Source: Metallosphaera hakonensis JCM 8857 = DSM 7519 (GTDB lineage Archaea; Thermoproteota; Thermoprotei_A; Sulfolobales; Sulfolobaceae). Taken from it: a stretch of 64,000 bases of DNA. Position numbers and translations under genes: made by a program. Each line of letters begins with the position of its first letter. Position 1 is the first letter of the stretch. The notes below the pieces were generated by a model that was given only the letters and a program-made list of their open reading frames with translations, was not told where the DNA came from and did not search any database. This document shows, piece by piece, positions 1-64,000 of the stretch. The stretch spans positions 2,096,001-2,160,000 of the forward strand of contig NZ_CP029287.2 of NCBI RefSeq assembly GCF_003201675.2, given 5' to 3'.

Positions 1-741
1 CAAATTTAGATTTCTTCTAGCTAATTTGATATGTGGAATTGCAGCGTCTATTTTCCCCAATTCCAATAGCCTTATCGCCATACTATTATCAATTTCGATT
101 TCCTGCATTATCTCCTTAAATCTCCAATCGTTCTTAACTTCCTCGAATTTTCTCACCAAGTTTACAGTGTTTGCACTTCTCCCAGTAAATCCCAGAAGTA
201 ACTGGAAATTGTCAGGTAATTTGAGCGGTTTCACCTCAGAGTCAACTATCTCTATATCTTTAAACCTTCTGTATATTACACTGCCATATACGGCCGCAGC
301 TATATCGAAGCCGCTTCCAGTGCCTCCTTGGCGGATGTAATTAGCTTTCTGGGATAGCTTGTAAACTTCCCCGGTATCCAGTTTCCCAGAATACAATGTG
401 ACAAGACATCCAATGAGAGCTACAGTTGCAGCGGACGAGCTTCCAAGGCCAGTCTTTTTTCCATCCATCTGAAATGCCTTATCGTTATACAGGTATACTC
501 TGACAGGTTCAACATCGTAACTCGCTCTCACTACTTGAAGAACGCTATCTATTAGCTCGTTTTTGCCTTCGGTGAAAACTCCATATGTTGTAATAAATTC
601 CATTTTATCGGATTTTTCGCATTGACTTACGACTCTCTTATCTATGGCTAAAACGTGTGATATCCCTCCGAACACTACCGAATAACTTCCTATCCAGAGG
701 ACCTTTCCAGGTGCACTTACTTTTAGCAACCCAACGTTCAT
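1..741 (-). CDS. Phosphomevalonate kinase (GHMP kinase), C-terminus outside the window
   Basis: GHMP-family kinase that I take to be phosphomevalonate kinase of the archaeal mevalonate pathway, which phosphorylates a mevalonate phosphate intermediate for isoprenoid ether lipids. The frame is open from an ATG at 741 to the window edge, about 247 codons. Seen near the N-terminus is [18 protein letters not shown], the GHMP motif 1 region. Further on is [14 protein letters not shown], the Gly/Ser-rich ATP-binding loop, and then [18 protein letters not shown]. The C-terminal part lies beyond position 1. Mevalonate kinase or a decarboxylase-like paralogue is possible, but the N-terminal motif resembles Sulfolobales phosphomevalonate kinase more. 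No operon partner is visible in the window. Confidence 0.75.
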
Positions 742-820
742 GTAATTGATACGGATAAAAGGAAAAGTTTTTCCTCTATTTTATTAAGGAGAACTAAAGA
801 ACTGAAGCTAATTTCTTTAT

Positions 821-1435
821 TTGAAAATTCAACTTTCCGGCATGGAGTTTCTAGATAAGAAGCACAGGACGGTTCTAGTAGCCATAGCCAAGGAAGGATA
901 TGAGGGTGTAACTGTGGACCATCTTATATTAAGTCTGTCATCTTTTCTTTCTAAAGACTCTATTATAAAAATAATTGAAGATCTATACTTTTCACAATAT
1001 ATAACAGTGCTAAGGGACTCTAATGAGGTGAGGTATATTGCCAGTAAAGCCGTGAGGAATGCTATGATATCCCTCGAGCTCCAGAGATTCAGATTAACTA
1101 GGTTCCTTGAAAATCTCAAGTCTCTAGGTTCTTCACACGAACGGAAAAACGAGGAAATACTCAAAATCGTGGACAAAGGTTTGCGAATAATTTCCACGGG
1201 TTATCTCCAATTGTTAACCGAGACTCCTGAGCTTACGATTCCAGAGTATAGCGAGCTTATGGAAATGCTCACAAAAGAGATTTTCAGTAAACTAGTACAG
1301 CTAACTGAGAAGGAGACCTCCAGTGAAGAAGTTGAGAAATTGTTAGAATTAATAAAGAAGTACAGAGGGGAAAAAGATGCTGAAACAATAAGGAATCTAT
1401 TATCACTGAGCTCGAAGACGCAGGCACAGCAGTAA
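821..1435 (+). CDS. Conserved hypothetical helical protein with possible winged-helix N-terminus
   Basis: I do not recognise this 204-residue protein. Residues about 8-70 alternate helix-helix-strand in a way compatible with a winged-helix domain (KKHRTVLVAIAKEG, then a predicted recognition helix and a YITVLRDSNEVRYI wing-like hairpin). The remainder is charged and strongly helical with Glu/Lys-rich stretches that could form a coiled coil. No catalytic motif or membrane segment is visible. The start used is TTG at 821. An in-frame ATG at 842 is the alternative. It is transcribed divergently from the phosphomevalonate kinase gene with an 80-bp spacer. A DNA-binding or scaffold role is only a guess. 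Confidence 0.55.
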   Translation: MKIQLSGMEFLDKKHRTVLVAIAKEGYEGVTVDHLILSLSSFLSKDSIIKIIEDLYFSQYITVLRDSNEVRYIASKAVRNAMISLELQRFRLTRFLENLKSLGSSHERKNEEILKIVDKGLRIISTGYLQLLTETPELTIPEYSELMEMLTKEIFSKLVQLTEKETSSEEVEKLLELIKKYRGEKDAETIRNLLSLSSKTQAQQ

Positions 1436-1582
1436 AGGGGCTACCAGTTATAGTTGTGTATTTCGCCTAAAAATGACGCCTCTTACACATCTATACGGGA
1501 AAGCCTCGCAGTAAATCCATATAAAAAGAATCCATAGTGAAACATGTTAATTTCATTGAGCTTTTCTGAGGGATATCTTTAA

Positions 1583-1611
1583 TTATTTTTAATTTAATAA
1601 ATTAAAAATAA
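1583..1611. repeat. AT-only palindrome, 14-bp arms around one base
   Basis: A perfect inverted repeat with arms at 1583-1596 and 1598-1611 around a single central A, composed only of A and T. It lies about 70 bp upstream of the ATG at 1680 and about 40 bp upstream of that gene's TATA-like element (ACTTAAAT, 1648-1655). It could be an operator for the dimeric winged-helix protein encoded next, or simply AT-rich sequence around the end of the preceding gene. Confidence 0.5.
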
Positions 1612-1679
1612 ATCTCTCTTTAAAAACCCTCATGATATAAGGATAATACTTAAATAGAATCCTCATTTAATATCTACAT

Positions 1680-1964
1680 ATGAGAACTAGGAGAACTTCA
1701 GTGGAGATAGTTGCTGATATCCTAGAGGTAGTGAGCACTGGGACAGGGAGTAAGTCTTCGGTAATGCGTAATGCCAACTTAAGTGAAGGATTAACTGAGA
1801 AGTATCTGGGGATGCTGGTATCTAAGGATTTATTGGAATTTCGTGACGGCTCCTATAGGCTAACGGAAAAGGGAAGGCGAATACTTCAAAACTTTAGGGA
1901 GATTAGAAAATTGGAGTTAAGGTTAGATGAACTCTTAAATTCGACATTAGCAGAACTTTCTTAG
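1680..1964 (+). CDS. Winged-helix DNA-binding protein, HTH_45/Sso10a-like
   Basis: A 94-residue protein with the layout of the archaeal HTH_45 (Sso10a-type) family. Residues 5-65 form a winged helix (EIVADILEVVSTG, a central helix pair containing SKSSVMRNANLSEG, then LTEKYLGMLVSKDLLEF and a YRLTEKGRRIL wing). It is followed by a C-terminal helix about residues 70-94 that in this family makes an antiparallel coiled-coil dimer. The ATG at 1680 sits about 28 nt downstream of ACTTAAAT (1648-1655), consistent with leaderless transcription. It is the first gene of a three-gene run with two small membrane proteins that follow with no spacing. A role as local transcription regulator is likely. Its target is unknown, but the palindrome upstream is a candidate. 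Confidence 0.75.
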   Translation: MRTRRTSVEIVADILEVVSTGTGSKSSVMRNANLSEGLTEKYLGMLVSKDLLEFRDGSYRLTEKGRRILQNFREIRKLELRLDELLNSTLAELS

Positions 1965-2336
1965 ATGGAGTTTAATTTCGTTCAGTGGGCGTTGCTGTTC
2001 TCGTTAATTATACTACTAGAGTTATCGTTGGGATTCTATGGATTACAAAGGCTAATTAGAAGACTGGAACCGGTTTCAAGAAAAGTGGAGGACTTCTTTC
2101 TAATTTACACGTTCAAGCAGGTAGTTAACTTTGTATCGGAGAACGATCTTGTTCAACAAGGGCTTTTGGGATCCCTGGTGGCCATGGGAGACAAGGAATT
2201 CCTAGATTATATGAGGTCGAAGATAGGTGACATGAAGCTACAAATTGAGAAAATAGGTAATGGAATCTCAAGATTTGAAAATGCCAGGAGATCTATTTCA
2301 AGAATATTCTCTCTCTCTCCTATCAAATCAAAATAA
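1965..2336 (+). CDS. Small membrane-anchored protein, operon with winged-helix gene
   Basis: Unrecognised 123-residue protein. One hydrophobic segment at about residues 8-27 (ALLFSLIILLELSLGFYG) is followed by basic residues and a soluble helical C-terminal region of about 90 residues, as expected for a single-span protein with a cytosolic tail. Its ATG follows the stop codon of the winged-helix gene with no spacer, and its own stop overlaps the next ATG (TAATG), so the three are almost certainly co-translated. A membrane sensor or partner for the upstream regulator is an inference from this coupling only. Confidence 0.6.
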   Translation: MEFNFVQWALLFSLIILLELSLGFYGLQRLIRRLEPVSRKVEDFFLIYTFKQVVNFVSENDLVQQGLLGSLVAMGDKEFLDYMRSKIGDMKLQIEKIGNGISRFENARRSISRIFSLSPIKSK

Positions 2337-2545
2337 TGCTCATATTATCCATGTTCAGTCTGGCAATAGTCCCCTTTATTCCCTACGATGCTAAGCTAGT
2401 GACTTTAGGATTAATGTACGGACTAGAGATAGCCGCGCTTTATTACACTTTCTTTTCAATCATCCTTTACTATAGGTTGTCAAAGGATTACTCGGACGTT
2501 TTAAAGTCCATAGAATCCATGGATAGTCTAGAGACCTCTAAGTAA
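2336..2545 (+). CDS. Small two-helix membrane protein
   Basis: Unrecognised 69-residue protein with two predicted membrane segments (about residues 2-17 and 22-46) and a short charged tail. Its ATG overlaps the stop of the preceding gene by one base. The last 58 bp overlap the 3' end of a gene on the opposite strand (2488-2817). The convergent overlap is larger than usual in this window, so either the end of this gene or of its neighbour should be viewed with some caution. Confidence 0.5.
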   Translation: MLILSMFSLAIVPFIPYDAKLVTLGLMYGLEIAALYYTFFSIILYYRLSKDYSDVLKSIESMDSLETSK

Positions 2546-2817
2546 GCGAGAAGGTCCAGGATTTTTCTCATGTAAACCTTTACAAAGTAAAAAACCCTAT
2601 AGTCCCTGAAGATATTTTCGTTCTCATAAAGAAGGGAAATGTAGTTGTCGGGATCGTATCTCTTTACGTTAAGTTTCATTCCTTCTATTGTTAGCTGATT
2701 TGGGCATTCCTTCTTTGAAACTATAAGAAGCTCATCCCCCTTAATACCTGCAAGCATTACGTCCCATTTACCTACCATCTCAACCGCTTGGAGAACAATC
2801 TCCTTTTCACCTAGCAA
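2488..2817 (-). CDS. Unknown protein translationally coupled to lbpA
   Basis: Unrecognised protein of about 109 residues with mixed alpha/beta composition ([21 protein letters not shown], then [17 protein letters not shown]), one cysteine and no membrane segment. It overlaps the end of the LbpA gene, which lies just upstream on the same strand. Two starts are possible, TTG at 2838 and TTG at 2817. The second has an AGGAGG ribosome site nine bases before it and is used here. The position directly behind lbpA suggests a role with the lipoate-carrier protein, but no motif supports a specific function. Its 3' end overlaps a small gene on the other strand. Confidence 0.6.
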
Positions 2818-3220
2818 TCCGACTGGCCTCCTTTTCAAATATTTCCTTAACCTCTCCTATGGGCTTAAAGACCTTCTTATCTAGTTCCTCCACTCTTATT
2901 TTCACTATCCAGGTCCCGTAAGGATCTTCGTTTAGAAAATTGGCGTTGTCTAATACTTTGTTGTTTACCTCTATGACCTCTCCGTGGATTGGAAACCTAA
3001 ATTTCCCGACCCATTTGGCACTTTCCACAGTGAAAATCGGAGTTCGTGGATTTACCTTTTCTCCAACGTTCTTTGCTGAAACCTGGAAAATCTTACCAGT
3101 CATGTACTGACCAAGGTCCGTTATTCCTAGCGTTATGACGTTTCCCTCAATCTTTGCCCACACATGCTTCTCCGCATCATATAGTAGATCATCAGGAAAG
3201 GAGAAACCACTTATTTGCAT
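2807..3220 (-). CDS. lbpA: Lipoate-binding protein LbpA (GcvH-like carrier of the sHdr pathway)
   Basis: A 137-residue GcvH-fold protein. The glycine-cleavage H-protein pattern is seen in [18 protein letters not shown] (residues 17-34) and in the lipoyl loop [19 protein letters not shown], where Lys69 is the predicted lipoylation site (family motif ESxK). No glycine-cleavage genes accompany it. The complete sHdr operon, DsrE/TusA genes, lipoate ligase and lipoyl synthases lie within 20 kb instead. That is the context known for LbpA, the lipoyl carrier essential for sHdr-based sulfur oxidation. The ATG at 3220 is divergent from an HAD-like gene 52 bp away. A coupled unknown gene follows. Confidence 0.88.
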
Positions 3221-3272
3221 GTGAAGTTAAAGGTAATCAATACTTATAAATCTTAATTTATCAAAAAAGTCC

Positions 3273-3761
3273 ATGGATTTTGCCATATGGCTGGACGGCG
3301 TAGTCTTGGACGTTGACACTACGGACTCCCTGTACATGAATTACAAGGGAAATAAGGTGGCGGTTCCGTTAATGATGAGGGTTCAGAACGATTGGCCTCC
3401 ATTCTACAGGAACCTGAGGGAGCTCGCAAGGATATTCATCCTTTCACCTTATTCCCTTGAGGAGACTGAAAAAGTTCTTAAGGAGTTAGGAATTCAGGAG
3501 AGTTTCATTTATAACGAGGGAAAGACCAAACCTTCCAAGGAACCTATGGAAAGGTTTGTGAAGAGATTTGGAATTGACCCGCTAAACTTGATTATAATAG
3601 GTTCCTCTCCATTGGATTTGCTATCAGCAAGGTTTTATGACTCAAGAATTAGGGTAGCATGTGTGATAAGACGGAGAGACTGCGCTAAATATAGTCCATA
3701 TATTCAGGCTAAGAGTCTGACCGAGCTTTGGGTCTCTTTAGGTAAACTCAAGTTGTTATGA
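3273..3761 (+). CDS. HAD-like protein with degenerate catalytic motifs
   Basis: A 162-residue protein with an HAD-superfamily outline. An N-terminal IWLDGVVLDVD strand aligns with the usual FDxDGVLxD motif I, a middle ILSPYSLEETEKVLKELGI region resembles the motif II part, and TKPSKEPMERFVKRFGIDPLNLIIIGSSPLDLLSA resembles motifs III-IV. In this alignment the nucleophilic Asp is Trp6 and the motif IV GD is GSS, so phosphatase activity is doubtful. A shifted reading, with Asp13-Val-Asp15 as motif I, cannot be excluded. It is divergent from lbpA. Probable non-catalytic HAD relative, possibly regulatory. Confidence 0.6.
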   Translation: MDFAIWLDGVVLDVDTTDSLYMNYKGNKVAVPLMMRVQNDWPPFYRNLRELARIFILSPYSLEETEKVLKELGIQESFIYNEGKTKPSKEPMERFVKRFGIDPLNLIIIGSSPLDLLSARFYDSRIRVACVIRRRDCAKYSPYIQAKSLTELWVSLGKLKLL

Positions 3762-3805
3762 GCTGTGACTTTGAAGGGTTGAAGTTTCTTTCCGACTCAC
3801 TTAAG

Positions 3806-3816
3806 TTTTTTTTTTT
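3806..3816 (+). terminator. T-run terminator between convergent genes
   Basis: Eleven consecutive T residues on the plus strand, 45 bp after the stop of the HAD-like gene and just before the 3' end of the convergent queC. This is the usual form of an archaeal intrinsic terminator. It serves the plus-strand gene. Confidence 0.6.
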
Positions 3817-3822
3817 GAGAAA

Positions 3823-4419
3823 TCAGTATAAATAACTTGTTTCGTCTTTAATTCCTGCTTGAAGAAAGGCAATCTTTCTCATTTCACATTGGGAACATCT
3901 ACCACAATGCCTCTTATGACCGACAATACACGAATATGTGTCCACCGGATTCATTCCTGAGCTAACACCGATTTTGAGCACGTAACTCTTGGAGAGTCCA
4001 AGAAACGGAAACACGAGTTCTACGTGCAGGGCCTTTGCCATTGCGGTTAATAGCTTCAGTATTTCAGGCTTATTGGACTCATATACGCATTCCTCACTTA
4101 CGGTGAACACATAAACTTGAGAGTATCCCATTTCAGAGGCATAAACAAGCATTAGCGGGATTATAGCCGCATTTCTGTGCTTTATGGGTTCATGTGGAAT
4201 CATTGTTTTACCGTGCCTGAAGGCTAGGCCAAGTTCCTTGATATTGATTTCAATTAATTTCTTGTTGAGTTTATCACAGTTCAATCTCGCGTATCTTACC
4301 TGCTCCCTGTAAGCTCTTTGGCCGTAATTCACAGTTACACAGTCATATTCCATGTCTCTGAATTTGTACATTCCTGAGGTGGAGTCCAACCCTCCTGACA
4401 CAAGAAAGAGGGACTTCAT
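3823..4419 (-). CDS. queC: 7-cyano-7-deazaguanine synthase QueC
   Basis: Probable preQ0 synthase, the ATP-dependent step that converts 7-carboxy-7-deazaguanine to preQ0 for archaeosine in tRNA. Seen are the PP-loop SGGLDST at residues 8-14, VTVNYGQR in the next strand, and a C-terminal zinc site made by SCIVGHKRHCGRCSQCEMRK. At 198 residues it is slightly shorter than bacterial QueC (about 220-230) but has all signature parts. It faces the HAD-like gene across a T-run. A related PP-loop thiolation enzyme is the alternative, but the Cys pattern favours QueC. Confidence 0.82.
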   Translation of the reverse strand: MKSLFLVSGGLDSTSGMYKFRDMEYDCVTVNYGQRAYREQVRYARLNCDKLNKKLIEINIKELGLAFRHGKTMIPHEPIKHRNAAIIPLMLVYASEMGYSQVYVFTVSEECVYESNKPEILKLLTAMAKALHVELVFPFLGLSKSYVLKIGVSSGMNPVDTYSCIVGHKRHCGRCSQCEMRKIAFLQAGIKDETSYLY

Positions 4420-4453
4420 ACTGTTTTAAATAATATTAAACGAAAATAAGTTA

Positions 4454-4807
4454 ATGGAAAGTAAGGAGAACGAGGCCAAAAAACTCGCGGCCACCTACGC
4501 CAGATGGCTGCGCAACCCCGATGAGGCGTTATTTGGGAAAACGGGTAAGGGTGTAGTCATGCAGATTTACAACTCCGTAAAGCAGGCTAAAACTAAGGAC
4601 GAACTCATGCAGATATTAGATCTTTCAAAGTACGAACTAAGTAAACAAACTTTCAATGATATGACGAGGTTCATCAATGAACTGAGGAATAAAATTTCGC
4701 AAATGACTGACCAAGACGCCATAAACTTTACAATTGAGGTAATGAGGTACTTCCAGATCTCTTTGTTCACTAAAATTGAAGACATGAGAAGGGGTTTGTG
4801 GGCCTGA
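4454..4807 (+). CDS. Conserved hypothetical all-helical protein
   Basis: A 117-residue soluble protein that I do not recognise. It is almost entirely helical and highly charged, with segments such as KLAATYARWLRNPDEALFG, TKDELMQILDLSKYEL and FINELRNKISQMTDQDAINF. There are no cysteines, membrane segments or catalytic motifs. It is divergent from queC with a 34-bp spacer and stands alone upstream of a regulator gene. Confidence 0.6.
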   Translation: MESKENEAKKLAATYARWLRNPDEALFGKTGKGVVMQIYNSVKQAKTKDELMQILDLSKYELSKQTFNDMTRFINELRNKISQMTDQDAINFTIEVMRYFQISLFTKIEDMRRGLWA

Positions 4808-4850
4808 TAATCTTGTTACGTTTTTCTTTGCAATATTCACTAGATACATT

Positions 4851-4880
4851 TTTGCTAAAATAAGCAAAGATTTATATATA
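4851..4880 (+). promoter_or_regulatory. TATA box with adjoining inverted repeat upstream of regulator gene
   Basis: TTTATATATA at 4871-4880 is a strong TATA-like element 30-39 nt before the ATG at 4910. Immediately upstream is TTTGCT-AAAATA-AGCAAA (4851-4868), a perfect inverted repeat of 6-bp arms. It covers the BRE position, where a bound repressor would block TFB/TBP. GTGAG-like bases just before the ATG may act as a weak ribosome site. Confidence 0.45.
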
Positions 4881-4909
4881 CGTTTTTACCACATATTATG
4901 TGAGTAAGA

Positions 4910-5296
4910 ATGGAAGTCCAAAAATTAAAAGCAAGGCTTCCTTCTGGAAGGGAAGTAGGGTTGGTTGAAGCTCTAAGCTTCTGTTACGACATTTCAGATA
5001 CCGATTTCCAAATACTAAAGGCACTGATAAACATGGGCCCTAAGACTGAGGATGATTTGGCGTCAGTACTGAAACTCAGTAAGGCCTCAATTAACAGATC
5101 AGTGAATAAGTTGATTTCTATAGGTTTTGTGGAAAGAGTAAAGGATCAAGGTTCAAAGGGTGGTAGGCCCAGATATATTTACAAGGCGGTTGATGCTGAA
5201 GCCCTTGTGGATAAAATAGGAAAGGACTTTGAATATTGCGCCAAGTTATTCAGTGGACTCACGCCTGCTGAACTTAAGAGCTTTCCGAAGCCTTAG
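4910..5296 (+). CDS. Winged-helix regulator with paired cysteines (paralogue of 5748-6080)
   Basis: A 128-residue MarR/TrmB-like winged-helix regulator. The N-terminal Cys25 lies in [18 protein letters not shown], followed by [32 protein letters not shown] (helix-turn-helix) and a [10 protein letters not shown] wing. Cys110 ([10 protein letters not shown]) lies in the C-terminal helix. The same layout, cysteines included, recurs in the gene at 5748-6080. The two flank a TusA-like gene and a YHS gene, so response to sulfur species or metals is plausible. The cysteines could sense persulfide or bind metal, but this is not shown by sequence alone. Confidence 0.72.
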
Positions 5297-5447
5297 GGCA
5301 CTTGAATATAAATCTTTCTGGCTCCCTCATGAAAGTCAGTTGGCATATTTCAGTATCAAAGTAATATGTTATCTCTTCATATTTTTGTTGATATGGTGTA
5401 CATTCGGCCTCAAAAAGCCTGTTGCAGACTGGACATATAACCTTCAT
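5274..5447 (-). CDS. 57-residue YHS-domain protein
   Basis: A short gene with a single YHS-type metal-binding domain. Seen are [15 protein letters not shown] at the N-terminus, then [20 protein letters not shown] and ERFI. This reproduces the YHS pattern PVCG...tYYFCs..C...F...PE.F, with Cys5, Cys8, Cys16 and Cys35 as candidate ligands and Cys50 near the end. The start is ATG at 5447 and the stop TAA ends at 5274, overlapping the 3' end of the convergent regulator by 23 bp. It is divergent from the TusA-like gene at 5502. Small YHS/TRASH proteins usually bind heavy metals or serve as metallochaperones, so a role in copper or other metal handling is the likely guess. Confidence 0.68.
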
Positions 5448-5501
5448 GGGGCTCTGATTATTGAAAAGACTTTTTAGCTTTTTGGATATGTTATAAACCT
5501 C

Positions 5502-5762
5502 ATGGAGGAGCTAAATCTCCTAGATCTAGAGTGTCCCGAACCTTTCATGAAAGTAGCAGCCAAGTTAATGAAAATGAAGCAAGGCAGACTTAAGATATTG
5601 TTTAAGGACCCTAAATGTGACGATATGATAATGGAGGCTGTGAAACTAATGGACTGCAAAGTTTTGGAACATAGATCGCAGGAAGGAACATATGTGCTGG
5701 TTTTAGAGAAGAATCCGAGCTCTAGCAACGAGAACAAAGTACAAGAGCTAGGCGGTTGCTGA
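5502..5762 (+). CDS. TusA/SirA-family sulfur carrier-like protein
   Basis: An 86-residue TusA-fold protein. The hallmark is [19 protein letters not shown] with Cys11 in a CPxP motif, which in TusA carries a persulfide. This is followed by a [12 protein letters not shown] strand and a [11 protein letters not shown] helix-strand. Two additional cysteines (in DPKCDD and MDCKV) are present, plus one at the very C-terminus. It differs clearly from the canonical TusA encoded at 17189. The 3' end overlaps the convergent regulator gene by 15 bp. It probably takes part in intracellular sulfur trafficking. The partner is unknown. Confidence 0.75.
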
Positions 5763-6080
5763 AAGAATCCTTTCCGCGCATCTCTTTAAGTCCATCCTAA
5801 CTCTCTCTTGGAAACTTTCCGATACGGAATATAGATATTTAGGACGTCCAATGCGCTTTCCGTCTATTTTTATCCTTTCAATCAATCCAAGTTCTATCAG
5901 CTTCTTCATACTGTTCTCGACCGTGGTTTTACTTAGGCCCATTAATTTACCTAGCTCCACTGAGGTCTTAGGTTCCCCAACCTCAATTAACTTGAAAAGA
6001 CATTCCACATCGGTCTCTGTGATCTTGTAGCAACATCTTATACTTTCCTTTCTATCTTTCAGAGTATCTAGGGCTTCCAT
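5748..6080 (-). CDS. Winged-helix regulator with paired cysteines (paralogue of 4910-5296)
   Basis: A 110-residue regulator of the same design as the one at 4910. Cys16-Cys17 lie in [17 protein letters not shown]. Next come [32 protein letters not shown] (helix-turn-helix), a GRPKYLYS wing, and Cys101 in [10 protein letters not shown] at the C-terminal helix. Cys27 is an extra cysteine. Convergent with the TusA-like gene. The conserved CY.I.[DE]TD start and C-terminal [FL]..CA signature suggest a thiol or metal switch shared by the pair. Confidence 0.72.
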
Positions 6081-6227
6081 TATAATTATTTATATAGTAT
6101 GTCCGTTAAAAACTTTTTCTATTTTTTAGGTTCCCAGAAGATGTCCATGAGATCAACGCTATGAAACTGATGTAAGGAAAAATGTAAGGTGTGAATGCGA
6201 AAAGTGTATTTTAATCGGCAGAATTGT

Positions 6228-6644
6228 TCATGGGCCGAAAAGCCTGACGTATTCCTTGTACATACACTTGTCTTGGATTACTATGAGTCCTTCTGACATT
6301 CCTCTTCTCGCCGATTCATCGTCCCTTATCCCTTCCTGGAGCCAAACTACCCTTACGTCTCCCTTCTCCCTTTTTCTCTTTAACACCTCTTCCATTATTG
6401 CGGGAACGTCCCTAGACGGTCTGAAAACCTGAACCACTTCTACATTATCCTTGATATCACTAAGAGAAGGATATGCCTTTTTCCCTAGAATTTCACTTAC
6501 GGTGGGATTAACTGGGTACACCGTATAGCCGTGTTCCATAAGGAACTTGGGTACTCTATGAGAGGGCTTCTCTGGGTCCTTCGAGAATCCTATTGTGGCT
6601 ATACGTTTGAACTCGGTGAGAACAAATCTAATTTGATCCTCCAT
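6228..6644 (-). CDS. CoA-binding domain protein (YccU-like)
   Basis: A 138-residue single-domain CoA-binding protein (CoA_binding_2, Rossmann-like). Seen are RIATIGFSKDPEKPSHRVPKFL (nucleotide-binding turn), YTVYPVNPTVSEILGKKAYPSL, DNVEVVQVFRPSRDVP and VVWLQEGIRDDESARR, all typical of the family, with a Cys in IVIQDKCMYKEY near the end. It lacks the ligase domains of acyl-CoA synthetases. The physiological role of such stand-alone proteins is not settled. No operon partner is visible. Confidence 0.85.
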   Translation of the reverse strand: MEDQIRFVLTEFKRIATIGFSKDPEKPSHRVPKFLMEHGYTVYPVNPTVSEILGKKAYPSLSDIKDNVEVVQVFRPSRDVPAIMEEVLKRKREKGDVRVVWLQEGIRDDESARRGMSEGLIVIQDKCMYKEYVRLFGP

Positions 6645-6875
6645 AAAGAGTTCCGTGTAATCTGCGTTAATAAAGATTAAGCGAATTAGGGCCTCGAGGG
6701 CTATTTTAGATTTACAAGGATGAGGACAGAGCCTAATTTTTAAAATAACGTCGAGTTTTGAATTTGGAAGAACACAATGAGCTTAACACCCATGAGAATT
6801 GAAGTGAATCGCGAAGCATCGAATCGGTAGAGTTGCGATTTTCCTAGGTTTCGAATTTTAATATCTTGAACTAAG

Positions 6876-7427
6876 TTAAATGAGATTGAACAGGGAAAGG
6901 GAAAAGAAGGTCACTGTTATTATTCCGATCGTTATATCTAGGGATCTTTCCAAGGAACTGGGAATACGTAATGTTGCCAGCCCCATTATGACTATGGACA
7001 GGCTAGTAACAAATGAAAACCAAAGTATCACAAAGGTTCCTGCTATCAAGGACCTGGTGTCCATAGCTAGAATCACTGCCATGACCTTGGAGGGTGATAC
7101 GTTGAGCATACCTTGAAGAAGCCCAGTCCCTTTAGGTTCTATCTCCATATCCAGTCTTAAGATAGCAGAGATGAGGAGAAGTGCACCAAAAATGATTCCG
7201 ACAATGTTTGACGCAAACTCGATTGAAGGCTTCAAGAAGCTAAAGTATATCAAGGCCATAGATAAGGGAGTCGCAACTATCAAGAAACCAACGGAGTGAA
7301 ACAGGGCTAGGTATACTAGTTTCCTCTTTTGCCTAACTAGCCTTGCGGAAGAAATGTGATCTGGCTCCAGTCCATGTGCTAGCGCAATTATACCTACAGT
7401 CAGGAGTATATCGACGTCTGTTAACAT
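6876..7427 (-). CDS. Nickel/cobalt transporter-like membrane protein
   Basis: A 183-residue membrane protein with about five or six hydrophobic segments. HGLEPDHISS in the first helix matches the HX4DH metal-binding signature of NiCoT/UreH-type transporters. A second polar stretch (GLLQGMLNVSPSKVMAVI) lies mid-protein. It is shorter than full NiCoT permeases (300 or more) and closer to the UreH/NicO-like group. Metal uptake (nickel or cobalt) is the best guess. No urease or hydrogenase gene is nearby. Confidence 0.6.
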   Translation of the reverse strand: MLTDVDILLTVGIIALAHGLEPDHISSARLVRQKRKLVYLALFHSVGFLIVATPLSMALIYFSFLKPSIEFASNIVGIIFGALLLISAILRLDMEIEPKGTGLLQGMLNVSPSKVMAVILAMDTRSLIAGTFVILWFSFVTSLSIVIMGLATLRIPSSLERSLDITIGIITVTFFSLSLFNLI

Positions 7428-7552
7428 ATATTAACGAGACATCTTAGGTTCAATATGTCTTGTTGACACCATATCTCTTGAGGATTGCCACCCCAAGTAT
7501 TAAATAAATATAACGTAAAAAGATACTTATAATAAGTTTTTTGGGGAAAATC

Positions 7553-7564
7553 TTTATATATATA
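7553..7564 (+). promoter_or_regulatory. TATA box of the lipoate-assembly operon
   Basis: A long TTTATATATATA element centred about 28 nt before the ATG at 7586, the spacing expected for leaderless initiation. It is the only clear promoter before the run of five overlapping or abutting genes that ends at 12390. Confidence 0.6.
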
Positions 7565-7585
7565 ATGTTATTATAACTAGGCAAA

Positions 7586-8620
7586 ATGGCAGCTTTTAGA
7601 TTTATCATTGAAAGGGGTCCACAGTATCATCTCTTGGCTGGAGAAGAGGCTCTTCTAGACTCAGTAGCTGAAGGCGCAGACCCGGTTCTTCGATTTGTGA
7701 TCTTTGATCCCACCGCAGTGCTTTTGGGTTATCATCAATCGGCGGAGCAGGAGATTAACCTGGAGAAAGTAAGGGAAAGGAAGTGGGATGTAGGTAGAAG
7801 ACCAACAGGAGGTGGAACGATTATAATGGGTCCAGGTCAATTGGGTTGGGAGATATACGCCGAGTCATCAATGCTAGGTGGATCAATCGAGTCAGCAATC
7901 AGGCGATCGGCCGACGGCGTCATCTCAACTCTCTCTAAGTTCGGGATTAGGGCTAATTTTAGACCTAAGAATGACGTTGAAATAAATGGGAGAAAGATTT
8001 CCGGATTAGGCGCATTCTCTGTTGGAAAATATGTGTCTGTAACAGGCACCATACTCGTGGACTTTGATGTGGACAGCATGGTGGACACCTTGAGGCTAAG
8101 TGCAGAGAAGATGAGGGATAAGGTATCGAAAGATTTCAAGGAGAGAATAACTTGGTTAAATAGGGAACTTGGTTCGACCGTATCCATAGAGGAAGTCATT
8201 AAGGAAGCAAAGGTTTCCTTTAAGGAATCCCTAGGCGTTGAATTAAGTGAGGGAAGGTACTCTTTAAGGGAAGAGGAGAGCATAAAAGAATTGGAATTTA
8301 AATACAGATCCCAAGAATGGATATTCGGTCTAAGGCAAACTCTACATGGGGATAACGTAAGACGGGGGGAAATTAAACTTCCAGGTGGTCTCCTTAGGGT
8401 TCAAATTAAGATGGCAGGGAAAGGGCTCATAGAGTCTGCATTAATAACTGGAGATTTCTTTGTGGAACCAAGGAGAAGCATATATGACCTTGAGGCTAGG
8501 CTAAAATGGTCTAGGGTTGAGGACATCGACAAAGAGGTTTCAGAGTGGTTCCAGGGAGTGAAAATATTGGGTATTGACAAGGAACAGTTAACTAGGTTCT
8601 TGGAGGGGTTAGCCAAGTGA
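7586..8620 (+). CDS. Lipoate-protein ligase, fused sLpl(AB) type
   Basis: Adenylates lipoate or octanoate and transfers it to a carrier lysine, here presumably LbpA Lys69. Residues 71-77 are RRPTGGG, the ligase signature. NDVEINGRKISG (about 129-140) contains the catalytic Lys137. A C-terminal domain (about 270-344) has the LplB/C-domain pattern ending in ITGDFFVEPRRSIYDLE. Having both domains in one 344-residue chain distinguishes it from the split ligase at 52008-52977. The gene opens a five-gene operon. The next gene overlaps its stop by 4 bp. The position beside radical-SAM lipoyl synthases and the sHdr genes matches the lipoate assembly known for sulfur oxidisers. Confidence 0.88.
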   Translation: MAAFRFIIERGPQYHLLAGEEALLDSVAEGADPVLRFVIFDPTAVLLGYHQSAEQEINLEKVRERKWDVGRRPTGGGTIIMGPGQLGWEIYAESSMLGGSIESAIRRSADGVISTLSKFGIRANFRPKNDVEINGRKISGLGAFSVGKYVSVTGTILVDFDVDSMVDTLRLSAEKMRDKVSKDFKERITWLNRELGSTVSIEEVIKEAKVSFKESLGVELSEGRYSLREEESIKELEFKYRSQEWIFGLRQTLHGDNVRRGEIKLPGGLLRVQIKMAGKGLIESALITGDFFVEPRRSIYDLEARLKWSRVEDIDKEVSEWFQGVKILGIDKEQLTRFLEGLAK

Positions 8621-9516
8621 GACCTATATTCTTCTATGCTCCATATCTTAAGAAGTACGAAACAGATTACCTGAGTTCAGACGATGGCTGGAGACCCATA
8701 TCGGTGACTGGGACGTCCTGTGCCTTCAGCTGTAAGCATTGCGAAACGAGGGTTTTAGAAGGAATGGAAGACGGTTCAACTAAGGCCAAGTTTGAGAGTG
8801 TCCTGGAGAGAGTTAGTAGTTCTGGCCAAAAGGGAGTCATTCTTTCAGGTGGATCGTCACCTAGGGGCGACGTGCCGATCTGGAAGTACACTGAAGTACT
8901 GAAGAAGTATCCCAATCTAACAGTAATTGCTCACACTGGAGTCGTGAAAAGTAGGGAAATAGCAAGAAGATTCAAAGAAAGCGGAGTAAAGATAGGTTTG
9001 CTAGATATGGTAGGTGATCAAGAGACCATAGATCAAGTCCTTGGCCAACCGTTCACAGTTAAGGACTACCTCAACTCCTTTAGGTATCTGAAAGAAGAAG
9101 GTATCAAGATAGCCCCTCATGTCATAGTGGGCTTAAGTAGGAAAGGTATAGAGGGGGACCTTCATGCCCTAGAGTTGTTAAGTGAAGTAAATCCTGACGC
9201 AGTGATAATAGTGGGCCTTATGCCCCTTGTGGGAACTCCCTATAAGAACACGAGGGAGCCTTCCCCTGAAGAATTGGCTAAAGTTCTTCTTAGGGCTAGG
9301 GAACTCTTCTCGAATCCAGTTATGCTAGGTTGTGCTAGACCTAGAGGTAAGGCCTATATTTCGGTGGAGAGACTGGCCGTTGACCAAGGAATAGATGGAA
9401 TGGCCTTTCCCTCCGAAGAAACCATAGAGTACGCCAAGGATAAGCGAGAAGTGGTTTTAAGCCACGCGTGTTGTGGAAACGTGATTCATGACTTTCTATT
9501 ACGGGTGTCCATATGA
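8617..9516 (+). CDS. Radical-SAM lipoyl synthase subunit (LipS1/LipS2 type, first)
   Basis: A 299-residue radical-SAM protein. The CX3CX2C cluster site is CAFSCKHC near residue 35-42. Late conserved cysteines are seen in LGCARP and HACCGN, matched in the homologue at 51169-52011 (GCMRP and DACC), which suggests ligands of an auxiliary iron-sulfur cluster that donates sulfur. In archaea and sulfur oxidisers two such proteins, LipS1 and LipS2, together replace LipA and insert sulfur at C6 and C8 of the octanoyl chain. I cannot say which of the two this is. It starts with GTG at 8617 inside the ligase stop (GTGA) and its own stop overlaps the next start (ATGA), so the three genes are translationally coupled. 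Confidence 0.85.
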   Translation: MRPIFFYAPYLKKYETDYLSSDDGWRPISVTGTSCAFSCKHCETRVLEGMEDGSTKAKFESVLERVSSSGQKGVILSGGSSPRGDVPIWKYTEVLKKYPNLTVIAHTGVVKSREIARRFKESGVKIGLLDMVGDQETIDQVLGQPFTVKDYLNSFRYLKEEGIKIAPHVIVGLSRKGIEGDLHALELLSEVNPDAVIIVGLMPLVGTPYKNTREPSPEELAKVLLRARELFSNPVMLGCARPRGKAYISVERLAVDQGIDGMAFPSEETIEYAKDKREVVLSHACCGNVIHDFLLRVSI

Positions 9517-10580
9517 CTCTAAGAATAAATGAGATAAAAACTGTGAGTAGCCCTGACTGGGTTAGGCTCAGTTTCGGGGCAGATATGGTATTGGGATTTT
9601 CTCCTGGGAAGTTCTTGAAAGGAGCTCTGAATACCACGATAAACTTACTTCAATACTATCCTGACGGATGTAAGGCCAACTGTATTTACTGTGGACAGGC
9701 TAGAGAAGTGAGTCAGGGTCCAGAATGTAAGACACTCATAAGAGTGGAATGGCCTTTACGTCAGCTTAACGCTGTTCTAGAAAGGATTAAAGAGAGACAA
9801 GGAGATCCTAATTACGGTCTACAACGAATATGCGTTGGTCAGTTGGCCCATCCTAGAGCGTCACCAGACGCAATTGAAATTACAAGGAGGATAAGGGAGA
9901 ACGGCATTGAACTTCAAATCTCCGAATTGGTCACTGCGACTTACACTCGGAAGGAAGATATGAGAAAAATGAAGGAAGCAGGAGGGAATATGATTGATGT
10001 TGCCATAGATGCGGCTAGTAAGAGAGTTTTCGATGCAGTTAGAGGCAAACCTGTAAGAAGTATGCATAACTGGGACAGATATGTTGAGGCCATCGATGAT
10101 GCCGTAGAGGTTTTCGGCAAAAAGAACGCAGGGATTCATCTGATCATAGGCTTAGGTGAGACGGAGCAGGAGGCAGTTAATCTTATGCTTTATGCCCACT
10201 CAAGAGGGGCAAAGATAAGTCTGTTTGCCTTCTATCCGGAGGAGACCACTCCCATGGAGAACAGAAAGCCGGTTCCAGTTCACGTTTATAGAAGAATGCA
10301 GCTGTCTAGGTGGTTAATAGAGAACGACTTAGTTAAAGCAGACGATTTCAGGTTCGATGAGAGCGGTCAATTAGTGGATATAGAGCTGAAGTCAGACATT
10401 TCGTTGAACGAATTATCTGGAGCCTTCATGACGAGCGGATGCCCAGGTTGCAATAGACCTTACTCCAATGAGAGGCCTGGAGATAGACTTAGAAACATTC
10501 CATGGTATCCAACGGAGAAACAAACTATAAGCGCACTGAAGACGTCTAGATTACCTTTGGCCAAGAGGTTCATTAACTAA
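9513..10580 (+). CDS. Radical-SAM lipoyl synthase subunit (LipS1/LipS2 type, second)
   Basis: A 355-residue radical-SAM protein, partner of the preceding gene. The SAM cluster site is CKANCIYC (in PDGCKANCIYCGQ, about residues 52-60). Near the C-terminus MTSGCPGCNRPYSNERPGD carries a CxxC pair that is conserved in the shorter homologue at 50372-51172 (TSGCPSCDRPFYNEDP). Central HLIIGLGETEQE is a typical SAM-barrel strand-loop. Predicted role is sulfur insertion into protein-bound octanoyl groups to form lipoyl-LbpA. It overlaps the previous gene by ATGA and is followed without spacing by the M23-like gene. Confidence 0.85.
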   Translation: MTLRINEIKTVSSPDWVRLSFGADMVLGFSPGKFLKGALNTTINLLQYYPDGCKANCIYCGQAREVSQGPECKTLIRVEWPLRQLNAVLERIKERQGDPNYGLQRICVGQLAHPRASPDAIEITRRIRENGIELQISELVTATYTRKEDMRKMKEAGGNMIDVAIDAASKRVFDAVRGKPVRSMHNWDRYVEAIDDAVEVFGKKNAGIHLIIGLGETEQEAVNLMLYAHSRGAKISLFAFYPEETTPMENRKPVPVHVYRRMQLSRWLIENDLVKADDFRFDESGQLVDIELKSDISLNELSGAFMTSGCPGCNRPYSNERPGDRLRNIPWYPTEKQTISALKTSRLPLAKRFIN

Positions 10581-11349
10581 ATGAGATTCCTTGAGGGAAA
10601 TCTGATTAGTTTTTTCACGAGCGGGTTTCCATCTCATGTAAAGGTTAATGCGGTCGATGTGGGATTCTATGGGAGCAACGAGTTCGTATCCTTCTTCGAT
10701 GGAAAAGTGCTCTCAGTGGAAAAGTTCAAGGTGGGCAGGCCTAACAAATACGCGCTCACGGACTACGACTACCTTATACTCGCAGAATCTGGGAGAAAGG
10801 TCATAAAGATCTTACATGTTGAACCATACCTGGAACCTGGAGAAGAGTTCAGACAAGGGGATACCTTAGGGGAGACGATCCTTTCTCCATACACTGGAGG
10901 GGATTTTAGACATGCACATCTCGAGGGAATCAAGTTAAGCTTCCCTAAGATTACCAGTGTCCGAGAAGAGGGGATCGGGGAGGTTATCCATGTGACAGAG
11001 GGATACGTTGACATTCAATTACGTACTTTCTCTCAAGCTGGCGACTTGAACGGGCTCGGATGCTGTGGTGGTCTATTAAACGGCAGTATTCCTTATGCAG
11101 GGTATGGAGGAATAATAGGGATAAATTTGAGCCGGAATATAACATTGCTCGGTAGGAACTATCGTGCGACTAGCTCTAGGAAAAATGTAACCCTGTTTGA
11201 GGTCAAGCGTGGCCTACTAAGGAACTGGGAGTATGGTCCAGTGTTTAAAGTTCTACGCAATGAGCCAATTGATGGATATCCGCTCATTGAGAGCATCCTC
11301 TCTTATAAGGGGAAACCTTTTGTGAGGATCTTTAAGAAATTGAGTCTAG

Positions 11350-13617
<2,268 letters not shown>

Positions 13618-13654
13618 TCACTACTCCTTATATATCATTACTTAAATAATTTTA

Positions 13655-13978
13655 ATGAATATGTTCGCCGTTATTTCTCCTAGTGCCTATCCAAAACTAG
13701 CCTCTATCATGGAGAAGTTTTCCCAATACAAGCTCATCGTCACCACATACGGCGTATCTTACGCTCTCCAGAACCATATAAATATAGATTTTGCCTTAGA
13801 TAGGGGGGTCTGGGTTAGGGCATACTCCCATAAGCTAGGCACTTTCTCTGAGCTACCCATGTATGAGGCAGAGGCAATAATGGTAGCCTCCGATCTTCAG
13901 GCAATCCTAATAGCTTCAGATGAAAAAGTTAAGAAAGAGGCTGAAAGGCTTGGAGTTAAGGTTGTTGCTCCGGATTAG
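13655..13978 (+). CDS. Small hypothetical alpha/beta protein
   Basis: Unrecognised 107-residue protein. Its C-terminal part, EAIMVASDLQAILIASDEKVKKEAERLGVKVV, has the strand-helix pattern of Rossmann or PIN-like folds with an Asp after each strand, but the full set of PIN acidic residues is not visible. It is divergent from the DUF1641 gene (43-bp spacer) and converges on the glutaredoxin-like gene with a 23-bp overlap. A link to the sulfur locus rests on position only. Confidence 0.55.
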   Translation: MNMFAVISPSAYPKLASIMEKFSQYKLIVTTYGVSYALQNHINIDFALDRGVWVRAYSHKLGTFSELPMYEAEAIMVASDLQAILIASDEKVKKEAERLGVKVVAPD

Positions 13979-14519
13979 CGCTTGATTTGGCCAGCATCTT
14001 CAGGACTATGTTAGGAGGAAATCCTCCAGGTATGTCAGTTTTTTCGTTGAGAACTATTTTAGGAACGCTCATAACGTGGTATTTCTTAGCGAGTTCTTCA
14101 TATGCTTCAGAGTCTATTATCTCTAGGTTAACGTTTTTGTTTACTAGGGCAATCTGATAGAGAAGTTCTGCAGCAATTGGACACTTAGTGCAGTCAGGGG
14201 TCACGAATAATTTAACGTTACCTTTCACGGAGTTAGCCATCTCTAACTCCTGTTGATCAAGCTGGACTTTGTTGGTTGATATCCTTACTAGAGCGTTAAG
14301 GAAAGGCCATAGCTCGTTCATTGTGGGTATTCCGAGATAGGAGAAATATCTCCTCCCATTTGCTATAACTTGAATCATCGGCTTCTCGCATTCCTTCATT
14401 TCCCCTATCTCAATCTCTGCCCCATCAAGTTGAGAAATGAATTCTTCTGCCTTACAATGCTCTATTTTAAGACCCTTGATTACCTTAACGTATTGTTTTA
14501 TAATGTTATCATAGCTCAC
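13956..14519 (-). CDS. Glutaredoxin-like thiol oxidoreductase
   Basis: A 187-residue protein whose second half is a thioredoxin/glutaredoxin domain. KLFVTPDCTKCPIAAELLYQIA carries a CxxC (Cys-Thr-Lys-Cys) active site, and YHVMSVPKIVLNEK supplies the cis-proline. The N-terminal half resembles a second, degenerate thioredoxin-like domain without a CxxC, as in the archaeal protein disulfide oxidoreductases. Last gene of the operon dsrE-lpd-unknown-glutaredoxin. Its GTG start overlaps the preceding stop (GTGA). Likely reduces disulfides or persulfides on neighbours such as DsrE, TusA or LbpA. Confidence 0.78.
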   Translation of the reverse strand: MSYDNIIKQYVKVIKGLKIEHCKAEEFISQLDGAEIEIGEMKECEKPMIQVIANGRRYFSYLGIPTMNELWPFLNALVRISTNKVQLDQQELEMANSVKGNVKLFVTPDCTKCPIAAELLYQIALVNKNVNLEIIDSEAYEELAKKYHVMSVPKIVLNEKTDIPGGFPPNIVLKMLAKSSANPEQQP

Positions 14520-14875
14520 ATGAAATACCTCAAACTCTCAATTCCCTCAAGTGCTTTAATTAACTTTTGTTCTAACTCTTGCCTATCATGAAACTCTATT
14601 ACCACTTCAACTGTCGTCTCCCTTAAGGCGTAAGTCACGGGCATTCCGATCCCCTGAACCAACCTAGACGCCCTCGCATAGTAAGTGCCCATAGTAACTA
14701 GCTCATCTAAGTTTTCCTTCCCAGTGGGAAGAGGTATAGGAACATGAACGCGTGTACCCCTAATATAGAAGGTATAGTCGTCCATGACAATTGATTCTAC
14801 ATCTTGATCTATTTTGTAAGAGAAGTTCTTCTTCTCTAGATATTCCTTAAGCCCCATTACTATCCTTGAATACAT
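14516..14875 (-). CDS. Unknown protein between lipoamide dehydrogenase and glutaredoxin-like genes
   Basis: A 119-residue alpha/beta protein with no cysteine, which I do not recognise. A hairpin DDYTFYIRGTRVHVPIPLP, a helix DELVTMGTYYARASRLVQGIG and a strand TTVEVVIEFHD are visible. The start used (ATG 14875) overlaps the dehydrogenase gene by 29 bp. ATG 14857 would reduce this to 11 bp. Both ends overlap neighbours, so it is surely part of the operon. Perhaps a structural partner of the dehydrogenase or of DsrE. No motif gives a function. Confidence 0.65.
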   Translation of the reverse strand: MYSRIVMGLKEYLEKKNFSYKIDQDVESIVMDDYTFYIRGTRVHVPIPLPTGKENLDELVTMGTYYARASRLVQGIGMPVTYALRETTVEVVIEFHDRQELEQKLIKALEGIESLRYFM

Positions 14876-16169
14876 CTACATCCAGGTTAAATAACGCTTT
14901 AGCCGCGTTTGAAACACCTTCAGATACAGATGGATGAACCAACGGAAGCAAGGCAAGGTCCTCAGCCTTCATTTGGGCCTTTATTGCCAGGGCAATGATA
15001 TTGATTATCTCCTCGGCATACTGAGAGACAACTTCCCCATAGCATATCTTACCCTCATCATCTACGCCCAGTTTAACGTATCCCTCCTTGATACCGTGTA
15101 TTATGGCTCTCGTTGAGGCTCCTAGAGGAAACTTAGAAACTCTCTTAACTTCTCTAGGTCTTCCAACGACTGCAACTTGAGGGTCAGTGTAAACTACCTG
15201 TGGAACAACAGTGTAATCAACCCTTACGTCCCTTCCTAGGATAGAAAGGGAGGAAATATAACCTTCCATCATGGCCGAATGCGCTACCTTCCTTTCTTTG
15301 TCGACAACGTCTCCAATGGCCCACACCTTAGGGTTTGACGTTCTCATGCTCTTATCTACCTTGATCCCATTGCAGTTTGCCTCTATGTGAAGGCTTTCTA
15401 ATCCAGTGGGAAAGTTTGGCCTTCTTCCTGTGGCATACACTACCTCCCCCCTGAACTCCCCGCACGTGGTTTTCAGGAGTTCTCTATCTTGATAGACTGG
15501 CTCGCAATTCTCCCTGACTGTAACCCCATCCCATTCCAGCGAATCCCTCACTATGGTTCTGGCGTCGTCGCTTACATCTTTTAGAATCCTTCCCTTGGTG
15601 ACAAGAGTTACAGTGGACCCTAGCCTAGCGTAAAACTGAGCTATCTCAGTCCCAGCAAAGCCCCCACCAACCACAATCAGTTCTTTGGGGATATGGTTGA
15701 GGTTAACGGCTTGATCTTCGGTTAATCCATTCTCAACCCCCTTAATCCTGGGTAAACTGGGGGACGACCCAGAAGCTATAATTAGGTTGTCGTATTCTAG
15801 TTTTTCCCCTTCAACTTCAATAATTGACCCATTGATCTTAGCTTCGCCCAGAAATGTGGCCCCGCCAGAGTTTTCCACAAGTTTTTTCCCAGCCTCAGAC
15901 AAGTATTCAACTAGGTTGTTTCTTGAGGCGAAAATGTCGTCAGGATCTACCTTAATTGATAAACCTTTGTAATTTCCAATCTCGGTCAATCTTGAGAGAA
16001 AAAAAGAGACATCATATAAAAAAATACTTGGGACGCATCCAGATCTTACGCATACCCCGCCGAATTTCTCTTTCTCTATAACAGCTACGCTTTTGCCGTT
16101 CCGTGCTATTACAGACCCTGCTACGTAGCCTGCAGATCCTCCACCTATCACTATTACATCAAATTTCAT
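14847..16169 (-). CDS. lpd: Dihydrolipoamide dehydrogenase of the sulfur locus
   Basis: A 440-residue flavoprotein of the disulfide reductase family. Seen are the FAD site VIGGGSAGYVAG, the redox-active pair Cys40/Cys45 in GGVCVRSGCVPS, the NAD site VVGGGFAGTEIAQ, the second FAD site WAIGDVV, and the C-terminal catalytic His in LVHPSVSEG. No 2-oxoacid dehydrogenase genes adjoin it. The neighbours are dsrE, a glutaredoxin-like gene and, further out, the sHdr and lipoate genes, so it probably reoxidises dihydrolipoyl-LbpA with NAD+. It is slightly shorter than typical E3 (about 460-470). A mercuric reductase-like function is less likely because the C-terminal His is present and no extra Cys pair is seen. 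Confidence 0.85.
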   Translation of the reverse strand: MKFDVIVIGGGSAGYVAGSVIARNGKSVAVIEKEKFGGVCVRSGCVPSIFLYDVSFFLSRLTEIGNYKGLSIKVDPDDIFASRNNLVEYLSEAGKKLVENSGGATFLGEAKINGSIIEVEGEKLEYDNLIIASGSSPSLPRIKGVENGLTEDQAVNLNHIPKELIVVGGGFAGTEIAQFYARLGSTVTLVTKGRILKDVSDDARTIVRDSLEWDGVTVRENCEPVYQDRELLKTTCGEFRGEVVYATGRRPNFPTGLESLHIEANCNGIKVDKSMRTSNPKVWAIGDVVDKERKVAHSAMMEGYISSLSILGRDVRVDYTVVPQVVYTDPQVAVVGRPREVKRVSKFPLGASTRAIIHGIKEGYVKLGVDDEGKICYGEVVSQYAEEIINIIALAIKAQMKAEDLALLPLVHPSVSEGVSNAAKALFNLDVDVFKDSNGA

Positions 16170-16174
16170 AGGTA

Positions 16175-16576
16175 TCAGAAGAACAATGTTCTATCAGCGT
16201 CAAGTGTTAGATCGATTAGAGTTGATCCGCCTACTAACTCTATTCCATCAACTACATCGCTTTCGTTCATATGGCACATGTCCTTAAGGCTCTGGACACA
16301 GACGTACATCTTTACGTTGTTATCCTTGGCCATGTCAAAGAAGTGAATGAACGGATTTCCTCCTTTCTTTCTCTCGTCTTCCTGCCACTTCTTTGACAGT
16401 AGTAAGGGACCCTTTATCATGAAGAACACAGAAGTCTCATACTCCATTGAGGCGGAGATCGAGGCCATGAATAGAGGTGCATAGGTTCTATCTAGATCCT
16501 CTGGGCCATGGGTTACGACTATGAGTATTTTCTTTTTCTGCTCCTCTTGGGGTTGTTCAGTTTGGGTTTGTGCCAA
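16175..16576 (-). CDS. DsrE-family sulfurtransferase
   Basis: A 133-residue DsrE/DsrF-like protein. The N-terminus is charged and Gln-rich, followed by [42 protein letters not shown] and [14 protein letters not shown], the position where DsrE proteins keep the sulfur-binding cysteine. The end [12 protein letters not shown] is similar to the end of DsrE3A at 16762 (LDRAEGGTTLFI), so the two divergent genes are related. Start is TTG at 16576 with a GAGGGAT-like site before it. Part of an operon with the lipoamide dehydrogenase (5-bp gap). It probably receives or delivers persulfide. It may be the DsrE2B type reported in Metallosphaera. Confidence 0.8.
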
Positions 16577-16722
16577 GACTATCCCTCATGATTATTTAAT
16601 TTAGCTTACTTATATTTTTTATCAAACATATTCACCGAGAGATTATGGGCTCTGGATTCAGTTCATATTAATAGATTACTATTTTATGGAGTGTTTTACA
16701 AAATATAAACAACACCACAAAG

Positions 16723-16757
16723 CTTAAATATTTTTGATATTAAAGATATTTTGGTGG
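16723..16757 (+). promoter_or_regulatory. Promoter and ribosome site of dsrE3A-tusA
   Basis: CTTAAATATTT at 16723-16733 is a TATA-like element. GGTGG at 16753-16757 lies five bases before the TTG at 16762 and matches the 3' end of archaeal 16S rRNA, so it sets the start at that TTG rather than at any downstream ATG. Confidence 0.5.
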
Positions 16758-16761
16758 AAGT

Positions 16762-17178
16762 TTGGCAGGAAAGAAGTTATCAATAATTGTGTTCTCAGGA
16801 ACAGTAGATAAATTGATGCCCGTGGGAATTCTGGCCTCAGGTGCAGCGGCTTCTGGATACGAGGTTAATCTTTTCTTCACCTTCTGGGGTCTAAACGCAA
16901 TTAGTAAGAGAGGTATGCAGGCTCAACCTCAAGTAGATAAGAATTATGAGCAAATGGGTTCCATGATGATGAAGAGGATGATGGAAATGAAGTTCCCCAT
17001 GTGGACTCAGCTTGTCAGTGAGGCTAAGGAAGTTGGAGAAGTGAAAGTCTATGCGTGCTCAACTACCATGGAGTTCTTCGGGCTTAAAAAAGAGGATCTT
17101 GCTGAATTTGTGGACGACGTAGTCGGCGTAGCCACCTTCCTAGATAGAGCAGAAGGTGGAACAACACTCTTTATTTGA
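16762..17178 (+). CDS. dsrE3A: Sulfurtransferase DsrE3A
   Basis: A 138-residue DsrE-family protein. Seen are SIIVFSGTVDKLMPVGILASGAAASG, VNLFFTFWGLNAISK and VKVYACSTTMEFFGLKKEDL, where the Cys after the strand is the predicted sulfur-carrying residue. The middle is rich in Met (GSMMMKRMMEMKFP). It is 10 bp upstream of tusA and forms with it the pair that in Metallosphaera was shown to bind and transfer thiosulfate between DsrE3A and TusA. Start is TTG supported by the GGTGG site. It is divergent from the other DsrE gene. Confidence 0.9.
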   Translation: MAGKKLSIIVFSGTVDKLMPVGILASGAAASGYEVNLFFTFWGLNAISKRGMQAQPQVDKNYEQMGSMMMKRMMEMKFPMWTQLVSEAKEVGEVKVYACSTTMEFFGLKKEDLAEFVDDVVGVATFLDRAEGGTTLFI

Positions 17179-17188
17179 GGCGATCAAT

Positions 17189-17431
17189 ATGTCAACCGAA
17201 GCCAAGATATCTAAAACCCTAGACGTAAAGGGAATGTATTGCCCTGGTCCTGTAATGGAGACTGCCAAGGCAATAAAGCAGATCAACGTTGGTGAAGTTC
17301 TAGAGGTTCTAGCAACCGATCCAGCTGCGAAGCCGGATATAGAGGCTTGGGCCAGAAGGACAGGCCACCAAATATTAGATATTCAGCAACAGGGTGGAGT
17401 TACTAGGATCCTCGTGAAGAGGGCCAAGTAA
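17189..17431 (+). CDS. tusA: Sulfur carrier protein TusA
   Basis: TusA of about 80 residues. DVKGMYCPGPVMETAKAIK holds the active Cys in the CPxP motif, followed by the VGEVLEVLATDPAAKPDIEAWARRTGH half typical of canonical TusA. It carries sulfane sulfur or thiosulfate from DsrE3A to the sHdr complex. The start is set at ATG 17189 because GAGGCGAT lies just before it. An upstream in-frame start at 17156 would overlap dsrE3A and adds residues not found in TusA. An eight-T run follows. Confidence 0.9.
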   Translation: MSTEAKISKTLDVKGMYCPGPVMETAKAIKQINVGEVLEVLATDPAAKPDIEAWARRTGHQILDIQQQGGVTRILVKRAK

Positions 17432-17447
17432 CTTATTTTATTTTAGA

Positions 17448-17455
17448 TTTTTTTT
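17448..17455 (+). terminator. T-run after tusA
   Basis: Eight T residues within a T-rich stretch (17434-17455) directly behind tusA, ahead of a new TATA-like CTTATAAG (about 17461-17468) for hdrC1. The dsrE3A-tusA and hdr transcripts can thus be separate, with some read-through possible. Confidence 0.5.
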
Positions 17456-17501
17456 AACAAAACTTATAAGTCACCTTTTATCATTATTTACTTGTGAAAA
17501 G

Positions 17502-18344
17502 ATGGCTCAAGCAAAGAGTATACTTCAACTCCCAGACGACCCAAGATTTCTAGATATGGCATATGAAGTCCAAGGTGCAGTTCCCGAGGAGGAAAGAAAC
17601 CTCATTTCCAACCTATCTCCTCAAGACAGGGAGACGGCCCTCAAATTCTGGCAAGCAGTTAAGTCCGACTTTAGATATGATGAATACCTAAGAGGTTGCC
17701 TTAACTGTGGAGTATGCACCTCCGGTTGTCCTGCAGCCAAATTCTACGACTTCGGTCCTAGGGAAATGATTCAGTACATGATGAGGGACGAAGTTGATAA
17801 AATCTGGGAATTCACCAACAAGAAAGTTTGGGCATGCGTGCAGTGCTACACATGTTCCATGAGGTGTCCGTTCAACAACGAGATAGCCGGGCTTATAATG
17901 CTACTTAGGGAGTACTCAGTTCAATTTGCGCTCCCATCAGCTAAGGAGATTCTCGCCCCATACAGAAGGGTTCTCTATACCGTACTTACAATGGGCAATC
18001 AAGTAACCCCAGACATGATTCAGCCCGACTCCTTCCCAGACTGGGGTCCTCAAGCCGTAGAAGAGTCAAAGAACATGGATGTATACAGAAAGGCTATACC
18101 AGTTGATCTAATGCAGAGAACAGATATAGGTTGGCATCCATCTCTGCAGACTGCTGTGGAAATGATGACTATAATGATTGAGGCCGGCGTTATGGAGTCC
18201 CTTAAGGGAGTAGACAAGGACTTATACGATATGATAATGGATATTTACGAGGACAGAAAGTCCCAGCTTGAGGAAATCAAGGAGAAGTGGCAGAAGGGAG
18301 AACTGGACGAAAACGAGCTCCCAGATAGCTGGTTAGATCTTTAA
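17502..18344 (+). CDS. hdrC1: sHdr subunit HdrC1, two [4Fe-4S] ferredoxin-like protein
   Basis: Electron-transfer subunit of the sulfur-oxidising heterodisulfide reductase-like complex. CLNCGVCTSGCP (about residues 66-77) and CVQCYTCSMRCP are two complete CX2CX2CX3CP sites for [4Fe-4S] clusters. The C-terminal 130 residues are helical and acidic. At 280 residues it is longer than methanogen HdrC, as is usual for the sHdr type. It starts with ATG at 17502 after GTGA. The order hdrC1-hdrB1-hdrA-hyp-hdrC2-hdrB2 follows, so this is the first gene of the complex. A T-rich stretch behind it may attenuate transcription. Confidence 0.92.
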   Translation: MAQAKSILQLPDDPRFLDMAYEVQGAVPEEERNLISNLSPQDRETALKFWQAVKSDFRYDEYLRGCLNCGVCTSGCPAAKFYDFGPREMIQYMMRDEVDKIWEFTNKKVWACVQCYTCSMRCPFNNEIAGLIMLLREYSVQFALPSAKEILAPYRRVLYTVLTMGNQVTPDMIQPDSFPDWGPQAVEESKNMDVYRKAIPVDLMQRTDIGWHPSLQTAVEMMTIMIEAGVMESLKGVDKDLYDMIMDIYEDRKSQLEEIKEKWQKGELDENELPDSWLDL

Positions 18345-18479
18345 TCTTTTTCGTAAGGTTTTTCCTCTTTTTTCCCGCTAATTGCTAGAGTTTTGAGAAA
18401 ACTTTCATAGTTACATAAAATGTTTAATAAGTAAAGTATATAACCCTGGGCAATATTATAATGATTGAAGGTGCAAAGT

Positions 18480-19814
18480 TTGGCTACGCAAGAAATTGAT
18501 AAGAAAATGGAGGAAGAGCTGAAGGAAGCCTTCCCCATGGCTGACAACATGGACTGGAACGAAGTGTACCAGAGGATTATATATAGGTACAGTACTCCTC
18601 ATGGTCTAGATCATGTAAAGGAAGAGCTCTATAAATTAGAGGACAAGGGAGAGATCATCATTCATCATATTAAACCCTACAACAATCCAGTGAAGATGCA
18701 GACATTGAACGGTTCACCCAAGGTCATTCCAACTACTAAGTTATGGCAACACAAGAGTTGTGGACAGTGCGGTCACATCCCAGGTTATCCAACATCAGTC
18801 TTCTGGATGATGAACAAGATGGAGATAGATTACATGGACGAGCCCCACCAGACCTCTTGTACAGGCTGGAACTACCACGCCTCTGGTGCTTCGAACCCGG
18901 TGGCGCTAGCGGGAGTCTATGTTAGGAATATGTGGAGAGCCTACGAGATAGATTACTTCCCACTTATACACTGTGGTACTTCGTTCGGTCATTACAAGGA
19001 AATCAGGAACATGTTGGTCCTTCATAAGGAGATTAGAGACAAACTGAGACCTATTATGAGGAAAATGGACATGGATATAGTAATACCAGAGGAAGTTGTC
19101 CATTATTCCGAGTGGTTATATACTATGAGTAAGAAGGCTGCTCAGCAGAAGAAATACGACTTGAGCAATATTAGGGCAGCGGTTCACACGCCATGCCACG
19201 TCTACAAGCTCGTTCCAGAGGACACGATATATGACCCCGACGTCTTCCAGGGTAGAAGACCTGCTGCTCCAAGCGGAACCGCACAGAACTTCGGAGCTAA
19301 GCTTGTTGACTACTCAACCTGGTGGGATTGCTGTGGATTCGGCTTCAGGCACATCCTGACAGAGAGGGAGTTCTCGAGGAGCTTTGCCCTATTTAAGAAG
19401 GTTATACCAGCGGTAGAGGAAGGTAAAGCAGACATATTCGTGACCTCAGACACCGGATGTGTAACCACTCTAGACAAGAGTCAGTGGGCAGGGAAAGCTC
19501 ACGGATTCAACTACAACCTTCCAGTATTGGCTGACGCTCAGTTCGCAGCGATTGCTATGGGCGCAGATCCCTATACCATTGCCCAGGTTCACTGGCACGC
19601 AACTGACGTAGAAGGTTTCATGAGGAAGATAGGTGTAAACGTAGATGATTACAAGGAGAAGTTTATCCAGTATTTAGCTGACTTGAGAGAAGGCAAAGCT
19701 GAGCCAGAGTATCTGTATAAACCACACAGGAAGATCGACTTCTACCTATCAGTGCCAGAAAGGGTCAAGTGGTACAAGGGCGAAAAGGCCCAAACGTCAA
19801 ACACTTCTAAGTAA
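18480..19814 (+). CDS. hdrB1: sHdr subunit HdrB1, CCG-domain catalytic subunit
   Basis: HdrB-type subunit with two cysteine-rich CCG domains that bind non-cubane iron-sulfur clusters. The first is variant: KSCGQCGHIP, TSCTGWNYH and LIHCGTSFGH. The second has HTPCHVYK, WDCCGFGFRH and SDTGCVT. The variant first domain is usual for B1 of the sHdr complex. I place the start at TTG 18480 because GGTG at 18470-18473 lies six bases before it. A TTG at 18465 would add five residues. The protein is about 445 residues, longer than HdrB2. It should act with HdrA and HdrC1 in converting carrier-bound sulfane sulfur to sulfite. Confidence 0.9.
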   Translation: MATQEIDKKMEEELKEAFPMADNMDWNEVYQRIIYRYSTPHGLDHVKEELYKLEDKGEIIIHHIKPYNNPVKMQTLNGSPKVIPTTKLWQHKSCGQCGHIPGYPTSVFWMMNKMEIDYMDEPHQTSCTGWNYHASGASNPVALAGVYVRNMWRAYEIDYFPLIHCGTSFGHYKEIRNMLVLHKEIRDKLRPIMRKMDMDIVIPEEVVHYSEWLYTMSKKAAQQKKYDLSNIRAAVHTPCHVYKLVPEDTIYDPDVFQGRRPAAPSGTAQNFGAKLVDYSTWWDCCGFGFRHILTEREFSRSFALFKKVIPAVEEGKADIFVTSDTGCVTTLDKSQWAGKAHGFNYNLPVLADAQFAAIAMGADPYTIAQVHWHATDVEGFMRKIGVNVDDYKEKFIQYLADLREGKAEPEYLYKPHRKIDFYLSVPERVKWYKGEKAQTSNTSK

Positions 19815-19858
19815 ACCTTTTTAATTATTTTTATTAAAAATGATCTGAGAGTGAGAAT

Positions 19859-20956
19859 TTGGCAGGAGAAAAGGTCCTCGTAGTCGGATCGGGTCCAGCG
19901 GGTCTTTCTGCTACAAAGGAGTTAAGAAACCTAGGAGTTGACGTTGTCTTAGTTGAGAGAGAGTCCTACCTAGGCGGAACTCCAAAGAAGCTGAAGTATA
20001 GTCTCCTATTTCCTGAACTGAGGCCTGCTTCAGAGGTTCTTGACCCACTGATTAAGGGAGTGGAGTCAAGCGGTGTTAAAACCTACATGGAAAGCATAGT
20101 TGAGGGAGTTAAGGACGAGGGAAAAGGCTTTACCGTCTCCATTAAAGATAAGTCGGGAAAAATAACTAACGAGAAAGTTAATGCAATAATTGCAGCATCA
20201 GGATTCGAACACTTCGATTCCAGGAGGAAGTACGAGTACGGTTATGGAATTATCCCCAATATCTACCAGATCTCGGACATAGAAAGAATGCTCTCTGAGA
20301 ACAAGCTGGTTACAACTAAGGGAACTCCTCCAAAGAGGGTTGCAATACTTCTATGTGTGGGTTCAAGGGACGCCACTGTTGGTAACACTTATTGCTCCAG
20401 GGTGTGCTGTGCAGTCTCAACGAAGCAGGCTATGGAAATCAAGGAGAGGGTCCCTGACGCCGTGGTCCATATTTACTACATGGATATCAGAACTTACGGC
20501 CTCATGGAGGACAAACTGTACTGGAAGTCTCAGCTTGAGTACAGGGTAGGATACATTAGAGGTAGAATCTCGGAGTTCATGAGAGGTCCGAATGATACGG
20601 TCATCATTAAGGGAGAAGACACCATGAATTTGAACAGAGCCCTAGTAGTTCCCTATGATATGGTTATCCTAGCTAACGGTATGGAATTGGGTCTCGGATC
20701 GAAGCAAGTGGCCAAGGCGTTAGGCTTAGAGCTTGAGGAGCACGGATTCGTGAAACCCATAGATCCAGACAGGCTACCCGTTCAGTCTACTAAGAAGGGC
20801 ATCTTCTTGGCAGGAGCCATAACAGGTCCCAAGACCATATCTGACTCAATAACTGAAGGCTATGCTGCAGCCATGAAGGCCTACGAGTACGTAACCAAGG
20901 GAGTCTGGGACGAATCAGACTTCGCCAAGAAGAGGGTCGAGGTGGCCCATCATTAG
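19859..20956 (+). CDS. hdrA: sHdr subunit HdrA, FAD protein
   Basis: Flavin subunit of sHdr, 365 residues. LVVGSGPAGLSA at residues 7-18 is the FAD dinucleotide fold. GNTYCSRVCCAVSTKQA holds the cysteines that bind the conserved [4Fe-4S] cluster in this family, and IFLAGAITGPKTISDSITEGYAAA is the second FAD region. It lacks the extra ferredoxin and MvhD-like domains of methanogen HdrA, in line with sHdrA, which does not perform the same bifurcation. Start TTG 19859 follows a GAGAGTGAG site. The preceding T-rich spacer separates it from hdrB1 by 44 bp. Confidence 0.92.
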   Translation: MAGEKVLVVGSGPAGLSATKELRNLGVDVVLVERESYLGGTPKKLKYSLLFPELRPASEVLDPLIKGVESSGVKTYMESIVEGVKDEGKGFTVSIKDKSGKITNEKVNAIIAASGFEHFDSRRKYEYGYGIIPNIYQISDIERMLSENKLVTTKGTPPKRVAILLCVGSRDATVGNTYCSRVCCAVSTKQAMEIKERVPDAVVHIYYMDIRTYGLMEDKLYWKSQLEYRVGYIRGRISEFMRGPNDTVIIKGEDTMNLNRALVVPYDMVILANGMELGLGSKQVAKALGLELEEHGFVKPIDPDRLPVQSTKKGIFLAGAITGPKTISDSITEGYAAAMKAYEYVTKGVWDESDFAKKRVEVAHH

Positions 20957-20966
20957 TACAGTTTTT

Positions 20967-21675
20967 TTGAACATTGATTTTGTACGTGAGATTTACAACG
21001 CAATGTTGAACGTAGATGTAAATAACACGGCCTCAGGAGACGCTAAGAAATCCCTAAATCTGATCCTAGAGGCCATGAAACTAAAGTCCGATTTCCTCAG
21101 GACCGTACAGGTGTCTACAGAGGAGGAAATGAAGCAGGTCTTCGACTCGGTTTTCTATGCGAGAAAGCATTACGATGATGCACTGAGAAATTCTGGAGTC
21201 GCTGTCTTCTCAAAAGCCTTAGAGACTCTAAGGGATCAAGATTTGAGTTATGAGGATCGTGTAAAAAGGTTCTCGTCAGCGATAAAGGCAACGGACCAGG
21301 AGGATATTGAGGATATGTCCAAAGAGATAATTCATTATCTTTACCCTGAGGAGTTTCCTCTGTGGACCAGATGGATATGGAACCAGTCTAAGAACACAGG
21401 CTCAATAAATTACGTGTTAAAGGAGAATCTCTCCCTGAAATCCCACGGAGAGTTTCTCTCAGCAGTGGATGAGTTAAGAAAGGTCCTAGAGGTTTTCGGG
21501 CTCTCCACAGGTAACTATTATCCAACCTCAATTTTTCTAGTGTATGCGTATGTGAGGTATTTAGACTACACAACACACCTCGCGGTCGATAAGAAGGCTG
21601 CGGGGTTGATTCCCACACACCTCACAACCACGGCCCTGGTTATGGGCCTAAAACCATTTATCAAGGTGATAAAAC

Positions 21676-21689
<14 letters not shown>
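20967..21689 (+). CDS. sHdr-associated conserved protein (hyp)
   Basis: The 240-residue protein of unknown function that always lies between hdrA and hdrC2 in sHdr operons. It has no cysteine. It is helical with [15 protein letters not shown] and [15 protein letters not shown], and the last part ([21 protein letters not shown]) is hydrophobic but not clearly membrane-spanning. The start is TTG at 20967, 10 bp after hdrA. An ORF end overlapping hdrC2 by 14 bp shows co-translation. It may be an assembly or structural partner of the complex. Confidence 0.82.
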
Positions 21690-22364
<675 letters not shown>

Positions 22365-22368
<4 letters not shown>

Positions 22369-23285
22369 CCGAAATAATGAATCCATACGGGAAAGTGGCC
22401 CTGTATCCGGGCTGCGCTTTAGACGGACTTGGGAAATCATACGATGTCACGTTACAACTGGTAGCCAAGGACTTAGGAATTAACTATGAAAAGATTGAGG
22501 ACTACAACTGCTGTGGAGCGCTGGAGGTAAAGAACGTAAACACCATGGCTGGGCTCCTACTTCCTGCTAGGAACTTGTCCCTAGCGAGACAGATGGGAGC
22601 GAACGCTGTGATGTCAGCCTGTCCAGGATGTCACTACTCGCTTTCAAGAACTCAGTACTTCATGACTAGATATCCAAAGCTAAGGGAAAAGGTAAACGGC
22701 TACCTAGAGAAGATGGGAGAAAAACAGTACGACATGCAGTTACTCATGATACACGCTGTAGAGTTCATTTATAACACTGTTGGACCCGAGGGAGTCAAGA
22801 GCAGAGTAAAGAGACCGCTTCAGGGACTTAAGGTCGCCCCATATTATGGATGCCTCTACTCTAGACCCAAGGCCTACACTCTCACGGGATATATGAAGAT
22901 GAAGGATGACCCAGAGAGGCCGGTATTCATGGACGAACTCCTGACAGCTCTTGGAGCAGAGGTAGTTCCCTTCGAGTCAAAGACCATGTGCTGTGGAGGC
23001 CCCCACGTTTACTCGGACGTCAATACATCCCTCCACTTAGAGGCCAGAATACTCAAGGATGCTAGAAGGAACGGAGCGGAGCTTCTAATCACTGACTGTC
23101 CATTGGGTCACGTAGCCATAGAGACGAACATGAACAAAATAGCAGAGAAGTACGGAGAAGATTTGAGGATGCCCTTGACTTACTTCACTCAATTGCTGGC
23201 TTTCGCCTTCGGACATAGTCCAGAGGAAACGTTGTTAACAGCCAACCTCACGAACCCCATGTCGGTACTGAAAAGGTATATGTAA
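22365..23285 (+). CDS. hdrB2: sHdr subunit HdrB2, canonical CCG-domain subunit
   Basis: A 306-residue HdrB with two intact CCG domains. The first has [16 protein letters not shown] and ACPGCHYS. The second has [16 protein letters not shown] and DCPLGH. These ligate non-cubane [4Fe-4S] clusters, the site of disulfide or persulfide chemistry. Unlike HdrB1 it matches the methanogen pattern fully. Last gene of the complex operon, overlapping hdrC2 by 4 bp and followed by two six-T runs. Confidence 0.92.
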
Positions 23286-23287
23286 GC

Positions 23288-23300
23288 TTTTTTCTTTTTT
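23288..23300 (+). terminator. T-rich terminator of the sHdr operon
   Basis: Two runs of six T separated by one C immediately after the hdrB2 stop. The following DUF202 gene begins 17 bp later, so it may be read through or have its own start signals. Confidence 0.5.
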
Positions 23301-23317
23301 ATTCTTCTAATTTCTCC

Positions 23318-23650
23318 ATGGTATCTCCATCTGATCATATGGCTAATGAGAGAACTTTTCTAGCTTGGATAAGGACCGGAGTCGCCTTAATTGGATTCGG
23401 GTTTGTAATAGCTAAGTTCGCTCTCTTTCTTCAAATCCTTAAAGGTGTAAAAGGAACCGGAGAATCTGTGACCTTCGGAGAAGTAATGATAGTGCTTGGG
23501 GCAGTTGTGATAATGTATGGTCTTCTAATTTATTATTTAACGGAGAAGGACCTGGATAACGGGACATATAAGTCGAGGCATGTTATTAACTCCGTCTTTG
23601 CCATGCTCGTGCTCATAATCGCTGTTACCTTAGCATTGCTTGTAATATAA
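23318..23650 (+). CDS. DUF202/YidH-family membrane protein
   Basis: A 110-residue membrane protein. NERTFLAWIRTGVALIGFGFVIAKF is the DUF202 signature. Three predicted membrane segments lie at about residues 20-45, 62-80 and 90-110. The function of the family is unknown. ATG 23318 is used. ATG 23339 also gives a complete domain. It lies directly behind the sHdr operon on the same strand, but such proteins occur in many contexts, so no link to sulfur is claimed. Confidence 0.8.
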   Translation: MVSPSDHMANERTFLAWIRTGVALIGFGFVIAKFALFLQILKGVKGTGESVTFGEVMIVLGAVVIMYGLLIYYLTEKDLDNGTYKSRHVINSVFAMLVLIIAVTLALLVI

Positions 23651-23953
23651 GAGAATTAAGCTAATCATGCATTGACCTGTGCATCGACCAATATCTCAAA
23701 TGATTCCTTTACCAATTCCTGGATAGCGGTTTACGACCACTCTTTACTCTGGACATTTACCCATACTATGGTCGATTCCTCACTATACTTTTAATTATCT
23801 CGTTTGATTTATTTGTAATTTTTTAAATTAAGTCTAGCCTTCTAAGGTGGATCCTGAACATTGTTAAACTTTCCCAAAACTGTGGAGTTTTTCCCACGCC
23901 CATTACCTAGGATCAAGAATTTATTATTTATCTGTGTCATGTTTACTCCAAAA

Positions 23954-24865
23954 ATGTTACCATTGATACTAGAGCTAGTTGCGGTTCTTAGTTTGATGTT
24001 AATTTCGGCAGAACTTCTGTCACGAGGAGTTGAGGATCTAGAGGGATCTGTTGGACAGGGAATAGCTGGTGGGGTTATCCTAGGGAACCTAACGGCATTG
24101 CCTGAAACTCTGATTGTTGTGGTAGCTGTCCTGGAACACAAGGGAAACATAGCATTAGGTTCGGCAATTGGCGGAAATGTGGTTCTGTTTACCTTAGGAT
24201 TAGGTCTGATAAGCATTGTATATTTCTCGAAATGGCGAAAACACCTACAAATGAAGGGAGACTATCGTCATGAGTTATACGTCATAGGTATAGCCTCCCT
24301 GATAATCGTGGGTTCCATAGGTCTTGGAAACCTTAATCCAGGGTTCTCTGTTCTCCTATTTCTGCTTTACCTCTATTACCTACTCAAGAGAGCTAAGGCA
24401 GGAACTAAAAGTAGACTGGATCTCAAGTCAATAATAGAGGTGGTTGTGGGAGGAGCTGTTATTGTGGCTCTAGCTCCACTTTTCGTGGGATTAATTGAGG
24501 CATTGAGTCTTTCCCTGGGCATTTCTCAGACATGGGTGTCCCTAGCCGTGACTCCAGTCGTAGCCGAACTTGAGGAGGGGATATCTGCCATCCGGTTGGC
24601 TATTCGTTATCAGGGAGGTGGTTCAACTGCCGTAGTAAGTTATTTTGGAAGTAAAATTCAGAACGTCACAATTCTTCTGGGGTTAGTGGGCCTCGATTTC
24701 GTAAATACTCGAGGTCCTTACATTCTCCTGGCTCTAATCTCCAATCTTATTGGAATCTTTGTGATTAGGGACGGCAAATTAACGGTAGTCGAGGGGATAA
24801 TCCTGTCTCTTCTTTACTTCCTTTTCCTTTACATCGCTTTTATTTTCCAGAATTCTGCAATTTGA
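23954..24865 (+). CDS. Sodium/calcium exchanger-like (CaCA superfamily) membrane protein
   Basis: A membrane protein of about 303 residues with two inverted alpha-repeats. The first is GGVILGNLTALPETLIVVVA...NIALGSAIGGNVV. The second is LAVTPVVAELEEGISAIRLAIRY...STAVVSYFGSKIQNVTILLG. The acidic residues Glu in LPET and in ELEEG hold the cation-site positions, so it likely exchanges Ca2+ or another cation for Na+ or H+. The open frame reaches back to 23861. TTATTATTTA (23921-23930) fits a leaderless start at ATG 23954, and ATG 23939 is also possible. The motifs depart from canonical YrbG/NCX, so the ion is uncertain. Confidence 0.68.
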   Translation: MLPLILELVAVLSLMLISAELLSRGVEDLEGSVGQGIAGGVILGNLTALPETLIVVVAVLEHKGNIALGSAIGGNVVLFTLGLGLISIVYFSKWRKHLQMKGDYRHELYVIGIASLIIVGSIGLGNLNPGFSVLLFLLYLYYLLKRAKAGTKSRLDLKSIIEVVVGGAVIVALAPLFVGLIEALSLSLGISQTWVSLAVTPVVAELEEGISAIRLAIRYQGGGSTAVVSYFGSKIQNVTILLGLVGLDFVNTRGPYILLALISNLIGIFVIRDGKLTVVEGIILSLLYFLFLYIAFIFQNSAI

Positions 24866-26462
24866 TCGAAGCTCATTATCTCTTGTGGATAGGTTGTATA
24901 GGTAGTTATTCAAAGGATACTGGAAAATTAATCCCTTAAACTTAACACATGAGAGACGTGGAATTCCTCGATAACAGTTGCTGGCCGCATTAGCGATGCC
25001 GGGACTCCTCGGTTAGGATCTGTGGGGTTACGCCTCTACTCCATGAGATCATCTAAGCTAAATGTCAGAAATTCGGAGTTCCATTGAAGTGCAACTGGGT
25101 CCATTTTCTGAAACAAGTTTAGAGGAATAGTTCTAGTTTTCCCATCTTGACTGATATTTCTCTGTTCAACTTATCATATTCATGTGTTTATTTTTATTGT
25201 ATTGTAACGGAGGTTGATGGTTTTCTAGAGTCTAGTATCCAGAAATGGAGGGCTTTATACTAAAAGGAAAAGGTCTAATCTCAGATATACGTGGATTCAC
25301 CCTCATATTTGCCGTAATTTAGATCGCTCATGGTATAAATCAATAATTCTCCATTATCTTCAGTGATTTACATGTTCCATAGGAATAGAAGATCCTAACA
25401 CTTTTCCAGTTACCCCGCCTTAGTCTCCCAACTTCACGTTGTTTACATCGGTTGTATCTCTTTCCCTTCAAATGTCAAGTTAATCTCTAGTTAACTATAC
25501 CAAATATTACTAGACACCGGAATTTCCCCTTTATTTACGGGACTTGGATCGGAAGCCTTGGTATTTTGATTCTTTTATTAAATTGAAAATAATACGTTCA
25601 ATGAGTATTACCCCTTTTCATATCTGGAGAGGGCTATATCTCGTGATGCAATTCGCCACGGAGAAGCCGAATAAGTAATGTGCGTTTAAGACGGCGGTGA
25701 ATCCCTAAATCTAAATTAAGATGTCCAGAACTATTTGGAGGACAACTTCATCACGTTATGAGATATCAAGCCTACTCTTCAAGGTTACCCTTATAACGAT
25801 GATCTCGGGCTGACTTAGAGCTCATGCCTCAGATTTGGGCATATATTCGGATAAGATAATCGGGCATTTCAGGTGCGAGAGACAGATTACGTTTTACAGG
25901 TAGTTGAGTGTTTGCCTGAGCATCCTTTCAAGTTACGTTTTATGGAAAAATCTCATCTGCCTTTCCTTATACCTTGAATGTTAAGATAAATTCTCTTCAA
26001 TAATTTTTACAACAACGTTTAGGATGAGATCCTATATGACCTTATTATGCTTTTTCATAGAAGTAGAAGACTGAATAATATAAACTAAAATTTCAGGAGA
26101 GTGTATACTTAAGATGCGTTAGCCCCTCTTATCCCTGAATTAACGCTGGTCGGAGCTATCCGTTAAAGGATGTGGGAAGCATGGACGGTTTTAAAGACTT
26201 TATTGAAGCCAAGGATCAAGACAGAAATCAAAATTCCATGAAGCCCAAACCTAGGAGGTTGATACTAACACTAGTGTTTCTGGTAAGTTATTAGCTAGAA
26301 ATCCAACATATTTATGGTTAAATATTTTCTGGAAATACTAACGTATTTCAACATTCCATGTCCGGCTAACAATTTCTCTTAGCATGTTCAAGGCGATTTG
26401 GCCAAGCTTAGTATCTCACAATTCAAGTTAAACTTTAATAGATAAGAGTTAAACTAATACTT
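24866..26462. other. 1.6-kb gene-poor stretch, apparently decayed sequence
   Basis: No open frame of useful length with a recognisable product was found on either strand. Only short frames remain, for example 25 codons from about 25240 and 37 codons at 26181-26294. Base composition is not unusual for the window and I saw no clear inverted repeat, tRNA or CRISPR-like array. It is flanked by a transporter gene and a toxin-antitoxin pair, a common setting for old integration or deletion sites. Confidence 0.6.
26181..26294 (+). pseudogene. Possible N-terminal gene fragment
   Basis: A 37-codon frame with ATG, a charged start (MDGFKDFIEAKDQDRNQN) and then a basic stretch and hydrophobic residues (KPKPRRLILTLVFLVSY) that end in a stop just as a membrane helix begins. 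It looks like the first part of a truncated membrane protein gene. It is short and could be chance. Confidence 0.2.
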
Positions 26463-26705
26463 ATGGTCTCAGTGACAAAGGTACACAGAAAGGGAATAGT
26501 TGTTATTCCGAAGGAGTTGAGAGAGATGTTTAACATCAAAGAGGGAGACGAGGTTCTTATTTTCAGTGACGAATTTGGTATCCACATACTTCCAAAGAAG
26601 TCTCCAGAAGAGTTATTCGGGATAGATAGCGGAAAGGGTCTTGAGGAGCTGGCGAAGGAACAGATTAAGGAAAGGGAGGCCGAACGTGCGAAGGTATATT
26701 CTTGA
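26463..26705 (+). CDS. vapB: VapB-type antitoxin, AbrB family
   Basis: An 80-residue protein. VSVTKVHRKGIVVIPKELREMF and NIKEGDEVLIFSDEFGIHILPK form an AbrB/SpoVT swapped-hairpin DNA-binding domain. The acidic/basic C-terminal tail (EELAKEQIKEREAERAK) would wrap the toxin. It overlaps vapC by 20 bp. The pair is usually autoregulated by the antitoxin-toxin complex binding its promoter. GTTAAAC-like A/T-rich sequence precedes the ATG. Confidence 0.88.
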   Translation: MVSVTKVHRKGIVVIPKELREMFNIKEGDEVLIFSDEFGIHILPKKSPEELFGIDSGKGLEELAKEQIKEREAERAKVYS

Positions 26706-27072
26706 TGCCAATATAATCTTTCAATTCTTTTCTGGTTCACCACTTGTGAAGAAGTTTCTCATAAACAACGATGAGAGGTTAATAAACGCAGTGAACCTCT
26801 CAGAGTTCGCCTATCACTACGCTAGAAGATATGGACTTAAGGCATCAAACGCGAGATTAAACTATCTCTTAACCTTCGTTAAGTTTGTTGAAGTCGATAG
26901 GACTTTAACAGAGATAGCGTCGAGAGCCAGAGTGAAATATAACCTTTCTTTGGGGGATTCGTTTCTTATAGCCACTGCCGAAAGGGAACGGGGAATAATA
27001 GTTACTTCTGATCACGAGTTGGTGGAAAGGGCATCCAACGACTACCACGTTGAGTTTGTCCCTCTCATGTAA
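26686..27072 (+). CDS. vapC: VapC-type PIN-domain toxin
   Basis: Ribonuclease toxin of 128 residues. The acidic PIN residues are all seen: Asp in YILDANIIF, Glu in VNLSEFAYHY, Asp in LGDSFLIATA and Asp in VTSDHEL. The start is set at GTG 26686, with GGGAGG six bases upstream inside vapB. A longer frame from 26641 adds only residues that do not fit the family. It cleaves RNA when released from the antitoxin. Confidence 0.88.
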   Translation: MRRYILDANIIFQFFSGSPLVKKFLINNDERLINAVNLSEFAYHYARRYGLKASNARLNYLLTFVKFVEVDRTLTEIASRARVKYNLSLGDSFLIATAERERGIIVTSDHELVERASNDYHVEFVPLM

Positions 27073-27533
27073 TCTTAGCAGCGTTTTATTATGAACCGTC
27101 AATCGTTATATTGTTCTTTGAACATTAATTACAAATGAGAAGATCGATACTTCGAGTATTTAATATGTAGTAAAGATTTTTTCGTACTCTTTTAATATTG
27201 TTATTGACAGGTTTATCCTGGTTATTACGGTTCATGAGTATTACTCCTGGGAATCTAACTCTGGGGCTAGCCCAACTATGTCGTTTCGTCTTATAATTAA
27301 AAACGTTATAGTATTAATAGTTCAGATTATCCTCAAGAGATGGTCCATACATTGATCCACTTGTAGATACACTGGACAGTGTACGGAAGAATAGTGATTA
27401 AATGCGAGTAATCAATATGATATTTCAATAGGTGGAGGCATGGCTTACAGATTATCTAGCCCTATTATCGTTGGATTCAACTAATGGATAGTTAGAAAAG
27501 CTTTTATAGAAATATTACCATGGAATATTTAAC
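27073..27533. other. 460-bp intergenic region without recognisable gene
   Basis: AT-rich, with only very short frames on both strands. Holds the promoter of the pilin-like gene at its right end (AGCTTTTATAGAAAT, about 30 nt before ATG 27534). No repeat or RNA gene recognised. Confidence 0.5.
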
Positions 27534-27953
27534 ATGAGAAAATCTAGAAGAGGAATATCGGATTCCATCACGGTGATGATCCTTATTGTGGTAGCTGTAA
27601 CATTGACGCTTTCTGTCGCAGTGATAGGATTTACACTTTTCAAAAGCTACGGTTCTCAGAACTTAGTTGTAGTTAAAGGGGTTCCTGTCATATATCAGGC
27701 AAATAACAAACTTGTTCTTAATATAACGCTTCAGAACATGGGAACTACGACAATTCTAATCAGAGGTGTGAGCTTAGATAGTAACGTAGAGAACAGCACG
27801 GCATTTACTTTACCAGCGGGAGAGACGGAGACGTTCCAGGTAGAGTTTTCTCCAAGTACCTTCATAATGAACGAAACCCTAGTGAAGGTTACAGTGTTCA
27901 CTTCATCGCAACTTATCCCACAGATTTACACCTATGCCCAAGTTAAAAATTGA
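27534..27953 (+). CDS. Type IV pilin-like surface protein with class III signal peptide
   Basis: A 139-residue protein with a short basic leader MRKSRRG followed by ISDSITVMILIVVAVTLTLSVAVIGF, the hydrophobic helix of archaeal type IV pilins. Cleavage by PibD after the Gly is expected. The rest is a beta-rich extracellular domain with several N-glycosylation sequons (for example NIT, NST, NET). No assembly ATPase or membrane platform gene adjoins it. It could be a pilin used by a pilus machine encoded elsewhere, or a related surface-anchored protein. Confidence 0.78.
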   Translation: MRKSRRGISDSITVMILIVVAVTLTLSVAVIGFTLFKSYGSQNLVVVKGVPVIYQANNKLVLNITLQNMGTTTILIRGVSLDSNVENSTAFTLPAGETETFQVEFSPSTFIMNETLVKVTVFTSSQLIPQIYTYAQVKN

Positions 27954-27991
27954 AGATAGGTAGGCTCTGAATCTGTTTTGTTCCTGTGAGT

Positions 27992-28741
27992 TCAAGTAAT
28001 GTTTTCCGATTTTTCAAGATCTGATTTGGCTTCCTTCTCTTTTCCTGCCTTAGAATATGCCCTAGACCTTCTCAGGTATGCCTCCTTATAATTAGGTCTG
28101 AGATCTATGCTCTTGCTATATAGGGATATTGCCCCCTGAATATCTCCTCTTTTCTCGGTCAAGATCCCCTTGTTGAGATAGGCCTCTGCATAGTACGGAT
28201 TGAGGTTGATGGCTACATCAAGATCCCTCTCAGCCTCCCTTTCATCCCCCAAGGCCATTCTGGTAAGCGCCCTATAGTAGAACAGATCTGAGTCAAGGGG
28301 ATAGGCTAGTATAGCCTTGCTTAGATCCCTGAGGGCCTCGTAAAATCTTCCCGAATGGTACTCCGATATCCCCTTAACCTTGAGAAGAATAGGAGAGAAG
28401 TCCTCGATTCCCTCTAATTCTTTCATCGCATCTTCATATTTTTCCTTCCTTAAGTAAAGCATAGCCCTTATTATTCGTGCATCCTTCCCCTCTTTCTCCT
28501 TTATTAGACTCAAAGACTTGTCTGGATCCTTCATTAGAAGGATATTAGCGGCAGCAATGTAGTCCTCCGCCTTAAGGAAAGCGTCTACGGCCTCCTCATC
28601 TTTCCCCAACTCAAGTAGAACTCTACCTAGAAGCTGATAGTTCTCCTTGGTTGGATTCTCAGAAATAATCTCCTTAAGTTTCAGGAGCGCCAGGTTAAGA
28701 TTTCCTGAGGCCAGGAAGTTAAGCGGGTCCATTATATTCAT
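27992..28741 (-). CDS. Tetratricopeptide (TPR) repeat protein
   Basis: A 249-residue all-helical protein with at least five TPR units, clearest in YYRALTRMALGDEREAERDL, AYLNKGILTEKRGDIQGAI and AYLRRSRAYSKAGKEKEAK. No signal peptide or other domain. TPR proteins mediate protein-protein contacts. The partner cannot be told. It lies convergent to the pilin-like gene and 45 bp from the EamA gene on the same strand. Confidence 0.82.
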   Translation of the reverse strand: MNIMDPLNFLASGNLNLALLKLKEIISENPTKENYQLLGRVLLELGKDEEAVDAFLKAEDYIAAANILLMKDPDKSLSLIKEKEGKDARIIRAMLYLRKEKYEDAMKELEGIEDFSPILLKVKGISEYHSGRFYEALRDLSKAILAYPLDSDLFYYRALTRMALGDEREAERDLDVAINLNPYYAEAYLNKGILTEKRGDIQGAISLYSKSIDLRPNYKEAYLRRSRAYSKAGKEKEAKSDLEKSENIT

Positions 28742-28786
28742 TACTTCTTGGAGTCTAATATTCCTAACTTAATGGTTACCCTATCA

Positions 28787-29653
28787 TCATTTCAATATTA
28801 TCATGATTATTGATAGAATTATTATTGCACCACCTACGACTTCAAGCGTCGTTGGAGCCTGGCTAAATATGAGGTATGCAAGTATAGTCGCTACCACAGG
28901 TTCCAAGAGACCTATAACCTCTATGTGTTGTGGTTTGACGTGCCCTGAAGAGTATATAACTGAGGTGTGGCCTATCAAGGTAGGTAGCATGATTAGTCCC
29001 AAGAGAGAGAGCACTGAGATCAGATTAACTTGGCCTACTCCCTGAAGAATTGCTATGGGGAAACTGAATAAAGCTGACATGATGTAGACGTATGAAGTTA
29101 AGAGGAGTGGATCTTGGTTATCGGTCTTAGAGAGTAACACGGTGTAAAGCGATACTGTAAGGGCTGAGAGAATCGCAAGTATATTACCCAGGAGATATCC
29201 TTGGTTCAACGGGAAGTTCATGATGAGGACTCCCAAGAAGGCGGTAATACCCGCTATGGCCTCCCTTCTCGTGGTTCCTATTCCTACCAATGGTGCAAGC
29301 ACTAGGGAGAAGAGCGGCGATGTTGAGACTAAGACTGTGGAATCTATTACGGTAGTATGATATACGCTCAAAACGAAAAGGATCATATGTGCTGCTAACA
29401 GTGCACCTACTTTCCACTGTTTGAGGATTCTCCTCAGGGGTAACTTACCTCTGGAGAGTATTAAGCCTGCAACGAAGAACCTAGAGAAAGCTATCATTCC
29501 TGGCGTTAGATTAGATAATTTGATGAAGATTGCGGCAGTGCCAAAGGTGATTCCTCCAATTATCAAGATGGTATAGTATTTGTTCAATTTTAGTACACAA
29601 CTTATCTTAAGGTTAAAGGAGTATTGCTCATTGTTATCGTTATAAAACGCCAT
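28787..29653 (-). CDS. EamA/DMT-family transporter
   Basis: A 288-residue membrane protein with ten predicted helices in two EamA repeats. GTAAIFIKLSNLTPGMIAFSRFFVAGLIL starts the first repeat and VIGLLEPVVATILAYLIF ends the second. Family members export or import amino acids and other metabolites. The substrate is unknown. The annotated N-terminal 24 residues (up to KLNKYYTIL) are not typical, and the real start may be further in. The IS607-type element begins about 60 bp upstream and may have altered its promoter. Confidence 0.82.
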   Translation of the reverse strand: MAFYNDNNEQYSFNLKISCVLKLNKYYTILIIGGITFGTAAIFIKLSNLTPGMIAFSRFFVAGLILSRGKLPLRRILKQWKVGALLAAHMILFVLSVYHTTVIDSTVLVSTSPLFSLVLAPLVGIGTTRREAIAGITAFLGVLIMNFPLNQGYLLGNILAILSALTVSLYTVLLSKTDNQDPLLLTSYVYIMSALFSFPIAILQGVGQVNLISVLSLLGLIMLPTLIGHTSVIYSSGHVKPQHIEVIGLLEPVVATILAYLIFSQAPTTLEVVGGAIIILSIIMIILK

Positions 29654-29712
29654 TGCTAAAAGTTTCCGATAAATCGTAAAGTTTATATTATTTCATCACA
29701 AACTCTTATACA

Positions 29713-30297
29713 ATGCTAAGCCCTAAAGAAGTCTGTCAACGTCTAGGGATATCCTATGCAACGCTTAGAGAATATGTTAAGAAGGGTTACATCAAACCAG
29801 TAGTACTAGAGACAGGAAAGTGGAGGTTCAGGGAAGAGGATATTGAGAAATTAATGGGGATTGTTAGAAAGAGGAAAATAGTATTGTACGCTAGGGTATC
29901 ATCAAACACACGAAAAGATGACTTAGTAAACCAAGTAAAATACCTCGAGGAACAAGTCAAAGAGTACGACCAAGTAATAACAGACGTGGGTTCTGGGTTA
30001 AACATGAAGAGAAAAGGATTCCTCAAGTTGTTGAGAATGATACTAAACAACGAAGTGTCGAAAGTAGTCATAGCTTACCCAGACAGACTGGTTAGGTTCG
30101 GGTTTGAGATACTAGAGGAAGTGTGTAAAGCACACAACTGCGAAATAGTCGTGCTAAACGAGGAAGACAAAACACCAGAACAGGAGTTGATAGAGGATCT
30201 GACCTCAATCCTAGTATCATTTAGTGGGAAGCTCTACGGAATGAGGAGTAACAAATACGAGAAGGTAAAGAAGTGTGTCCAAGAACTTAAGAATTAA
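29713..30297 (+). CDS. tnpA: IS607-family serine recombinase TnpA
   Basis: A 194-residue transposase with an N-terminal MerR-like helix-turn-helix (SPKEVCQRLGISYATLREYVKKGYI, residues 3-27) and a resolvase-type catalytic domain. IVLYARVSSNTRKDDL contains the nucleophilic Ser (about residue 63), and VIAYPDRLVRFGFE the DRLxRF motif. This is the DNA-binding-first arrangement that defines IS607. It overlaps tnpB by 23 bp. Confidence 0.92.
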   Translation: MLSPKEVCQRLGISYATLREYVKKGYIKPVVLETGKWRFREEDIEKLMGIVRKRKIVLYARVSSNTRKDDLVNQVKYLEEQVKEYDQVITDVGSGLNMKRKGFLKLLRMILNNEVSKVVIAYPDRLVRFGFEILEEVCKAHNCEIVVLNEEDKTPEQELIEDLTSILVSFSGKLYGMRSNKYEKVKKCVQELKN

Positions 30298-31570
30298 ATC
30301 ATTCCAACCTGAAGAGGAGTATGTATACCTAACGTACTCCTTAAAGAACGACAAGAAGGAAGAAAGCAAGATATTAGTAGAGAACTACAAAATCCTACTA
30401 CAGAAAGCATTAGATTGGTTATGGGATAGGACAAAGGTGGAGAGAAAACAAGTGAAGAAAGGTAAGAAAATTTTCACAAAGATCAAAATAACCTTACCCG
30501 AGAGGAAGGAAGTGTATAAGACGTTAAGGGATGAGTTAGAGAAAGTAAACGTGCTAGCTTCCCACTACGTCGACAGGGCAATCAATGATTCATTCTCTAT
30601 CCTAAAGTCGTGGAAGAGGAGGGCTGAAAAGGGACAAGCCTCATTAAGGAAACCTAAACTGAAGAAGGTTTACGTTAGGGTGAAGTCAACGCTGAGAAAG
30701 GTGGAAGGCAAATCGGTTAGAGTGACTGTTAAACCTTACGAATACATCACCTTCTCTTGGTCTCACACCTGGTTCTCTAGACGGGTTAAGGGACTTGAGT
30801 TAGGTGAGCCAATAATTAAGGAGGACAAAGTGTATTTACCGTTCCGCTATGAGCTACCCTGGAGTACTCCAATAGATTTTCTGTCCGTTGACACTAACTT
30901 GTATACCCTTGATGCTTATGATGGTGATAAGTTCGTCACGTTCTCCATTAAGGAGCTCTACAGTTTGAAGTACGGGATGCAGTTGAAGATGAGTAGGGTA
31001 AGGTCTTTTGCTTCAAAACAAACGAAAAAGGGTATGGAATTGATGAGGAAGTATTCTCACCGTGAGAGGAACAGCGTGGTGGACTATATTCACAAGTTCG
31101 TGAATAAGTTGCAGGAGACGTATCCCATTACGATGTTTGCTGTTGAAAAACTGAATAAACAAGCAATGTTCGAAGATGCTAATGATTCTCTTTCAAAAAA
31201 GATTTCCAAGACTGTATGGAGGTCAATCCACCGTTTGCTTAAATACAAGGCTCCTCTTTATGGTTCTTTTGTAAAGGAGGTGAACCCGCACCTCATATCT
31301 AAGTCCTGCCCCAGATGTGGACGGGTTTCCCGAAAGGTCGGCAGGACTTTTAGGTGTGAGAGGTGTGGGTTCACGTTAGATAGGCAGTTGAATGCGTCAC
31401 TTAACATCTACCTCAAGATGTACGGGTTTCCCCACATCTGTGATATTCCGCGGGTGTGGGTTGGGGTTACCCCGCTAAAGGGACGGAGAGGGATGAACGG
31501 GGCAATGCCCCGTGACTTCGGTGAAGTCCAAGGGCTGAGGATTGATATGAAATATTATGAAATCCTATGA
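30275..31570 (+). CDS. tnpB: TnpB RNA-guided nuclease of the IS607-type element
   Basis: A 431-residue TnpB. The RuvC-like active site is complete: Asp206 in LSVDTNL, Glu291 in FAVEKLN and Asp369 in TLDRQLNASLN. The zinc ribbon is CPRCG (345-349) and CERCG (361-365). TnpB proteins are programmable nucleases guided by a right-end RNA, which help retain the element. The last 40 residues after the RuvC-III motif are encoded by the GC-rich hairpin region and may be RNA-constrained. No frameshift seen. Confidence 0.92.
   Translation: MSKNLRIKSFQPEEEYVYLTYSLKNDKKEESKILVENYKILLQKALDWLWDRTKVERKQVKKGKKIFTKIKITLPERKEVYKTLRDELEKVNVLASHYVDRAINDSFSILKSWKRRAEKGQASLRKPKLKKVYVRVKSTLRKVEGKSVRVTVKPYEYITFSWSHTWFSRRVKGLELGEPIIKEDKVYLPFRYELPWSTPIDFLSVDTNLYTLDAYDGDKFVTFSIKELYSLKYGMQLKMSRVRSFASKQTKKGMELMRKYSHRERNSVVDYIHKFVNKLQETYPITMFAVEKLNKQAMFEDANDSLSKKISKTVWRSIHRLLKYKAPLYGSFVKEVNPHLISKSCPRCGRVSRKVGRTFRCERCGFTLDRQLNASLNIYLKMYGFPHICDIPRVWVGVTPLKGRRGMNGAMPRDFGEVQGLRIDMKYYEIL
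31463..31528 (+). ncRNA. Candidate omega/reRNA scaffold hairpins at tnpB 3' end
   Basis: Three consecutive perfect hairpins in the last part of tnpB: GGGG-TTA-CCCC (31463-31473), GGGGC-AAT-GCCCC (31499-31511) and GACTTC-GGT-GAAGTC (31514-31528). TnpB guide RNAs are known to be made from this location, overlapping the coding end. The guide would be taken from sequence just past the element's right end. The RNA's true boundaries cannot be read from sequence alone. Confidence 0.5.
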
Positions 31571-31629
31571 AGCCCGAACCCCTATCATTGACCATAAACT
31601 TAGGACCAGTTACTAAGCTAAATTGGTCT

Positions 31630-32304
31630 TCACTCTATCTTCTCTATTCTCCCATCCCTTATGTGAACTTTCCTTCCTGCGTATGCTGCAACGTCTGGAT
31701 CGTGGGTAATTAGAACTACAGTTGTTTTAAAATCTCTATTGGCCTGCCTGAACGTCTCTAAAACAGTTTCCCCACTTTTTGTATCTAGGTTGGCCGTCGG
31801 CTCGTCCGCTAGAATTATTTTTGGTTTTTGAGCCAATGCTCTAGCTATTGAGACTCTCTGTTGCTGTCCTCCAGAGAGCTCATTTGGTTTCTTATAAGCC
31901 AGTTCTCCCAACCCTAAGCGGTTGAGGATATCTAGGGCTATCTCTCTCCTCTCTTTCTTAGGCATGTTCCGAGCAATTAGGGGAAGTTCAACGTTTTCAA
32001 GCGCGCTCAATCTTTCGATCAGGTTATAACTCTGGAAAACGAATCCGATATAGGTATTCCTAATCTTAGATAACTCGTCGTCATTCATGGAGGTCGAGTC
32101 ATGTCCATATATGTACACTTTGCCTGTGGTAGGTTTGGCGAGCGTGCCCATTATCGTAAGCATGGTAGTCTTACCGCTTCCGGACGGTCCAATTATGGCC
32201 ACGAATTCACCCTCCTCAATACTCAGGTTGACGTCCTTCAATGCGGTTATCTTCACCTTGGTACCGTAAATCTTGCTAACGTTCTCTAGTTTTATGACTT
32301 CCAT
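31630..32304 (-). CDS. ABC transporter ATPase, MacB/LolD type
   Basis: A 224-residue nucleotide-binding subunit. Walker A is GPSGSGKT, the Q-loop is VFQSYNL, the signature is LSGGQQQR, Walker B is IILADEP and the switch is ITHD. The sequence is of the MacB/LolD group, which works with FtsX-like permeases. Such a permease (35252-36472) lies on the other side of the divergent promoter, so the three genes at 31630-36472 probably make one exporter. It faces the IS607 element. Confidence 0.9.
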   Translation of the reverse strand: MEVIKLENVSKIYGTKVKITALKDVNLSIEEGEFVAIIGPSGSGKTTMLTIMGTLAKPTTGKVYIYGHDSTSMNDDELSKIRNTYIGFVFQSYNLIERLSALENVELPLIARNMPKKERREIALDILNRLGLGELAYKKPNELSGGQQQRVSIARALAQKPKIILADEPTANLDTKSGETVLETFRQANRDFKTTVVLITHDPDVAAYAGRKVHIRDGRIEKIE

Positions 32305-32642
32305 AACCCTGAGTCTTGATTATTTTCTTAAAAATATATTCCGTACAGTTGACTTTCTTCCCTATCCGGCGAAGGTTCCTTCGTCTGTAATTATTCAATA
32401 ATTGCGTAGGAGCTGGTTGGACTTAATAGGTCTTAAAACTAAATCTGTACTGCAGAAACCTTATACTTATTTCTCTTAATTTTTACATTGATATAAATTA
32501 TGCGATGTCCTCGCTTATCGTTTAGGCCAAGTCTTCATTGTTATTTACTCACAGCGAAGGAAATAAGGGAACGAGCTAGTTGTCCTTTTCTTCAGAGTCT
32601 GTATGGAAAACTCTTATAAACTATATATCGAATAACCGAGTC
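32305..32642. promoter_or_regulatory. Divergent intergenic region of the ABC exporter
   Basis: 338 bp between divergent genes. TTATAAAC at 32614-32621 is centred 26 nt before ATG 32643, a good leaderless promoter for the large surface protein. No coding frame of note. The in-frame TTG at 32580 lies upstream of this TATA element and is unlikely to be the start. Confidence 0.5.
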
Positions 32643-35255
32643 ATGAGAAGTGTAGTATTAATTTTACTCGTTGGGTTATTATTTTCCTCCATTTCTTTCA
32701 TCACGGTTTTTGCCAATCCTTCCATCCCGCAAGTTTATGTGGTAGGATTTGGTTGGGGGAACCCACAAAATCCAGTAAATGCGCATCCAGGTTATACAGA
32801 GTTTCCATTTTATGTTGAGATAACTGCCTCTAGCGGAGCTACGCCAACAGGTGCATCCCTGTCTCTTCCCTTTAATTCACCATTTATAATGTCTAATGGA
32901 AATCAGGCAGGCCTATCTCAAGCCACGGGATATTATTTGGCTACCTTCTATCTTACCATACCCAGCTCCACATCGCCTGGATACTATTCGGCCAAGGTGA
33001 CAGTGGACTACTCGGTTCAAATAAACGATTATTATTGTACGGAGAGTAAGACATTCAATTTAGAGATACCCGTATACGCTGTTAATTTTCCTCTACCAGT
33101 TGCAATTCAAGGTGGCTCATCTACTACATCCGAGCAACTTATGACTGGAGAAGGACTGGCTCCAGTGACCTTAACAGTTTCAAATCCCTCAAATCACATT
33201 GTGGACAACGTGGTTGTGAATCTAACTCTCCCCTCAGGCCTTTTGAGTCAGACTGGACAAAGATATCTCACCTTCACTATTCCTGCTATTCCATCTCAGG
33301 AGTCAATTCAGTCCACTCAACTAGTTAACGTTACAAATAACGCAATGCCAGGAATTTACACGATAAATTATTCTGAGTCCTTCATAAATTACCTGGGCTA
33401 TAAGTACTATGCAACCAATTCCAATATAACCTCAGGTAACGCTAACCTCACCGTGACCAATGTACCTCTTAACCTTGCTATATATCCCAAGACCCCACTC
33501 ATTGTAACTCTTAGCTCTCCCTCAGCAACCCCTTCTTCCACTGTGTCAGTTCTCCTTGGGTTAAACACCAGCTATAACTCTTTCATAGAATCCATATCAC
33601 CTCAAACTCAACTTACCCTCTTATCATCGAACTTCACTTCTACAACGTTCAAGGGGAGAGAAGTTTTCAATTATACCTTTGAAATTCCGCAGAACTTGGT
33701 ACCAGGGTTTTATCCCGTTACCTTCAACGTGAATTATCAGATTTTTGGCCAACAGGAACAGACCACCATTACTACCTTCGTTCATGTGGGCTATTACAAT
33801 GTCTCTCCAATACTTTCTGATCCAATTTGGGGAGGTCAGAGCAACCAGGTTATTCCTACTCCAGGGATGACAGGAATTCCCTTAACTCTAACCTTGATTA
33901 ACCCACTGCCCTATTCCCTTTCCAACGTTAATGTCACGTTTATTTTGCCTCCAGGCATAAGCTCTCCCTATACTTCCTATGTAATCCCGTCAATAGGGGC
34001 CTCGGGTAGCGGTGGAAATTCGGCCCAGATTGCACTAACCGTCAACTTAGCGCAGAACTTGAGTCCAGGCTATCACAACGTCAATTACATAATAACTTAC
34101 ACCTCGAGTTACGGGATCTCAGCGGTTAAATCTACGATTCCAGTTTACATATATCCAGCCAGTCAAGTCTCTGTCTCCTTAGGAAATACAACACTTTATC
34201 AAGGCACACAGTCGATCTTCCCAGTGGTAATTTCAGATACTGGAATCGCTCCAATATCGCAAGTCTCCATGAGCCTGAAAACTGAAGGTGTAAGTGTAAT
34301 AGGTTTCACAAACCAGACATTAAACAGCCTGCAACCTGGCGCAAATTCAACGTTCCTCTTCACCCTATCAGCCCAAGGTATATCCCCTGGAACTTACCCA
34401 GTAATCTTAACATTAACTTACAATTATGAAGGCCAATTGAAGACCTCTAGTTACACAGTCCCTATCAACGTTCTTCCATCAGAGGACATAGTTCAGGTAT
34501 CTGTTATCCCAAGTGAGGTCTTCTACGGTGAAATTAATAACGTCACTATACAATTGAGGGATACAGCTAACTTACCTGTAACCAATGCAGTGCTTAGACT
34601 TTTCGGTCAACCTTCCCTCTACTCTCTCTCACAGAATATAATCAATTTGGGTACTCTAGATCGGGGAAAAATCTACGAGGTATCGTTGAATCTTCTGCCA
34701 ACAGTGACATCCAACACTCCCTTGCCTTTGAGCGTTGAAGTTCAATATCTAATACCTGGAGGTGGGGTTGTTTCACAGGCGTACAACTTCTCATTGGTGG
34801 CCACTGGTCTAGTTGATCTGGTCCTTCAGCAACCGCAGGTGTCCTTCTCCAATGGCTCTCTTACAGTAACAGGGATTCTGAATAATTTTGGTACTGCATC
34901 AGCTAATTTCGTTACAGTATATGTGAATGGAAACTCAACATACATTGGTAGCGTCCCACCCAATAGTCCAACACCTTTCTCCACTACCCTATTTTTGCCG
35001 TTCATTAACGGTTCGATTCATCAACATGAAATAAAGATAGTTATATCCTATGAAGACTCAATATATCAACCACACAACATTACGTATTTTATCAACTATA
35101 CCCCTACAGCTACCCACTTCAATGTAACTGGGTTCCATAACTTCCATAATTTCCAGAGGAGGAACTCGATCCTACCGGAAATAATTATATTTATATTAAT
35201 AATAGTGGTAATTATCCTAGCAATACTCCTAGTCCTGAGGAGGGGTAAGAGATGA
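32643..35255 (+). CDS. Large secreted, membrane-anchored protein with CARDB/NEW3-like repeats
   Basis: About 870 residues. An N-terminal signal-like helix (SVVLILLVGLLFSSISFITVFA) is followed by a long Ser/Thr/Asn-rich beta region of about eight Ig-like units, each ending in a variant of PGxYxVxxxxxY, as in CARDB and NPCBM/NEW3 domains. A C-terminal membrane anchor (ILPEIIIFILIIVVIILAILLVL) and RRGKR follow. Many N-glycosylation sequons fit an extracellular site. Its stop overlaps the FtsX-like permease start (ATGA). It is likely an extracellular partner of the ABC exporter, analogous to the periplasmic part of MacB-type systems. Confidence 0.78.
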   Translation: MRSVVLILLVGLLFSSISFITVFANPSIPQVYVVGFGWGNPQNPVNAHPGYTEFPFYVEITASSGATPTGASLSLPFNSPFIMSNGNQAGLSQATGYYLATFYLTIPSSTSPGYYSAKVTVDYSVQINDYYCTESKTFNLEIPVYAVNFPLPVAIQGGSSTTSEQLMTGEGLAPVTLTVSNPSNHIVDNVVVNLTLPSGLLSQTGQRYLTFTIPAIPSQESIQSTQLVNVTNNAMPGIYTINYSESFINYLGYKYYATNSNITSGNANLTVTNVPLNLAIYPKTPLIVTLSSPSATPSSTVSVLLGLNTSYNSFIESISPQTQLTLLSSNFTSTTFKGREVFNYTFEIPQNLVPGFYPVTFNVNYQIFGQQEQTTITTFVHVGYYNVSPILSDPIWGGQSNQVIPTPGMTGIPLTLTLINPLPYSLSNVNVTFILPPGISSPYTSYVIPSIGASGSGGNSAQIALTVNLAQNLSPGYHNVNYIITYTSSYGISAVKSTIPVYIYPASQVSVSLGNTTLYQGTQSIFPVVISDTGIAPISQVSMSLKTEGVSVIGFTNQTLNSLQPGANSTFLFTLSAQGISPGTYPVILTLTYNYEGQLKTSSYTVPINVLPSEDIVQVSVIPSEVFYGEINNVTIQLRDTANLPVTNAVLRLFGQPSLYSLSQNIINLGTLDRGKIYEVSLNLLPTVTSNTPLPLSVEVQYLIPGGGVVSQAYNFSLVATGLVDLVLQQPQVSFSNGSLTVTGILNNFGTASANFVTVYVNGNSTYIGSVPPNSPTPFSTTLFLPFINGSIHQHEIKIVISYEDSIYQPHNITYFINYTPTATHFNVTGFHNFHNFQRRNSILPEIIIFILIIVVIILAILLVLRRGKR

Positions 35256-36472
35256 AGTTATTGGATACCGTTAGCATATCCTTCAAGGCTCTTACGTCTA
35301 AGAGGCTAAGGACCAGCTTAACTATTTTGGGAATACTAATAGGCCCTGCCATAGTTATTGGTCTCACTGGTCTGACGTTAGGTTTCTCATCTGTATTAAC
35401 CCATCAACTTTTCTCAAGTTTGTCCCCTACTGACATCTTTGTTAATCCAGGAACGAATCAGATAAACTCATACACAGTCCAAGAGATATCCCATCTACCT
35501 GGGGTAAAGGCAGTAGTTCCATTTTACCTTATTTCTGCAACTATTCAAACGCCCAGCGGACCTGAAGGGACAGAAATTCTAGCAATAAACACAGCCCAAG
35601 CCTCTGAAGTGTTCCCAGGACTTACCCTTCAGACAGGCCAATATCCCTCACCTTATTCTTCTTATGGAGCAGTGGTCGGTTATTATGTGGCTCATCCGCA
35701 ATATCCAGGTCAACCTACCTATCATACCGGACAGACCATAGAAGTTACTATGAATACTCCTGACGGTAAAGTTACAAAGACGTTTCTGGTAACTGGTAAT
35801 TTCAATGAGTTTAGTAGCGCTTTCGCAGATATTGATAGGGCTTTAGTGGTCCAGAGTATTGTAGGTTCTCAATACTACGGAGATCAGTATGGCGGATTAA
35901 TTGTGGAAGCCTCAAGTGTATCACAGGTAAACAATGTGGTCAATGAAATTCACAATGAACTCGGGAGATCAGTGAGCGTGACTTCAGTGGAACAGTTCAT
36001 TACTTTAATAAACAACTCCGTGTCCGCTGTAAGCAGTCTATTGTTTGTGGCAGGAGCCTCATCATTCATTGTGGCATTTGTGGGAATCTTGAGTACCATG
36101 TTTACGACCGTGGTTGAGAGGACCAGGGAAATAGGTGTTCTGAGGGCTATAGGATTTACTAGAAGAGCAATTATGGCAATATTCATGGGTGAGGCAATTT
36201 TAATGGGCCTTTTAGGCGGTCTTGCAGGCGTCGGCGCTGGAGTGGGAATGGGCTATCTTCTAACGTCTGGCTCAGGTTTCAACTTCGGAGGAAGAGGAGG
36301 TGGTTCTGGAGCAGGACTAGGACCCAGTACTCATATTACACCCGTGTTCGAACCCACCTTTATGGCTGAGGTAGTTCTCATCACGATTGTCTTCAGTTTG
36401 CTCGCTGGGCTCATACCAGCCTATAGAGCTTCTAGAATAGAACCAGCAGTGGCATTGAGATATGAGGTATAA
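35252..36472 (+). CDS. ABC transporter permease, MacB/FtsX type
   Basis: A 406-residue permease. The first membrane helix follows LTSKRLRTSLTILGILIG, the classic MacB start. An extracellular MacB-PCD-like domain spans about residues 45-255. Three more helices with ERTREIGVLRAIGFTRRAI (FtsX coupling motif) and a Gly-rich loop (GGRGGGSGAGLG) between them complete the protein. It overlaps the gene for the large surface protein by 4 bp. With the divergent ATPase it likely forms an exporter of peptides, lipids or toxic compounds. Confidence 0.88.
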   Translation: MKLLDTVSISFKALTSKRLRTSLTILGILIGPAIVIGLTGLTLGFSSVLTHQLFSSLSPTDIFVNPGTNQINSYTVQEISHLPGVKAVVPFYLISATIQTPSGPEGTEILAINTAQASEVFPGLTLQTGQYPSPYSSYGAVVGYYVAHPQYPGQPTYHTGQTIEVTMNTPDGKVTKTFLVTGNFNEFSSAFADIDRALVVQSIVGSQYYGDQYGGLIVEASSVSQVNNVVNEIHNELGRSVSVTSVEQFITLINNSVSAVSSLLFVAGASSFIVAFVGILSTMFTTVVERTREIGVLRAIGFTRRAIMAIFMGEAILMGLLGGLAGVGAGVGMGYLLTSGSGFNFGGRGGGSGAGLGPSTHITPVFEPTFMAEVVLITIVFSLLAGLIPAYRASRIEPAVALRYEV

Positions 36473-37141
36473 AAGAGTTAAAGATTAATTTTATCTTTAT
36501 ATTCCTAATTTTTAATAAGTTCTCTCGAATTTGAGAAGTTCTTACTCATTAGTGTAGCGCATCATGAGAGCATGAACCTACCGATCACATCATTTAGACC
36601 AAAACCGAAAATTTATCTTTTAAGTGTAAAATTATATCTCTCAAATCTTTCGATAGATTGAACGGGGATGCACAGAGCGTAGTTGTGAATTTCACCTTAA
36701 AGCTTACGTTTTCTATAAAATCAAGGGAAGTCCCTGAAATTATAATAACCACAACCATGCTTCTCTCTTCAGAATTTTAATTTAGAAACGATCTCTTCTT
36801 CGTATTTCGTATTATATAAAAATGCAAAAACAAAAAGTTAAAAAGATTCATAGCTGGGACGTTACGTAGACGTGGATCGATCCCTTCCCCCACAGGAGCT
36901 ACAGCTCAGGATCTACATGATTACGGGTTCCCTAGCCGTGAAAGATAATCCGCTTTATGAATAACGTCCGTCGATACTATGGAAAGTCTTAATGTACCTA
37001 GTCAGCCCGAGTTAGAATTATGGGATCAAAGAGTGATTGTTTGGTTTTGGTTCTTCAAGGTTGTGAGTAGTTTTCTTTGGATAATTAACCTCAAGAGCGT
37101 CGTCGGAAAAGTATTTTTAAATTAATTTCCACTTTCCTCTT
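36473..37141. other. 669-bp intergenic region without recognisable gene
   Basis: AT-rich and free of convincing frames on either strand. TATTTTTAAATTAATTT (about 37110-37127) precedes the nicotinamidase-like gene as promoter. No tRNA, repeat array or insertion-sequence end recognised. Confidence 0.5.
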
Positions 37142-37741
37142 ATGAAGAAATTACTCGAAACTCCTGACATTCCCATTTCGCAAAACGTACTTCTAGAACC
37201 TAGCAAGACGGCGGTGATAGTTGTGGATATGCAAAACGACTTTGTAAGGAAGGAAGGTAAACTATACGTTCCTCAAGCGGAAAGTACTCTGGCCCCTATT
37301 AAGCGAATCCTTAAAAGGGCTAGAGACGCAGGAGCTCACGTTATATATACTCAAGACTGGCACATGAAAGATGACCCAGAGTTCAAGATTTGGGGAGAAC
37401 ATGCTGTTGCTGGCTCTTGGGGCGCAGAAATTGTGGAGGAGTTAATCCCTGAGAAGGATGACTATATAGTAAAGAAATTGAGATATGATGCCTTCTTTGG
37501 CACATCTCTAGACTATTATCTCAACGTAAAAGAGATAAAGAACTTAGTCGTTGTTGGTACAGTGGCCAATATCTGTGTTTTGCATACTACTGGTAGCGCA
37601 GCCCTCAGATGGTATAACGTTATAATGCCTCTTGATGGTATATCAGCTATCACTGAGTTCGACTTCTATTCAACGCTCAGGCAAGTTGACTTCCTATATA
37701 AGGGAAAAATAACAGCCTCGGATGGAATCACTTTTAAGTGA
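37142..37741 (+). CDS. Nicotinamidase/isochorismatase-family hydrolase
   Basis: A 199-residue cysteine hydrolase. The triad is seen as Asp in VVDMQNDFV, Lys in IVKKLRYDAFFGT and Cys in VANICVLHT. YTQDWHM with His after Asp matches the metal-binding residues of nicotinamidase (pncA), which recycles NAD by converting nicotinamide to nicotinate. Isochorismatase is less likely in this organism. 27 bp upstream of a DHH phosphoesterase gene on the same strand. Confidence 0.82.
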   Translation: MKKLLETPDIPISQNVLLEPSKTAVIVVDMQNDFVRKEGKLYVPQAESTLAPIKRILKRARDAGAHVIYTQDWHMKDDPEFKIWGEHAVAGSWGAEIVEELIPEKDDYIVKKLRYDAFFGTSLDYYLNVKEIKNLVVVGTVANICVLHTTGSAALRWYNVIMPLDGISAITEFDFYSTLRQVDFLYKGKITASDGITFK

Positions 37742-37768
37742 GATGAAGATAACACTATGTAGGGAACA

Positions 37769-38740
37769 TTGGATTATTACGCTATAGTTCACAATGATTT
37801 TGATGGGACAGCATCAGCCTCGGTTTACGCTAGGGCGGTCTCGTCTTTACCAAAGAACGTTTGGTTCACGGAGCCAACAAAACTCCATGAGGTCCTGTCT
37901 AAGCTTGAACTGAGAGGAGTCAACACCATAATGATAGGAGACTTGGGATTAAATGAGTCAACGTTCTCTTCCATTATTGAGGCACTCAAGAGGCTTAGGG
38001 ATGAAGGGGCAACGGTACAATGGTTTGATCATCATGTTTGGAAAGATGAATGGAAAAGCAAGTTGAAAGAACTGGGAGTGGAGGTTTATCATGACGTAAC
38101 TACCTGCGGAGCTGGGGTTGTAAATAAGGTAATGAACCCCAACGATGAAGTGTCAAAGAAACTTGCCTCAGCTGATTGCTCCGTGGACATATGGCTTCAC
38201 GATGACCCCCTTGGAGAGAAATTAAGAAGAATAGTTGAGAACGACAGAAGCTTCGAGTGGAAAAGAAAACTAATCGAAGTTTTCTATAACGGAACCCTCT
38301 GGAATGAGGAGTTTCAGAAGATCCTTGAAAAAAGGATCAATGAGGAACTTGATGGTTATCGGAAAATCTGGAAGTATGTGAAGGTCCTGGAAGTGGAAGG
38401 GGTGAAAATTGTAGTAGCTATAAGGTGGAAAGGACCTCCAGATATAAGTTACGCCTCGCAATTCCTTATGACCAGAACAGGGGCAGATATTTTTGTGTCT
38501 GCTAATGGTAAGGCAATCTCGTTTAGGAGCAATGTTATTGACATTAGAAGATTTGCAGTAAGTCTAGGAGGAGGTGGGCATCCATTGGCAGCTGGGGCTT
38601 CGTTAAGGATTCCTCTAGCTTATAGAATCCTGCGTAAGTTTGGGATCAGGGGTCCTGTGATAGATTGGGTCTCGAAAGTCGTCGTTGATGTAATTAAGAA
38701 GGAAGGAATAGTGAGATATGAAAGGAAGAATATTCACTAG
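37769..38740 (+). CDS. DHH-family phosphoesterase
   Basis: A 323-residue protein with an N-terminal DHH domain (HNDFDGTASA, IMIGDLGL, WFDHHVW) and a C-terminal DHHA1 substrate domain ending in SLGGGGHPLAAGA. It should hydrolyse phosphodiester bonds in small nucleotides or short RNA/DNA, like NrnA or RecJ-related archaeal nanoRNases. The start is TTG at 37769. Close spacing to the nicotinamidase-like gene suggests co-transcription. Confidence 0.85.
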   Translation: MDYYAIVHNDFDGTASASVYARAVSSLPKNVWFTEPTKLHEVLSKLELRGVNTIMIGDLGLNESTFSSIIEALKRLRDEGATVQWFDHHVWKDEWKSKLKELGVEVYHDVTTCGAGVVNKVMNPNDEVSKKLASADCSVDIWLHDDPLGEKLRRIVENDRSFEWKRKLIEVFYNGTLWNEEFQKILEKRINEELDGYRKIWKYVKVLEVEGVKIVVAIRWKGPPDISYASQFLMTRTGADIFVSANGKAISFRSNVIDIRRFAVSLGGGGHPLAAGASLRIPLAYRILRKFGIRGPVIDWVSKVVVDVIKKEGIVRYERKNIH

Positions 38741-38819
38741 CGACTAATAAAAGTTATAATTCTCAATTTATAGCGACAACAATTTAACTCTCCGCGAGTT
38801 CATATGGTTTGGTGACAAA

Positions 38820-39467
38820 ATGGTCAAAACATATCAGAAGTTTCCGGACGTTCAGGTAATGACTACGGCAGGTCCAATCGATTTTTATAAGGATGTCTTC
38901 GGTAAGGGTAAATGGCTCTTTCTCTTTGCTCACCCTGCAGACTTTACACCTGTTTGCACCACTGAATTCGCTGAGTTCGCCAAGAACTATCCAGAGTTCG
39001 AGAAACTTGGAGTTCAATTGGTCGGGCTTAGCGTTGATAGTATATATTCGCATATTGCGTGGTTGACTGATATCGAGCAAAGATACGGACTTAAGATACC
39101 TTTCCCTGTGATTGCTGATCCTGAGAAAAAACTAGCTAGGCTCCTGGACCTAGTAGAGGAGAGCTCCGGTCTCACTGTTAGGGGAGTATTTATTGTCGAT
39201 CCCCAGGGCACAATAAGGTTCATGGCCCAATATCCAATCGAAGCAGGAAGAAATATGCAAGAGTTGATTAGGATCACTAAGGCCCTCATAGTGTCATACA
39301 AGGCTAAGGTGTCCACTCCAGTTAACTGGGAGCCAGGAAAGGAAGTTGTGGTTGGAGCTCCTACAACCTTAATGGAGGCGGAAATGAGGATGAAATTGCC
39401 CAACGCTAAGGCCTGGTACCTAATGTTTAAGAAGTACGAAGAACTCCCTCCTGATCAGAGAGTCTAA
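38820..39467 (+). CDS. Peroxiredoxin, Prx6/AhpC type
   Basis: A 215-residue thioredoxin-fold peroxidase that reduces hydrogen peroxide and organic peroxides. The peroxidatic Cys is in FTPVCTTEF (about residue 45), with the Thr and an Arg in VRGVFIVDPQGTIR. The C-terminal domain (residues 150-215) of the Prx6 subfamily is present but without a second conserved Cys, so a 1-Cys mechanism is likely. Similar to the bacterioferritin-comigratory/AhpC-like enzymes common in Sulfolobales. Confidence 0.9.
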   Translation: MVKTYQKFPDVQVMTTAGPIDFYKDVFGKGKWLFLFAHPADFTPVCTTEFAEFAKNYPEFEKLGVQLVGLSVDSIYSHIAWLTDIEQRYGLKIPFPVIADPEKKLARLLDLVEESSGLTVRGVFIVDPQGTIRFMAQYPIEAGRNMQELIRITKALIVSYKAKVSTPVNWEPGKEVVVGAPTTLMEAEMRMKLPNAKAWYLMFKKYEELPPDQRV

Positions 39468-39848
39468 TTTTTTACAAAAGTTCAAAGAAATCTAGTATAT
39501 TTTATAGAAAGAGTGCATAACCCCTATACGATTTTTATTTATAAGCTTCATTTTATTCAGAATCTACGTTATATTGTTATAAAGTCACAAATCTCAATGT
39601 AAGACAATCCATATATAGAGAATCAATCCGAATTGCACCAACAATAAGGCGAAATTCGCTAAGATTGTCGGATTTGGTTTTAAACTCCCAACTGCAAAGA
39701 ATTATTCTATCAATCCACACTGATTTGGTGTTCTAACTCTTTCGAATAAACCCCAAATATAAAGTTAATATCGTTTCACTGTCTTATGAGAATTAGTAGA
39801 GATCTCTCACTATCATGGTTTTAAGCTAGCGAGATAAATAAAATATTC
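39468..39848. other. 381-bp intergenic region without recognisable gene
   Basis: Begins with a T-run after the peroxiredoxin stop. The rest is AT-rich with no frame of note. GATAAATAAAATATTC immediately before ATG 39849 may be part of the next promoter. Confidence 0.5.
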
Positions 39849-40991
39849 ATGGAGATTTCTGGGATTTCTGATTTACCACTTCACTATGGTAGAGTCCCTG
39901 CTTGGCTGATCCCTATAATGAGACGTCTGTCTCGTGCAATCCTAGACGTGATGCTCCTGGAATGGGGTCCAGACAAGGTAGTAGAAAGGCTTTCCAATCC
40001 CCTATGGTTCCAGGCTTTCAATAACGTAATCGGTATGGATTGGGACTCTTCTGGATCTACCACAGTTACATTGGGGATTCTCAAGGATATCGTTGTTCCT
40101 AGAATTGACGGATTAGCGGTGACCGGTGGAAAAGGAAGGAACGCGCTGAACGTTCCTAAGGAGCTCGAGGAGTTGCCTGCAAATTTCGATATCGATTCTA
40201 ACAGATTAGCTAAGATGAGTAAGTTGATAGCTAAAACTGACACCACGCTATTACAGGATGGTCATGAGCTTTACCATCACTCACTTCTGGTCTCCGAGGA
40301 TGGAAAGTGGTCAGTTGTACAACAGGGCATGAACCTGTCAACTAGATTTGCGAGGAGATATCATTGGGTATCGGTAAGTGATCCAATTAATGAGAAACAT
40401 CAGGGAATAGCTGGGAGAAAAGTCGAGTCAGTGCTCAACGTCCACGACTCCTTGGGGGCCAAGGAAGTCATTCTTGATCTACTTAGGGAGGAACCAAGGA
40501 AAATAGAAAGACTCTATCTTCAGGCCACGTCACGGCTAAAGGGAATTTCTCTAGATGCTTGGATAAGCCTTGGAACTACTGGGGCCATATCTAAAGAGGC
40601 TAAGATGATTTACATGAAACCGGTAAACGTGAATAGAGTTATCGATGTCCTTAAGAACGTTAAGGAGTACTCACCGAGGAACATGGAAGAGGCACTTCTT
40701 CTCGGTGTGGGTCCCTCAACTGTCAGAGCTCTAAGCCTTATCTCTGACCTAATCTATACTGAACCACCCTCATATGAGGACCCAGTTAGTGTACCATATG
40801 ATCCCTTCAAGTACGCCTTTGCCATTGGTGGTAAAGACGGAGTTCCCTTCCCGGTGAATAGGGAAATGGCATTTCAAGTCATAAACACACTTGAGGACTT
40901 CGTTGCGTCAGCTAAGATAGAGAAAAAAGATAAAGACATGGCTCTAAATAAGCTACGGGAGCTCAGATTTGGAGTTAAGGAAGGGACTTGA
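39849..40991 (+). CDS. DUF763 protein
   Basis: A 380-residue soluble protein of the DUF763 family. The typical start is LPLHYGRVPAWLIPIMRRLS, followed by MDWDSSGSTT, QDGHELYHHSLLV, QQGMN and a late helix-hairpin-helix-like part (EALLLGVGPSTVRALSLISDLIY). The HHH-like region hints at nucleic-acid binding, but the enzymatic role is unknown. The end overlaps the citrate synthase start by 23 bp. Confidence 0.85.
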   Translation: MEISGISDLPLHYGRVPAWLIPIMRRLSRAILDVMLLEWGPDKVVERLSNPLWFQAFNNVIGMDWDSSGSTTVTLGILKDIVVPRIDGLAVTGGKGRNALNVPKELEELPANFDIDSNRLAKMSKLIAKTDTTLLQDGHELYHHSLLVSEDGKWSVVQQGMNLSTRFARRYHWVSVSDPINEKHQGIAGRKVESVLNVHDSLGAKEVILDLLREEPRKIERLYLQATSRLKGISLDAWISLGTTGAISKEAKMIYMKPVNVNRVIDVLKNVKEYSPRNMEEALLLGVGPSTVRALSLISDLIYTEPPSYEDPVSVPYDPFKYAFAIGGKDGVPFPVNREMAFQVINTLEDFVASAKIEKKDKDMALNKLRELRFGVKEGT

Positions 40992-42081
40992 GGACATAGC
41001 GATCAAGGAGACGTCAATCACCTTCATAGACGGAGAGTTGGGTAGGCTATATTATAGGGGTTACTCTATCTTTGATCTAGCGAGTTTCTCGAATTTCGAG
41101 GAAGTAGCATACTTGATTTGGTACGGAAAACTTCCCACAAGACACGAACTGGAGGATTTTAAGTCGAGACTTGCCGAAGAAAGAGGCGTATCAGAGGACA
41201 TAACCTCTTTCGTTGTTAGGACGTCGAAACAAGGAAATCCCATGGACATTTTGAGGACTGCTGTGAGTATGTTAGGATTGGAGGACAGACAGGAAGGAGA
41301 TTTCATTGGGAAGGCAATAAGGATAACAGCCAAGATACCTACGATTATCTCGCTTATACAGAGGAGCAGGAATAACCAGGAGTTTCTAGAGCCAGACCTC
41401 TCATTAAGTCATGCAGAAAACTTTCTTTACATGATAAATGGAACTAAGCCTAATGCACAAGATTCGAGGGTATTGGATGTTGCCTTGATGTTGCACATGG
41501 ATCATGAAATGAACGCTTCGACTATGGCTTGCCTTGTTGTAGCTTCAACGCTTTCAGATATCTACTCGTCAGTTGTGGCTGGAATATCTGCATTAAAGGG
41601 CCCCCTTCACGGAGGGGCCAACTCTGAGGCTCTGAAACAATTCATGGAAATAGGCAGTCCAGACAACGTCGAGAAGTACGTCATGGGTAAGCTTAGTTCT
41701 GGCCAGAGATTGATGGGTTTTGGACATAGGATTTACAAAAGTATGGATCCTAGGGCAAAGATACTAAAGGAATACGCTACTCGGATGGCTAAGAATGAGG
41801 AGATAAATAGGCTAATTGAAATTGCCATGAAAGTCGAGGAAGTCGGAATTAAGGTTTTGGGCAGAAGGGGGATTTACCCTAACGTAGATTTCTACTCAGG
41901 TCTAGTCTTTTATTCTTTGGGTTTCGAACAGGATCTATTCCCCACCATATTTGCATCGGCAAGAGTAATTGGTTGGACGGCACACATTGATGAATACTTG
42001 AAAGACAACAAACTGATCAGACCGAAGGCGATTTATGTGGGAGATCTGGGTAAAAGATACGTACCGATTGATGAACGATAA
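40969..42081 (+). CDS. gltA: Citrate synthase
   Basis: Condenses acetyl-CoA with oxaloacetate at the entry of the citric acid cycle. A 370-residue archaeal-type enzyme: GRLYYRGYSIFDL, LKGPLHGGANSEAL (His), FGHRIYKSMDPRAK (His and Arg) and NVDFYSGLVFYSLGF (Asp), all catalytic or binding motifs. The start TTG 40969 gives MELRKGLEDIAIKET, similar to other Sulfolobales enzymes, so the 23-bp overlap with the DUF763 gene is real. A 2-methylcitrate synthase activity cannot be excluded by eye. Confidence 0.92.
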   Translation: MELRKGLEDIAIKETSITFIDGELGRLYYRGYSIFDLASFSNFEEVAYLIWYGKLPTRHELEDFKSRLAEERGVSEDITSFVVRTSKQGNPMDILRTAVSMLGLEDRQEGDFIGKAIRITAKIPTIISLIQRSRNNQEFLEPDLSLSHAENFLYMINGTKPNAQDSRVLDVALMLHMDHEMNASTMACLVVASTLSDIYSSVVAGISALKGPLHGGANSEALKQFMEIGSPDNVEKYVMGKLSSGQRLMGFGHRIYKSMDPRAKILKEYATRMAKNEEINRLIEIAMKVEEVGIKVLGRRGIYPNVDFYSGLVFYSLGFEQDLFPTIFASARVIGWTAHIDEYLKDNKLIRPKAIYVGDLGKRYVPIDER

Positions 42082-42116
42082 ACGATTTTATACTCTTATG
42101 GAGATTATTGATCTTA

Positions 42117-42776
42117 ATGATTAAATTCACTATTAACAAGGAAGAGGTATTGTTCGAGAAAACGGTCGAAATTGCGAAGAGTATAAATGACGCTATAGCT
42201 CGTCTGAACGAGTTGGTGAGAAAGATAGTAAAAGGTGACAGAGAAGGGGCAATGTCGGAAGTTATTAGAATAAAGGCGATCTACGAGAGAGTTGCCATGA
42301 CAAGGGAAGAAGTAGTGTCGATGCTATATGGAGAGGCCTTCTTACCTGACTTTAAGGAGTCAATGATGATGCTTAATCAAGCGCTTTACAATACCATAAA
42401 AGCGATCAAGGATTCAGGGAGAGCGATATCGTCCAGGAAGCCCAATGAGGAGTTGCTGAGAACGTTAAGCGATGGACTCCTAACCTATTTATCTACTATA
42501 ATCGAGGCTGGTGAGAGATTGATAGCTATGGTCTCCACGATGAAGAGTGATATGAAAGAAGCTATTAAGATAGGTAAGGAAATACAGCTACTAGAAAGAA
42601 ACGGAGACGATATAAAGGACGTTCTAATCCAAAGGCTCTATGACGCGGAGAGTGTTGCTGACGTTATTAGCGTTTTACAGTTTAAAGATGTAATAATATT
42701 CATGGATGACATTCTAGATTACATGGAAGAGGCTACATTGAGCATTGAAACACTTTACGCTACTTTAAAGGCATGA
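42117..42776 (+). CDS. PhoU-like protein (DUF47)
   Basis: A 219-residue all-helical protein of the DUF47/PhoU-like family. Its conserved features include ESMMMLNQALYNTIKAIKDSGRAI, LERNGDDIKDVLIQRLY and FMDDILDYMEEATLSIETL. These proteins regulate PiT-type phosphate transport. A PiT-like gene lies 1 kb downstream on the other strand. ATG 42117 sits about 26 nt after TTTTATACT, a leaderless start. The longer frame from TTG 42108 is less likely. Confidence 0.85.
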   Translation: MIKFTINKEEVLFEKTVEIAKSINDAIARLNELVRKIVKGDREGAMSEVIRIKAIYERVAMTREEVVSMLYGEAFLPDFKESMMMLNQALYNTIKAIKDSGRAISSRKPNEELLRTLSDGLLTYLSTIIEAGERLIAMVSTMKSDMKEAIKIGKEIQLLERNGDDIKDVLIQRLYDAESVADVISVLQFKDVIIFMDDILDYMEEATLSIETLYATLKA

Positions 42777-42925
42777 ACTTTTAGGAAATTATTATAATAA
42801 CGTTATATTCTAAATCATTGTAAGGAAATGGGGCCCTTTGGCATTTCTAACTACTCTTGAAATTTATTACTTGTTTATAAAAATTTGATTGTAATTGAAA
42901 GGTTATTATGGATTTTCCTCTTGGA

Positions 42926-43426
42926 TTATTGCTGGGGCGATGTAATCTTTTTAATGAACCTAGCTTTCCTCATTAGCATTATTTTATTAATTGATGGTGG
43001 TATTACTAATTCATCAACCCATACTATTGAATCTATGAACTTTTCAAGTGTATCCTCATCTAAATCAGGAAGGACAAGTTTACCTATGTTTCTGAAAGAT
43101 ATAGGTTTTCCTGCAGATACTATTTCTGCCTTAAAAACAGTGATCTCTCCCACGTTGGAAATCACAAACAGGTTCTTTCTAGATTCATTGAAGCCATCTA
43201 AGAAAGCTTTACTAGTACTCTTTATGTTGTCTTTAACGTTATATGTGATCATTTCGGCCTCCGATATCACATTCAGGAATTCTCCTATTGCCTGGTTAGT
43301 GATTTCTCCTACAGTTTTCCCAGTATCATGAGCTAGCTTCACTAATCTATCATAGAGGGAAGAATCCACTCCGCGAATTGTTACAGTCCTGTTCTGCTTA
43401 TTTTCCGAGTTATCTGAGTTGGACAT
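42926..43426 (-). CDS. Ribbon-helix-helix protein with unknown C-terminal domain
   Basis: A 166-residue protein. QNRTVTIRGVDSSLYDRLVKLAHDTGKTVGEITNQAIGEFL (about residues 11-51) is a ribbon-helix-helix DNA-binding domain. The remaining 110 residues (IVWVDELVIPPSINKIMLM and others) are unrecognised and end with a basic tail. The open frame reaches back to 43549, but TATAAACC (43450-43457) is about 27 nt upstream of ATG 43426, which fits a leaderless start there. Likely a transcription regulator between the DUF47 and PiT-like genes. Confidence 0.65.
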   Translation of the reverse strand: MSNSDNSENKQNRTVTIRGVDSSLYDRLVKLAHDTGKTVGEITNQAIGEFLNVISEAEMITYNVKDNIKSTSKAFLDGFNESRKNLFVISNVGEITVFKAEIVSAGKPISFRNIGKLVLPDLDEDTLEKFIDSIVWVDELVIPPSINKIMLMRKARFIKKITSPQQ

Positions 43427-43798
43427 GTTTACATGTTTTCCTGAAAACATATAAACCTTTCTGTCCGTCGTCTCATGATTAATTTTGGGACGATTCAAGT
43501 CTTCTCCCGAATTCAGTCTATTTGGAGAAATAGAATGAATTAAATTCAACAGCCTCTATTAACTGAGTTGGGAATTGACGCTTTGCAGTTCCCTTTATTT
43601 GATCTATTATAGCCATAATTACAATTAGTAATAGACCACTGAATCGCTTTAGGGCTCATTTTAGATGAAATCTCTTCTACATTTGGTACTTATAGAAAAA
43701 TCGGTCCTTGCTGAAATTGCCACGAATCTCTTTGGCGTTCATTCTGTGCTTTATCAGAATAACGTGGTTGGACTCTCCGCTCTGCACCTGTATAGCAA
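43427..43798. other. 372-bp intergenic region; promoter of the ribbon-helix-helix gene
   Basis: Contains the TATA element of the minus-strand regulator gene at its left end and the 3' side of the PiT-like operon at its right end. No further frame, RNA or repeat recognised. Confidence 0.45.
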
Positions 43799-44758
43799 CT
43801 AAAGACCCAAAATGCTCTTTAGAACTCCAAATGCAGCAAGAGATGATATGATGGCGATTATTGGTGAAGTGAGCCAGCCCCTGGTCACCTGTTTCAATTG
43901 GTTCTTAACGTCTGGTCCGTAGCTTCTGAAACTTAGACCAAGTATACCCCCCATCGTAGTTTGAGTTATTGAAATAGGAACACCTAGCAGTGTAAATACC
44001 TCAGATATTATATCACTACCCAATAGGGCCGACGTCGCACTCAAATATCCCATCCTAGTGATTCTAAAACCTACAACTATCGATGCTTTTTTTGAACTGA
44101 AATATATTCCCAACGATGCTGCTAGAGCATATAGCGGAAAGACCAAATAAGCGGGCTCAGATAAAAGACCCTCAGAGGTTATTATGCCAACCGCATTGGC
44201 ACCAGTCACGAACGATGTGAAAATCGAAGACGACACTATGAGTGCTTTATATATTTTCATTTCTCTTATGATTTTTTTCTCTTTTGCCGTTATTTTTACT
44301 AGAACGAAATAGAGAAATAGTGAAGATATAATTGCCAAAAATGGTGAAAAAAGCCAGGAGACAACAGTGAACCAAAACTTAGACCAGTCTAACTCTAGCT
44401 CCCTTGATAGAAGTACCAAAATTGCTAAAGACGGATAAATCATTTGGCTCAAAGAGGAGGGAATTCCTGCCCTATTGAGATAATAAAAAGAAATCACAGA
44501 GGCAAGGAAAACAGAAAACACCGCGATACTTAGGTAAGGTTGACCACCCATCACTGTGCCACGAACGCTGTTCTGTAAGGAAATTCCTCCCACAGAAACT
44601 CCAAGAAACATACTAATCGAACTCAACAGATAAGAATATTTCCTTTTCATGGAGTTGGTGGATATTAATATCCCAAGGGAAGTAGCTGAGTTATTTCCTC
44701 CCACAACAAAAGATGAAATTAGACCTACAAGAAAAAGCCCTATTCCAATCAAATTCAT
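43799..44758 (-). CDS. PiT-family phosphate permease-like protein
   Basis: A 319-residue membrane protein with about nine to ten helices and the two PiT half-motifs: VVGGNNSATSLGILIS near the N-terminus and VTGANAVGIITSEG in the middle (family GANDxxN and GANxxxxA positions). It is shorter and more divergent than bacterial Pit. The substrate is presumably inorganic phosphate. It overlaps the upstream RHH gene by 4 bp, so the two are co-expressed. Confidence 0.78.
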   Translation of the reverse strand: MNLIGIGLFLVGLISSFVVGGNNSATSLGILISTNSMKRKYSYLLSSISMFLGVSVGGISLQNSVRGTVMGGQPYLSIAVFSVFLASVISFYYLNRAGIPSSLSQMIYPSLAILVLLSRELELDWSKFWFTVVSWLFSPFLAIISSLFLYFVLVKITAKEKKIIREMKIYKALIVSSSIFTSFVTGANAVGIITSEGLLSEPAYLVFPLYALAASLGIYFSSKKASIVVGFRITRMGYLSATSALLGSDIISEVFTLLGVPISITQTTMGGILGLSFRSYGPDVKNQLKQVTRGWLTSPIIAIISSLAAFGVLKSILGL

Positions 44759-44970
44759 GTTCCATTCTTACCTTTACCGTTCTTGATGGCGTTAATATAG
44801 TATAGTACTACCCATCTCATGTATTCACTTCTAGTCTGAATATTCCTCTTCCCCATATCTTCATCGATTCTCTGAAGGAGATTCTCGTCCATCTTAATTG
44901 TTATAGTTTTTGTTTCCTTGCTTATCATGTCCAACTCTATAATAGGTTTGGAATCATCCACGGCTTTCAT
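44755..44970 (-). CDS. Ribbon-helix-helix (CopG-like) regulator co-transcribed with PiT-like gene
   Basis: A 71-residue protein. ETKTITIKMDENLLQRIDEDMGKRNIQTRSEYMRWVVLYYIN is a full ribbon-helix-helix domain (strand, helix, turn, helix). The N-terminal 14 residues before ATG 44928 may not be part of the protein. It directly precedes and overlaps the PiT-like gene, so autoregulation of phosphate uptake is a reasonable guess. Confidence 0.75.
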   Translation of the reverse strand: MKAVDDSKPIIELDMISKETKTITIKMDENLLQRIDEDMGKRNIQTRSEYMRWVVLYYINAIKNGKGKNGT

Positions 44971-45306
44971 AGATGAGGCCCATCATTATGTGATACTCTT
45001 AATAGTTAAGCCTTTCTGATACATTATCTTTTGAATGATTTAAATATCATCACGTAACTTATTATGAATTATGTACACGATATGGCCTAGAAGGAATGTA
45101 TAGTGATCACACAGTTATGTTCGTAATAAAATTTTAATTTAATATTTCTTCAATTCAACTTTTCAATTTCAAGTGCAGTTAGTTTGTAGGCTTCTATAGC
45201 TTAGAGGGTATTGAAGCAATTTTCAATATACTTGAATTATAGGCTCTCTTTCAGCCGTATGTTTCGACTAGATATTTTCAAATAAACCGAGAAGCCATGG
45301 GCTCAC
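44971..45306. other. 336-bp intergenic region
   Basis: Promoter region of the RHH-PiT operon at the left (ACTATTAAG on the minus strand near 45001-45010). TATTGAA-GCAATT-TTCAATA at 45209-45228 is a 7-bp-arm inverted repeat downstream of the next minus-strand gene and could end its transcript. No frame of note. Confidence 0.4.
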
Positions 45307-45594
45307 TTATTTGTAGTAAATAGAGACGATGTTAGATGGGTGCATATCGTTAAATAGACACATAGCGTATGCATTAGGTCTTATCCTTAAGACGATATCC
45401 TTTAAACGTTCGCAATAATTTGTCTCTGGATTTATTACCGCCATAATTCCAACAACAGACTTTGGGAGAGCTGTATTTAGAACTGCATCTATACTCGATA
45501 ACATTTTTACAGGAAGGACAACTTTTCTTTCAAATCCCTGACTGAGCAAAGCACTTTTGATATGATCCGGTAGCTGTATTGTTGGCATTGCCAC
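45307..45594 (-). CDS. Small conserved hypothetical protein
   Basis: An unrecognised 95-residue alpha/beta protein. The first half (TIQLPDHIKSALLSQGF) could bind nucleic acid, and the second (VVGIMAVINPETNYCERLKDIVLRIRP) alternates strands and helices. One or two cysteines. No neighbour in an operon. A 9-bp hairpin lies 62 bp upstream. Confidence 0.5.
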   Translation of the reverse strand: MAMPTIQLPDHIKSALLSQGFERKVVLPVKMLSSIDAVLNTALPKSVVGIMAVINPETNYCERLKDIVLRIRPNAYAMCLFNDMHPSNIVSIYYK

Positions 45595-45655
45595 ATCACG
45601 TTATAATATATCGGCCAGATGCTTTAAACTTTTCTTAACAGGATGATCTAAATTC

Positions 45656-45680
45656 TAGAAGATGAATATTACATCTTCTA
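45656..45680. repeat. Perfect 9-bp inverted repeat, 7-base loop
   Basis: TAGAAGATG (45656-45664) and CATCTTCTA (45672-45680) flank AATATTA. It lies upstream of the minus-strand gene that starts at 45594 and downstream of the one ending at 45812, so it may be an operator or an mRNA-end hairpin. Confidence 0.45.
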
Positions 45681-45811
45681 TGTTCTGAAACGATAAAGAG
45701 TCTATATGTTAGCCTGGTTGATTTTTTGAGTGTATCCTCTGGACTTATGGACAGACCCTTACATTAGTGTTCAGAAAAGGGGAAGAACCACCTTCGGTTT
45801 TTCCTAAATTA

Positions 45812-46432
45812 CTAAAGTCTCACAATAGCATAATTGGTGGCCAAATACATCAAAAATAACGGAATCACTAGAATCTCTGAAATGTCAGATATGGCTTCTA
45901 AGATCCAGAGAGACGCCAAAGAGAATAACAATGAAGATAGAATAAACTTAAGATGCGGTAGCCTTATTCGTGCAATCTGATTTTTGAGAAGGGCAGTAAG
46001 TCCTAACACTAATATTGCTGAAATTCCCGTACCAATCAGAGTCGAAGAATAACTTTGGGGTATTAGGGCCAGAGCTACCAAGGCATCTTCAAGGGCTTCG
46101 GTTACAGCTACAACGAAAACCACGCCTAGTCCCTCCTTCTCCTCATGACTCTTCTTGATTTTCTTGAAAGATCTCCTTGCACTTCTTATGAGTCTGTAAC
46201 CGAAATAAGCTAAAATCACTGCCCCCGCAACGAGAACGTAACGAATCGGTAAGAGCTCAATATATCTTCCGAAGGTAAACGTTGGAACCAAAACGACAAG
46301 AACACCAAAGGTTCCATAGATATAGGGAATCCAGGACTTATACGCACCAGCATATATAGCGGAGACCGCACCCGCTTCCGATAGCTCAAGAGTCCCCATA
46401 GCCAGGGCAGCTAAGAACACACCTAAATCCAT
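45812..46432 (-). CDS. Membrane protein with two Glu-rich helix repeats (possible cation exchanger)
   Basis: A 206-residue protein with about six membrane segments in two halves. The halves start with AMGTLELSEAGAVSAIYAG and VVAVTEALEDALVALAL, similar to each other, with paired acidic residues in a membrane helix. This resembles the layout of UPF0016/GDT1-type cation exchangers (motif E-hydrophobic-G-D) and COG4280 proteins without an exact match. Function is uncertain. Between the halves is a basic cytosolic loop (RSARRSFKKIKKSHEEKE). Confidence 0.6.
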   Translation of the reverse strand: MDLGVFLAALAMGTLELSEAGAVSAIYAGAYKSWIPYIYGTFGVLVVLVPTFTFGRYIELLPIRYVLVAGAVILAYFGYRLIRSARRSFKKIKKSHEEKEGLGVVFVVAVTEALEDALVALALIPQSYSSTLIGTGISAILVLGLTALLKNQIARIRLPHLKFILSSLLFSLASLWILEAISDISEILVIPLFLMYLATNYAIVRL

Positions 46433-46631
46433 GATTTAGCTCAAGTGCTAATGAAGGATAAAAATATATCTTGTGAGTTGAATTATCGTAAGTTATATCT
46501 GAATGTAATTTTCTTTAGAAGTAATTTATTCTCCATTTGGCAATCATAGATTCTATAGGTCTATATAGAATACATAATATATATGGGTTATCCATTTAAA
46601 TCAGGTTAACTCTGGTAGACTCAGACAAATC

Positions 46632-48035
46632 ATGGAGCCATTTAAGTCCTTGGATAGCACTAAACTCAACTTCAACCACATAAAAATTTGGTACACTTCT
46701 GGGATGGGATTTTTCACAGATGCCTATGACCTTTTCATTATAGGAGCTATTCTTGACGTGTTCAATGCATATCATTTGCCAGGGTTTACTTTGAACTCCT
46801 TATATACAGGATTACTTGCATCTTCTGCAATTTTTACAGCAATATTCGGGCAACTAATCTTTGGTGTATTGGGAGACTTTGTAGGAAGAAAGACAGTTTA
46901 CGGTATTGAAGCCTCGTTGCTTGCCGCTGGTGCGGCTCTTTCTGCTTTTTCCCCTAACATTATCTGGCTAATCATCTTCAGGTCAATAATGGGTATAGGT
47001 ATAGGCGGAGATTACCCAATTTCCGCTACGATAATGAGCGAGTACGCTAACGTGAAAGACAGAGGGAAGCTTGTTGCTTTGGTTTTCGCCAATCAGGGTA
47101 TAGGAAGCCTAGTTGCAGTCGCCGTAGGTGCCATAAGCGCCTTTACACTACCTCCTGACCTTTCTTGGAGAGTTATGGCCTTTGTTGGTGCCATTCCAGC
47201 TGCTACTGTAATCTATCTTAGGAGAAAGGTTCCCGAGACTCCAAGATACTCGGCTCTCAAGGGGGATACAGAAAACTTACAGAAGTCAGTGCAATTCGTA
47301 GCAAAAGAAAATGTTAATTCCAAAGCGCCAGCCAATGTCAAAATCCAGAGAATGAGTTTCTCTCAGTTTTTCTCGAAGTACTGGTTACTTCTACTGGGAA
47401 CAGCCGGAACTTGGTTTATTCTTGACATCGCCTTCTATGGAACTGGAATCTACTCTGGACCCATCGTGAGCGCAGTTTTAGGTAAGCCAGCTTCAGTTGG
47501 AAATGAGATAGTTAACGCGGGAATTCCTTTCATGGTGGGTTTCTTTGGTTACTTCACTGCGGTAGCCCTTATGGATAAATTAGGAAGGAAACCCATTCAA
47601 ACTTTAGGATTCATAATGATGGCAGTTCTTTATGGTACTGTGGCATTTCTTGCAGTGAGCAAGGGAGCAAAGCTTGAAGGATTCCTAATACCTTCGGCTG
47701 ATGCATTTGCATTGTATGCACTTTCCTATTTCTTCATAGATTTTGGTCCCAATACAACGACTTTCATAATTCCCTCTGAGGTTTACCCCACTAGTTATAG
47801 AACCACAGGGCACGGGATATCCGCGGCTGCAGGTAAGACTGGAGCTGCAATAACCACATTCTACTTCTCTTATCTACTCTCCTCTATAGGTATCAAGGGA
47901 GTCCTAGAGATGTTAGCTGCTGTAAGCGTAGTTGGTGCAGTTCTAACCCTGATAGCAATTAAGGAGCCCAAGCTCAAGAGTCTCGAGGAAGCATCTCAAG
48001 ATTCAGTATTGGTGGAGTCTCAGGAGACCAAGTAA
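46632..48035 (+). CDS. MFS transporter, phosphate:H+ symporter-like
   Basis: A 467-residue transporter with 12 predicted helices. GFFTDAYDLFIIGAI in helix 1, GVLGDFVGRKTVYG (MFS loop 2-3 motif) and GIGIGGDYPISATIMSEYAN in helix 4 match the PHS (Pho84) phosphate symporter family, and the Asp in GGDYP is the substrate-site acid. A metabolite:H+ symporter such as for aromatic acids is an alternative. It lies between phosphate-related genes and a HAD gene. Confidence 0.82.
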   Translation: MEPFKSLDSTKLNFNHIKIWYTSGMGFFTDAYDLFIIGAILDVFNAYHLPGFTLNSLYTGLLASSAIFTAIFGQLIFGVLGDFVGRKTVYGIEASLLAAGAALSAFSPNIIWLIIFRSIMGIGIGGDYPISATIMSEYANVKDRGKLVALVFANQGIGSLVAVAVGAISAFTLPPDLSWRVMAFVGAIPAATVIYLRRKVPETPRYSALKGDTENLQKSVQFVAKENVNSKAPANVKIQRMSFSQFFSKYWLLLLGTAGTWFILDIAFYGTGIYSGPIVSAVLGKPASVGNEIVNAGIPFMVGFFGYFTAVALMDKLGRKPIQTLGFIMMAVLYGTVAFLAVSKGAKLEGFLIPSADAFALYALSYFFIDFGPNTTTFIIPSEVYPTSYRTTGHGISAAAGKTGAAITTFYFSYLLSSIGIKGVLEMLAAVSVVGAVLTLIAIKEPKLKSLEEASQDSVLVESQETK

Positions 48036-48098
48036 ACTATATAATCAATATAGTTCAACGTTGATTATTTTTAAATTAACCTTTTTCTATATGGATTC

Positions 48099-48767
48099 AT
48101 GGAAATTAGGACTATCCTACTAGATGTTGGAGAGACCCTCGTTGGATTTCGTCCTCTCTCGTTTGAGAGGATGATAGTGAAGTTACGAAGATTTGGTTAT
48201 AGTGTTTCCTCAAAAACCTTGTTTAGAGCCATATCGAAGGTAATGGGAAAAAGCAATTTTCCTAACTCTCATGGATTAAATCCAGTGGACGTTAGAGATG
48301 TTCTATATGAACTAAAGATTTATCCATCAGGAGATTTGATTGAGTCTCTATCGGGAGATTACAGCTACAGTCAGGACTATTTCCTTTACGAGGACGCCAA
48401 GGAGTTCCTTGAATATTTGAAATCCAAAGAAGTTAACATTGTGCTAGTCACTAACGCTACTAGGAGGATGCGCGAGATCATTGATGAATTGGGTATTAAG
48501 AGTTACGTTAAGGCAGTAGTCGCGTCGTGCGAGGTAGGAGTTGTGAAGCCTAATCCGAGGATCTTTTCAATTGCATTAATGTATTCAAGCGCACCTGCTA
48601 TCCATATAGGTGACATATACGAACTAGACTATGTAGGTGCAAAGAGGGCTGGTTTACGAGCTCTTCTCCTGGATAGGTTCGGTTTTTATAACGACCTTCA
48701 GGTGGAGAAGGTAACATCTCTCAAGGAGGCCATGGGGTACCTAGAACAGAGGAAGCTCATTTATTAG
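48099..48767 (+). CDS. HAD-superfamily hydrolase
   Basis: A 222-residue HAD protein with intact catalytic pattern. Motif I is LLDVGETLVGF (DxGxT subtype), motif II VLVTNATRRM, motif III VVKPNPRIF and motif IV AIHIGDIYELDYVGAKRAG. A helical cap lies between motifs I and II. A small phosphatase of unknown substrate, resembling the REG-2/YjjG-like subgroup. Starts with ATG 48099 after a TATA-like TTTTTAAATTAA. Confidence 0.88.
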   Translation: MEIRTILLDVGETLVGFRPLSFERMIVKLRRFGYSVSSKTLFRAISKVMGKSNFPNSHGLNPVDVRDVLYELKIYPSGDLIESLSGDYSYSQDYFLYEDAKEFLEYLKSKEVNIVLVTNATRRMREIIDELGIKSYVKAVVASCEVGVVKPNPRIFSIALMYSSAPAIHIGDIYELDYVGAKRAGLRALLLDRFGFYNDLQVEKVTSLKEAMGYLEQRKLIY

Positions 48768-48791
48768 CTTCTGTTCTCATTTTTAAAGGAT

Positions 48792-49008
48792 ATGGATATT
48801 GATCTAACGGGTTTGTGTTGCTCTACTCCTCAAATGATTGTCTATTCGACCTTGAAAAAGGTATCTAGGGGAACAGAGATCAAGATAATCACTGACGATA
48901 GGACAGTAGTGGAACGTGACCTTTATTCCATTGTTAATGGAGAGAGGAGTCGAATTTCAAGTAGAGAAAGGAGAAGACGTCTTCATAATAAAAGTCAAAA
49001 AGAACTAG
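48792..49008 (+). pseudogene. TusA-family gene with a +1 frameshift
   Basis: The first 48 codons read as TusA: MDIDLTGLCCSTPQMIVYSTLKK has the Cys-containing motif (CCSTP, where CPxP is usual), and EIKIITDDRTVVERDLYSIV continues the fold. After ATT-GTT at 48930-48935 the frame is lost. From 48934, one base on, the reading LMERGVEFQVEKGEDVFIIKVKKN restores the expected last strands and stops at TAG 49006-49008. This overlaps the convergent gene by 4 bp, as a native end would. The uncorrected frame runs on for 38 unrelated residues antisense to the flavoprotein gene. A sequencing error, true inactivation or recoding are all possible. Confidence 0.75.
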
Positions 49009-49988
49009 AGCGACTCAACCATTCTAATTGCTCTGTATATTCCCACTCTCTTGGCCAACTCGGCCATGGATCCCTTTACAAATTTCCCCATCATATCACC
49101 AAAATATTCCGGACCAATCCTTAACACCACGGCTACCTGCTTATATGAGAAACGCGTGTCTCCCCCAAGTGCATTCTCTGCTGCGGTCTTTCCAGATTGT
49201 ACTGCGACTTGAGCGGACATTGGAACAAACGTTTTGGTAGTCATGCAGTCACCAGAACCGTAAACGTCTTCGAAGTCAACCGACCTCAAATAGTCGTCCA
49301 CTAGCATTCTTCCATTCTTATTAGTTAGACCTAGGTCCTCCACTAGCCTAGGTCCTCGAAAACCCGCTGCCGCAATAGACATATCGACCTTTATTTCGTC
49401 CTTATCTGTTTTCAGAATCTCTCCCTTTACTTCCTCAACTTTGGTCTTTAACATAACGTTAACTCCCATATCTCTTAGCTTTTTCTCAGCAAATTGTGAG
49501 GCCTCTTTACTCATGAAGGAGAGGAGCCTATCTTGAAATTCAATTAAGTAGACGTTCTTTCCCATTTCTCTTAGGGAGCCCGCAAGTTCTACTCCCAAAG
49601 TCCCTCCTCCTAGAACAGCTACGCTTCTCACTTGGGATAATTTGGCTCTTATGGTCAATGCGTCCTCCAAGTTCTCTAGTTTTTGAATATTACCCTTAAC
49701 CCTAGTGGTGTCTTGCTCATATCCCAAAGAGATTATCAATTTATCATAGCCGATGTGTCCCTGCGTAGTCCTCACAACCTTGGACTTAAAATCAACCCCT
49801 AGAACTCTGGCCTTAATAACGCCCTTGGGATAGGGGATAGACGCCAAAGATGGATTTCCGGTCTCTATGACATCGGTCAGCCTATGTGTAAGGAGAAAAT
49901 ATTCCTTGGAGTCAATTACTATTGCATCCTTGTAAAAATTCAAGGCTGAAAGACCAGCAAATCCTCCTCCTAGAACCACTAATCTCAT
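49005..49988 (-). CDS. NDH-2/SQR-like FAD-dependent NAD(P)H oxidoreductase
   Basis: A 327-residue flavoprotein of the type II NADH dehydrogenase/sulfide:quinone reductase family. Seen are VVLGGGFAGLSA (FAD), VAVLGGGTLGVELAG (NAD(P)), and VYGSGDCMT (second FAD). The C-terminal part is shortened and ends in a basic/hydrophobic helix (KRVGIYRAIRMVESL). Catalytic cysteines of SQR are not obvious, so an NADH:quinone or ferredoxin-type role is favoured. Convergent with the TusA-like gene by 4 bp. Sulfur and redox gene pairing again, but no clear partner. Confidence 0.78.
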   Translation of the reverse strand: MRLVVLGGGFAGLSALNFYKDAIVIDSKEYFLLTHRLTDVIETGNPSLASIPYPKGVIKARVLGVDFKSKVVRTTQGHIGYDKLIISLGYEQDTTRVKGNIQKLENLEDALTIRAKLSQVRSVAVLGGGTLGVELAGSLREMGKNVYLIEFQDRLLSFMSKEASQFAEKKLRDMGVNVMLKTKVEEVKGEILKTDKDEIKVDMSIAAAGFRGPRLVEDLGLTNKNGRMLVDDYLRSVDFEDVYGSGDCMTTKTFVPMSAQVAVQSGKTAAENALGGDTRFSYKQVAVVLRIGPEYFGDMMGKFVKGSMAELAKRVGIYRAIRMVESL

Positions 49989-50371
49989 GATCTTCTAATT
50001 TAGTTACTAAGAATTTAAACTAGGCTTGAGAAGTAGCAATTACAGTATAAGAATCTACCATTCTATCATGATGATTAGTTAATTAATTGGAGAAAAGGTA
50101 CAAGGGAAACCTCTCCATCTCACCTTAAGTCCCAGATACTCAAGGAAAATCTGCTCAATTTATTATGTAAACAAAACGAGTTCGAGTTACTCCATTATGA
50201 TTTTATAGAGCTGGCGATTCAATAGTACAAAAATTGAGAAAAAATTAGGAAAGTGTTAATTGAATTCTTAACTATTTATGGATAAGAAAATCTTATCCGA
50301 GAAATCTGACGAGATAGCTTTCTCTACCTGCATGCCGAAGAGGTTATATTTTTAGTTGTCCTATCACTAAC
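49989..50371. other. 383-bp intergenic region; promoter of the second lipoate cassette
   Basis: Near the right end GTTATATTTTTAG (about 50343-50355) is centred about 25 nt before GTG 50372, a leaderless promoter for the second lipoate operon. The rest is AT-rich without a frame or RNA that I can support. Confidence 0.45.
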
Positions 50372-51172
50372 GTGGAAGTTCTGCTTTCAGCTGGGACATA
50401 TTATGGCATCAAAAAAGGTCTAGTGTATAGTCAGACCGCCTATGCTTTGATGAAAGGAGGTTGCGTAAATCATTGTAAGTTCTGTTCTCAATCACTATCA
50501 AATTCTGCAGACAAAAGTTTTCTATCACGAGTGAAGTGGTACTCTGTGGATATAGACGAGGTTAAGGAAAGCCTATCTATTTTCAAAAGGTTCTGTCTTC
50601 AGACTGTTGTTAAACCAAATTTTGAAGAAGAAATGGTTGAGATTATTAGCAAAATTAGTTCCAAGAAGTCCGTTACTACTACGCCGATTTCATCAGACTA
50701 TCTGAGGATCTTGAAGGAGAAGGGAGTGGACTATCTTGGAGTAGGGTTAGACACCACAGAGGGTAACTGGGACAATGCTGGGAAACCTGGAAAGTTTAGC
50801 GACTACATGAGATTCATAGAAGAGGCCATCAATGTTTTTGGTAGAGGCAAAGTTTATGTTCACCTAGTTTACGGCTTAGGTGAAAAGGAGGAGGAGTTCG
50901 TATCCCTCATGAGAACTCTTCATTTCATGGGAGCAGAGGTAGCATTGTTCGCGTTCACACCTGTAAAGGGAACCCCCATGAGTAATAAAAATCCTCCAAA
51001 ACTAGAGGATTATAGAAGAATTCAAAGATTAAGGTTCAAAATTTACCATGGAGTGGATGGGGGAGAGTTTTCCTATCTGACCTCAGGATGTCCCTCATGT
51101 GATAGGCCCTTCTATAACGAGGATCCAAAGGGGCTCATGTATAATGTTCCCTTAATGGTGAGGAAGGAGTGA
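50372..51172 (+). CDS. Radical-SAM lipoyl synthase subunit, second cassette (homologue of 9513-10580)
   Basis: A 266-residue radical-SAM protein. CVNHCKFC in GGCVNHCKFCSQS is the CX3CX2C site, and TSGCPSCDRPFYNEDPKG near the C-terminus matches the CxxC part of the gene at 9513. It is about 90 residues shorter, lacking the N-terminal extension and the tail. Expected to insert sulfur into octanoyl domains together with the next gene. Starts with GTG 50372 and ends overlapping the next gene by GTGA. Confidence 0.82.
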   Translation: MEVLLSAGTYYGIKKGLVYSQTAYALMKGGCVNHCKFCSQSLSNSADKSFLSRVKWYSVDIDEVKESLSIFKRFCLQTVVKPNFEEEMVEIISKISSKKSVTTTPISSDYLRILKEKGVDYLGVGLDTTEGNWDNAGKPGKFSDYMRFIEEAINVFGRGKVYVHLVYGLGEKEEEFVSLMRTLHFMGAEVALFAFTPVKGTPMSNKNPPKLEDYRRIQRLRFKIYHGVDGGEFSYLTSGCPSCDRPFYNEDPKGLMYNVPLMVRKE

Positions 51173-52011
51173 TAGGAGGCTTCATCTCTAAGTCCAAATT
51201 TGCCACTATAAGCATAACAGGTGGTAAATGCTCTCTAAATTGTTTCTACTGTGGATCAAAATACATATCCACAATGGAGGGAACAATGGGGGTCGAGGAG
51301 TTCGAGAAAACTGTCAGAAAGCTAAACTCCCGCGGTGTTAGGGGATTTCTAGTGAGTGGAGGCTTTGATCAGAATGGGAGGCTACCTGTAGATGAGTTCA
51401 TTCCGGTAATGAGGAAATTGAAGAGTGAACTTGGCGTGATATTTAATCTCCATCCGGGACTCCAGGACCGGAAAACCATTGAGAGTATGAGGGATGTGGT
51501 GGATATGGTTGACTTCGAATTCGCATATTCTCCAGGGGCCTACAGCTCAAAGGGTATAAGGGAACCTAGGGAAAGGTATGTTAAAGTACTTGAGGATCTA
51601 ATCGAGTACGGTCCAGAATACATTGTTCCTCATATCATGTTAGGTCTACCAAAGGACTCTAGCGATTATATTGAGGAAGAGATAAACGAGGTTTCGAAGT
51701 TCAAGCCGTATCTTCTCAATTTCCTAGTAATGATCCCAACTCCTGGAACCCCGTCTAGGATGATAAGGATCGATACATCCAGTATTATACCCCTTATAGA
51801 GTACGGATCGAAGGTTATGAACGGTAGAACTAGTATGGGTTGCATGAGGCCGTACTCGATCAAGGAGGACTTAGACAGGTATGTTGTTTCGAAGGGTTTG
51901 GTTCAGAGAATAGCAAACCCGCATCACAAGGTAGTAGAGGAGTTTAACCTTAAGCTCTACGATGCATGTTGTAGTTTACCAGAGAAATACTTGGAGGAAT
52001 TTGAGCTATGA
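51169..52011 (+). CDS. Radical-SAM lipoyl synthase subunit, second cassette (homologue of 8617-9516)
   Basis: A 280-residue radical-SAM protein with CSLNCFYC (CX3CX2C), GFLVSGGFDQNG after it, and the late cysteine motifs MGCMRP and DACC also present in the gene at 8617. It is the second LipS-type subunit. GTG start at 51169 lies within the stop of the previous gene, and its own stop overlaps the ligase start (ATGA), which proves a coupled operon. Confidence 0.82.
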   Translation: MIGGFISKSKFATISITGGKCSLNCFYCGSKYISTMEGTMGVEEFEKTVRKLNSRGVRGFLVSGGFDQNGRLPVDEFIPVMRKLKSELGVIFNLHPGLQDRKTIESMRDVVDMVDFEFAYSPGAYSSKGIREPRERYVKVLEDLIEYGPEYIVPHIMLGLPKDSSDYIEEEINEVSKFKPYLLNFLVMIPTPGTPSRMIRIDTSSIIPLIEYGSKVMNGRTSMGCMRPYSIKEDLDRYVVSKGLVQRIANPHHKVVEEFNLKLYDACCSLPEKYLEEFEL

Positions 52012-52730
52012 GGCTCATTTTGGAACCGGGCTTTCCTGGAGAAAGGCAAATGGCTGTGGACGAAACAATGTTGATCTTGCTCAGTCAGGGGGTTATAGAC
52101 GAAACTGTCAGATTGTGGAACTTCTCCCCAACTACCCTAAGTATAGGAAGGTTTCTTCGTGTTGAAGATTGGGTGAACCTAGAGTTGTTAAAAGAGAAAA
52201 AACTCCCTTTAATTCGAAGGTTTACGGGAGGAGGGCCAGCTCTCCATGATGAGTTTGGGGAAATTACTTGGACAGTCCTGATGCATTCCAAGAACATGCT
52301 AGATGCATACCAGATTATTGGTGAGGGATTGACTAGGGCTCTCAAAGAGCTTGGTCTTGAAGGAGAGTTCACCCCGATTAATGACGTAGTAGTCAAGGGC
52401 AAGAAAATAGTCGGAATGGCCGGGGCACAGAAGGGAGACTCGGTTGTAGTCCATGGTACGTTTATGTTCGCAACGGATTTGTCCCTAATGTCAGTAATCA
52501 AGGTCCCGAAGCCCAAGGAAAGGGAGAGAGGTACGCCTTCTTCTAGGGTATCCAATATCTCGCTTCTTCTAGGTAGAGATGTAAACAAAGATGAGGCCCA
52601 GAGGGCTCTCCTCAGAGGTTTTTCTTCGGTGTTTGATCTGACACCTGGGGAATTAACTCCATTGGAGACCGAACTATCAAGACAGTTAACCTACAAGTAT
52701 ACCAATGATAGGTGGACCTTCGTGAGGTAA
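52008..52730 (+). CDS. lplA: Lipoate-protein ligase A, catalytic subunit (split type)
   Basis: A 240-residue LplA catalytic domain. RRFTGGGPALHDEFGEITW (about residues 65-83) is the substrate loop and NDVVVKGKKIVGMAG holds the catalytic lysine. The C-terminal accessory domain is absent and supplied by the next gene, as in Thermoplasma-type bipartite ligases. It likely lipoylates the conventional targets (glycine cleavage H protein or 2-oxoacid dehydrogenase E2), which are not in the window. Confidence 0.86.
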   Translation: MRLILEPGFPGERQMAVDETMLILLSQGVIDETVRLWNFSPTTLSIGRFLRVEDWVNLELLKEKKLPLIRRFTGGGPALHDEFGEITWTVLMHSKNMLDAYQIIGEGLTRALKELGLEGEFTPINDVVVKGKKIVGMAGAQKGDSVVVHGTFMFATDLSLMSVIKVPKPKERERGTPSSRVSNISLLLGRDVNKDEAQRALLRGFSSVFDLTPGELTPLETELSRQLTYKYTNDRWTFVR

Positions 52731-52731
52731 A

Positions 52732-52977
52732 ATGATCTGCGAGAAAGTGTTTCGTTCACGAAAAGGTAAAACCGTGATTCTAAGGGTTTTCATGGATCAA
52801 GGGCTTAAAGTTGAGGTAACTGGTGATTTCTTTGGATCAGAGGATGATCTGGAAATTCTGGAAAATGACCTCTCCAATGTTAGGCCAAGCAACGTAAAGA
52901 TGCTAGGAGTAGATGGCGATGAGTTACTTGAAAGGGTAAAGGAATGCCTAGAAACCGAGAAGGCTTCTCAACCTTAG
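52732..52977 (+). CDS. lplB: LplB, small C-terminal subunit of the split lipoate ligase
   Basis: An 81-residue protein that corresponds to the C-terminal domain of the fused ligase at 7586. VTGDFFGSEDDLEILENDL matches ITGDFFVEP...DLE in that protein. In split archaeal ligases LplB is needed for the adenylation step. It starts one base after the LplA stop. Ends the four-gene operon. Confidence 0.82.
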   Translation: MICEKVFRSRKGKTVILRVFMDQGLKVEVTGDFFGSEDDLEILENDLSNVRPSNVKMLGVDGDELLERVKECLETEKASQP

Positions 52978-53132
52978 ACCGGCTAAATTAGGGCGAAAAG
53001 GTTACTTATCTAACTACGGTAAGGTCCAATTGTTTCCCTCGAGGTCTTATGCTCTACATGAACAACGAAGAGGGTGTATATCACAATATTGGGGCCCCCA
53101 GTAATGTCTATAACTACACAAAGACTTCAGAA

Positions 53133-53579
53133 CTAATCGTACATCGTCTGTCTAAGGCACTCTTCCATAACCTTGGCATCCGAATCTAGGATAGGTCTCC
53201 CTAAGTTAGCAGGGGCGTTCCTAAGATACTTGGGTAGCTGGACCACGTCTTCCACGAACTTGACCTTACCAATAAGGCTCTTCACGTCACATGCCCCTGT
53301 TACCCAGACCTCTACCTTAACCCTATACGGGAAAACAGCTCTGTTTCTGACCTTCTCCTCTGGGAAAAGCGGCGTCTCGTCGTAATACCAGTCCGATAAA
53401 ACTCTCCCTATTCCAACAATTTTTCCACCATATCGAGTAGCATAATACTTACTAACATAAAATATTATGTTATCATCCTTCTTGATATATTTACTTAAAT
53501 TAGACTTATAACCATATACTCCATCATATTGAATATTTTCCCACATGTCCTCCTGTATGGGTACTAGCCAAAAGGTCAT
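53133..53579 (-). CDS. EVE-domain protein
   Basis: A 148-residue EVE domain. TFWLVPIQEDMWENI at the N-terminus (W and PxxE-type pocket), YGYKSNLSKYIKKDDNIIFYVS and GGKIVGIGRVLSDWYYDETPLFP are typical. EVE domains belong to the PUA/YTH-like class and are thought to bind modified bases in DNA or RNA. Stand-alone here, with no restriction or CRISPR gene next to it, so perhaps an RNA-binding protein. It lies convergent to the lipoate operon. Confidence 0.85.
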   Translation of the reverse strand: MTFWLVPIQEDMWENIQYDGVYGYKSNLSKYIKKDDNIIFYVSKYYATRYGGKIVGIGRVLSDWYYDETPLFPEEKVRNRAVFPYRVKVEVWVTGACDVKSLIGKVKFVEDVVQLPKYLRNAPANLGRPILDSDAKVMEECLRQTMYD

Positions 53580-53672
53580 AATCGTTTTTATATCGATAAT
53601 CCTTTAAAATCTTTCTTGGGTTTAAGGGAGGAGTATTTAAATAATTCATACCTGATTGAAACTAGGTTGTTT

Positions 53673-54161
53673 ATGAAGCTTGTCACTCACTATGTTTTTA
53701 CTACAGGTATACTCACAATTATGGCTACCCCATTTCTCGGATTTTACTCAGGACTGATTTTTTCGTTCATTATTTCATGGGTCTCAAATACTCTCATTGA
53801 TAGGCTGGGGCATGAGACGAGAGGAGGATATATTAGGAGGACTCCACGGACCCATACCTTATTCAGAAGTATCCCTTGGGGACTGATCCCAGCTGTCCCC
53901 ATTGCTATTCTAGGGGGTGACTTACCCATCATGGTCTTGGGAGTAATTGCTGGTCCGTCTCACATGTTACTTGACGTTTTCACAGAGAGAGGAATTTACG
54001 TGAAGAGATGTGGTAAGTGGAAGAGATTAGCCTTGGCTCACTTCTCGTATAATAATCCTCTTGTGAACGGTATAGCAATTGTCATTGGTGCGTTGCTTCT
54101 TTACTTAGCGCTACAAGTTCAAGATCAATCTGTTTTGACAGTAAGTCATTTACTTCAGTAA
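53673..54161 (+). CDS. DUF1286 membrane protein
   Basis: A 162-residue membrane protein of the archaeal DUF1286 family. MKLVTHYVFTTGILTIMA opens it. LIDRLGHETRGGYIRRTPRTHTLFRSIPWG (His/Arg-rich) and AGPSHMLLDVFTERGIY have the conserved His and Asp pattern seen in YdjM/LexA-regulated metal-dependent membrane hydrolases. Four helices. ATG 53673 has TATTTAAAT about 31 nt upstream. The longer frame from 53616 is less likely. Function unknown. Confidence 0.8.
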   Translation: MKLVTHYVFTTGILTIMATPFLGFYSGLIFSFIISWVSNTLIDRLGHETRGGYIRRTPRTHTLFRSIPWGLIPAVPIAILGGDLPIMVLGVIAGPSHMLLDVFTERGIYVKRCGKWKRLALAHFSYNNPLVNGIAIVIGALLLYLALQVQDQSVLTVSHLLQ

Positions 54162-54241
54162 GTAAATTCTTACCACTGTGAAAGTTCTAAGTTATACTTA
54201 TCTGAGTAAAAAATAAAAACCCTCTTCCTCTATATCGTTAC

Positions 54242-55807
54242 GTGAGCAATAAAAGGAACGTATTCATCAGGGAAAGCTCTGGTCTTCTAAAACAAGTAAA
54301 CCTAATGGATGCCGTGATGCTGAACATAGGCAATATGTCCGCTGGCGTTACCTTGTTTGAGTCAATTTCTCCATACATAAACAATTACCCTGGCGGTGTG
54401 CTATGGTTGGCTTCCATAATCGGGCTGATCTTTGCAATTCCTCAGCTCCTAGTTTACACCCATATGACTAGAAAGATGGGAAGGACAGGTGGAGACTACG
54501 TTTGGATAAGCAGAAACTTGAATGGAGGAATAGGCTCTACTATGGCAATCGCATTGATGCTCGAATCGGTAGCATACTTTGCACTCATTGCGTTCTTTTC
54601 GGCCTCAAGCATCAATGCGGTTCTGTACACGATAGGTAGCGTGGATAATTCTCCAGGTCTGGTATCTCTTTCAAACAACCTCTTTGTAAATCCCTATAAC
54701 GGAGGATTAACCTTCGATCAAAAGGCATTATTTTACGGCATTGCCGCAGGTTTCTTTGTCATAGTGATCCTTCTCAACATCTTCAGATCTAGATGGGGCT
54801 ACTCCATTGTTACAGGATTTGGGATTTTCTCTCTTGCTACACTAATAATAGCCATGATAGTGATAGGAGCCTCAGCTGGAAGATTCGGCACTGCAATTCA
54901 ACCATTCTTAAACTCAATAAACTCTAGTCTTATAACAACTTATAAGGCATCACCTCACTCCTTCTTCCCTAGCAACTTTAGTTTGTTGTCAACTGTGCTT
55001 CTTCTACCTTTATTTGCCCTGTACACTTATCCTTGGATGCAGGCAGGTCCTGCGGTGTCAGCCGAGTTCAAACAAAGTGAGAGAGTTGCTAAATTTAATT
55101 TGCTGTTCGCTCTTCTTCTGACCGCGATCTTAGTAACGGGAGGCTTTCTGGAGATGGACATAGTTGCAGGTTATCCTTTCAATTTTACTGCTTATCCATA
55201 CTTTATTTACAACTTCTGGACTGTGGCAATTGCCCTCGCTGGAAATCCGATTCTGCAATGGTTGATTGGCGTGGGCTCAATCGCGTGGAACTTCTTTGTT
55301 CTTTCATATGGTGTGATCGTGTTCTCTAGGTATGTTTTCGCGCTGTCATTCGACAGGATTTTGCCGGAGAAGTTTGCTGAAGTCAATAGATATGGCTCCC
55401 CAATTTACGCTCATGCCCTCGACCTTACAATAACCCTAGTGTTTCTTCTGGTTCCAGTGTTTTCTTTGAACGCAGCCTTGTCCTTGTACGGCGCAACTAT
55501 ATTGGGCTCGTTGTACTTCCTTGTAGCAAGTATCGCCGGAGCAATATACGGCATAAAGAACAAAGTGGTTTCCTTAATTGTAGCTGGGACTGTCTCCGCA
55601 GGTTACTTTGCCTTCCTTACATATGAAGCGGGCACAAATCCTCTGTTCGGTTTCACTACCAGTTCGGGTTCCGTAAATCCTACAACGCTTCTATTCGTGA
55701 TTGGCGTAATACTCGTAGGTGTATTAATATATCTGATATCCAATTACCGAAATAAAAAGAAGGGGCTGGATATATCTCTAGTTTTCAAGGAGATTCCACC
55801 AGAGTAG
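54242..55807 (+). CDS. APC-family amino acid permease
   Basis: A 521-residue transporter with about 12 helices. [16 protein letters not shown] in helix 1 and [20 protein letters not shown] between helices 2-3 are APC-family features. [26 protein letters not shown] resembles the conserved loop of amino acid permeases. It probably imports amino acids with protons. The start GTG 54242 gives MSNKRNVF. DUF1404 gene follows 31 bp behind. Confidence 0.88.
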
Positions 55808-55838
55808 TTTTATAAGTTTTTTCAAAAATAAGTTACTT

Positions 55839-56396
55839 ATGAGATTTTCTCTATCCTACTTCACATCGAGAAGAGTCTTATTGGGTATTATTTTCTTGAT
55901 TGGTACCATAAATCCCTTCACTGAGATAGAGGAGTTTAGACTTGAGCCACTCTTTATGGCCTCTCATTACCTACTTTTTATTGCGGGGTTTCTCTTGGCC
56001 GGTAGGATGAGGATGCCAGGTTCGTTTATTGGCTTAGGTATCTTTCTGGTAGTCCTTTGGCACATCCCGTTTTTTTATGCCCTGGCTGCAGCGTACCCCA
56101 CATTTAGGATTTTGAACGATCTCAGTTTACTCACTGCTGGAATCTTTTCCGCTAGTTCTTCGAGAAATTTCCCTGCTATAATTCGTCTTCTACTATTTGT
56201 GGCATGGATGGGAGCAGATAGTGTCCTTTCTGTGGTTTTGATCGTGGGATGGCCTCCATACTCTAGCCAAGTATATCCTTTCTCCCCATTCGCAGCGACA
56301 CAAGAGCTACCTACTGGACTAACCATGTTCGGAATTATGACCGCAATATTTGTATATGTAATACTCACTCTCCTAAAGTCAATTTTTAAGATATGA
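55839..56396 (+). CDS. DUF1404 membrane protein
   Basis: A 185-residue protein with about six hydrophobic segments, of the Sulfolobales-restricted DUF1404 family. GTINPFTEIEEFRLEPLFMASHYLLFIAG, LVVLWHIPFFYALAA and ADSVLSVVLIVGWPPYSSQVYPFSP are seen. The paired His residues in membrane segments recall heme or copper binding, but this is not established. Starts 31 bp after the permease gene. Confidence 0.78.
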   Translation: MRFSLSYFTSRRVLLGIIFLIGTINPFTEIEEFRLEPLFMASHYLLFIAGFLLAGRMRMPGSFIGLGIFLVVLWHIPFFYALAAAYPTFRILNDLSLLTAGIFSASSSRNFPAIIRLLLFVAWMGADSVLSVVLIVGWPPYSSQVYPFSPFAATQELPTGLTMFGIMTAIFVYVILTLLKSIFKI

Positions 56397-56565
56397 GCTG
56401 TCTTGCGGACTTTCATTTCCATCGATTTTCGAGTAGGGTTATTTGTATTATTGTAAAATTGCTTTATTTAGGTATTCTCAAATAATTTTATGATTATACA
56501 TTAAAATATTCATTAATTATAACCATAAACAAACTTTATATGATTAGAGTCTAAAATTAACAACA

Positions 56566-57762
56566 TCAAGTGGCCTGGGTTTTCATAATGTTTCTAGCAG
56601 ATCTCTCGAAAGCTACCGCGCCTATTACAGTCGTTGCCAGGCTCATCAAAATGATCTCAGATAAATCAGCCTGATCAAAGATCCCGCTTGAGAAAGCAAT
56701 GGATGATATAACTAGACCCATTTCTCCCCTTGGTATCATCCCCAGAGAAGATGCCAGCGCTCTCTTTGGGTCCTTGTTATAGAGATAAGCGAAGGGGTAA
56801 ATTCCTACAAATTTCAATACTATTGCTAAGACGGTGATGATACTTCCTTGGATCAGCACGTTGGGAGACATGAAGGTGAAGATGTCGGTCTGCGCTCCTA
56901 TGCTTATGAAGAAAATTGAACCGAAAATGCCTATCATTGTTCTTACCATACCTCTAATCCTTTCAGCCTTTCTACTCTCGGCTATGGCTACTCCCGCAAT
57001 AAATGCGGCTATAATTGGTGAAAACCCAAGAGTTATCATAATTGTGACAAGGATGAAAAGAATTAGAAGAGAAACGTCCACGACGAGGGAGTCAGATACT
57101 ATAGAGATTATCCTTGGAATAATAAATACTGAAGCGAAGAAAATGATTAACCAAGATATCACAACTGTTAGGGTTAATTTAAATACGTCAAAGAAGGTCA
57201 ATCCCCTGGTATCAATGAGTGCCAAAGAAATTGAGAGTATAATGAAGGCAACTACGTCGTCTATGGCAGCAGCGGAGAGGGTAATTTTAACGTACCTTTC
57301 GTTCTCAAGTTTCTCTCCCTCGATAATAGAAGCAACCGCAGCCAGGCTGGTAGCCCCAGTAGCTGCTCCCATCAATATTGCAACATCAAAAGAGACGAAC
57401 CTTGACATATAGAAAAAGACTCCCACGAAGGGGAGGACTGCGCCAGCCGTGGCTGCCATGGAGGCCAAACCACCCGAAGTCCGAAGGGATTTAAAGCCAT
57501 GCTCCAAACCCGATGCGAAAATTAAAAGAATTACCGAAAACTCTGAGAAAAGGATCAGGTAAGAGTTAATGGTGAAGATCTGATATCCAGTGATTGAATT
57601 GATCACGGATCCCAAGGCAAAGGGACTTAGAATTAGCCCGGTCAAAAGCTCCATGATAAGGGGAGGGATTCTAGCCTTCCTGGATGTTACTTTGAGTCCT
57701 TGAGCGGCGGTAATTAGGACGAATATCTCTAAAAGAGCTAAGTAAATATCATCGGAACTCAT
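56566..57762 (-). CDS. CPA2-family cation/H+ antiporter
   Basis: A 398-residue antiporter with 12 predicted helices. The KefB/NapA-type pair of acids is in SAAAIDDVVAFIILSISLA, and ARIPPLIMELLTGLILSPFALG and GMIPRGEMGLVISSIA are family signatures. Exchanges Na+ or K+ for H+, useful for pH homeostasis in an acidophile. The cytosolic nucleotide-binding RCK domain of KefB is absent. Start set at ATG 57762. The longer frame from 57807 would run into the divergent gene and cover the shared promoter. Confidence 0.88.
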   Translation of the reverse strand: MSSDDIYLALLEIFVLITAAQGLKVTSRKARIPPLIMELLTGLILSPFALGSVINSITGYQIFTINSYLILFSEFSVILLIFASGLEHGFKSLRTSGGLASMAATAGAVLPFVGVFFYMSRFVSFDVAILMGAATGATSLAAVASIIEGEKLENERYVKITLSAAAIDDVVAFIILSISLALIDTRGLTFFDVFKLTLTVVISWLIIFFASVFIIPRIISIVSDSLVVDVSLLILFILVTIMITLGFSPIIAAFIAGVAIAESRKAERIRGMVRTMIGIFGSIFFISIGAQTDIFTFMSPNVLIQGSIITVLAIVLKFVGIYPFAYLYNKDPKRALASSLGMIPRGEMGLVISSIAFSSGIFDQADLSEIILMSLATTVIGAVAFERSARNIMKTQAT

Positions 57763-57805
57763 ACGGAGACATTGACTTTTATAACTATAAACGTTAATAT
57801 GATTC
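57763..57805. promoter_or_regulatory. Compact bidirectional promoter
   Basis: 43 bp separates the antiporter ATG (57762, minus) and the plus-strand ATG (57806). TTTTATAACTATAAACG (57777-57793) contains overlapping TATA-like elements, placed about 24-25 nt before each start, so both genes look leaderless and must share promoter space. Confidence 0.5.
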
Positions 57806-58837
57806 ATGTCAATTTTCAGAAAAGAAGGGGAGAAGAATATTCTTCATATCGACCATCTTAACCCAATGATGAAGAAGGCAATCAAGACACTTATTGATTC
57901 TGGAATACCCGAGGTTGCTAAGATTTACGGGTTCAGGTATCTCTTTCCTAAAATTGGAGAGCCAATTTTCGTCCCTTATGGTAAACTAGATGATGAATTC
58001 AAGGACACTCATGAGGCGTTTGAAAGAATTCTTGAGGAGGTAAACGAGATAAAGGACGAGGGAATGAAAACCTATAGGACGTGGTATCCGTTTGCGGAGG
58101 AAATTGACCACTTTAGATTTACCTTCTACTCGACTACATCAGAGGGGAAAATGAAGGTAGGGATAGCTGCAAACCCACTCGCTTCACTTGAGCAGGATGC
58201 CTTTAAGATAAATGATATTGCTGATGAAATTAAAGATAAAAATGTCCTAGTTCTAACTCCGGCATTGGCCGGTCAAGCGATTAACAGTAGTTCAGTCCTT
58301 TCCAAGTCCTCAAAGGTTCAGGTAGTGGACTTCGTTTCCCAGCGAGAAGCGGAAATAATTGACTCATTCATTTGGTTAAACAAGAGTTTTCATGAAAAAT
58401 ATGATAAGGATAAGGAATACGACTCCGAATTGGGCAGGACTTACATGAAGAGATTGTTCTCCGTAATAAGGTCCATGATTTCTTCTAAGGTCACCGAAAA
58501 CCCATCAAAAACGGACGTGACTATCCTCCCTTTATTTGTTTATCCAAAAAATAAGCTAGTAGGTAATATCTCAATAATGGAGGCCTGGAACGCTAACACG
58601 TCATATGCAGAGCTTCTTAGGCAGGCACAATACCACGAGATAGAGGTAGGTCCAATTCTCTACAATCAAGAGCTGATTAGTTCCTTAGTTGAAAGATACG
58701 CATACAACTCAGATAAACTAATTGTATTAACTGATCAAAAGGTTCCGCTGCTGGAAAGACTGGATCTCGGATGGGCTAAGAAATTTAAGGTAGAAAGAGA
58801 AAACGACTTCGTCAAGATCCTGAGGCCTTCTGGATGA
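57806..58837 (+). CDS. Conserved hypothetical protein, divergent to the antiporter
   Basis: A 343-residue soluble protein that I do not recognise. It has mixed alpha/beta content with MKVGIAANPLASLEQDAF, NVLVLTPALAGQAINSS and VDFVSQREAEIID. No cysteine-rich site, ATP loop or catalytic triad is obvious. It shares a promoter region with the CPA2 antiporter and its end overlaps the convergent DUF929 gene by 26 bp. A role in pH or ion response is only a guess from this pairing. Confidence 0.6.
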   Translation: MSIFRKEGEKNILHIDHLNPMMKKAIKTLIDSGIPEVAKIYGFRYLFPKIGEPIFVPYGKLDDEFKDTHEAFERILEEVNEIKDEGMKTYRTWYPFAEEIDHFRFTFYSTTSEGKMKVGIAANPLASLEQDAFKINDIADEIKDKNVLVLTPALAGQAINSSSVLSKSSKVQVVDFVSQREAEIIDSFIWLNKSFHEKYDKDKEYDSELGRTYMKRLFSVIRSMISSKVTENPSKTDVTILPLFVYPKNKLVGNISIMEAWNANTSYAELLRQAQYHEIEVGPILYNQELISSLVERYAYNSDKLIVLTDQKVPLLERLDLGWAKKFKVERENDFVKILRPSG

Positions 58838-59609
58838 TTTGAAGAATTGTTTGATAGGCCTGATCCATTTGGGATGGTATTTGACCATCCCTTATCTCGT
58901 TAAGAATTTGCGCAGGGTCCTTATTTATTGATACAACTTGGTTGGGAGTCAGTTGTTTAGGATAGCCTAGAAGTATCCACGTACCTCCGGGGCCAGATAT
59001 CACAAGTGTAGTAACTAGGTGGGGTGTCTGACTTCCGAAGGCTATGGGAACCTGATTGTTATCGTAGAAAACTAGAGTTTTATTCAATTGGTATTCCTCG
59101 ACAAGATTTAGAACCCATGAAGGCGCTTCGCTCTCCAGTTCGTTAAGACCTATCTGTACACCGTTTCCATTTAGAGGTTCCCCAGAAGGCGTGGCATTGA
59201 GAAATTGATTATAGATGTAAAGGAAGTGGAATTGAACAGAAGAGTTTGGGGTAAAACTCTCAAACAGTAAACCCGGTATCGGATCACCATTAGCGATATC
59301 TGGTTCAGCTACTGACAGATGAGGTTCAACGGAGATGTTGCCATAATGGCTCAATGCTAAATAGAGGGGCCAAGATAATGTGGCTCCATAGGGGCAACCA
59401 TACCAGCTCACAAGGTAAACTTGTGTGGTACCGTTGGGAGCATAGTCTGTTGAGGACACCTTGACCAAGTTTGTGAATGCACTTTCCGCAGAAGCGCTAG
59501 GTCTAAAGCTTAAGCCGACGAATAGAACTATTACTAGTATCAATGCTATAAAGGGAATGTATATTAGTTTGCTCTCGTTCTGTTTCTGCCTCTTCTTACC
59601 TTTAGCCAT
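58812..59609 (-). CDS. DUF929 protein with thioredoxin-like core, membrane-anchored
   Basis: A 265-residue Sulfolobales DUF929 protein. A basic N-terminus (KGKKRQKQNESK) is followed by one membrane helix (LIYIPFIALILVIVLFVGLSF), then an extracellular part. YLVSWYGCPYGATLSWPLYLALSHYG resembles the active-site region of a thioredoxin-like fold with only one Cys. NKTLVFYDNNQVPIAFGSQTPHLVTTL and NGTTQ give N-glycosylation sites. Its function is unknown. A surface disulfide or thiol role is possible. Confidence 0.78.
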   Translation of the reverse strand: MAKGKKRQKQNESKLIYIPFIALILVIVLFVGLSFRPSASAESAFTNLVKVSSTDYAPNGTTQVYLVSWYGCPYGATLSWPLYLALSHYGNISVEPHLSVAEPDIANGDPIPGLLFESFTPNSSVQFHFLYIYNQFLNATPSGEPLNGNGVQIGLNELESEAPSWVLNLVEEYQLNKTLVFYDNNQVPIAFGSQTPHLVTTLVISGPGGTWILLGYPKQLTPNQVVSINKDPAQILNEIRDGQIPSQMDQAYQTILQIIQKASGS

Positions 59610-59749
59610 AATTATGGATCGCGTAGTTCAAGATTTAAACCTTTTCACATGGCGGACTTATTATTCAAAAAAGAATAAATATTAATCAAAATAACTAATT
59701 CGTAGTTGATATTGTATAAAGACGGGTTTCCAGGAAATTTCAGGAGAAC

Positions 59750-60346
59750 TCAGGTCCTCTTCACACATATCCTTCCAGTCTTAATGGGAGTTATCTCGTC
59801 ACATTCCAATCTCGAAACCCCAATTAACTTTTCCAGGGCTTTCCTGATACCCTGATCCAGCGCAATTATCTTAAACGCGCTAATTAAGTACCAAAGGTTA
59901 CCCCTAGTTTCTACCACTATGAGTCTAGGCTCGATTTCAGCCATCTTATCGAGTACGTTGTAGGTATTCCCCATTCCGGTTACTCTGAACTCCTTGAAGA
60001 CGGTGTTACCAGCTACGTCTTCGAACTCCAAGCCGTCAGCATAAATCGTAACAAGGGAACCCGTTTTTAGTACAGCAGTAAATTCTCTAGGCTCAATTTC
60101 TATCCCGTATTTGGTCATATAGTTCAGCCATCTCTCCCGTTTCCTTCCTCGAAGCCTAGATCTAATAAGGCCTGAGATACTCATTGACGAGATCAGATCA
60201 GAAGCAGTAGCCATAATGAAGTCTTGGTCTCTAAATATCGATGGACCAGAGCATTTAGCGTCGGTCAATTTCCCAGAACAAATGAAGGATAGTTCGGGAA
60301 GAGGAGGAAATAGCACGTCTTCAGGAATTTCTATCTTTAGTTCCAC
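59750..60346 (-). CDS. Conserved hypothetical protein
   Basis: Unrecognised 198-residue protein with mixed alpha/beta composition: MSISGLIRSRLRGRKRERWLNYM (basic helix), EFTAVLKTGSLVTIYADGLEFEDV (beta) and RLIVVETRGNLWYLISAFKII. Four cysteines are spread (FICSG, AKCSG, LECDE, RICVK), possibly a metal site. Neighbours give no clue. Confidence 0.55.
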   Translation of the reverse strand: MELKIEIPEDVLFPPLPELSFICSGKLTDAKCSGPSIFRDQDFIMATASDLISSMSISGLIRSRLRGRKRERWLNYMTKYGIEIEPREFTAVLKTGSLVTIYADGLEFEDVAGNTVFKEFRVTGMGNTYNVLDKMAEIEPRLIVVETRGNLWYLISAFKIIALDQGIRKALEKLIGVSRLECDEITPIKTGRICVKRT

Positions 60347-60398
60347 ACCAATTAGATTGTCCGCCAGGTTTATTTAGATAATATTAAACTGTATTTTC

Positions 60399-60651
60399 TT
60401 GTTGCTAGAATCTATAAGAGAAAGATTTAAAAAATTAATTAATGGTTATAAAATTCGAGAACGACCCAGTTTCATGTATTGCCTTGGGGCCCCGTCTTAT
60501 GATATTAAAGAGGAGAAAATCCAAAACATAGGCTATGCGCATCCCTCTATAGTTTTTGGAATTACTCAAAAGGGAACACAAATATGGGAGAGAGTATAGT
60601 GGGTTTCCTGAAATAAGTAAAGAATCAATATCGTCAGACATAGATACCTAG
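60399..60651 (+). other. Short broken frames, possible gene remnant
   Basis: Two frames could be pieces of one decayed gene: 66 codons at 60399-60599 and, in the next frame, about 32 codons ending at TAG 60649-60651 that reads plausibly as a protein C-terminus (LLKREHKYGREYSGFPEI). No family recognised, and the lower strand has an equally long frame. May be noise. Confidence 0.2.
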
Positions 60652-60765
60652 TTCGTCATGGTGAGATAGTTTGCCTTCTCTGTTTTCTTGAACGAGTGTC
60701 CAATCCTCAATTCTGAGGTCATTAAGTGGCTCATTATATATAACTCCTCCATCATCAATATTTGT

Positions 60766-60999
60766 ATGGGTATCAGAGAGGACGTATTACTCTTCCTGTT
60801 TCGTCATGGAGAGTCCAAATTACCGAAGATAGCATCACAGTTGGACTTAGATCAAGAAGATCTTCTTTCTATTCTAAGACCGATGGAATTGGAAGGCTTA
60901 TTAAAAAGAGAGGTCAAAGGCCTAATAAGAAAAGAACCGTTTTATAGCCTGACAGAAAAAGGCTACAATGAAGCAAGAAAAATAAATGACTCACTTTAA
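60766..60999 (+). CDS. Small winged-helix DNA-binding protein
   Basis: A 77-residue winged-helix protein. REDVLLFLFRHGESKLPKIASQLDL, DQEDLLSILRPMELEGLLKRE and KEPFYSLTEKGYNEAR give the helix-turn-helix and wing. TTATATATA (60734-60742) is about 28 nt before ATG 60766, a leaderless start. A longer frame to 60688 adds 26 residues unrelated to the domain. Convergent with the SSS transporter gene with a 2-bp gap. Its target is unknown. Confidence 0.75.
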   Translation: MGIREDVLLFLFRHGESKLPKIASQLDLDQEDLLSILRPMELEGLLKREVKGLIRKEPFYSLTEKGYNEARKINDSL

Positions 61000-61001
61000 A
61001 A

Positions 61002-62585
61002 TTACATTTCTTTTGTGATCTCTTCTTCCTTTATTTTTTGAGAAGGTCTCCAACCAGCTCCATAAGCAATTGCCGATCCAATAACCGTAACTGCCAGGTT
61101 AATAAGCAGGGCAAGAATCGCGATATATAATGGACCTAACGGTGTAGAGTAGAGGCTAGTTTTGATAACACCGAACTTGGCATTGGCTTCGTATACTAGC
61201 GCCAAGGCAGATATTATTCCTACAGCCCATCCGGCTAAGGCCACCTTTCCGTTCAAGTTCTTGGTGTAGAGTCCTAGAAACACTGATGGTAGGGTCTGAG
61301 TAACTAATATTCCTCCAAGCAGTTGTAGTTGAATTGCGTAAGTTGAAGGTACGACGAACACGAAGCCTAATGCCACAAACTTGAACACGGTGGACACTAT
61401 CTTGGCCAGAGTGGCCTCTGTCCTGGGATCCAGGGACTTAAACTCCTTTACTACATTTCTAACCAGAAGGTTAGCTACACCTATTGCCATAATTGCAGCA
61501 GGAACCAAACCACCTATGAAAATAGCTAAGTAGGCAAGTCCAATAAACCAGTCAGGCATGGTGTAGGATATTAGAGCCGGAACCACGAAAGTGCCAGCCC
61601 CAAGTTTTAAGACTGCCTGAAGCGCGTTGGGAACAGCGTACACTAATATACCAAATAGGGCAAGTAGGGCAAGTCCAATTCCGTATATTGGAAGTAGTGA
61701 GGTCCCCAGTTTCAATTTACCTCTGTCCTCTGAGCTCAATGAGCCGTTTATGGCGTGTGGATAAAGGTAAAGTGCCAACGCAGACCCTAGGGAAAGGGAG
61801 AAGTAGGCCGGTATAAGCTTAGGGGATAGGTCTCCGTAAAGGATTGGCCCTTTACCATGATTTAGGACGCTATTAACTGTAGCTGAAGCCGTGGAAGCAT
61901 GAGAAAACGCAGCCGCGAAACCACCGTAACTCAATGGTACTATGATTATCACTGCTAGAACAGTTATCCAGATTAGGATGTCCTTGAATACTCCAGTGAG
62001 TGCCGCGCCTCTAAGTCCGCTGGTAAATGTGAACGAAGCAAGGACGATGAAAGCTATAATTAGGGCAATGTCTGAGATGGTCTTCGAGACCACGCCCGTT
62101 AATCCCACAAGCAATGAAGCCAATACTGCCTGCATTCCCACTATCTGTAATGCGATATAGGGAAGCTCTGCAACAACCCCTGTTAGTGCTACTGCTATGG
62201 CAAGCCATTTGCTATCAAATCTGTCCTTCACGAAATCTGACGCTGTAACATAGCCCTTGTTCCTAGAGACCGTCCACAGTCTGGGCATAGTTAATAACGC
62301 GACTGCAAACCCCCAAGCAACGTAGGGAACGGCAAAGAAGTATAGAGAACCTACGGTCAACATGCTAGACGGAACTGCAATAAACGTATATGCGGTGAAA
62401 AGATCAGCACCCATGAGGAACCATACTAGAAGCCATCCAAGTCTTCTTCCTCCGAGTCCCCACTCGTCAATCCTTGAAAGGTCTCCTCTTCTAAATCTAG
62501 AAGCCCAGAAGCCTAAAACTGCAAAAATAGCAAAAAGTATAATGAAAACTCCAAGAGTTACGTAATCAATATTTCCGAAAGCCAT
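61002..62585 (-). CDS. Sodium:solute symporter (SSS) family transporter
   Basis: A 527-residue transporter of about 13 helices. [56 protein letters not shown] and [20 protein letters not shown] match SSS-family features. It likely takes up organic acids, amino acids or similar with Na+ or H+. I prefer ATG 62585, five bases after GGTGA (62592-62596), over GTG 62594, which overlaps the stop of the preceding small gene. The paired DUF3311 gene supports an SSS transporter. Confidence 0.88.
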
Positions 62586-62590
62586 TTTCT

Positions 62591-62794
62591 TCACCTTCCT
62601 GAACCATTATCTTTAACAGCGAGAACTACACCTGCAAAAAGGGCCGTACTTACCACTAGGAGAATAATTTGATAGGAGTAGAAGTTAGTTAGACCTCCAA
62701 TAGACGGCACACTGTTATTAAAAACTGGATATAAAGAGTATATAATTATATCTATCAAAAAAGCAATTCCCATTGCCAAATAGAACTTGTTCAT
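62591..62794 (-). CDS. DUF3311 small membrane protein, partner of the SSS transporter
   Basis: A 67-residue two-helix membrane protein ([21 protein letters not shown] and [21 protein letters not shown]) of the DUF3311 type that commonly precedes SSS transporter genes. Its stop lies within the ribosome site of the transporter, so the two are translationally coupled. Perhaps a small accessory subunit. Confidence 0.75.
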
Positions 62795-63005
62795 AGACTA
62801 CCTGAATATGTTTTAAGGAAAACAAACTTATAAATTTTATAATCTAGAGGGGTAATTATCATTGATATTTTCATAAAGCAAAACTACTTGTCTCTTACAT
62901 TAGAAGAAATGTTTATTTTGATTGGAAGGTGCTTATGATTCAATTATATGCTATTTTTGAAAAATGGAAATAGATTACAAATAATCTATATCAGAAAAAT
63001 ACAAC

Positions 63006-64000
63006 TCACTGGGTTATTACAGTTGATCTAATTATACCTCTTATTTTACTTACTAATTCCTCTTCTCTTCTCGTGTAGTATGAGATTGCCCTTCCTTTTC
63101 TTCCCATTCTTCCGGCTCTACCCACCCTGTGAATGTAAGTCTCCACGTCTCTAGGTAAATCGAAGTTAATCACTTGATCCACATCAATCACATCGATCCC
63201 TCTAGCCGCGAGATCGGTGGCAATTAACAGATCGCTATTGCCTCTCCTGAAGTTCATTAAATTTCTTCTCCTAGCTCCCTGAGACATATCACCGTGGAGA
63301 ATCGAGGTGTTGAACTTATCCGCTACCCTGTCATAAAGGGCCTCTGCTCTAACCTTAGTATTGGTGAAGACTATGGCCTTGCCTTGAACATTACTAAATA
63401 ATTTCGTAATTTTTTCATTCCAATTATCACGAACTGGATAAAACTCATGATCTATCTCAACTGGTTTATATTCGTCTACTTTTAAGAATTCAGCGTCAGG
63501 TGCAAATTCCTCAGCCAATTCCCTAACCTCAGGCGGAACAGTGGCTGAGAAGAAACCGAAGGACTGAGCGTTGGTCTTCGATAGAATCATTCTCACATCC
63601 TCAATAAATCCCATATCTAGCATCCTATCTACTTCGTCAACTATCCCGAGCCTGAACCTGGAGAGGTCGAGAGTTCCCTTCCCCCAAAGATCCAAAATCC
63701 TTCCAGGCGTGCCCACAATGATATCACTATCGGCCTCCCTTTCCTGTCTCTCGTAACCTACACCACCTATGATTACTCCCAATGAGGTCCTCTTGTATTT
63801 TCCAAGCCTCTTGGCCTCATAAGCTACTTGCTCCGCTAACTCTCTAGTGGGGGTCAAGATTAGTGTATCCACACCTCTTTCTAGGACAGGTATCAAGTAA
63901 GATGCAGTCTTTCCTGAACCCGTTTTAGCTTGGACAATCACACTACGCCCGGTAATGAAGACCGGGATAGTAATTTCTTGAACTTTAGTGGGGCTCCGGT
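63006..64000 (-). CDS. DEAD-box RNA helicase, N-terminus outside the window
   Basis: The frame continues from the right edge to 63006. Seen are the end of a Q motif ([11 protein letters not shown]), motif I AKTGSGKT, Ia [12 protein letters not shown], motif II as DEVD (for DEAD), motif III SAT, VFTNT, motif [10 protein letters not shown] and motif [11 protein letters not shown] complete helicase core of the DEAD-box RNA helicase family, lacking long extensions at its C-terminus. The true start lies just beyond 64000. Likely role in RNA remodelling or cold/stress response, not determined. Confidence 0.92.

Follow-up and report, generated by a model that had tools for sequence, protein, structure and literature searches.

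SoxR and sHdrR, two bacterial regulators encoded with sHdr-lipoate genes, have two key cysteines, and TusA has been suggested as their sulfur donor (PMC12423496, PMC11582611). In archaea, the sHdr genes of Acidianus and Sulfurisphaera respond to sulfur with a rise (PMC11323534), and a search of the part of the literature covered gave no named regulator for archaeal sHdr genes. In the winged-helix protein OxsR, Cys24 is required for DNA binding, and its authors describe the interface cysteines as conserved in most members (PMC9426492); OxsR thus demonstrates that proteins of this kind can use a first-helix cysteine as a working switch. For Sto12a, intrachain and interchain disulfides have been published (Shinkai et al. 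2007; PMC9426492), and no function, ligand or role at an sHdr locus was found stated in the title of that study or in the sentence citing it. Finally, AbfR1 of M. sedula, a member of the Lrs14 family, contains a disulfide in its last helix, forms disulfide-linked dimers, binds DNA without sequence preference, condenses it and has been placed among the nucleoid proteins (PMC12529230).

The locus described here lies in a stretch of 64,000 nucleotides (the window, G000:C1:2096001-2160000) of the Metallosphaera hakonensis genome, a single contig of 2,544,115 bases. An earlier note, made from the sequence alone, had taken two cysteine-containing winged-helix regulators flanking a TusA-like and a YHS gene for a compact candidate sulfur/metal sensing module. 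With its cysteine switch and sulfur module this interpretation, itself a candidate, was right in outline, but the cysteine argument proved weaker, and the gene-neighbourhood argument stronger, than supposed.

A mirror-like cassette with two Lrs14-type winged-helix proteins

Four genes on alternating strands, P0001 (+), a YHS-like gene (-), a TusA variant (+) and P0002 (-), form a mirror-like cassette (Table 1). P0001 converges on the YHS-like gene with a 3' overlap of 23 bases and the TusA variant converges on P0002 with an overlap of 15 bases, while the two small genes (YHS-like and TusA variant) start back to back from one 54-bp region, which measures 47-54 bp in 15 of the 17 genomes compared. 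A mobile origin of the cassette was considered and rejected, with no plasmid match found.

Table 1. Features of the cassette and of the sHdr-lipoate locus (positions in the window)
Feature	Position	Strand	Basis
GcvH-like lipoate-binding protein (LbpA-like), upstream edge of the conserved block	2807..3220	-	PF01597; syntenic
Perfect inverted repeat TTTGCTaaaataAGCAAA, candidate autoregulatory operator	4851..4868	.	directly upstream of the P0001 promoter
BRE/TATA-like element of P0001, GATTTATATATAC	4869..4881	+	sequence read; position conserved, ~30 bases before the start codon
P0001, Sta1-type Lrs14 winged-helix protein, Cys25 and Cys110	4910..5296	+	NF053606, NF040939, fold matches
YHS-like protein, 57 residues, five invariant Cys	5274..5447	-	sub-threshold PF04945; conservation
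Divergent promoter region of the YHS-like and TusA-variant genes, 54 bp	5448..5501	.	size kept across genomes
P0003, TusA variant (TusAv): Cys11 (CPxP), Cys39, Cys52, disordered tail ending GGC (Cys86)	5502..5762	+	PF01206, TusA fold
P0002, Lrs14 winged-helix protein: Cys16-Cys17, Cys27, Cys101; orthologue of Sto12a/ST1889 (PDB 2D1H)	5748..6080	-	NF040939, 2D1H match
Lipoate assembly: sLpl-type ligase, LipS1-like, LipS2-like	7586..10580	+	PF21948, NF053742, NF053743; syntenic
sHdr system: DsrE-type protein (DsrE3A), TusA, Hdr-like HdrC1, HdrB1, HdrA, HdrC2, HdrB2	16762..23285	+	families

The two regulator reading frames named in the earlier note are real and correctly placed, and their products are paralogues as it had claimed, with 37% identity over 94 residues (E 4e-23). 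They share the described entry motif (CYDISDTD in P0001, CYKITETD in P0002), the wing motif (GRPRY and GRPKY, respectively) and a C-terminal cysteine (Cys101 in P0002 and Cys110 in P0001, the latter placed within a helix by the AlphaFold model). Their reading as winged-helix paralogues stands; what went unrecognised was their membership in the Lrs14 family, together with the sHdr-lipoate locus that hosts them. Against the Lrs14 model NF040939 (cut-off 90 bits), P0001 scores 133.3 and P0002 117.9 bits, and against the Sta1 model NF053606 (cut-off 80 bits) 134.5 and 74.1 bits, respectively. Neither belongs to ArsR/SmtB by NF033788 (13.1 and 12.5 bits vs. a cut-off of 55), and the scores for PF01022 (21.7 and 21.2 vs. 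22) are just below the cut-off, with the TrmB/Lrs14 models fitting far better.

The AlphaFold model of P0001 (pLDDT 89) has the layout of Lrs14 proteins, with a winged helix between an N-terminal helix (residues 18-26) and a long C-terminal helix (96-123); Cys25 is at the end of the first and Cys110 inside the last helix. Its best Foldseek matches are MM_1094 (3R0A), AbfR2 (6CMV) and ST1889/Sto12a (2D1H), which places 6CMV and 2D1H among the top three distinct structures. Among solved structures, 2D1H is closest to P0002 (E 3e-35), and across the 101 residues aligned its sequence is that of the gene at the P0002 position of the cassette in genomes G078 and G125. A persulfide, disulfide or metal switch had been suggested in the earlier note; disulfides are already on record for the P0002 orthologue Sto12a, as cited from Shinkai et al. 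(2007).

Conserved cysteines in the Lrs14 family

The first- and last-helix cysteine columns co-occur without exception among 102 Lrs14 homologues: both are present in 75 proteins and neither in 27, with no protein having only one. Because so few independent events lie behind it, perhaps a loss or two, this co-occurrence is suggestive rather than strong statistics. Both cysteines are among the 13 positions conserved at 98.5% or more in the 75 Cys-type proteins. The first-helix column (Cys25/Cys17), the criterion of OxsR-type proteins in arCOG02242, is cysteine in 75/75 of these, including every member of the P0001 and P0002 clades, and all 25 members of the P0002 group have an additional adjacent cysteine (CC). 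Conservation in orthologues, on which the earlier proposal had been made to depend, is thus complete, with invariant cysteines.

In the Lrs14 tree, which is built from few columns and has weak deep forks, P0001 belongs to a clade of 25 Sulfolobaceae proteins (support 100/99). The other groups are Sta1-type (98/97), AbfR1 (100/99), AbfR2-like (95/86) and the weakly supported P0002 group (72/62). The AbfR1 and AbfR2 clades lack the cysteine pair, which is found in the Sta1-type clade, away from sHdr genes, as well as in relatives from outside the Sulfolobaceae, from genomes without detected sHdr. The pair is therefore not specific to this module: with carriers in the Sta1-type clade and in other families, it is no proof of sulfur sensing on its own, and as a specific mark of sulfur sensing it was rejected. 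Such cysteine pairing is an old trait of the Lrs14 family.

The TusA variant and the YHS-like protein

The TusA-like gene is real: its product scores 58.4 bits against PF01206 (Pfam cut-off 28.6), carries the CPxP motif as CPEP and has a TusA fold. With 34.7 bits against the NCBIfam TusA equivalog NF001423, below the cut-off of 78, it is a relative with the TusA fold and not TusA itself. This fold is followed by 13 disordered residues that end in an invariant cysteine; the best structural match is 3LVJ, and the YeeE-YeeD complex is matched too. Strong matches to the variant occur in 22 Sulfolobaceae genomes, with weak ones elsewhere in the order. Cys11, Cys39 and Cys86 are invariant in the 22 genomes, and Cys52 is present in 21 of these. 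Elsewhere in the window, an ORF at 48792-49124 has a TusA-like start (LTGLCCSTPQ...) followed by low-complexity arginine-rich sequence, and may be a frameshifted TusA-like gene.

The adjoining small gene, called a YHS gene in the earlier note, is an open gene conserved in 21 of the 22 Sulfolobaceae genomes, but its match to the YHS family falls below the gathering score (PF04945, 23.5 vs. 30.3 bits, E 5e-5), so that it can only be termed YHS-like. Its Cys5, 8, 16, 35 and 50 are invariant (21 genomes).

Conservation within the sHdr-lipoate locus

Downstream of the cassette, the window encodes lipoate assembly proteins and an sHdr system (Table 1), the lipoate genes with profile scores of 204.6 bits for NF053742 (cut-off 230) and 240.9 bits for NF053743 (cut-off 270). 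A second radical-SAM and lipoate-ligase-like set (LipS1/LipS2/LplA/LplB-like by eye) is found at 50372-52977, far from the sHdr cluster. Further features of the window are two overlapping ORFs at 29713-31570 that resemble an IS607-type element, a serine recombinase followed by a TnpB-like protein, and an overlapping pair at 26463-27072 that resembles VapB-VapC toxin-antitoxin genes.

When 147 genomes of the order were searched with the four cassette proteins one by one, and with DsrE3A and HdrB2, strong HdrB2 matches were obtained in 22/22 Sulfolobaceae genomes (family f1), with one clearly weaker match elsewhere. The four cassette genes are adjacent in 17 of these 22, and three of the four are in two more (genus g7, P0002 elsewhere). 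In all 19 genomes with three or four cassette genes, 6.8-13 kb separate the cassette's P0001-type gene from DsrE3A. The link between a compact cassette and sulfur that had been proposed is supported by a gene order that ties it to sulfur oxidation in 19/22 Sulfolobaceae genomes. The exceptions are genus g3, including S. acidocaldarius (G042, named through an identity with 6CMV), and genome G119. Genus g3 shows a joint relocation, to a place ~180 kb away, of P0001, the TusA variant and a DUF1641 gene of the sHdr block, hinting at a functional tie between the DUF1641 protein, the TusA variant and the regulator (S. acidocaldarius locus L147, 8945-10018).

Mapped by tblastn in 16 regions, some of which lack single genes, the conserved order begins with the LbpA-like, HAD-like, QueC-like and an unknown gene, P0001, the YHS-like gene, the TusA variant and P0002, and continues with a CoA-binding protein, lipoate ligase, LipS1, LipS2 and, further on, DsrE3A, TusA and the Hdr genes, the block spanning from the LbpA-like gene to HdrB2. 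As a control, 19 genes upstream and 17 downstream of the block were mapped. These are in place in Metallosphaera, and several of the upstream ones also in the sister genus g2 (Candidatus Aramenus); in the regions compared from genera g4-g7, 0/19 upstream genes are in place, and downstream only ABC-transporter-type matches were found, one of which (65%) is possibly orthologous. Because the flanking genes are out of place in g4-g7, gene order has been kept for the block and not for its surroundings, and since order is lost just outside the sHdr-lipoate genes, the block neighbours are not kept together by chance. Chance synteny was ruled out by this comparison.

The examined genomes of genera g6 and g7 have two P0001-clade genes, a cassette copy with 51-56% identity and a far copy with 67-70%. 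The far copies, which fall inside the P0001 branch (100/99), lie just beyond the HdrB2 end (G125:C1:1892776, G136:C1:308316, G090:C1:399500 and G108:C1:1822641, in the genomes of loci L142, L143, L140 and L141, respectively). With the cassette copy at one end and the second copy beyond HdrB2, the sHdr cluster is therefore bracketed by P0001-clade copies in these genera. Loci of the other Lrs14 clades are far from sHdr in most genomes, while the P0001 clade is at most 13 kb away in 19/22. A third Lrs14 gene, AbfR2-like and cysteine-free, is located 3-4 kb from the cassette in genera g4 and g5 (L171 G131:C1:973587, L175 G066:C1:872390 and L191 G050:C1:215570).

A palindrome at the P0001 promoter

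The repeat noted earlier upstream of P0001 is a perfect palindrome, TTTGCTaaaataAGCAAA, which ends directly before the TATA-like element. At the same pre-TATA place it is found in 11 related genomes, perfect in six and with one mismatch in five. It is the sole perfect copy genome-wide, and allowing at most one mismatch yields seven palindromes vs. four control sites. A loose search of the 64-kb window gave eight matches vs. 3.8 expected by chance, and no copy was found at 7553 or 16723 within two mismatches. The promoters at these two positions had been proposed as direct targets; an operator common to them and P0001 was rejected on these grounds, given also the one perfect copy genome-wide. 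The single conserved palindrome thus supports self-regulation of P0001 and not the direct targets proposed earlier. Control of sHdr may run through other, looser sites, as is usual in the Lrs14 family.

A candidate thiol-switch module and its alternatives

Because most Sulfolobaceae keep the cassette inside the sulfur-oxidation cluster, its proteins are good candidates for the missing switch of the sHdr system. We put at about even the chance that P0001, P0002 and their neighbours form a cassette devoted to regulation and sulfur handling at the archaeal sHdr-lipoate locus, with the regulators acting as thiol switches. P0001 and P0002 would be dimeric Lrs14-type winged-helix proteins in which the cysteine of the first helix and that of the last, dimer-forming helix could be joined within or between chains. 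The pair may react with an oxidant or with sulfane sulfur, perhaps supplied by the adjoining TusA variant, and the altered DNA binding of the dimer would set transcription of the cassette via the palindrome at the P0001 promoter, and probably of the neighbouring sHdr and lipoate genes. This explanation starts from what was obtained here, namely the family and fold of the proteins, the conserved and co-occurring cysteines, the conservation of the cassette and of the palindrome, and the physical linkage to sHdr, and takes the Sto12a disulfides and the OxsR thiol switch from the literature; the ligand, the direction of control, the target promoters, delivery by the TusA variant and what the YHS-like protein does are inferred. 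Evidence against it comes from the cysteine pair of the Sta1-type clade and of relatives from genomes without detected sHdr, the lack of a palindrome copy at the sHdr promoters, the non-specific DNA binding of AbfR1 and the reported biofilm role of Saci_1242.

A more specific version, which we consider unlikely, is a sulfur relay in which the TusA variant would pass sulfane sulfur via its terminal cysteine arm to the first- and last-helix cysteines of P0001/P0002, perhaps as a heterodimer, and the resulting sulfur bridge would switch the sHdr-lipoate locus. If true, this relay would mean that archaea had arrived independently, with an unrelated regulator family, at the bacterial principle of TusA handing sulfur to SoxR/sHdrR.

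It is likewise improbable that P0001 and P0002 serve as general nucleoid or architectural proteins, with disulfides that stabilise the dimer in a hot, acid-loving host without any switching and a gene order kept for other reasons. The disulfide-linked dimers of M. sedula AbfR1, which bind DNA non-specifically and condense it (PMC12529230), and the occurrence of the same cysteine pair in non-sHdr clades would fit such a role, but AbfR1 belongs to a different clade that lacks this pair, the palindrome is specific to the P0001 promoter, and it is the P0001 clade that stays within 13 kb of sHdr in 19/22 genomes, other clades being mostly far away (the AbfR2-like genes are near in g4 and g5).

Quite unlikely, in our view, are oxidative-stress thiol switches of the OxsR kind, in which a disulfide would turn on protection genes and sHdr would be one of several targets, as sulfur oxidation yields reactive species, with sulfane sulfur not being the signal. 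OxsR is of the same single winged-helix family, has a cysteine at the first-helix dimer interface and responds in a cysteine-dependent manner (PMC9426492), and the disulfides cited for the P0002 orthologue Sto12a also agree with this explanation. Against it, the neighbouring genes serve sulfur trafficking and lipoate and are not stress genes, and the TusA variant is strongly matched in 22 Sulfolobaceae genomes and weakly elsewhere in the order.

A metal-sensing module, with copper or zinc carried by the YHS-like protein and a metal site completed by the regulator cysteines, is very improbable. The five invariant cysteines of the YHS-like protein and the copper-mobilising lifestyle of Metallosphaera would suit it, but the YHS match is below the family cut-off, the ArsR/SmtB metalloregulator model gives only ~13 bits vs. 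a cut-off of 55, and the identified block genes include neither a metal transporter nor a copper gene. There is, finally, only a slight chance that the cassette hitch-hikes in the conserved block, unrelated to sHdr control and acting in biofilm or growth-phase control, as suggested by reports that Saci_1242, probably the P0002-type gene of S. acidocaldarius, is a biofilm activator whose deletion impairs biofilm (PMC10127717) and that transcripts of saci_0133 and saci_1242, the probable counterparts in this species, rise on starvation (PMC6335949), since the sHdr cluster has a P0001 copy at either end in the examined genomes of g6 and g7, and block order is lost just outside the sHdr-lipoate genes in g4-g7.

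The Lrs14 family, the Sto12a disulfides and the OxsR switch were already known; as far as checked, the mirror-image cassette conserved in the sHdr-lipoate locus, the Cys-tailed TusA variant, the exceptionless co-occurrence of the two cysteines and the palindrome kept at the P0001 promoter are new. Two candidate regulators of archaeal sHdr can now be named; they come with a palindrome at a promoter, cysteines that allow a clear test and a host open to genetics. If the cysteine pair responds to sulfane sulfur, one and the same logic of sensing would have arisen in archaea and bacteria from different protein families, and there would be a role for the cysteine-armed TusA and for Sto12a, a protein with known disulfides and no function assigned in the literature covered.

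Comparison with known systems

Among the known systems, Sto12a (ST1889, PDB 2D1H) of Sulfurisphaera tokodaii is like P0002, of which it is a syntenic orthologue, with the conserved CC and C-terminal cysteine. Sta1, AbfR1 and AbfR2 have the same Lrs14 family and fold as P0001 and P0002, and the Sta1-type clade also has the same cysteine pair; they differ in belonging to other clades of the tree, in the absence of the pair from AbfR1 and AbfR2, and in their assigned viral, DNA-repair, biofilm, motility and nucleoid roles. OxsR (HVO_2970) of Haloferax volcanii is, like the cassette regulators, a single winged helix (TrmB-type) with a first-helix cysteine, which in OxsR forms an intersubunit disulfide controlling DNA binding, a dependence known for OxsR alone. 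Unlike them, it is haloarchaeal, has one cysteine only, responds to hypochlorite and targets thiol-relay genes, and no TusA or sHdr neighbours are described for it. The TusA variant has the TusA fold and the CPxP active-site motif in common with the carriers TusA and TsuB (YeeD), whereas its invariant Cys39 and disordered C-terminal tail with an invariant cysteine are both absent from the canonical TusA at 17156-17431.

In Hyphomicrobium denitrificans, SoxR and sHdrR likewise are a pair of small winged-helix regulators that have two key cysteines, and their genes accompany sHdr-lipoate genes, with TusA adjacent. Both regulators are bacterial members of the ArsR family with other cysteine positions; because the archaeal proteins are not ArsR members, the likeness is one of analogy, not of membership. 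With its putative thiol-switch regulators, the cassette is best read as a putative archaeal analogue of bacterial SoxR/sHdrR plus TusA.
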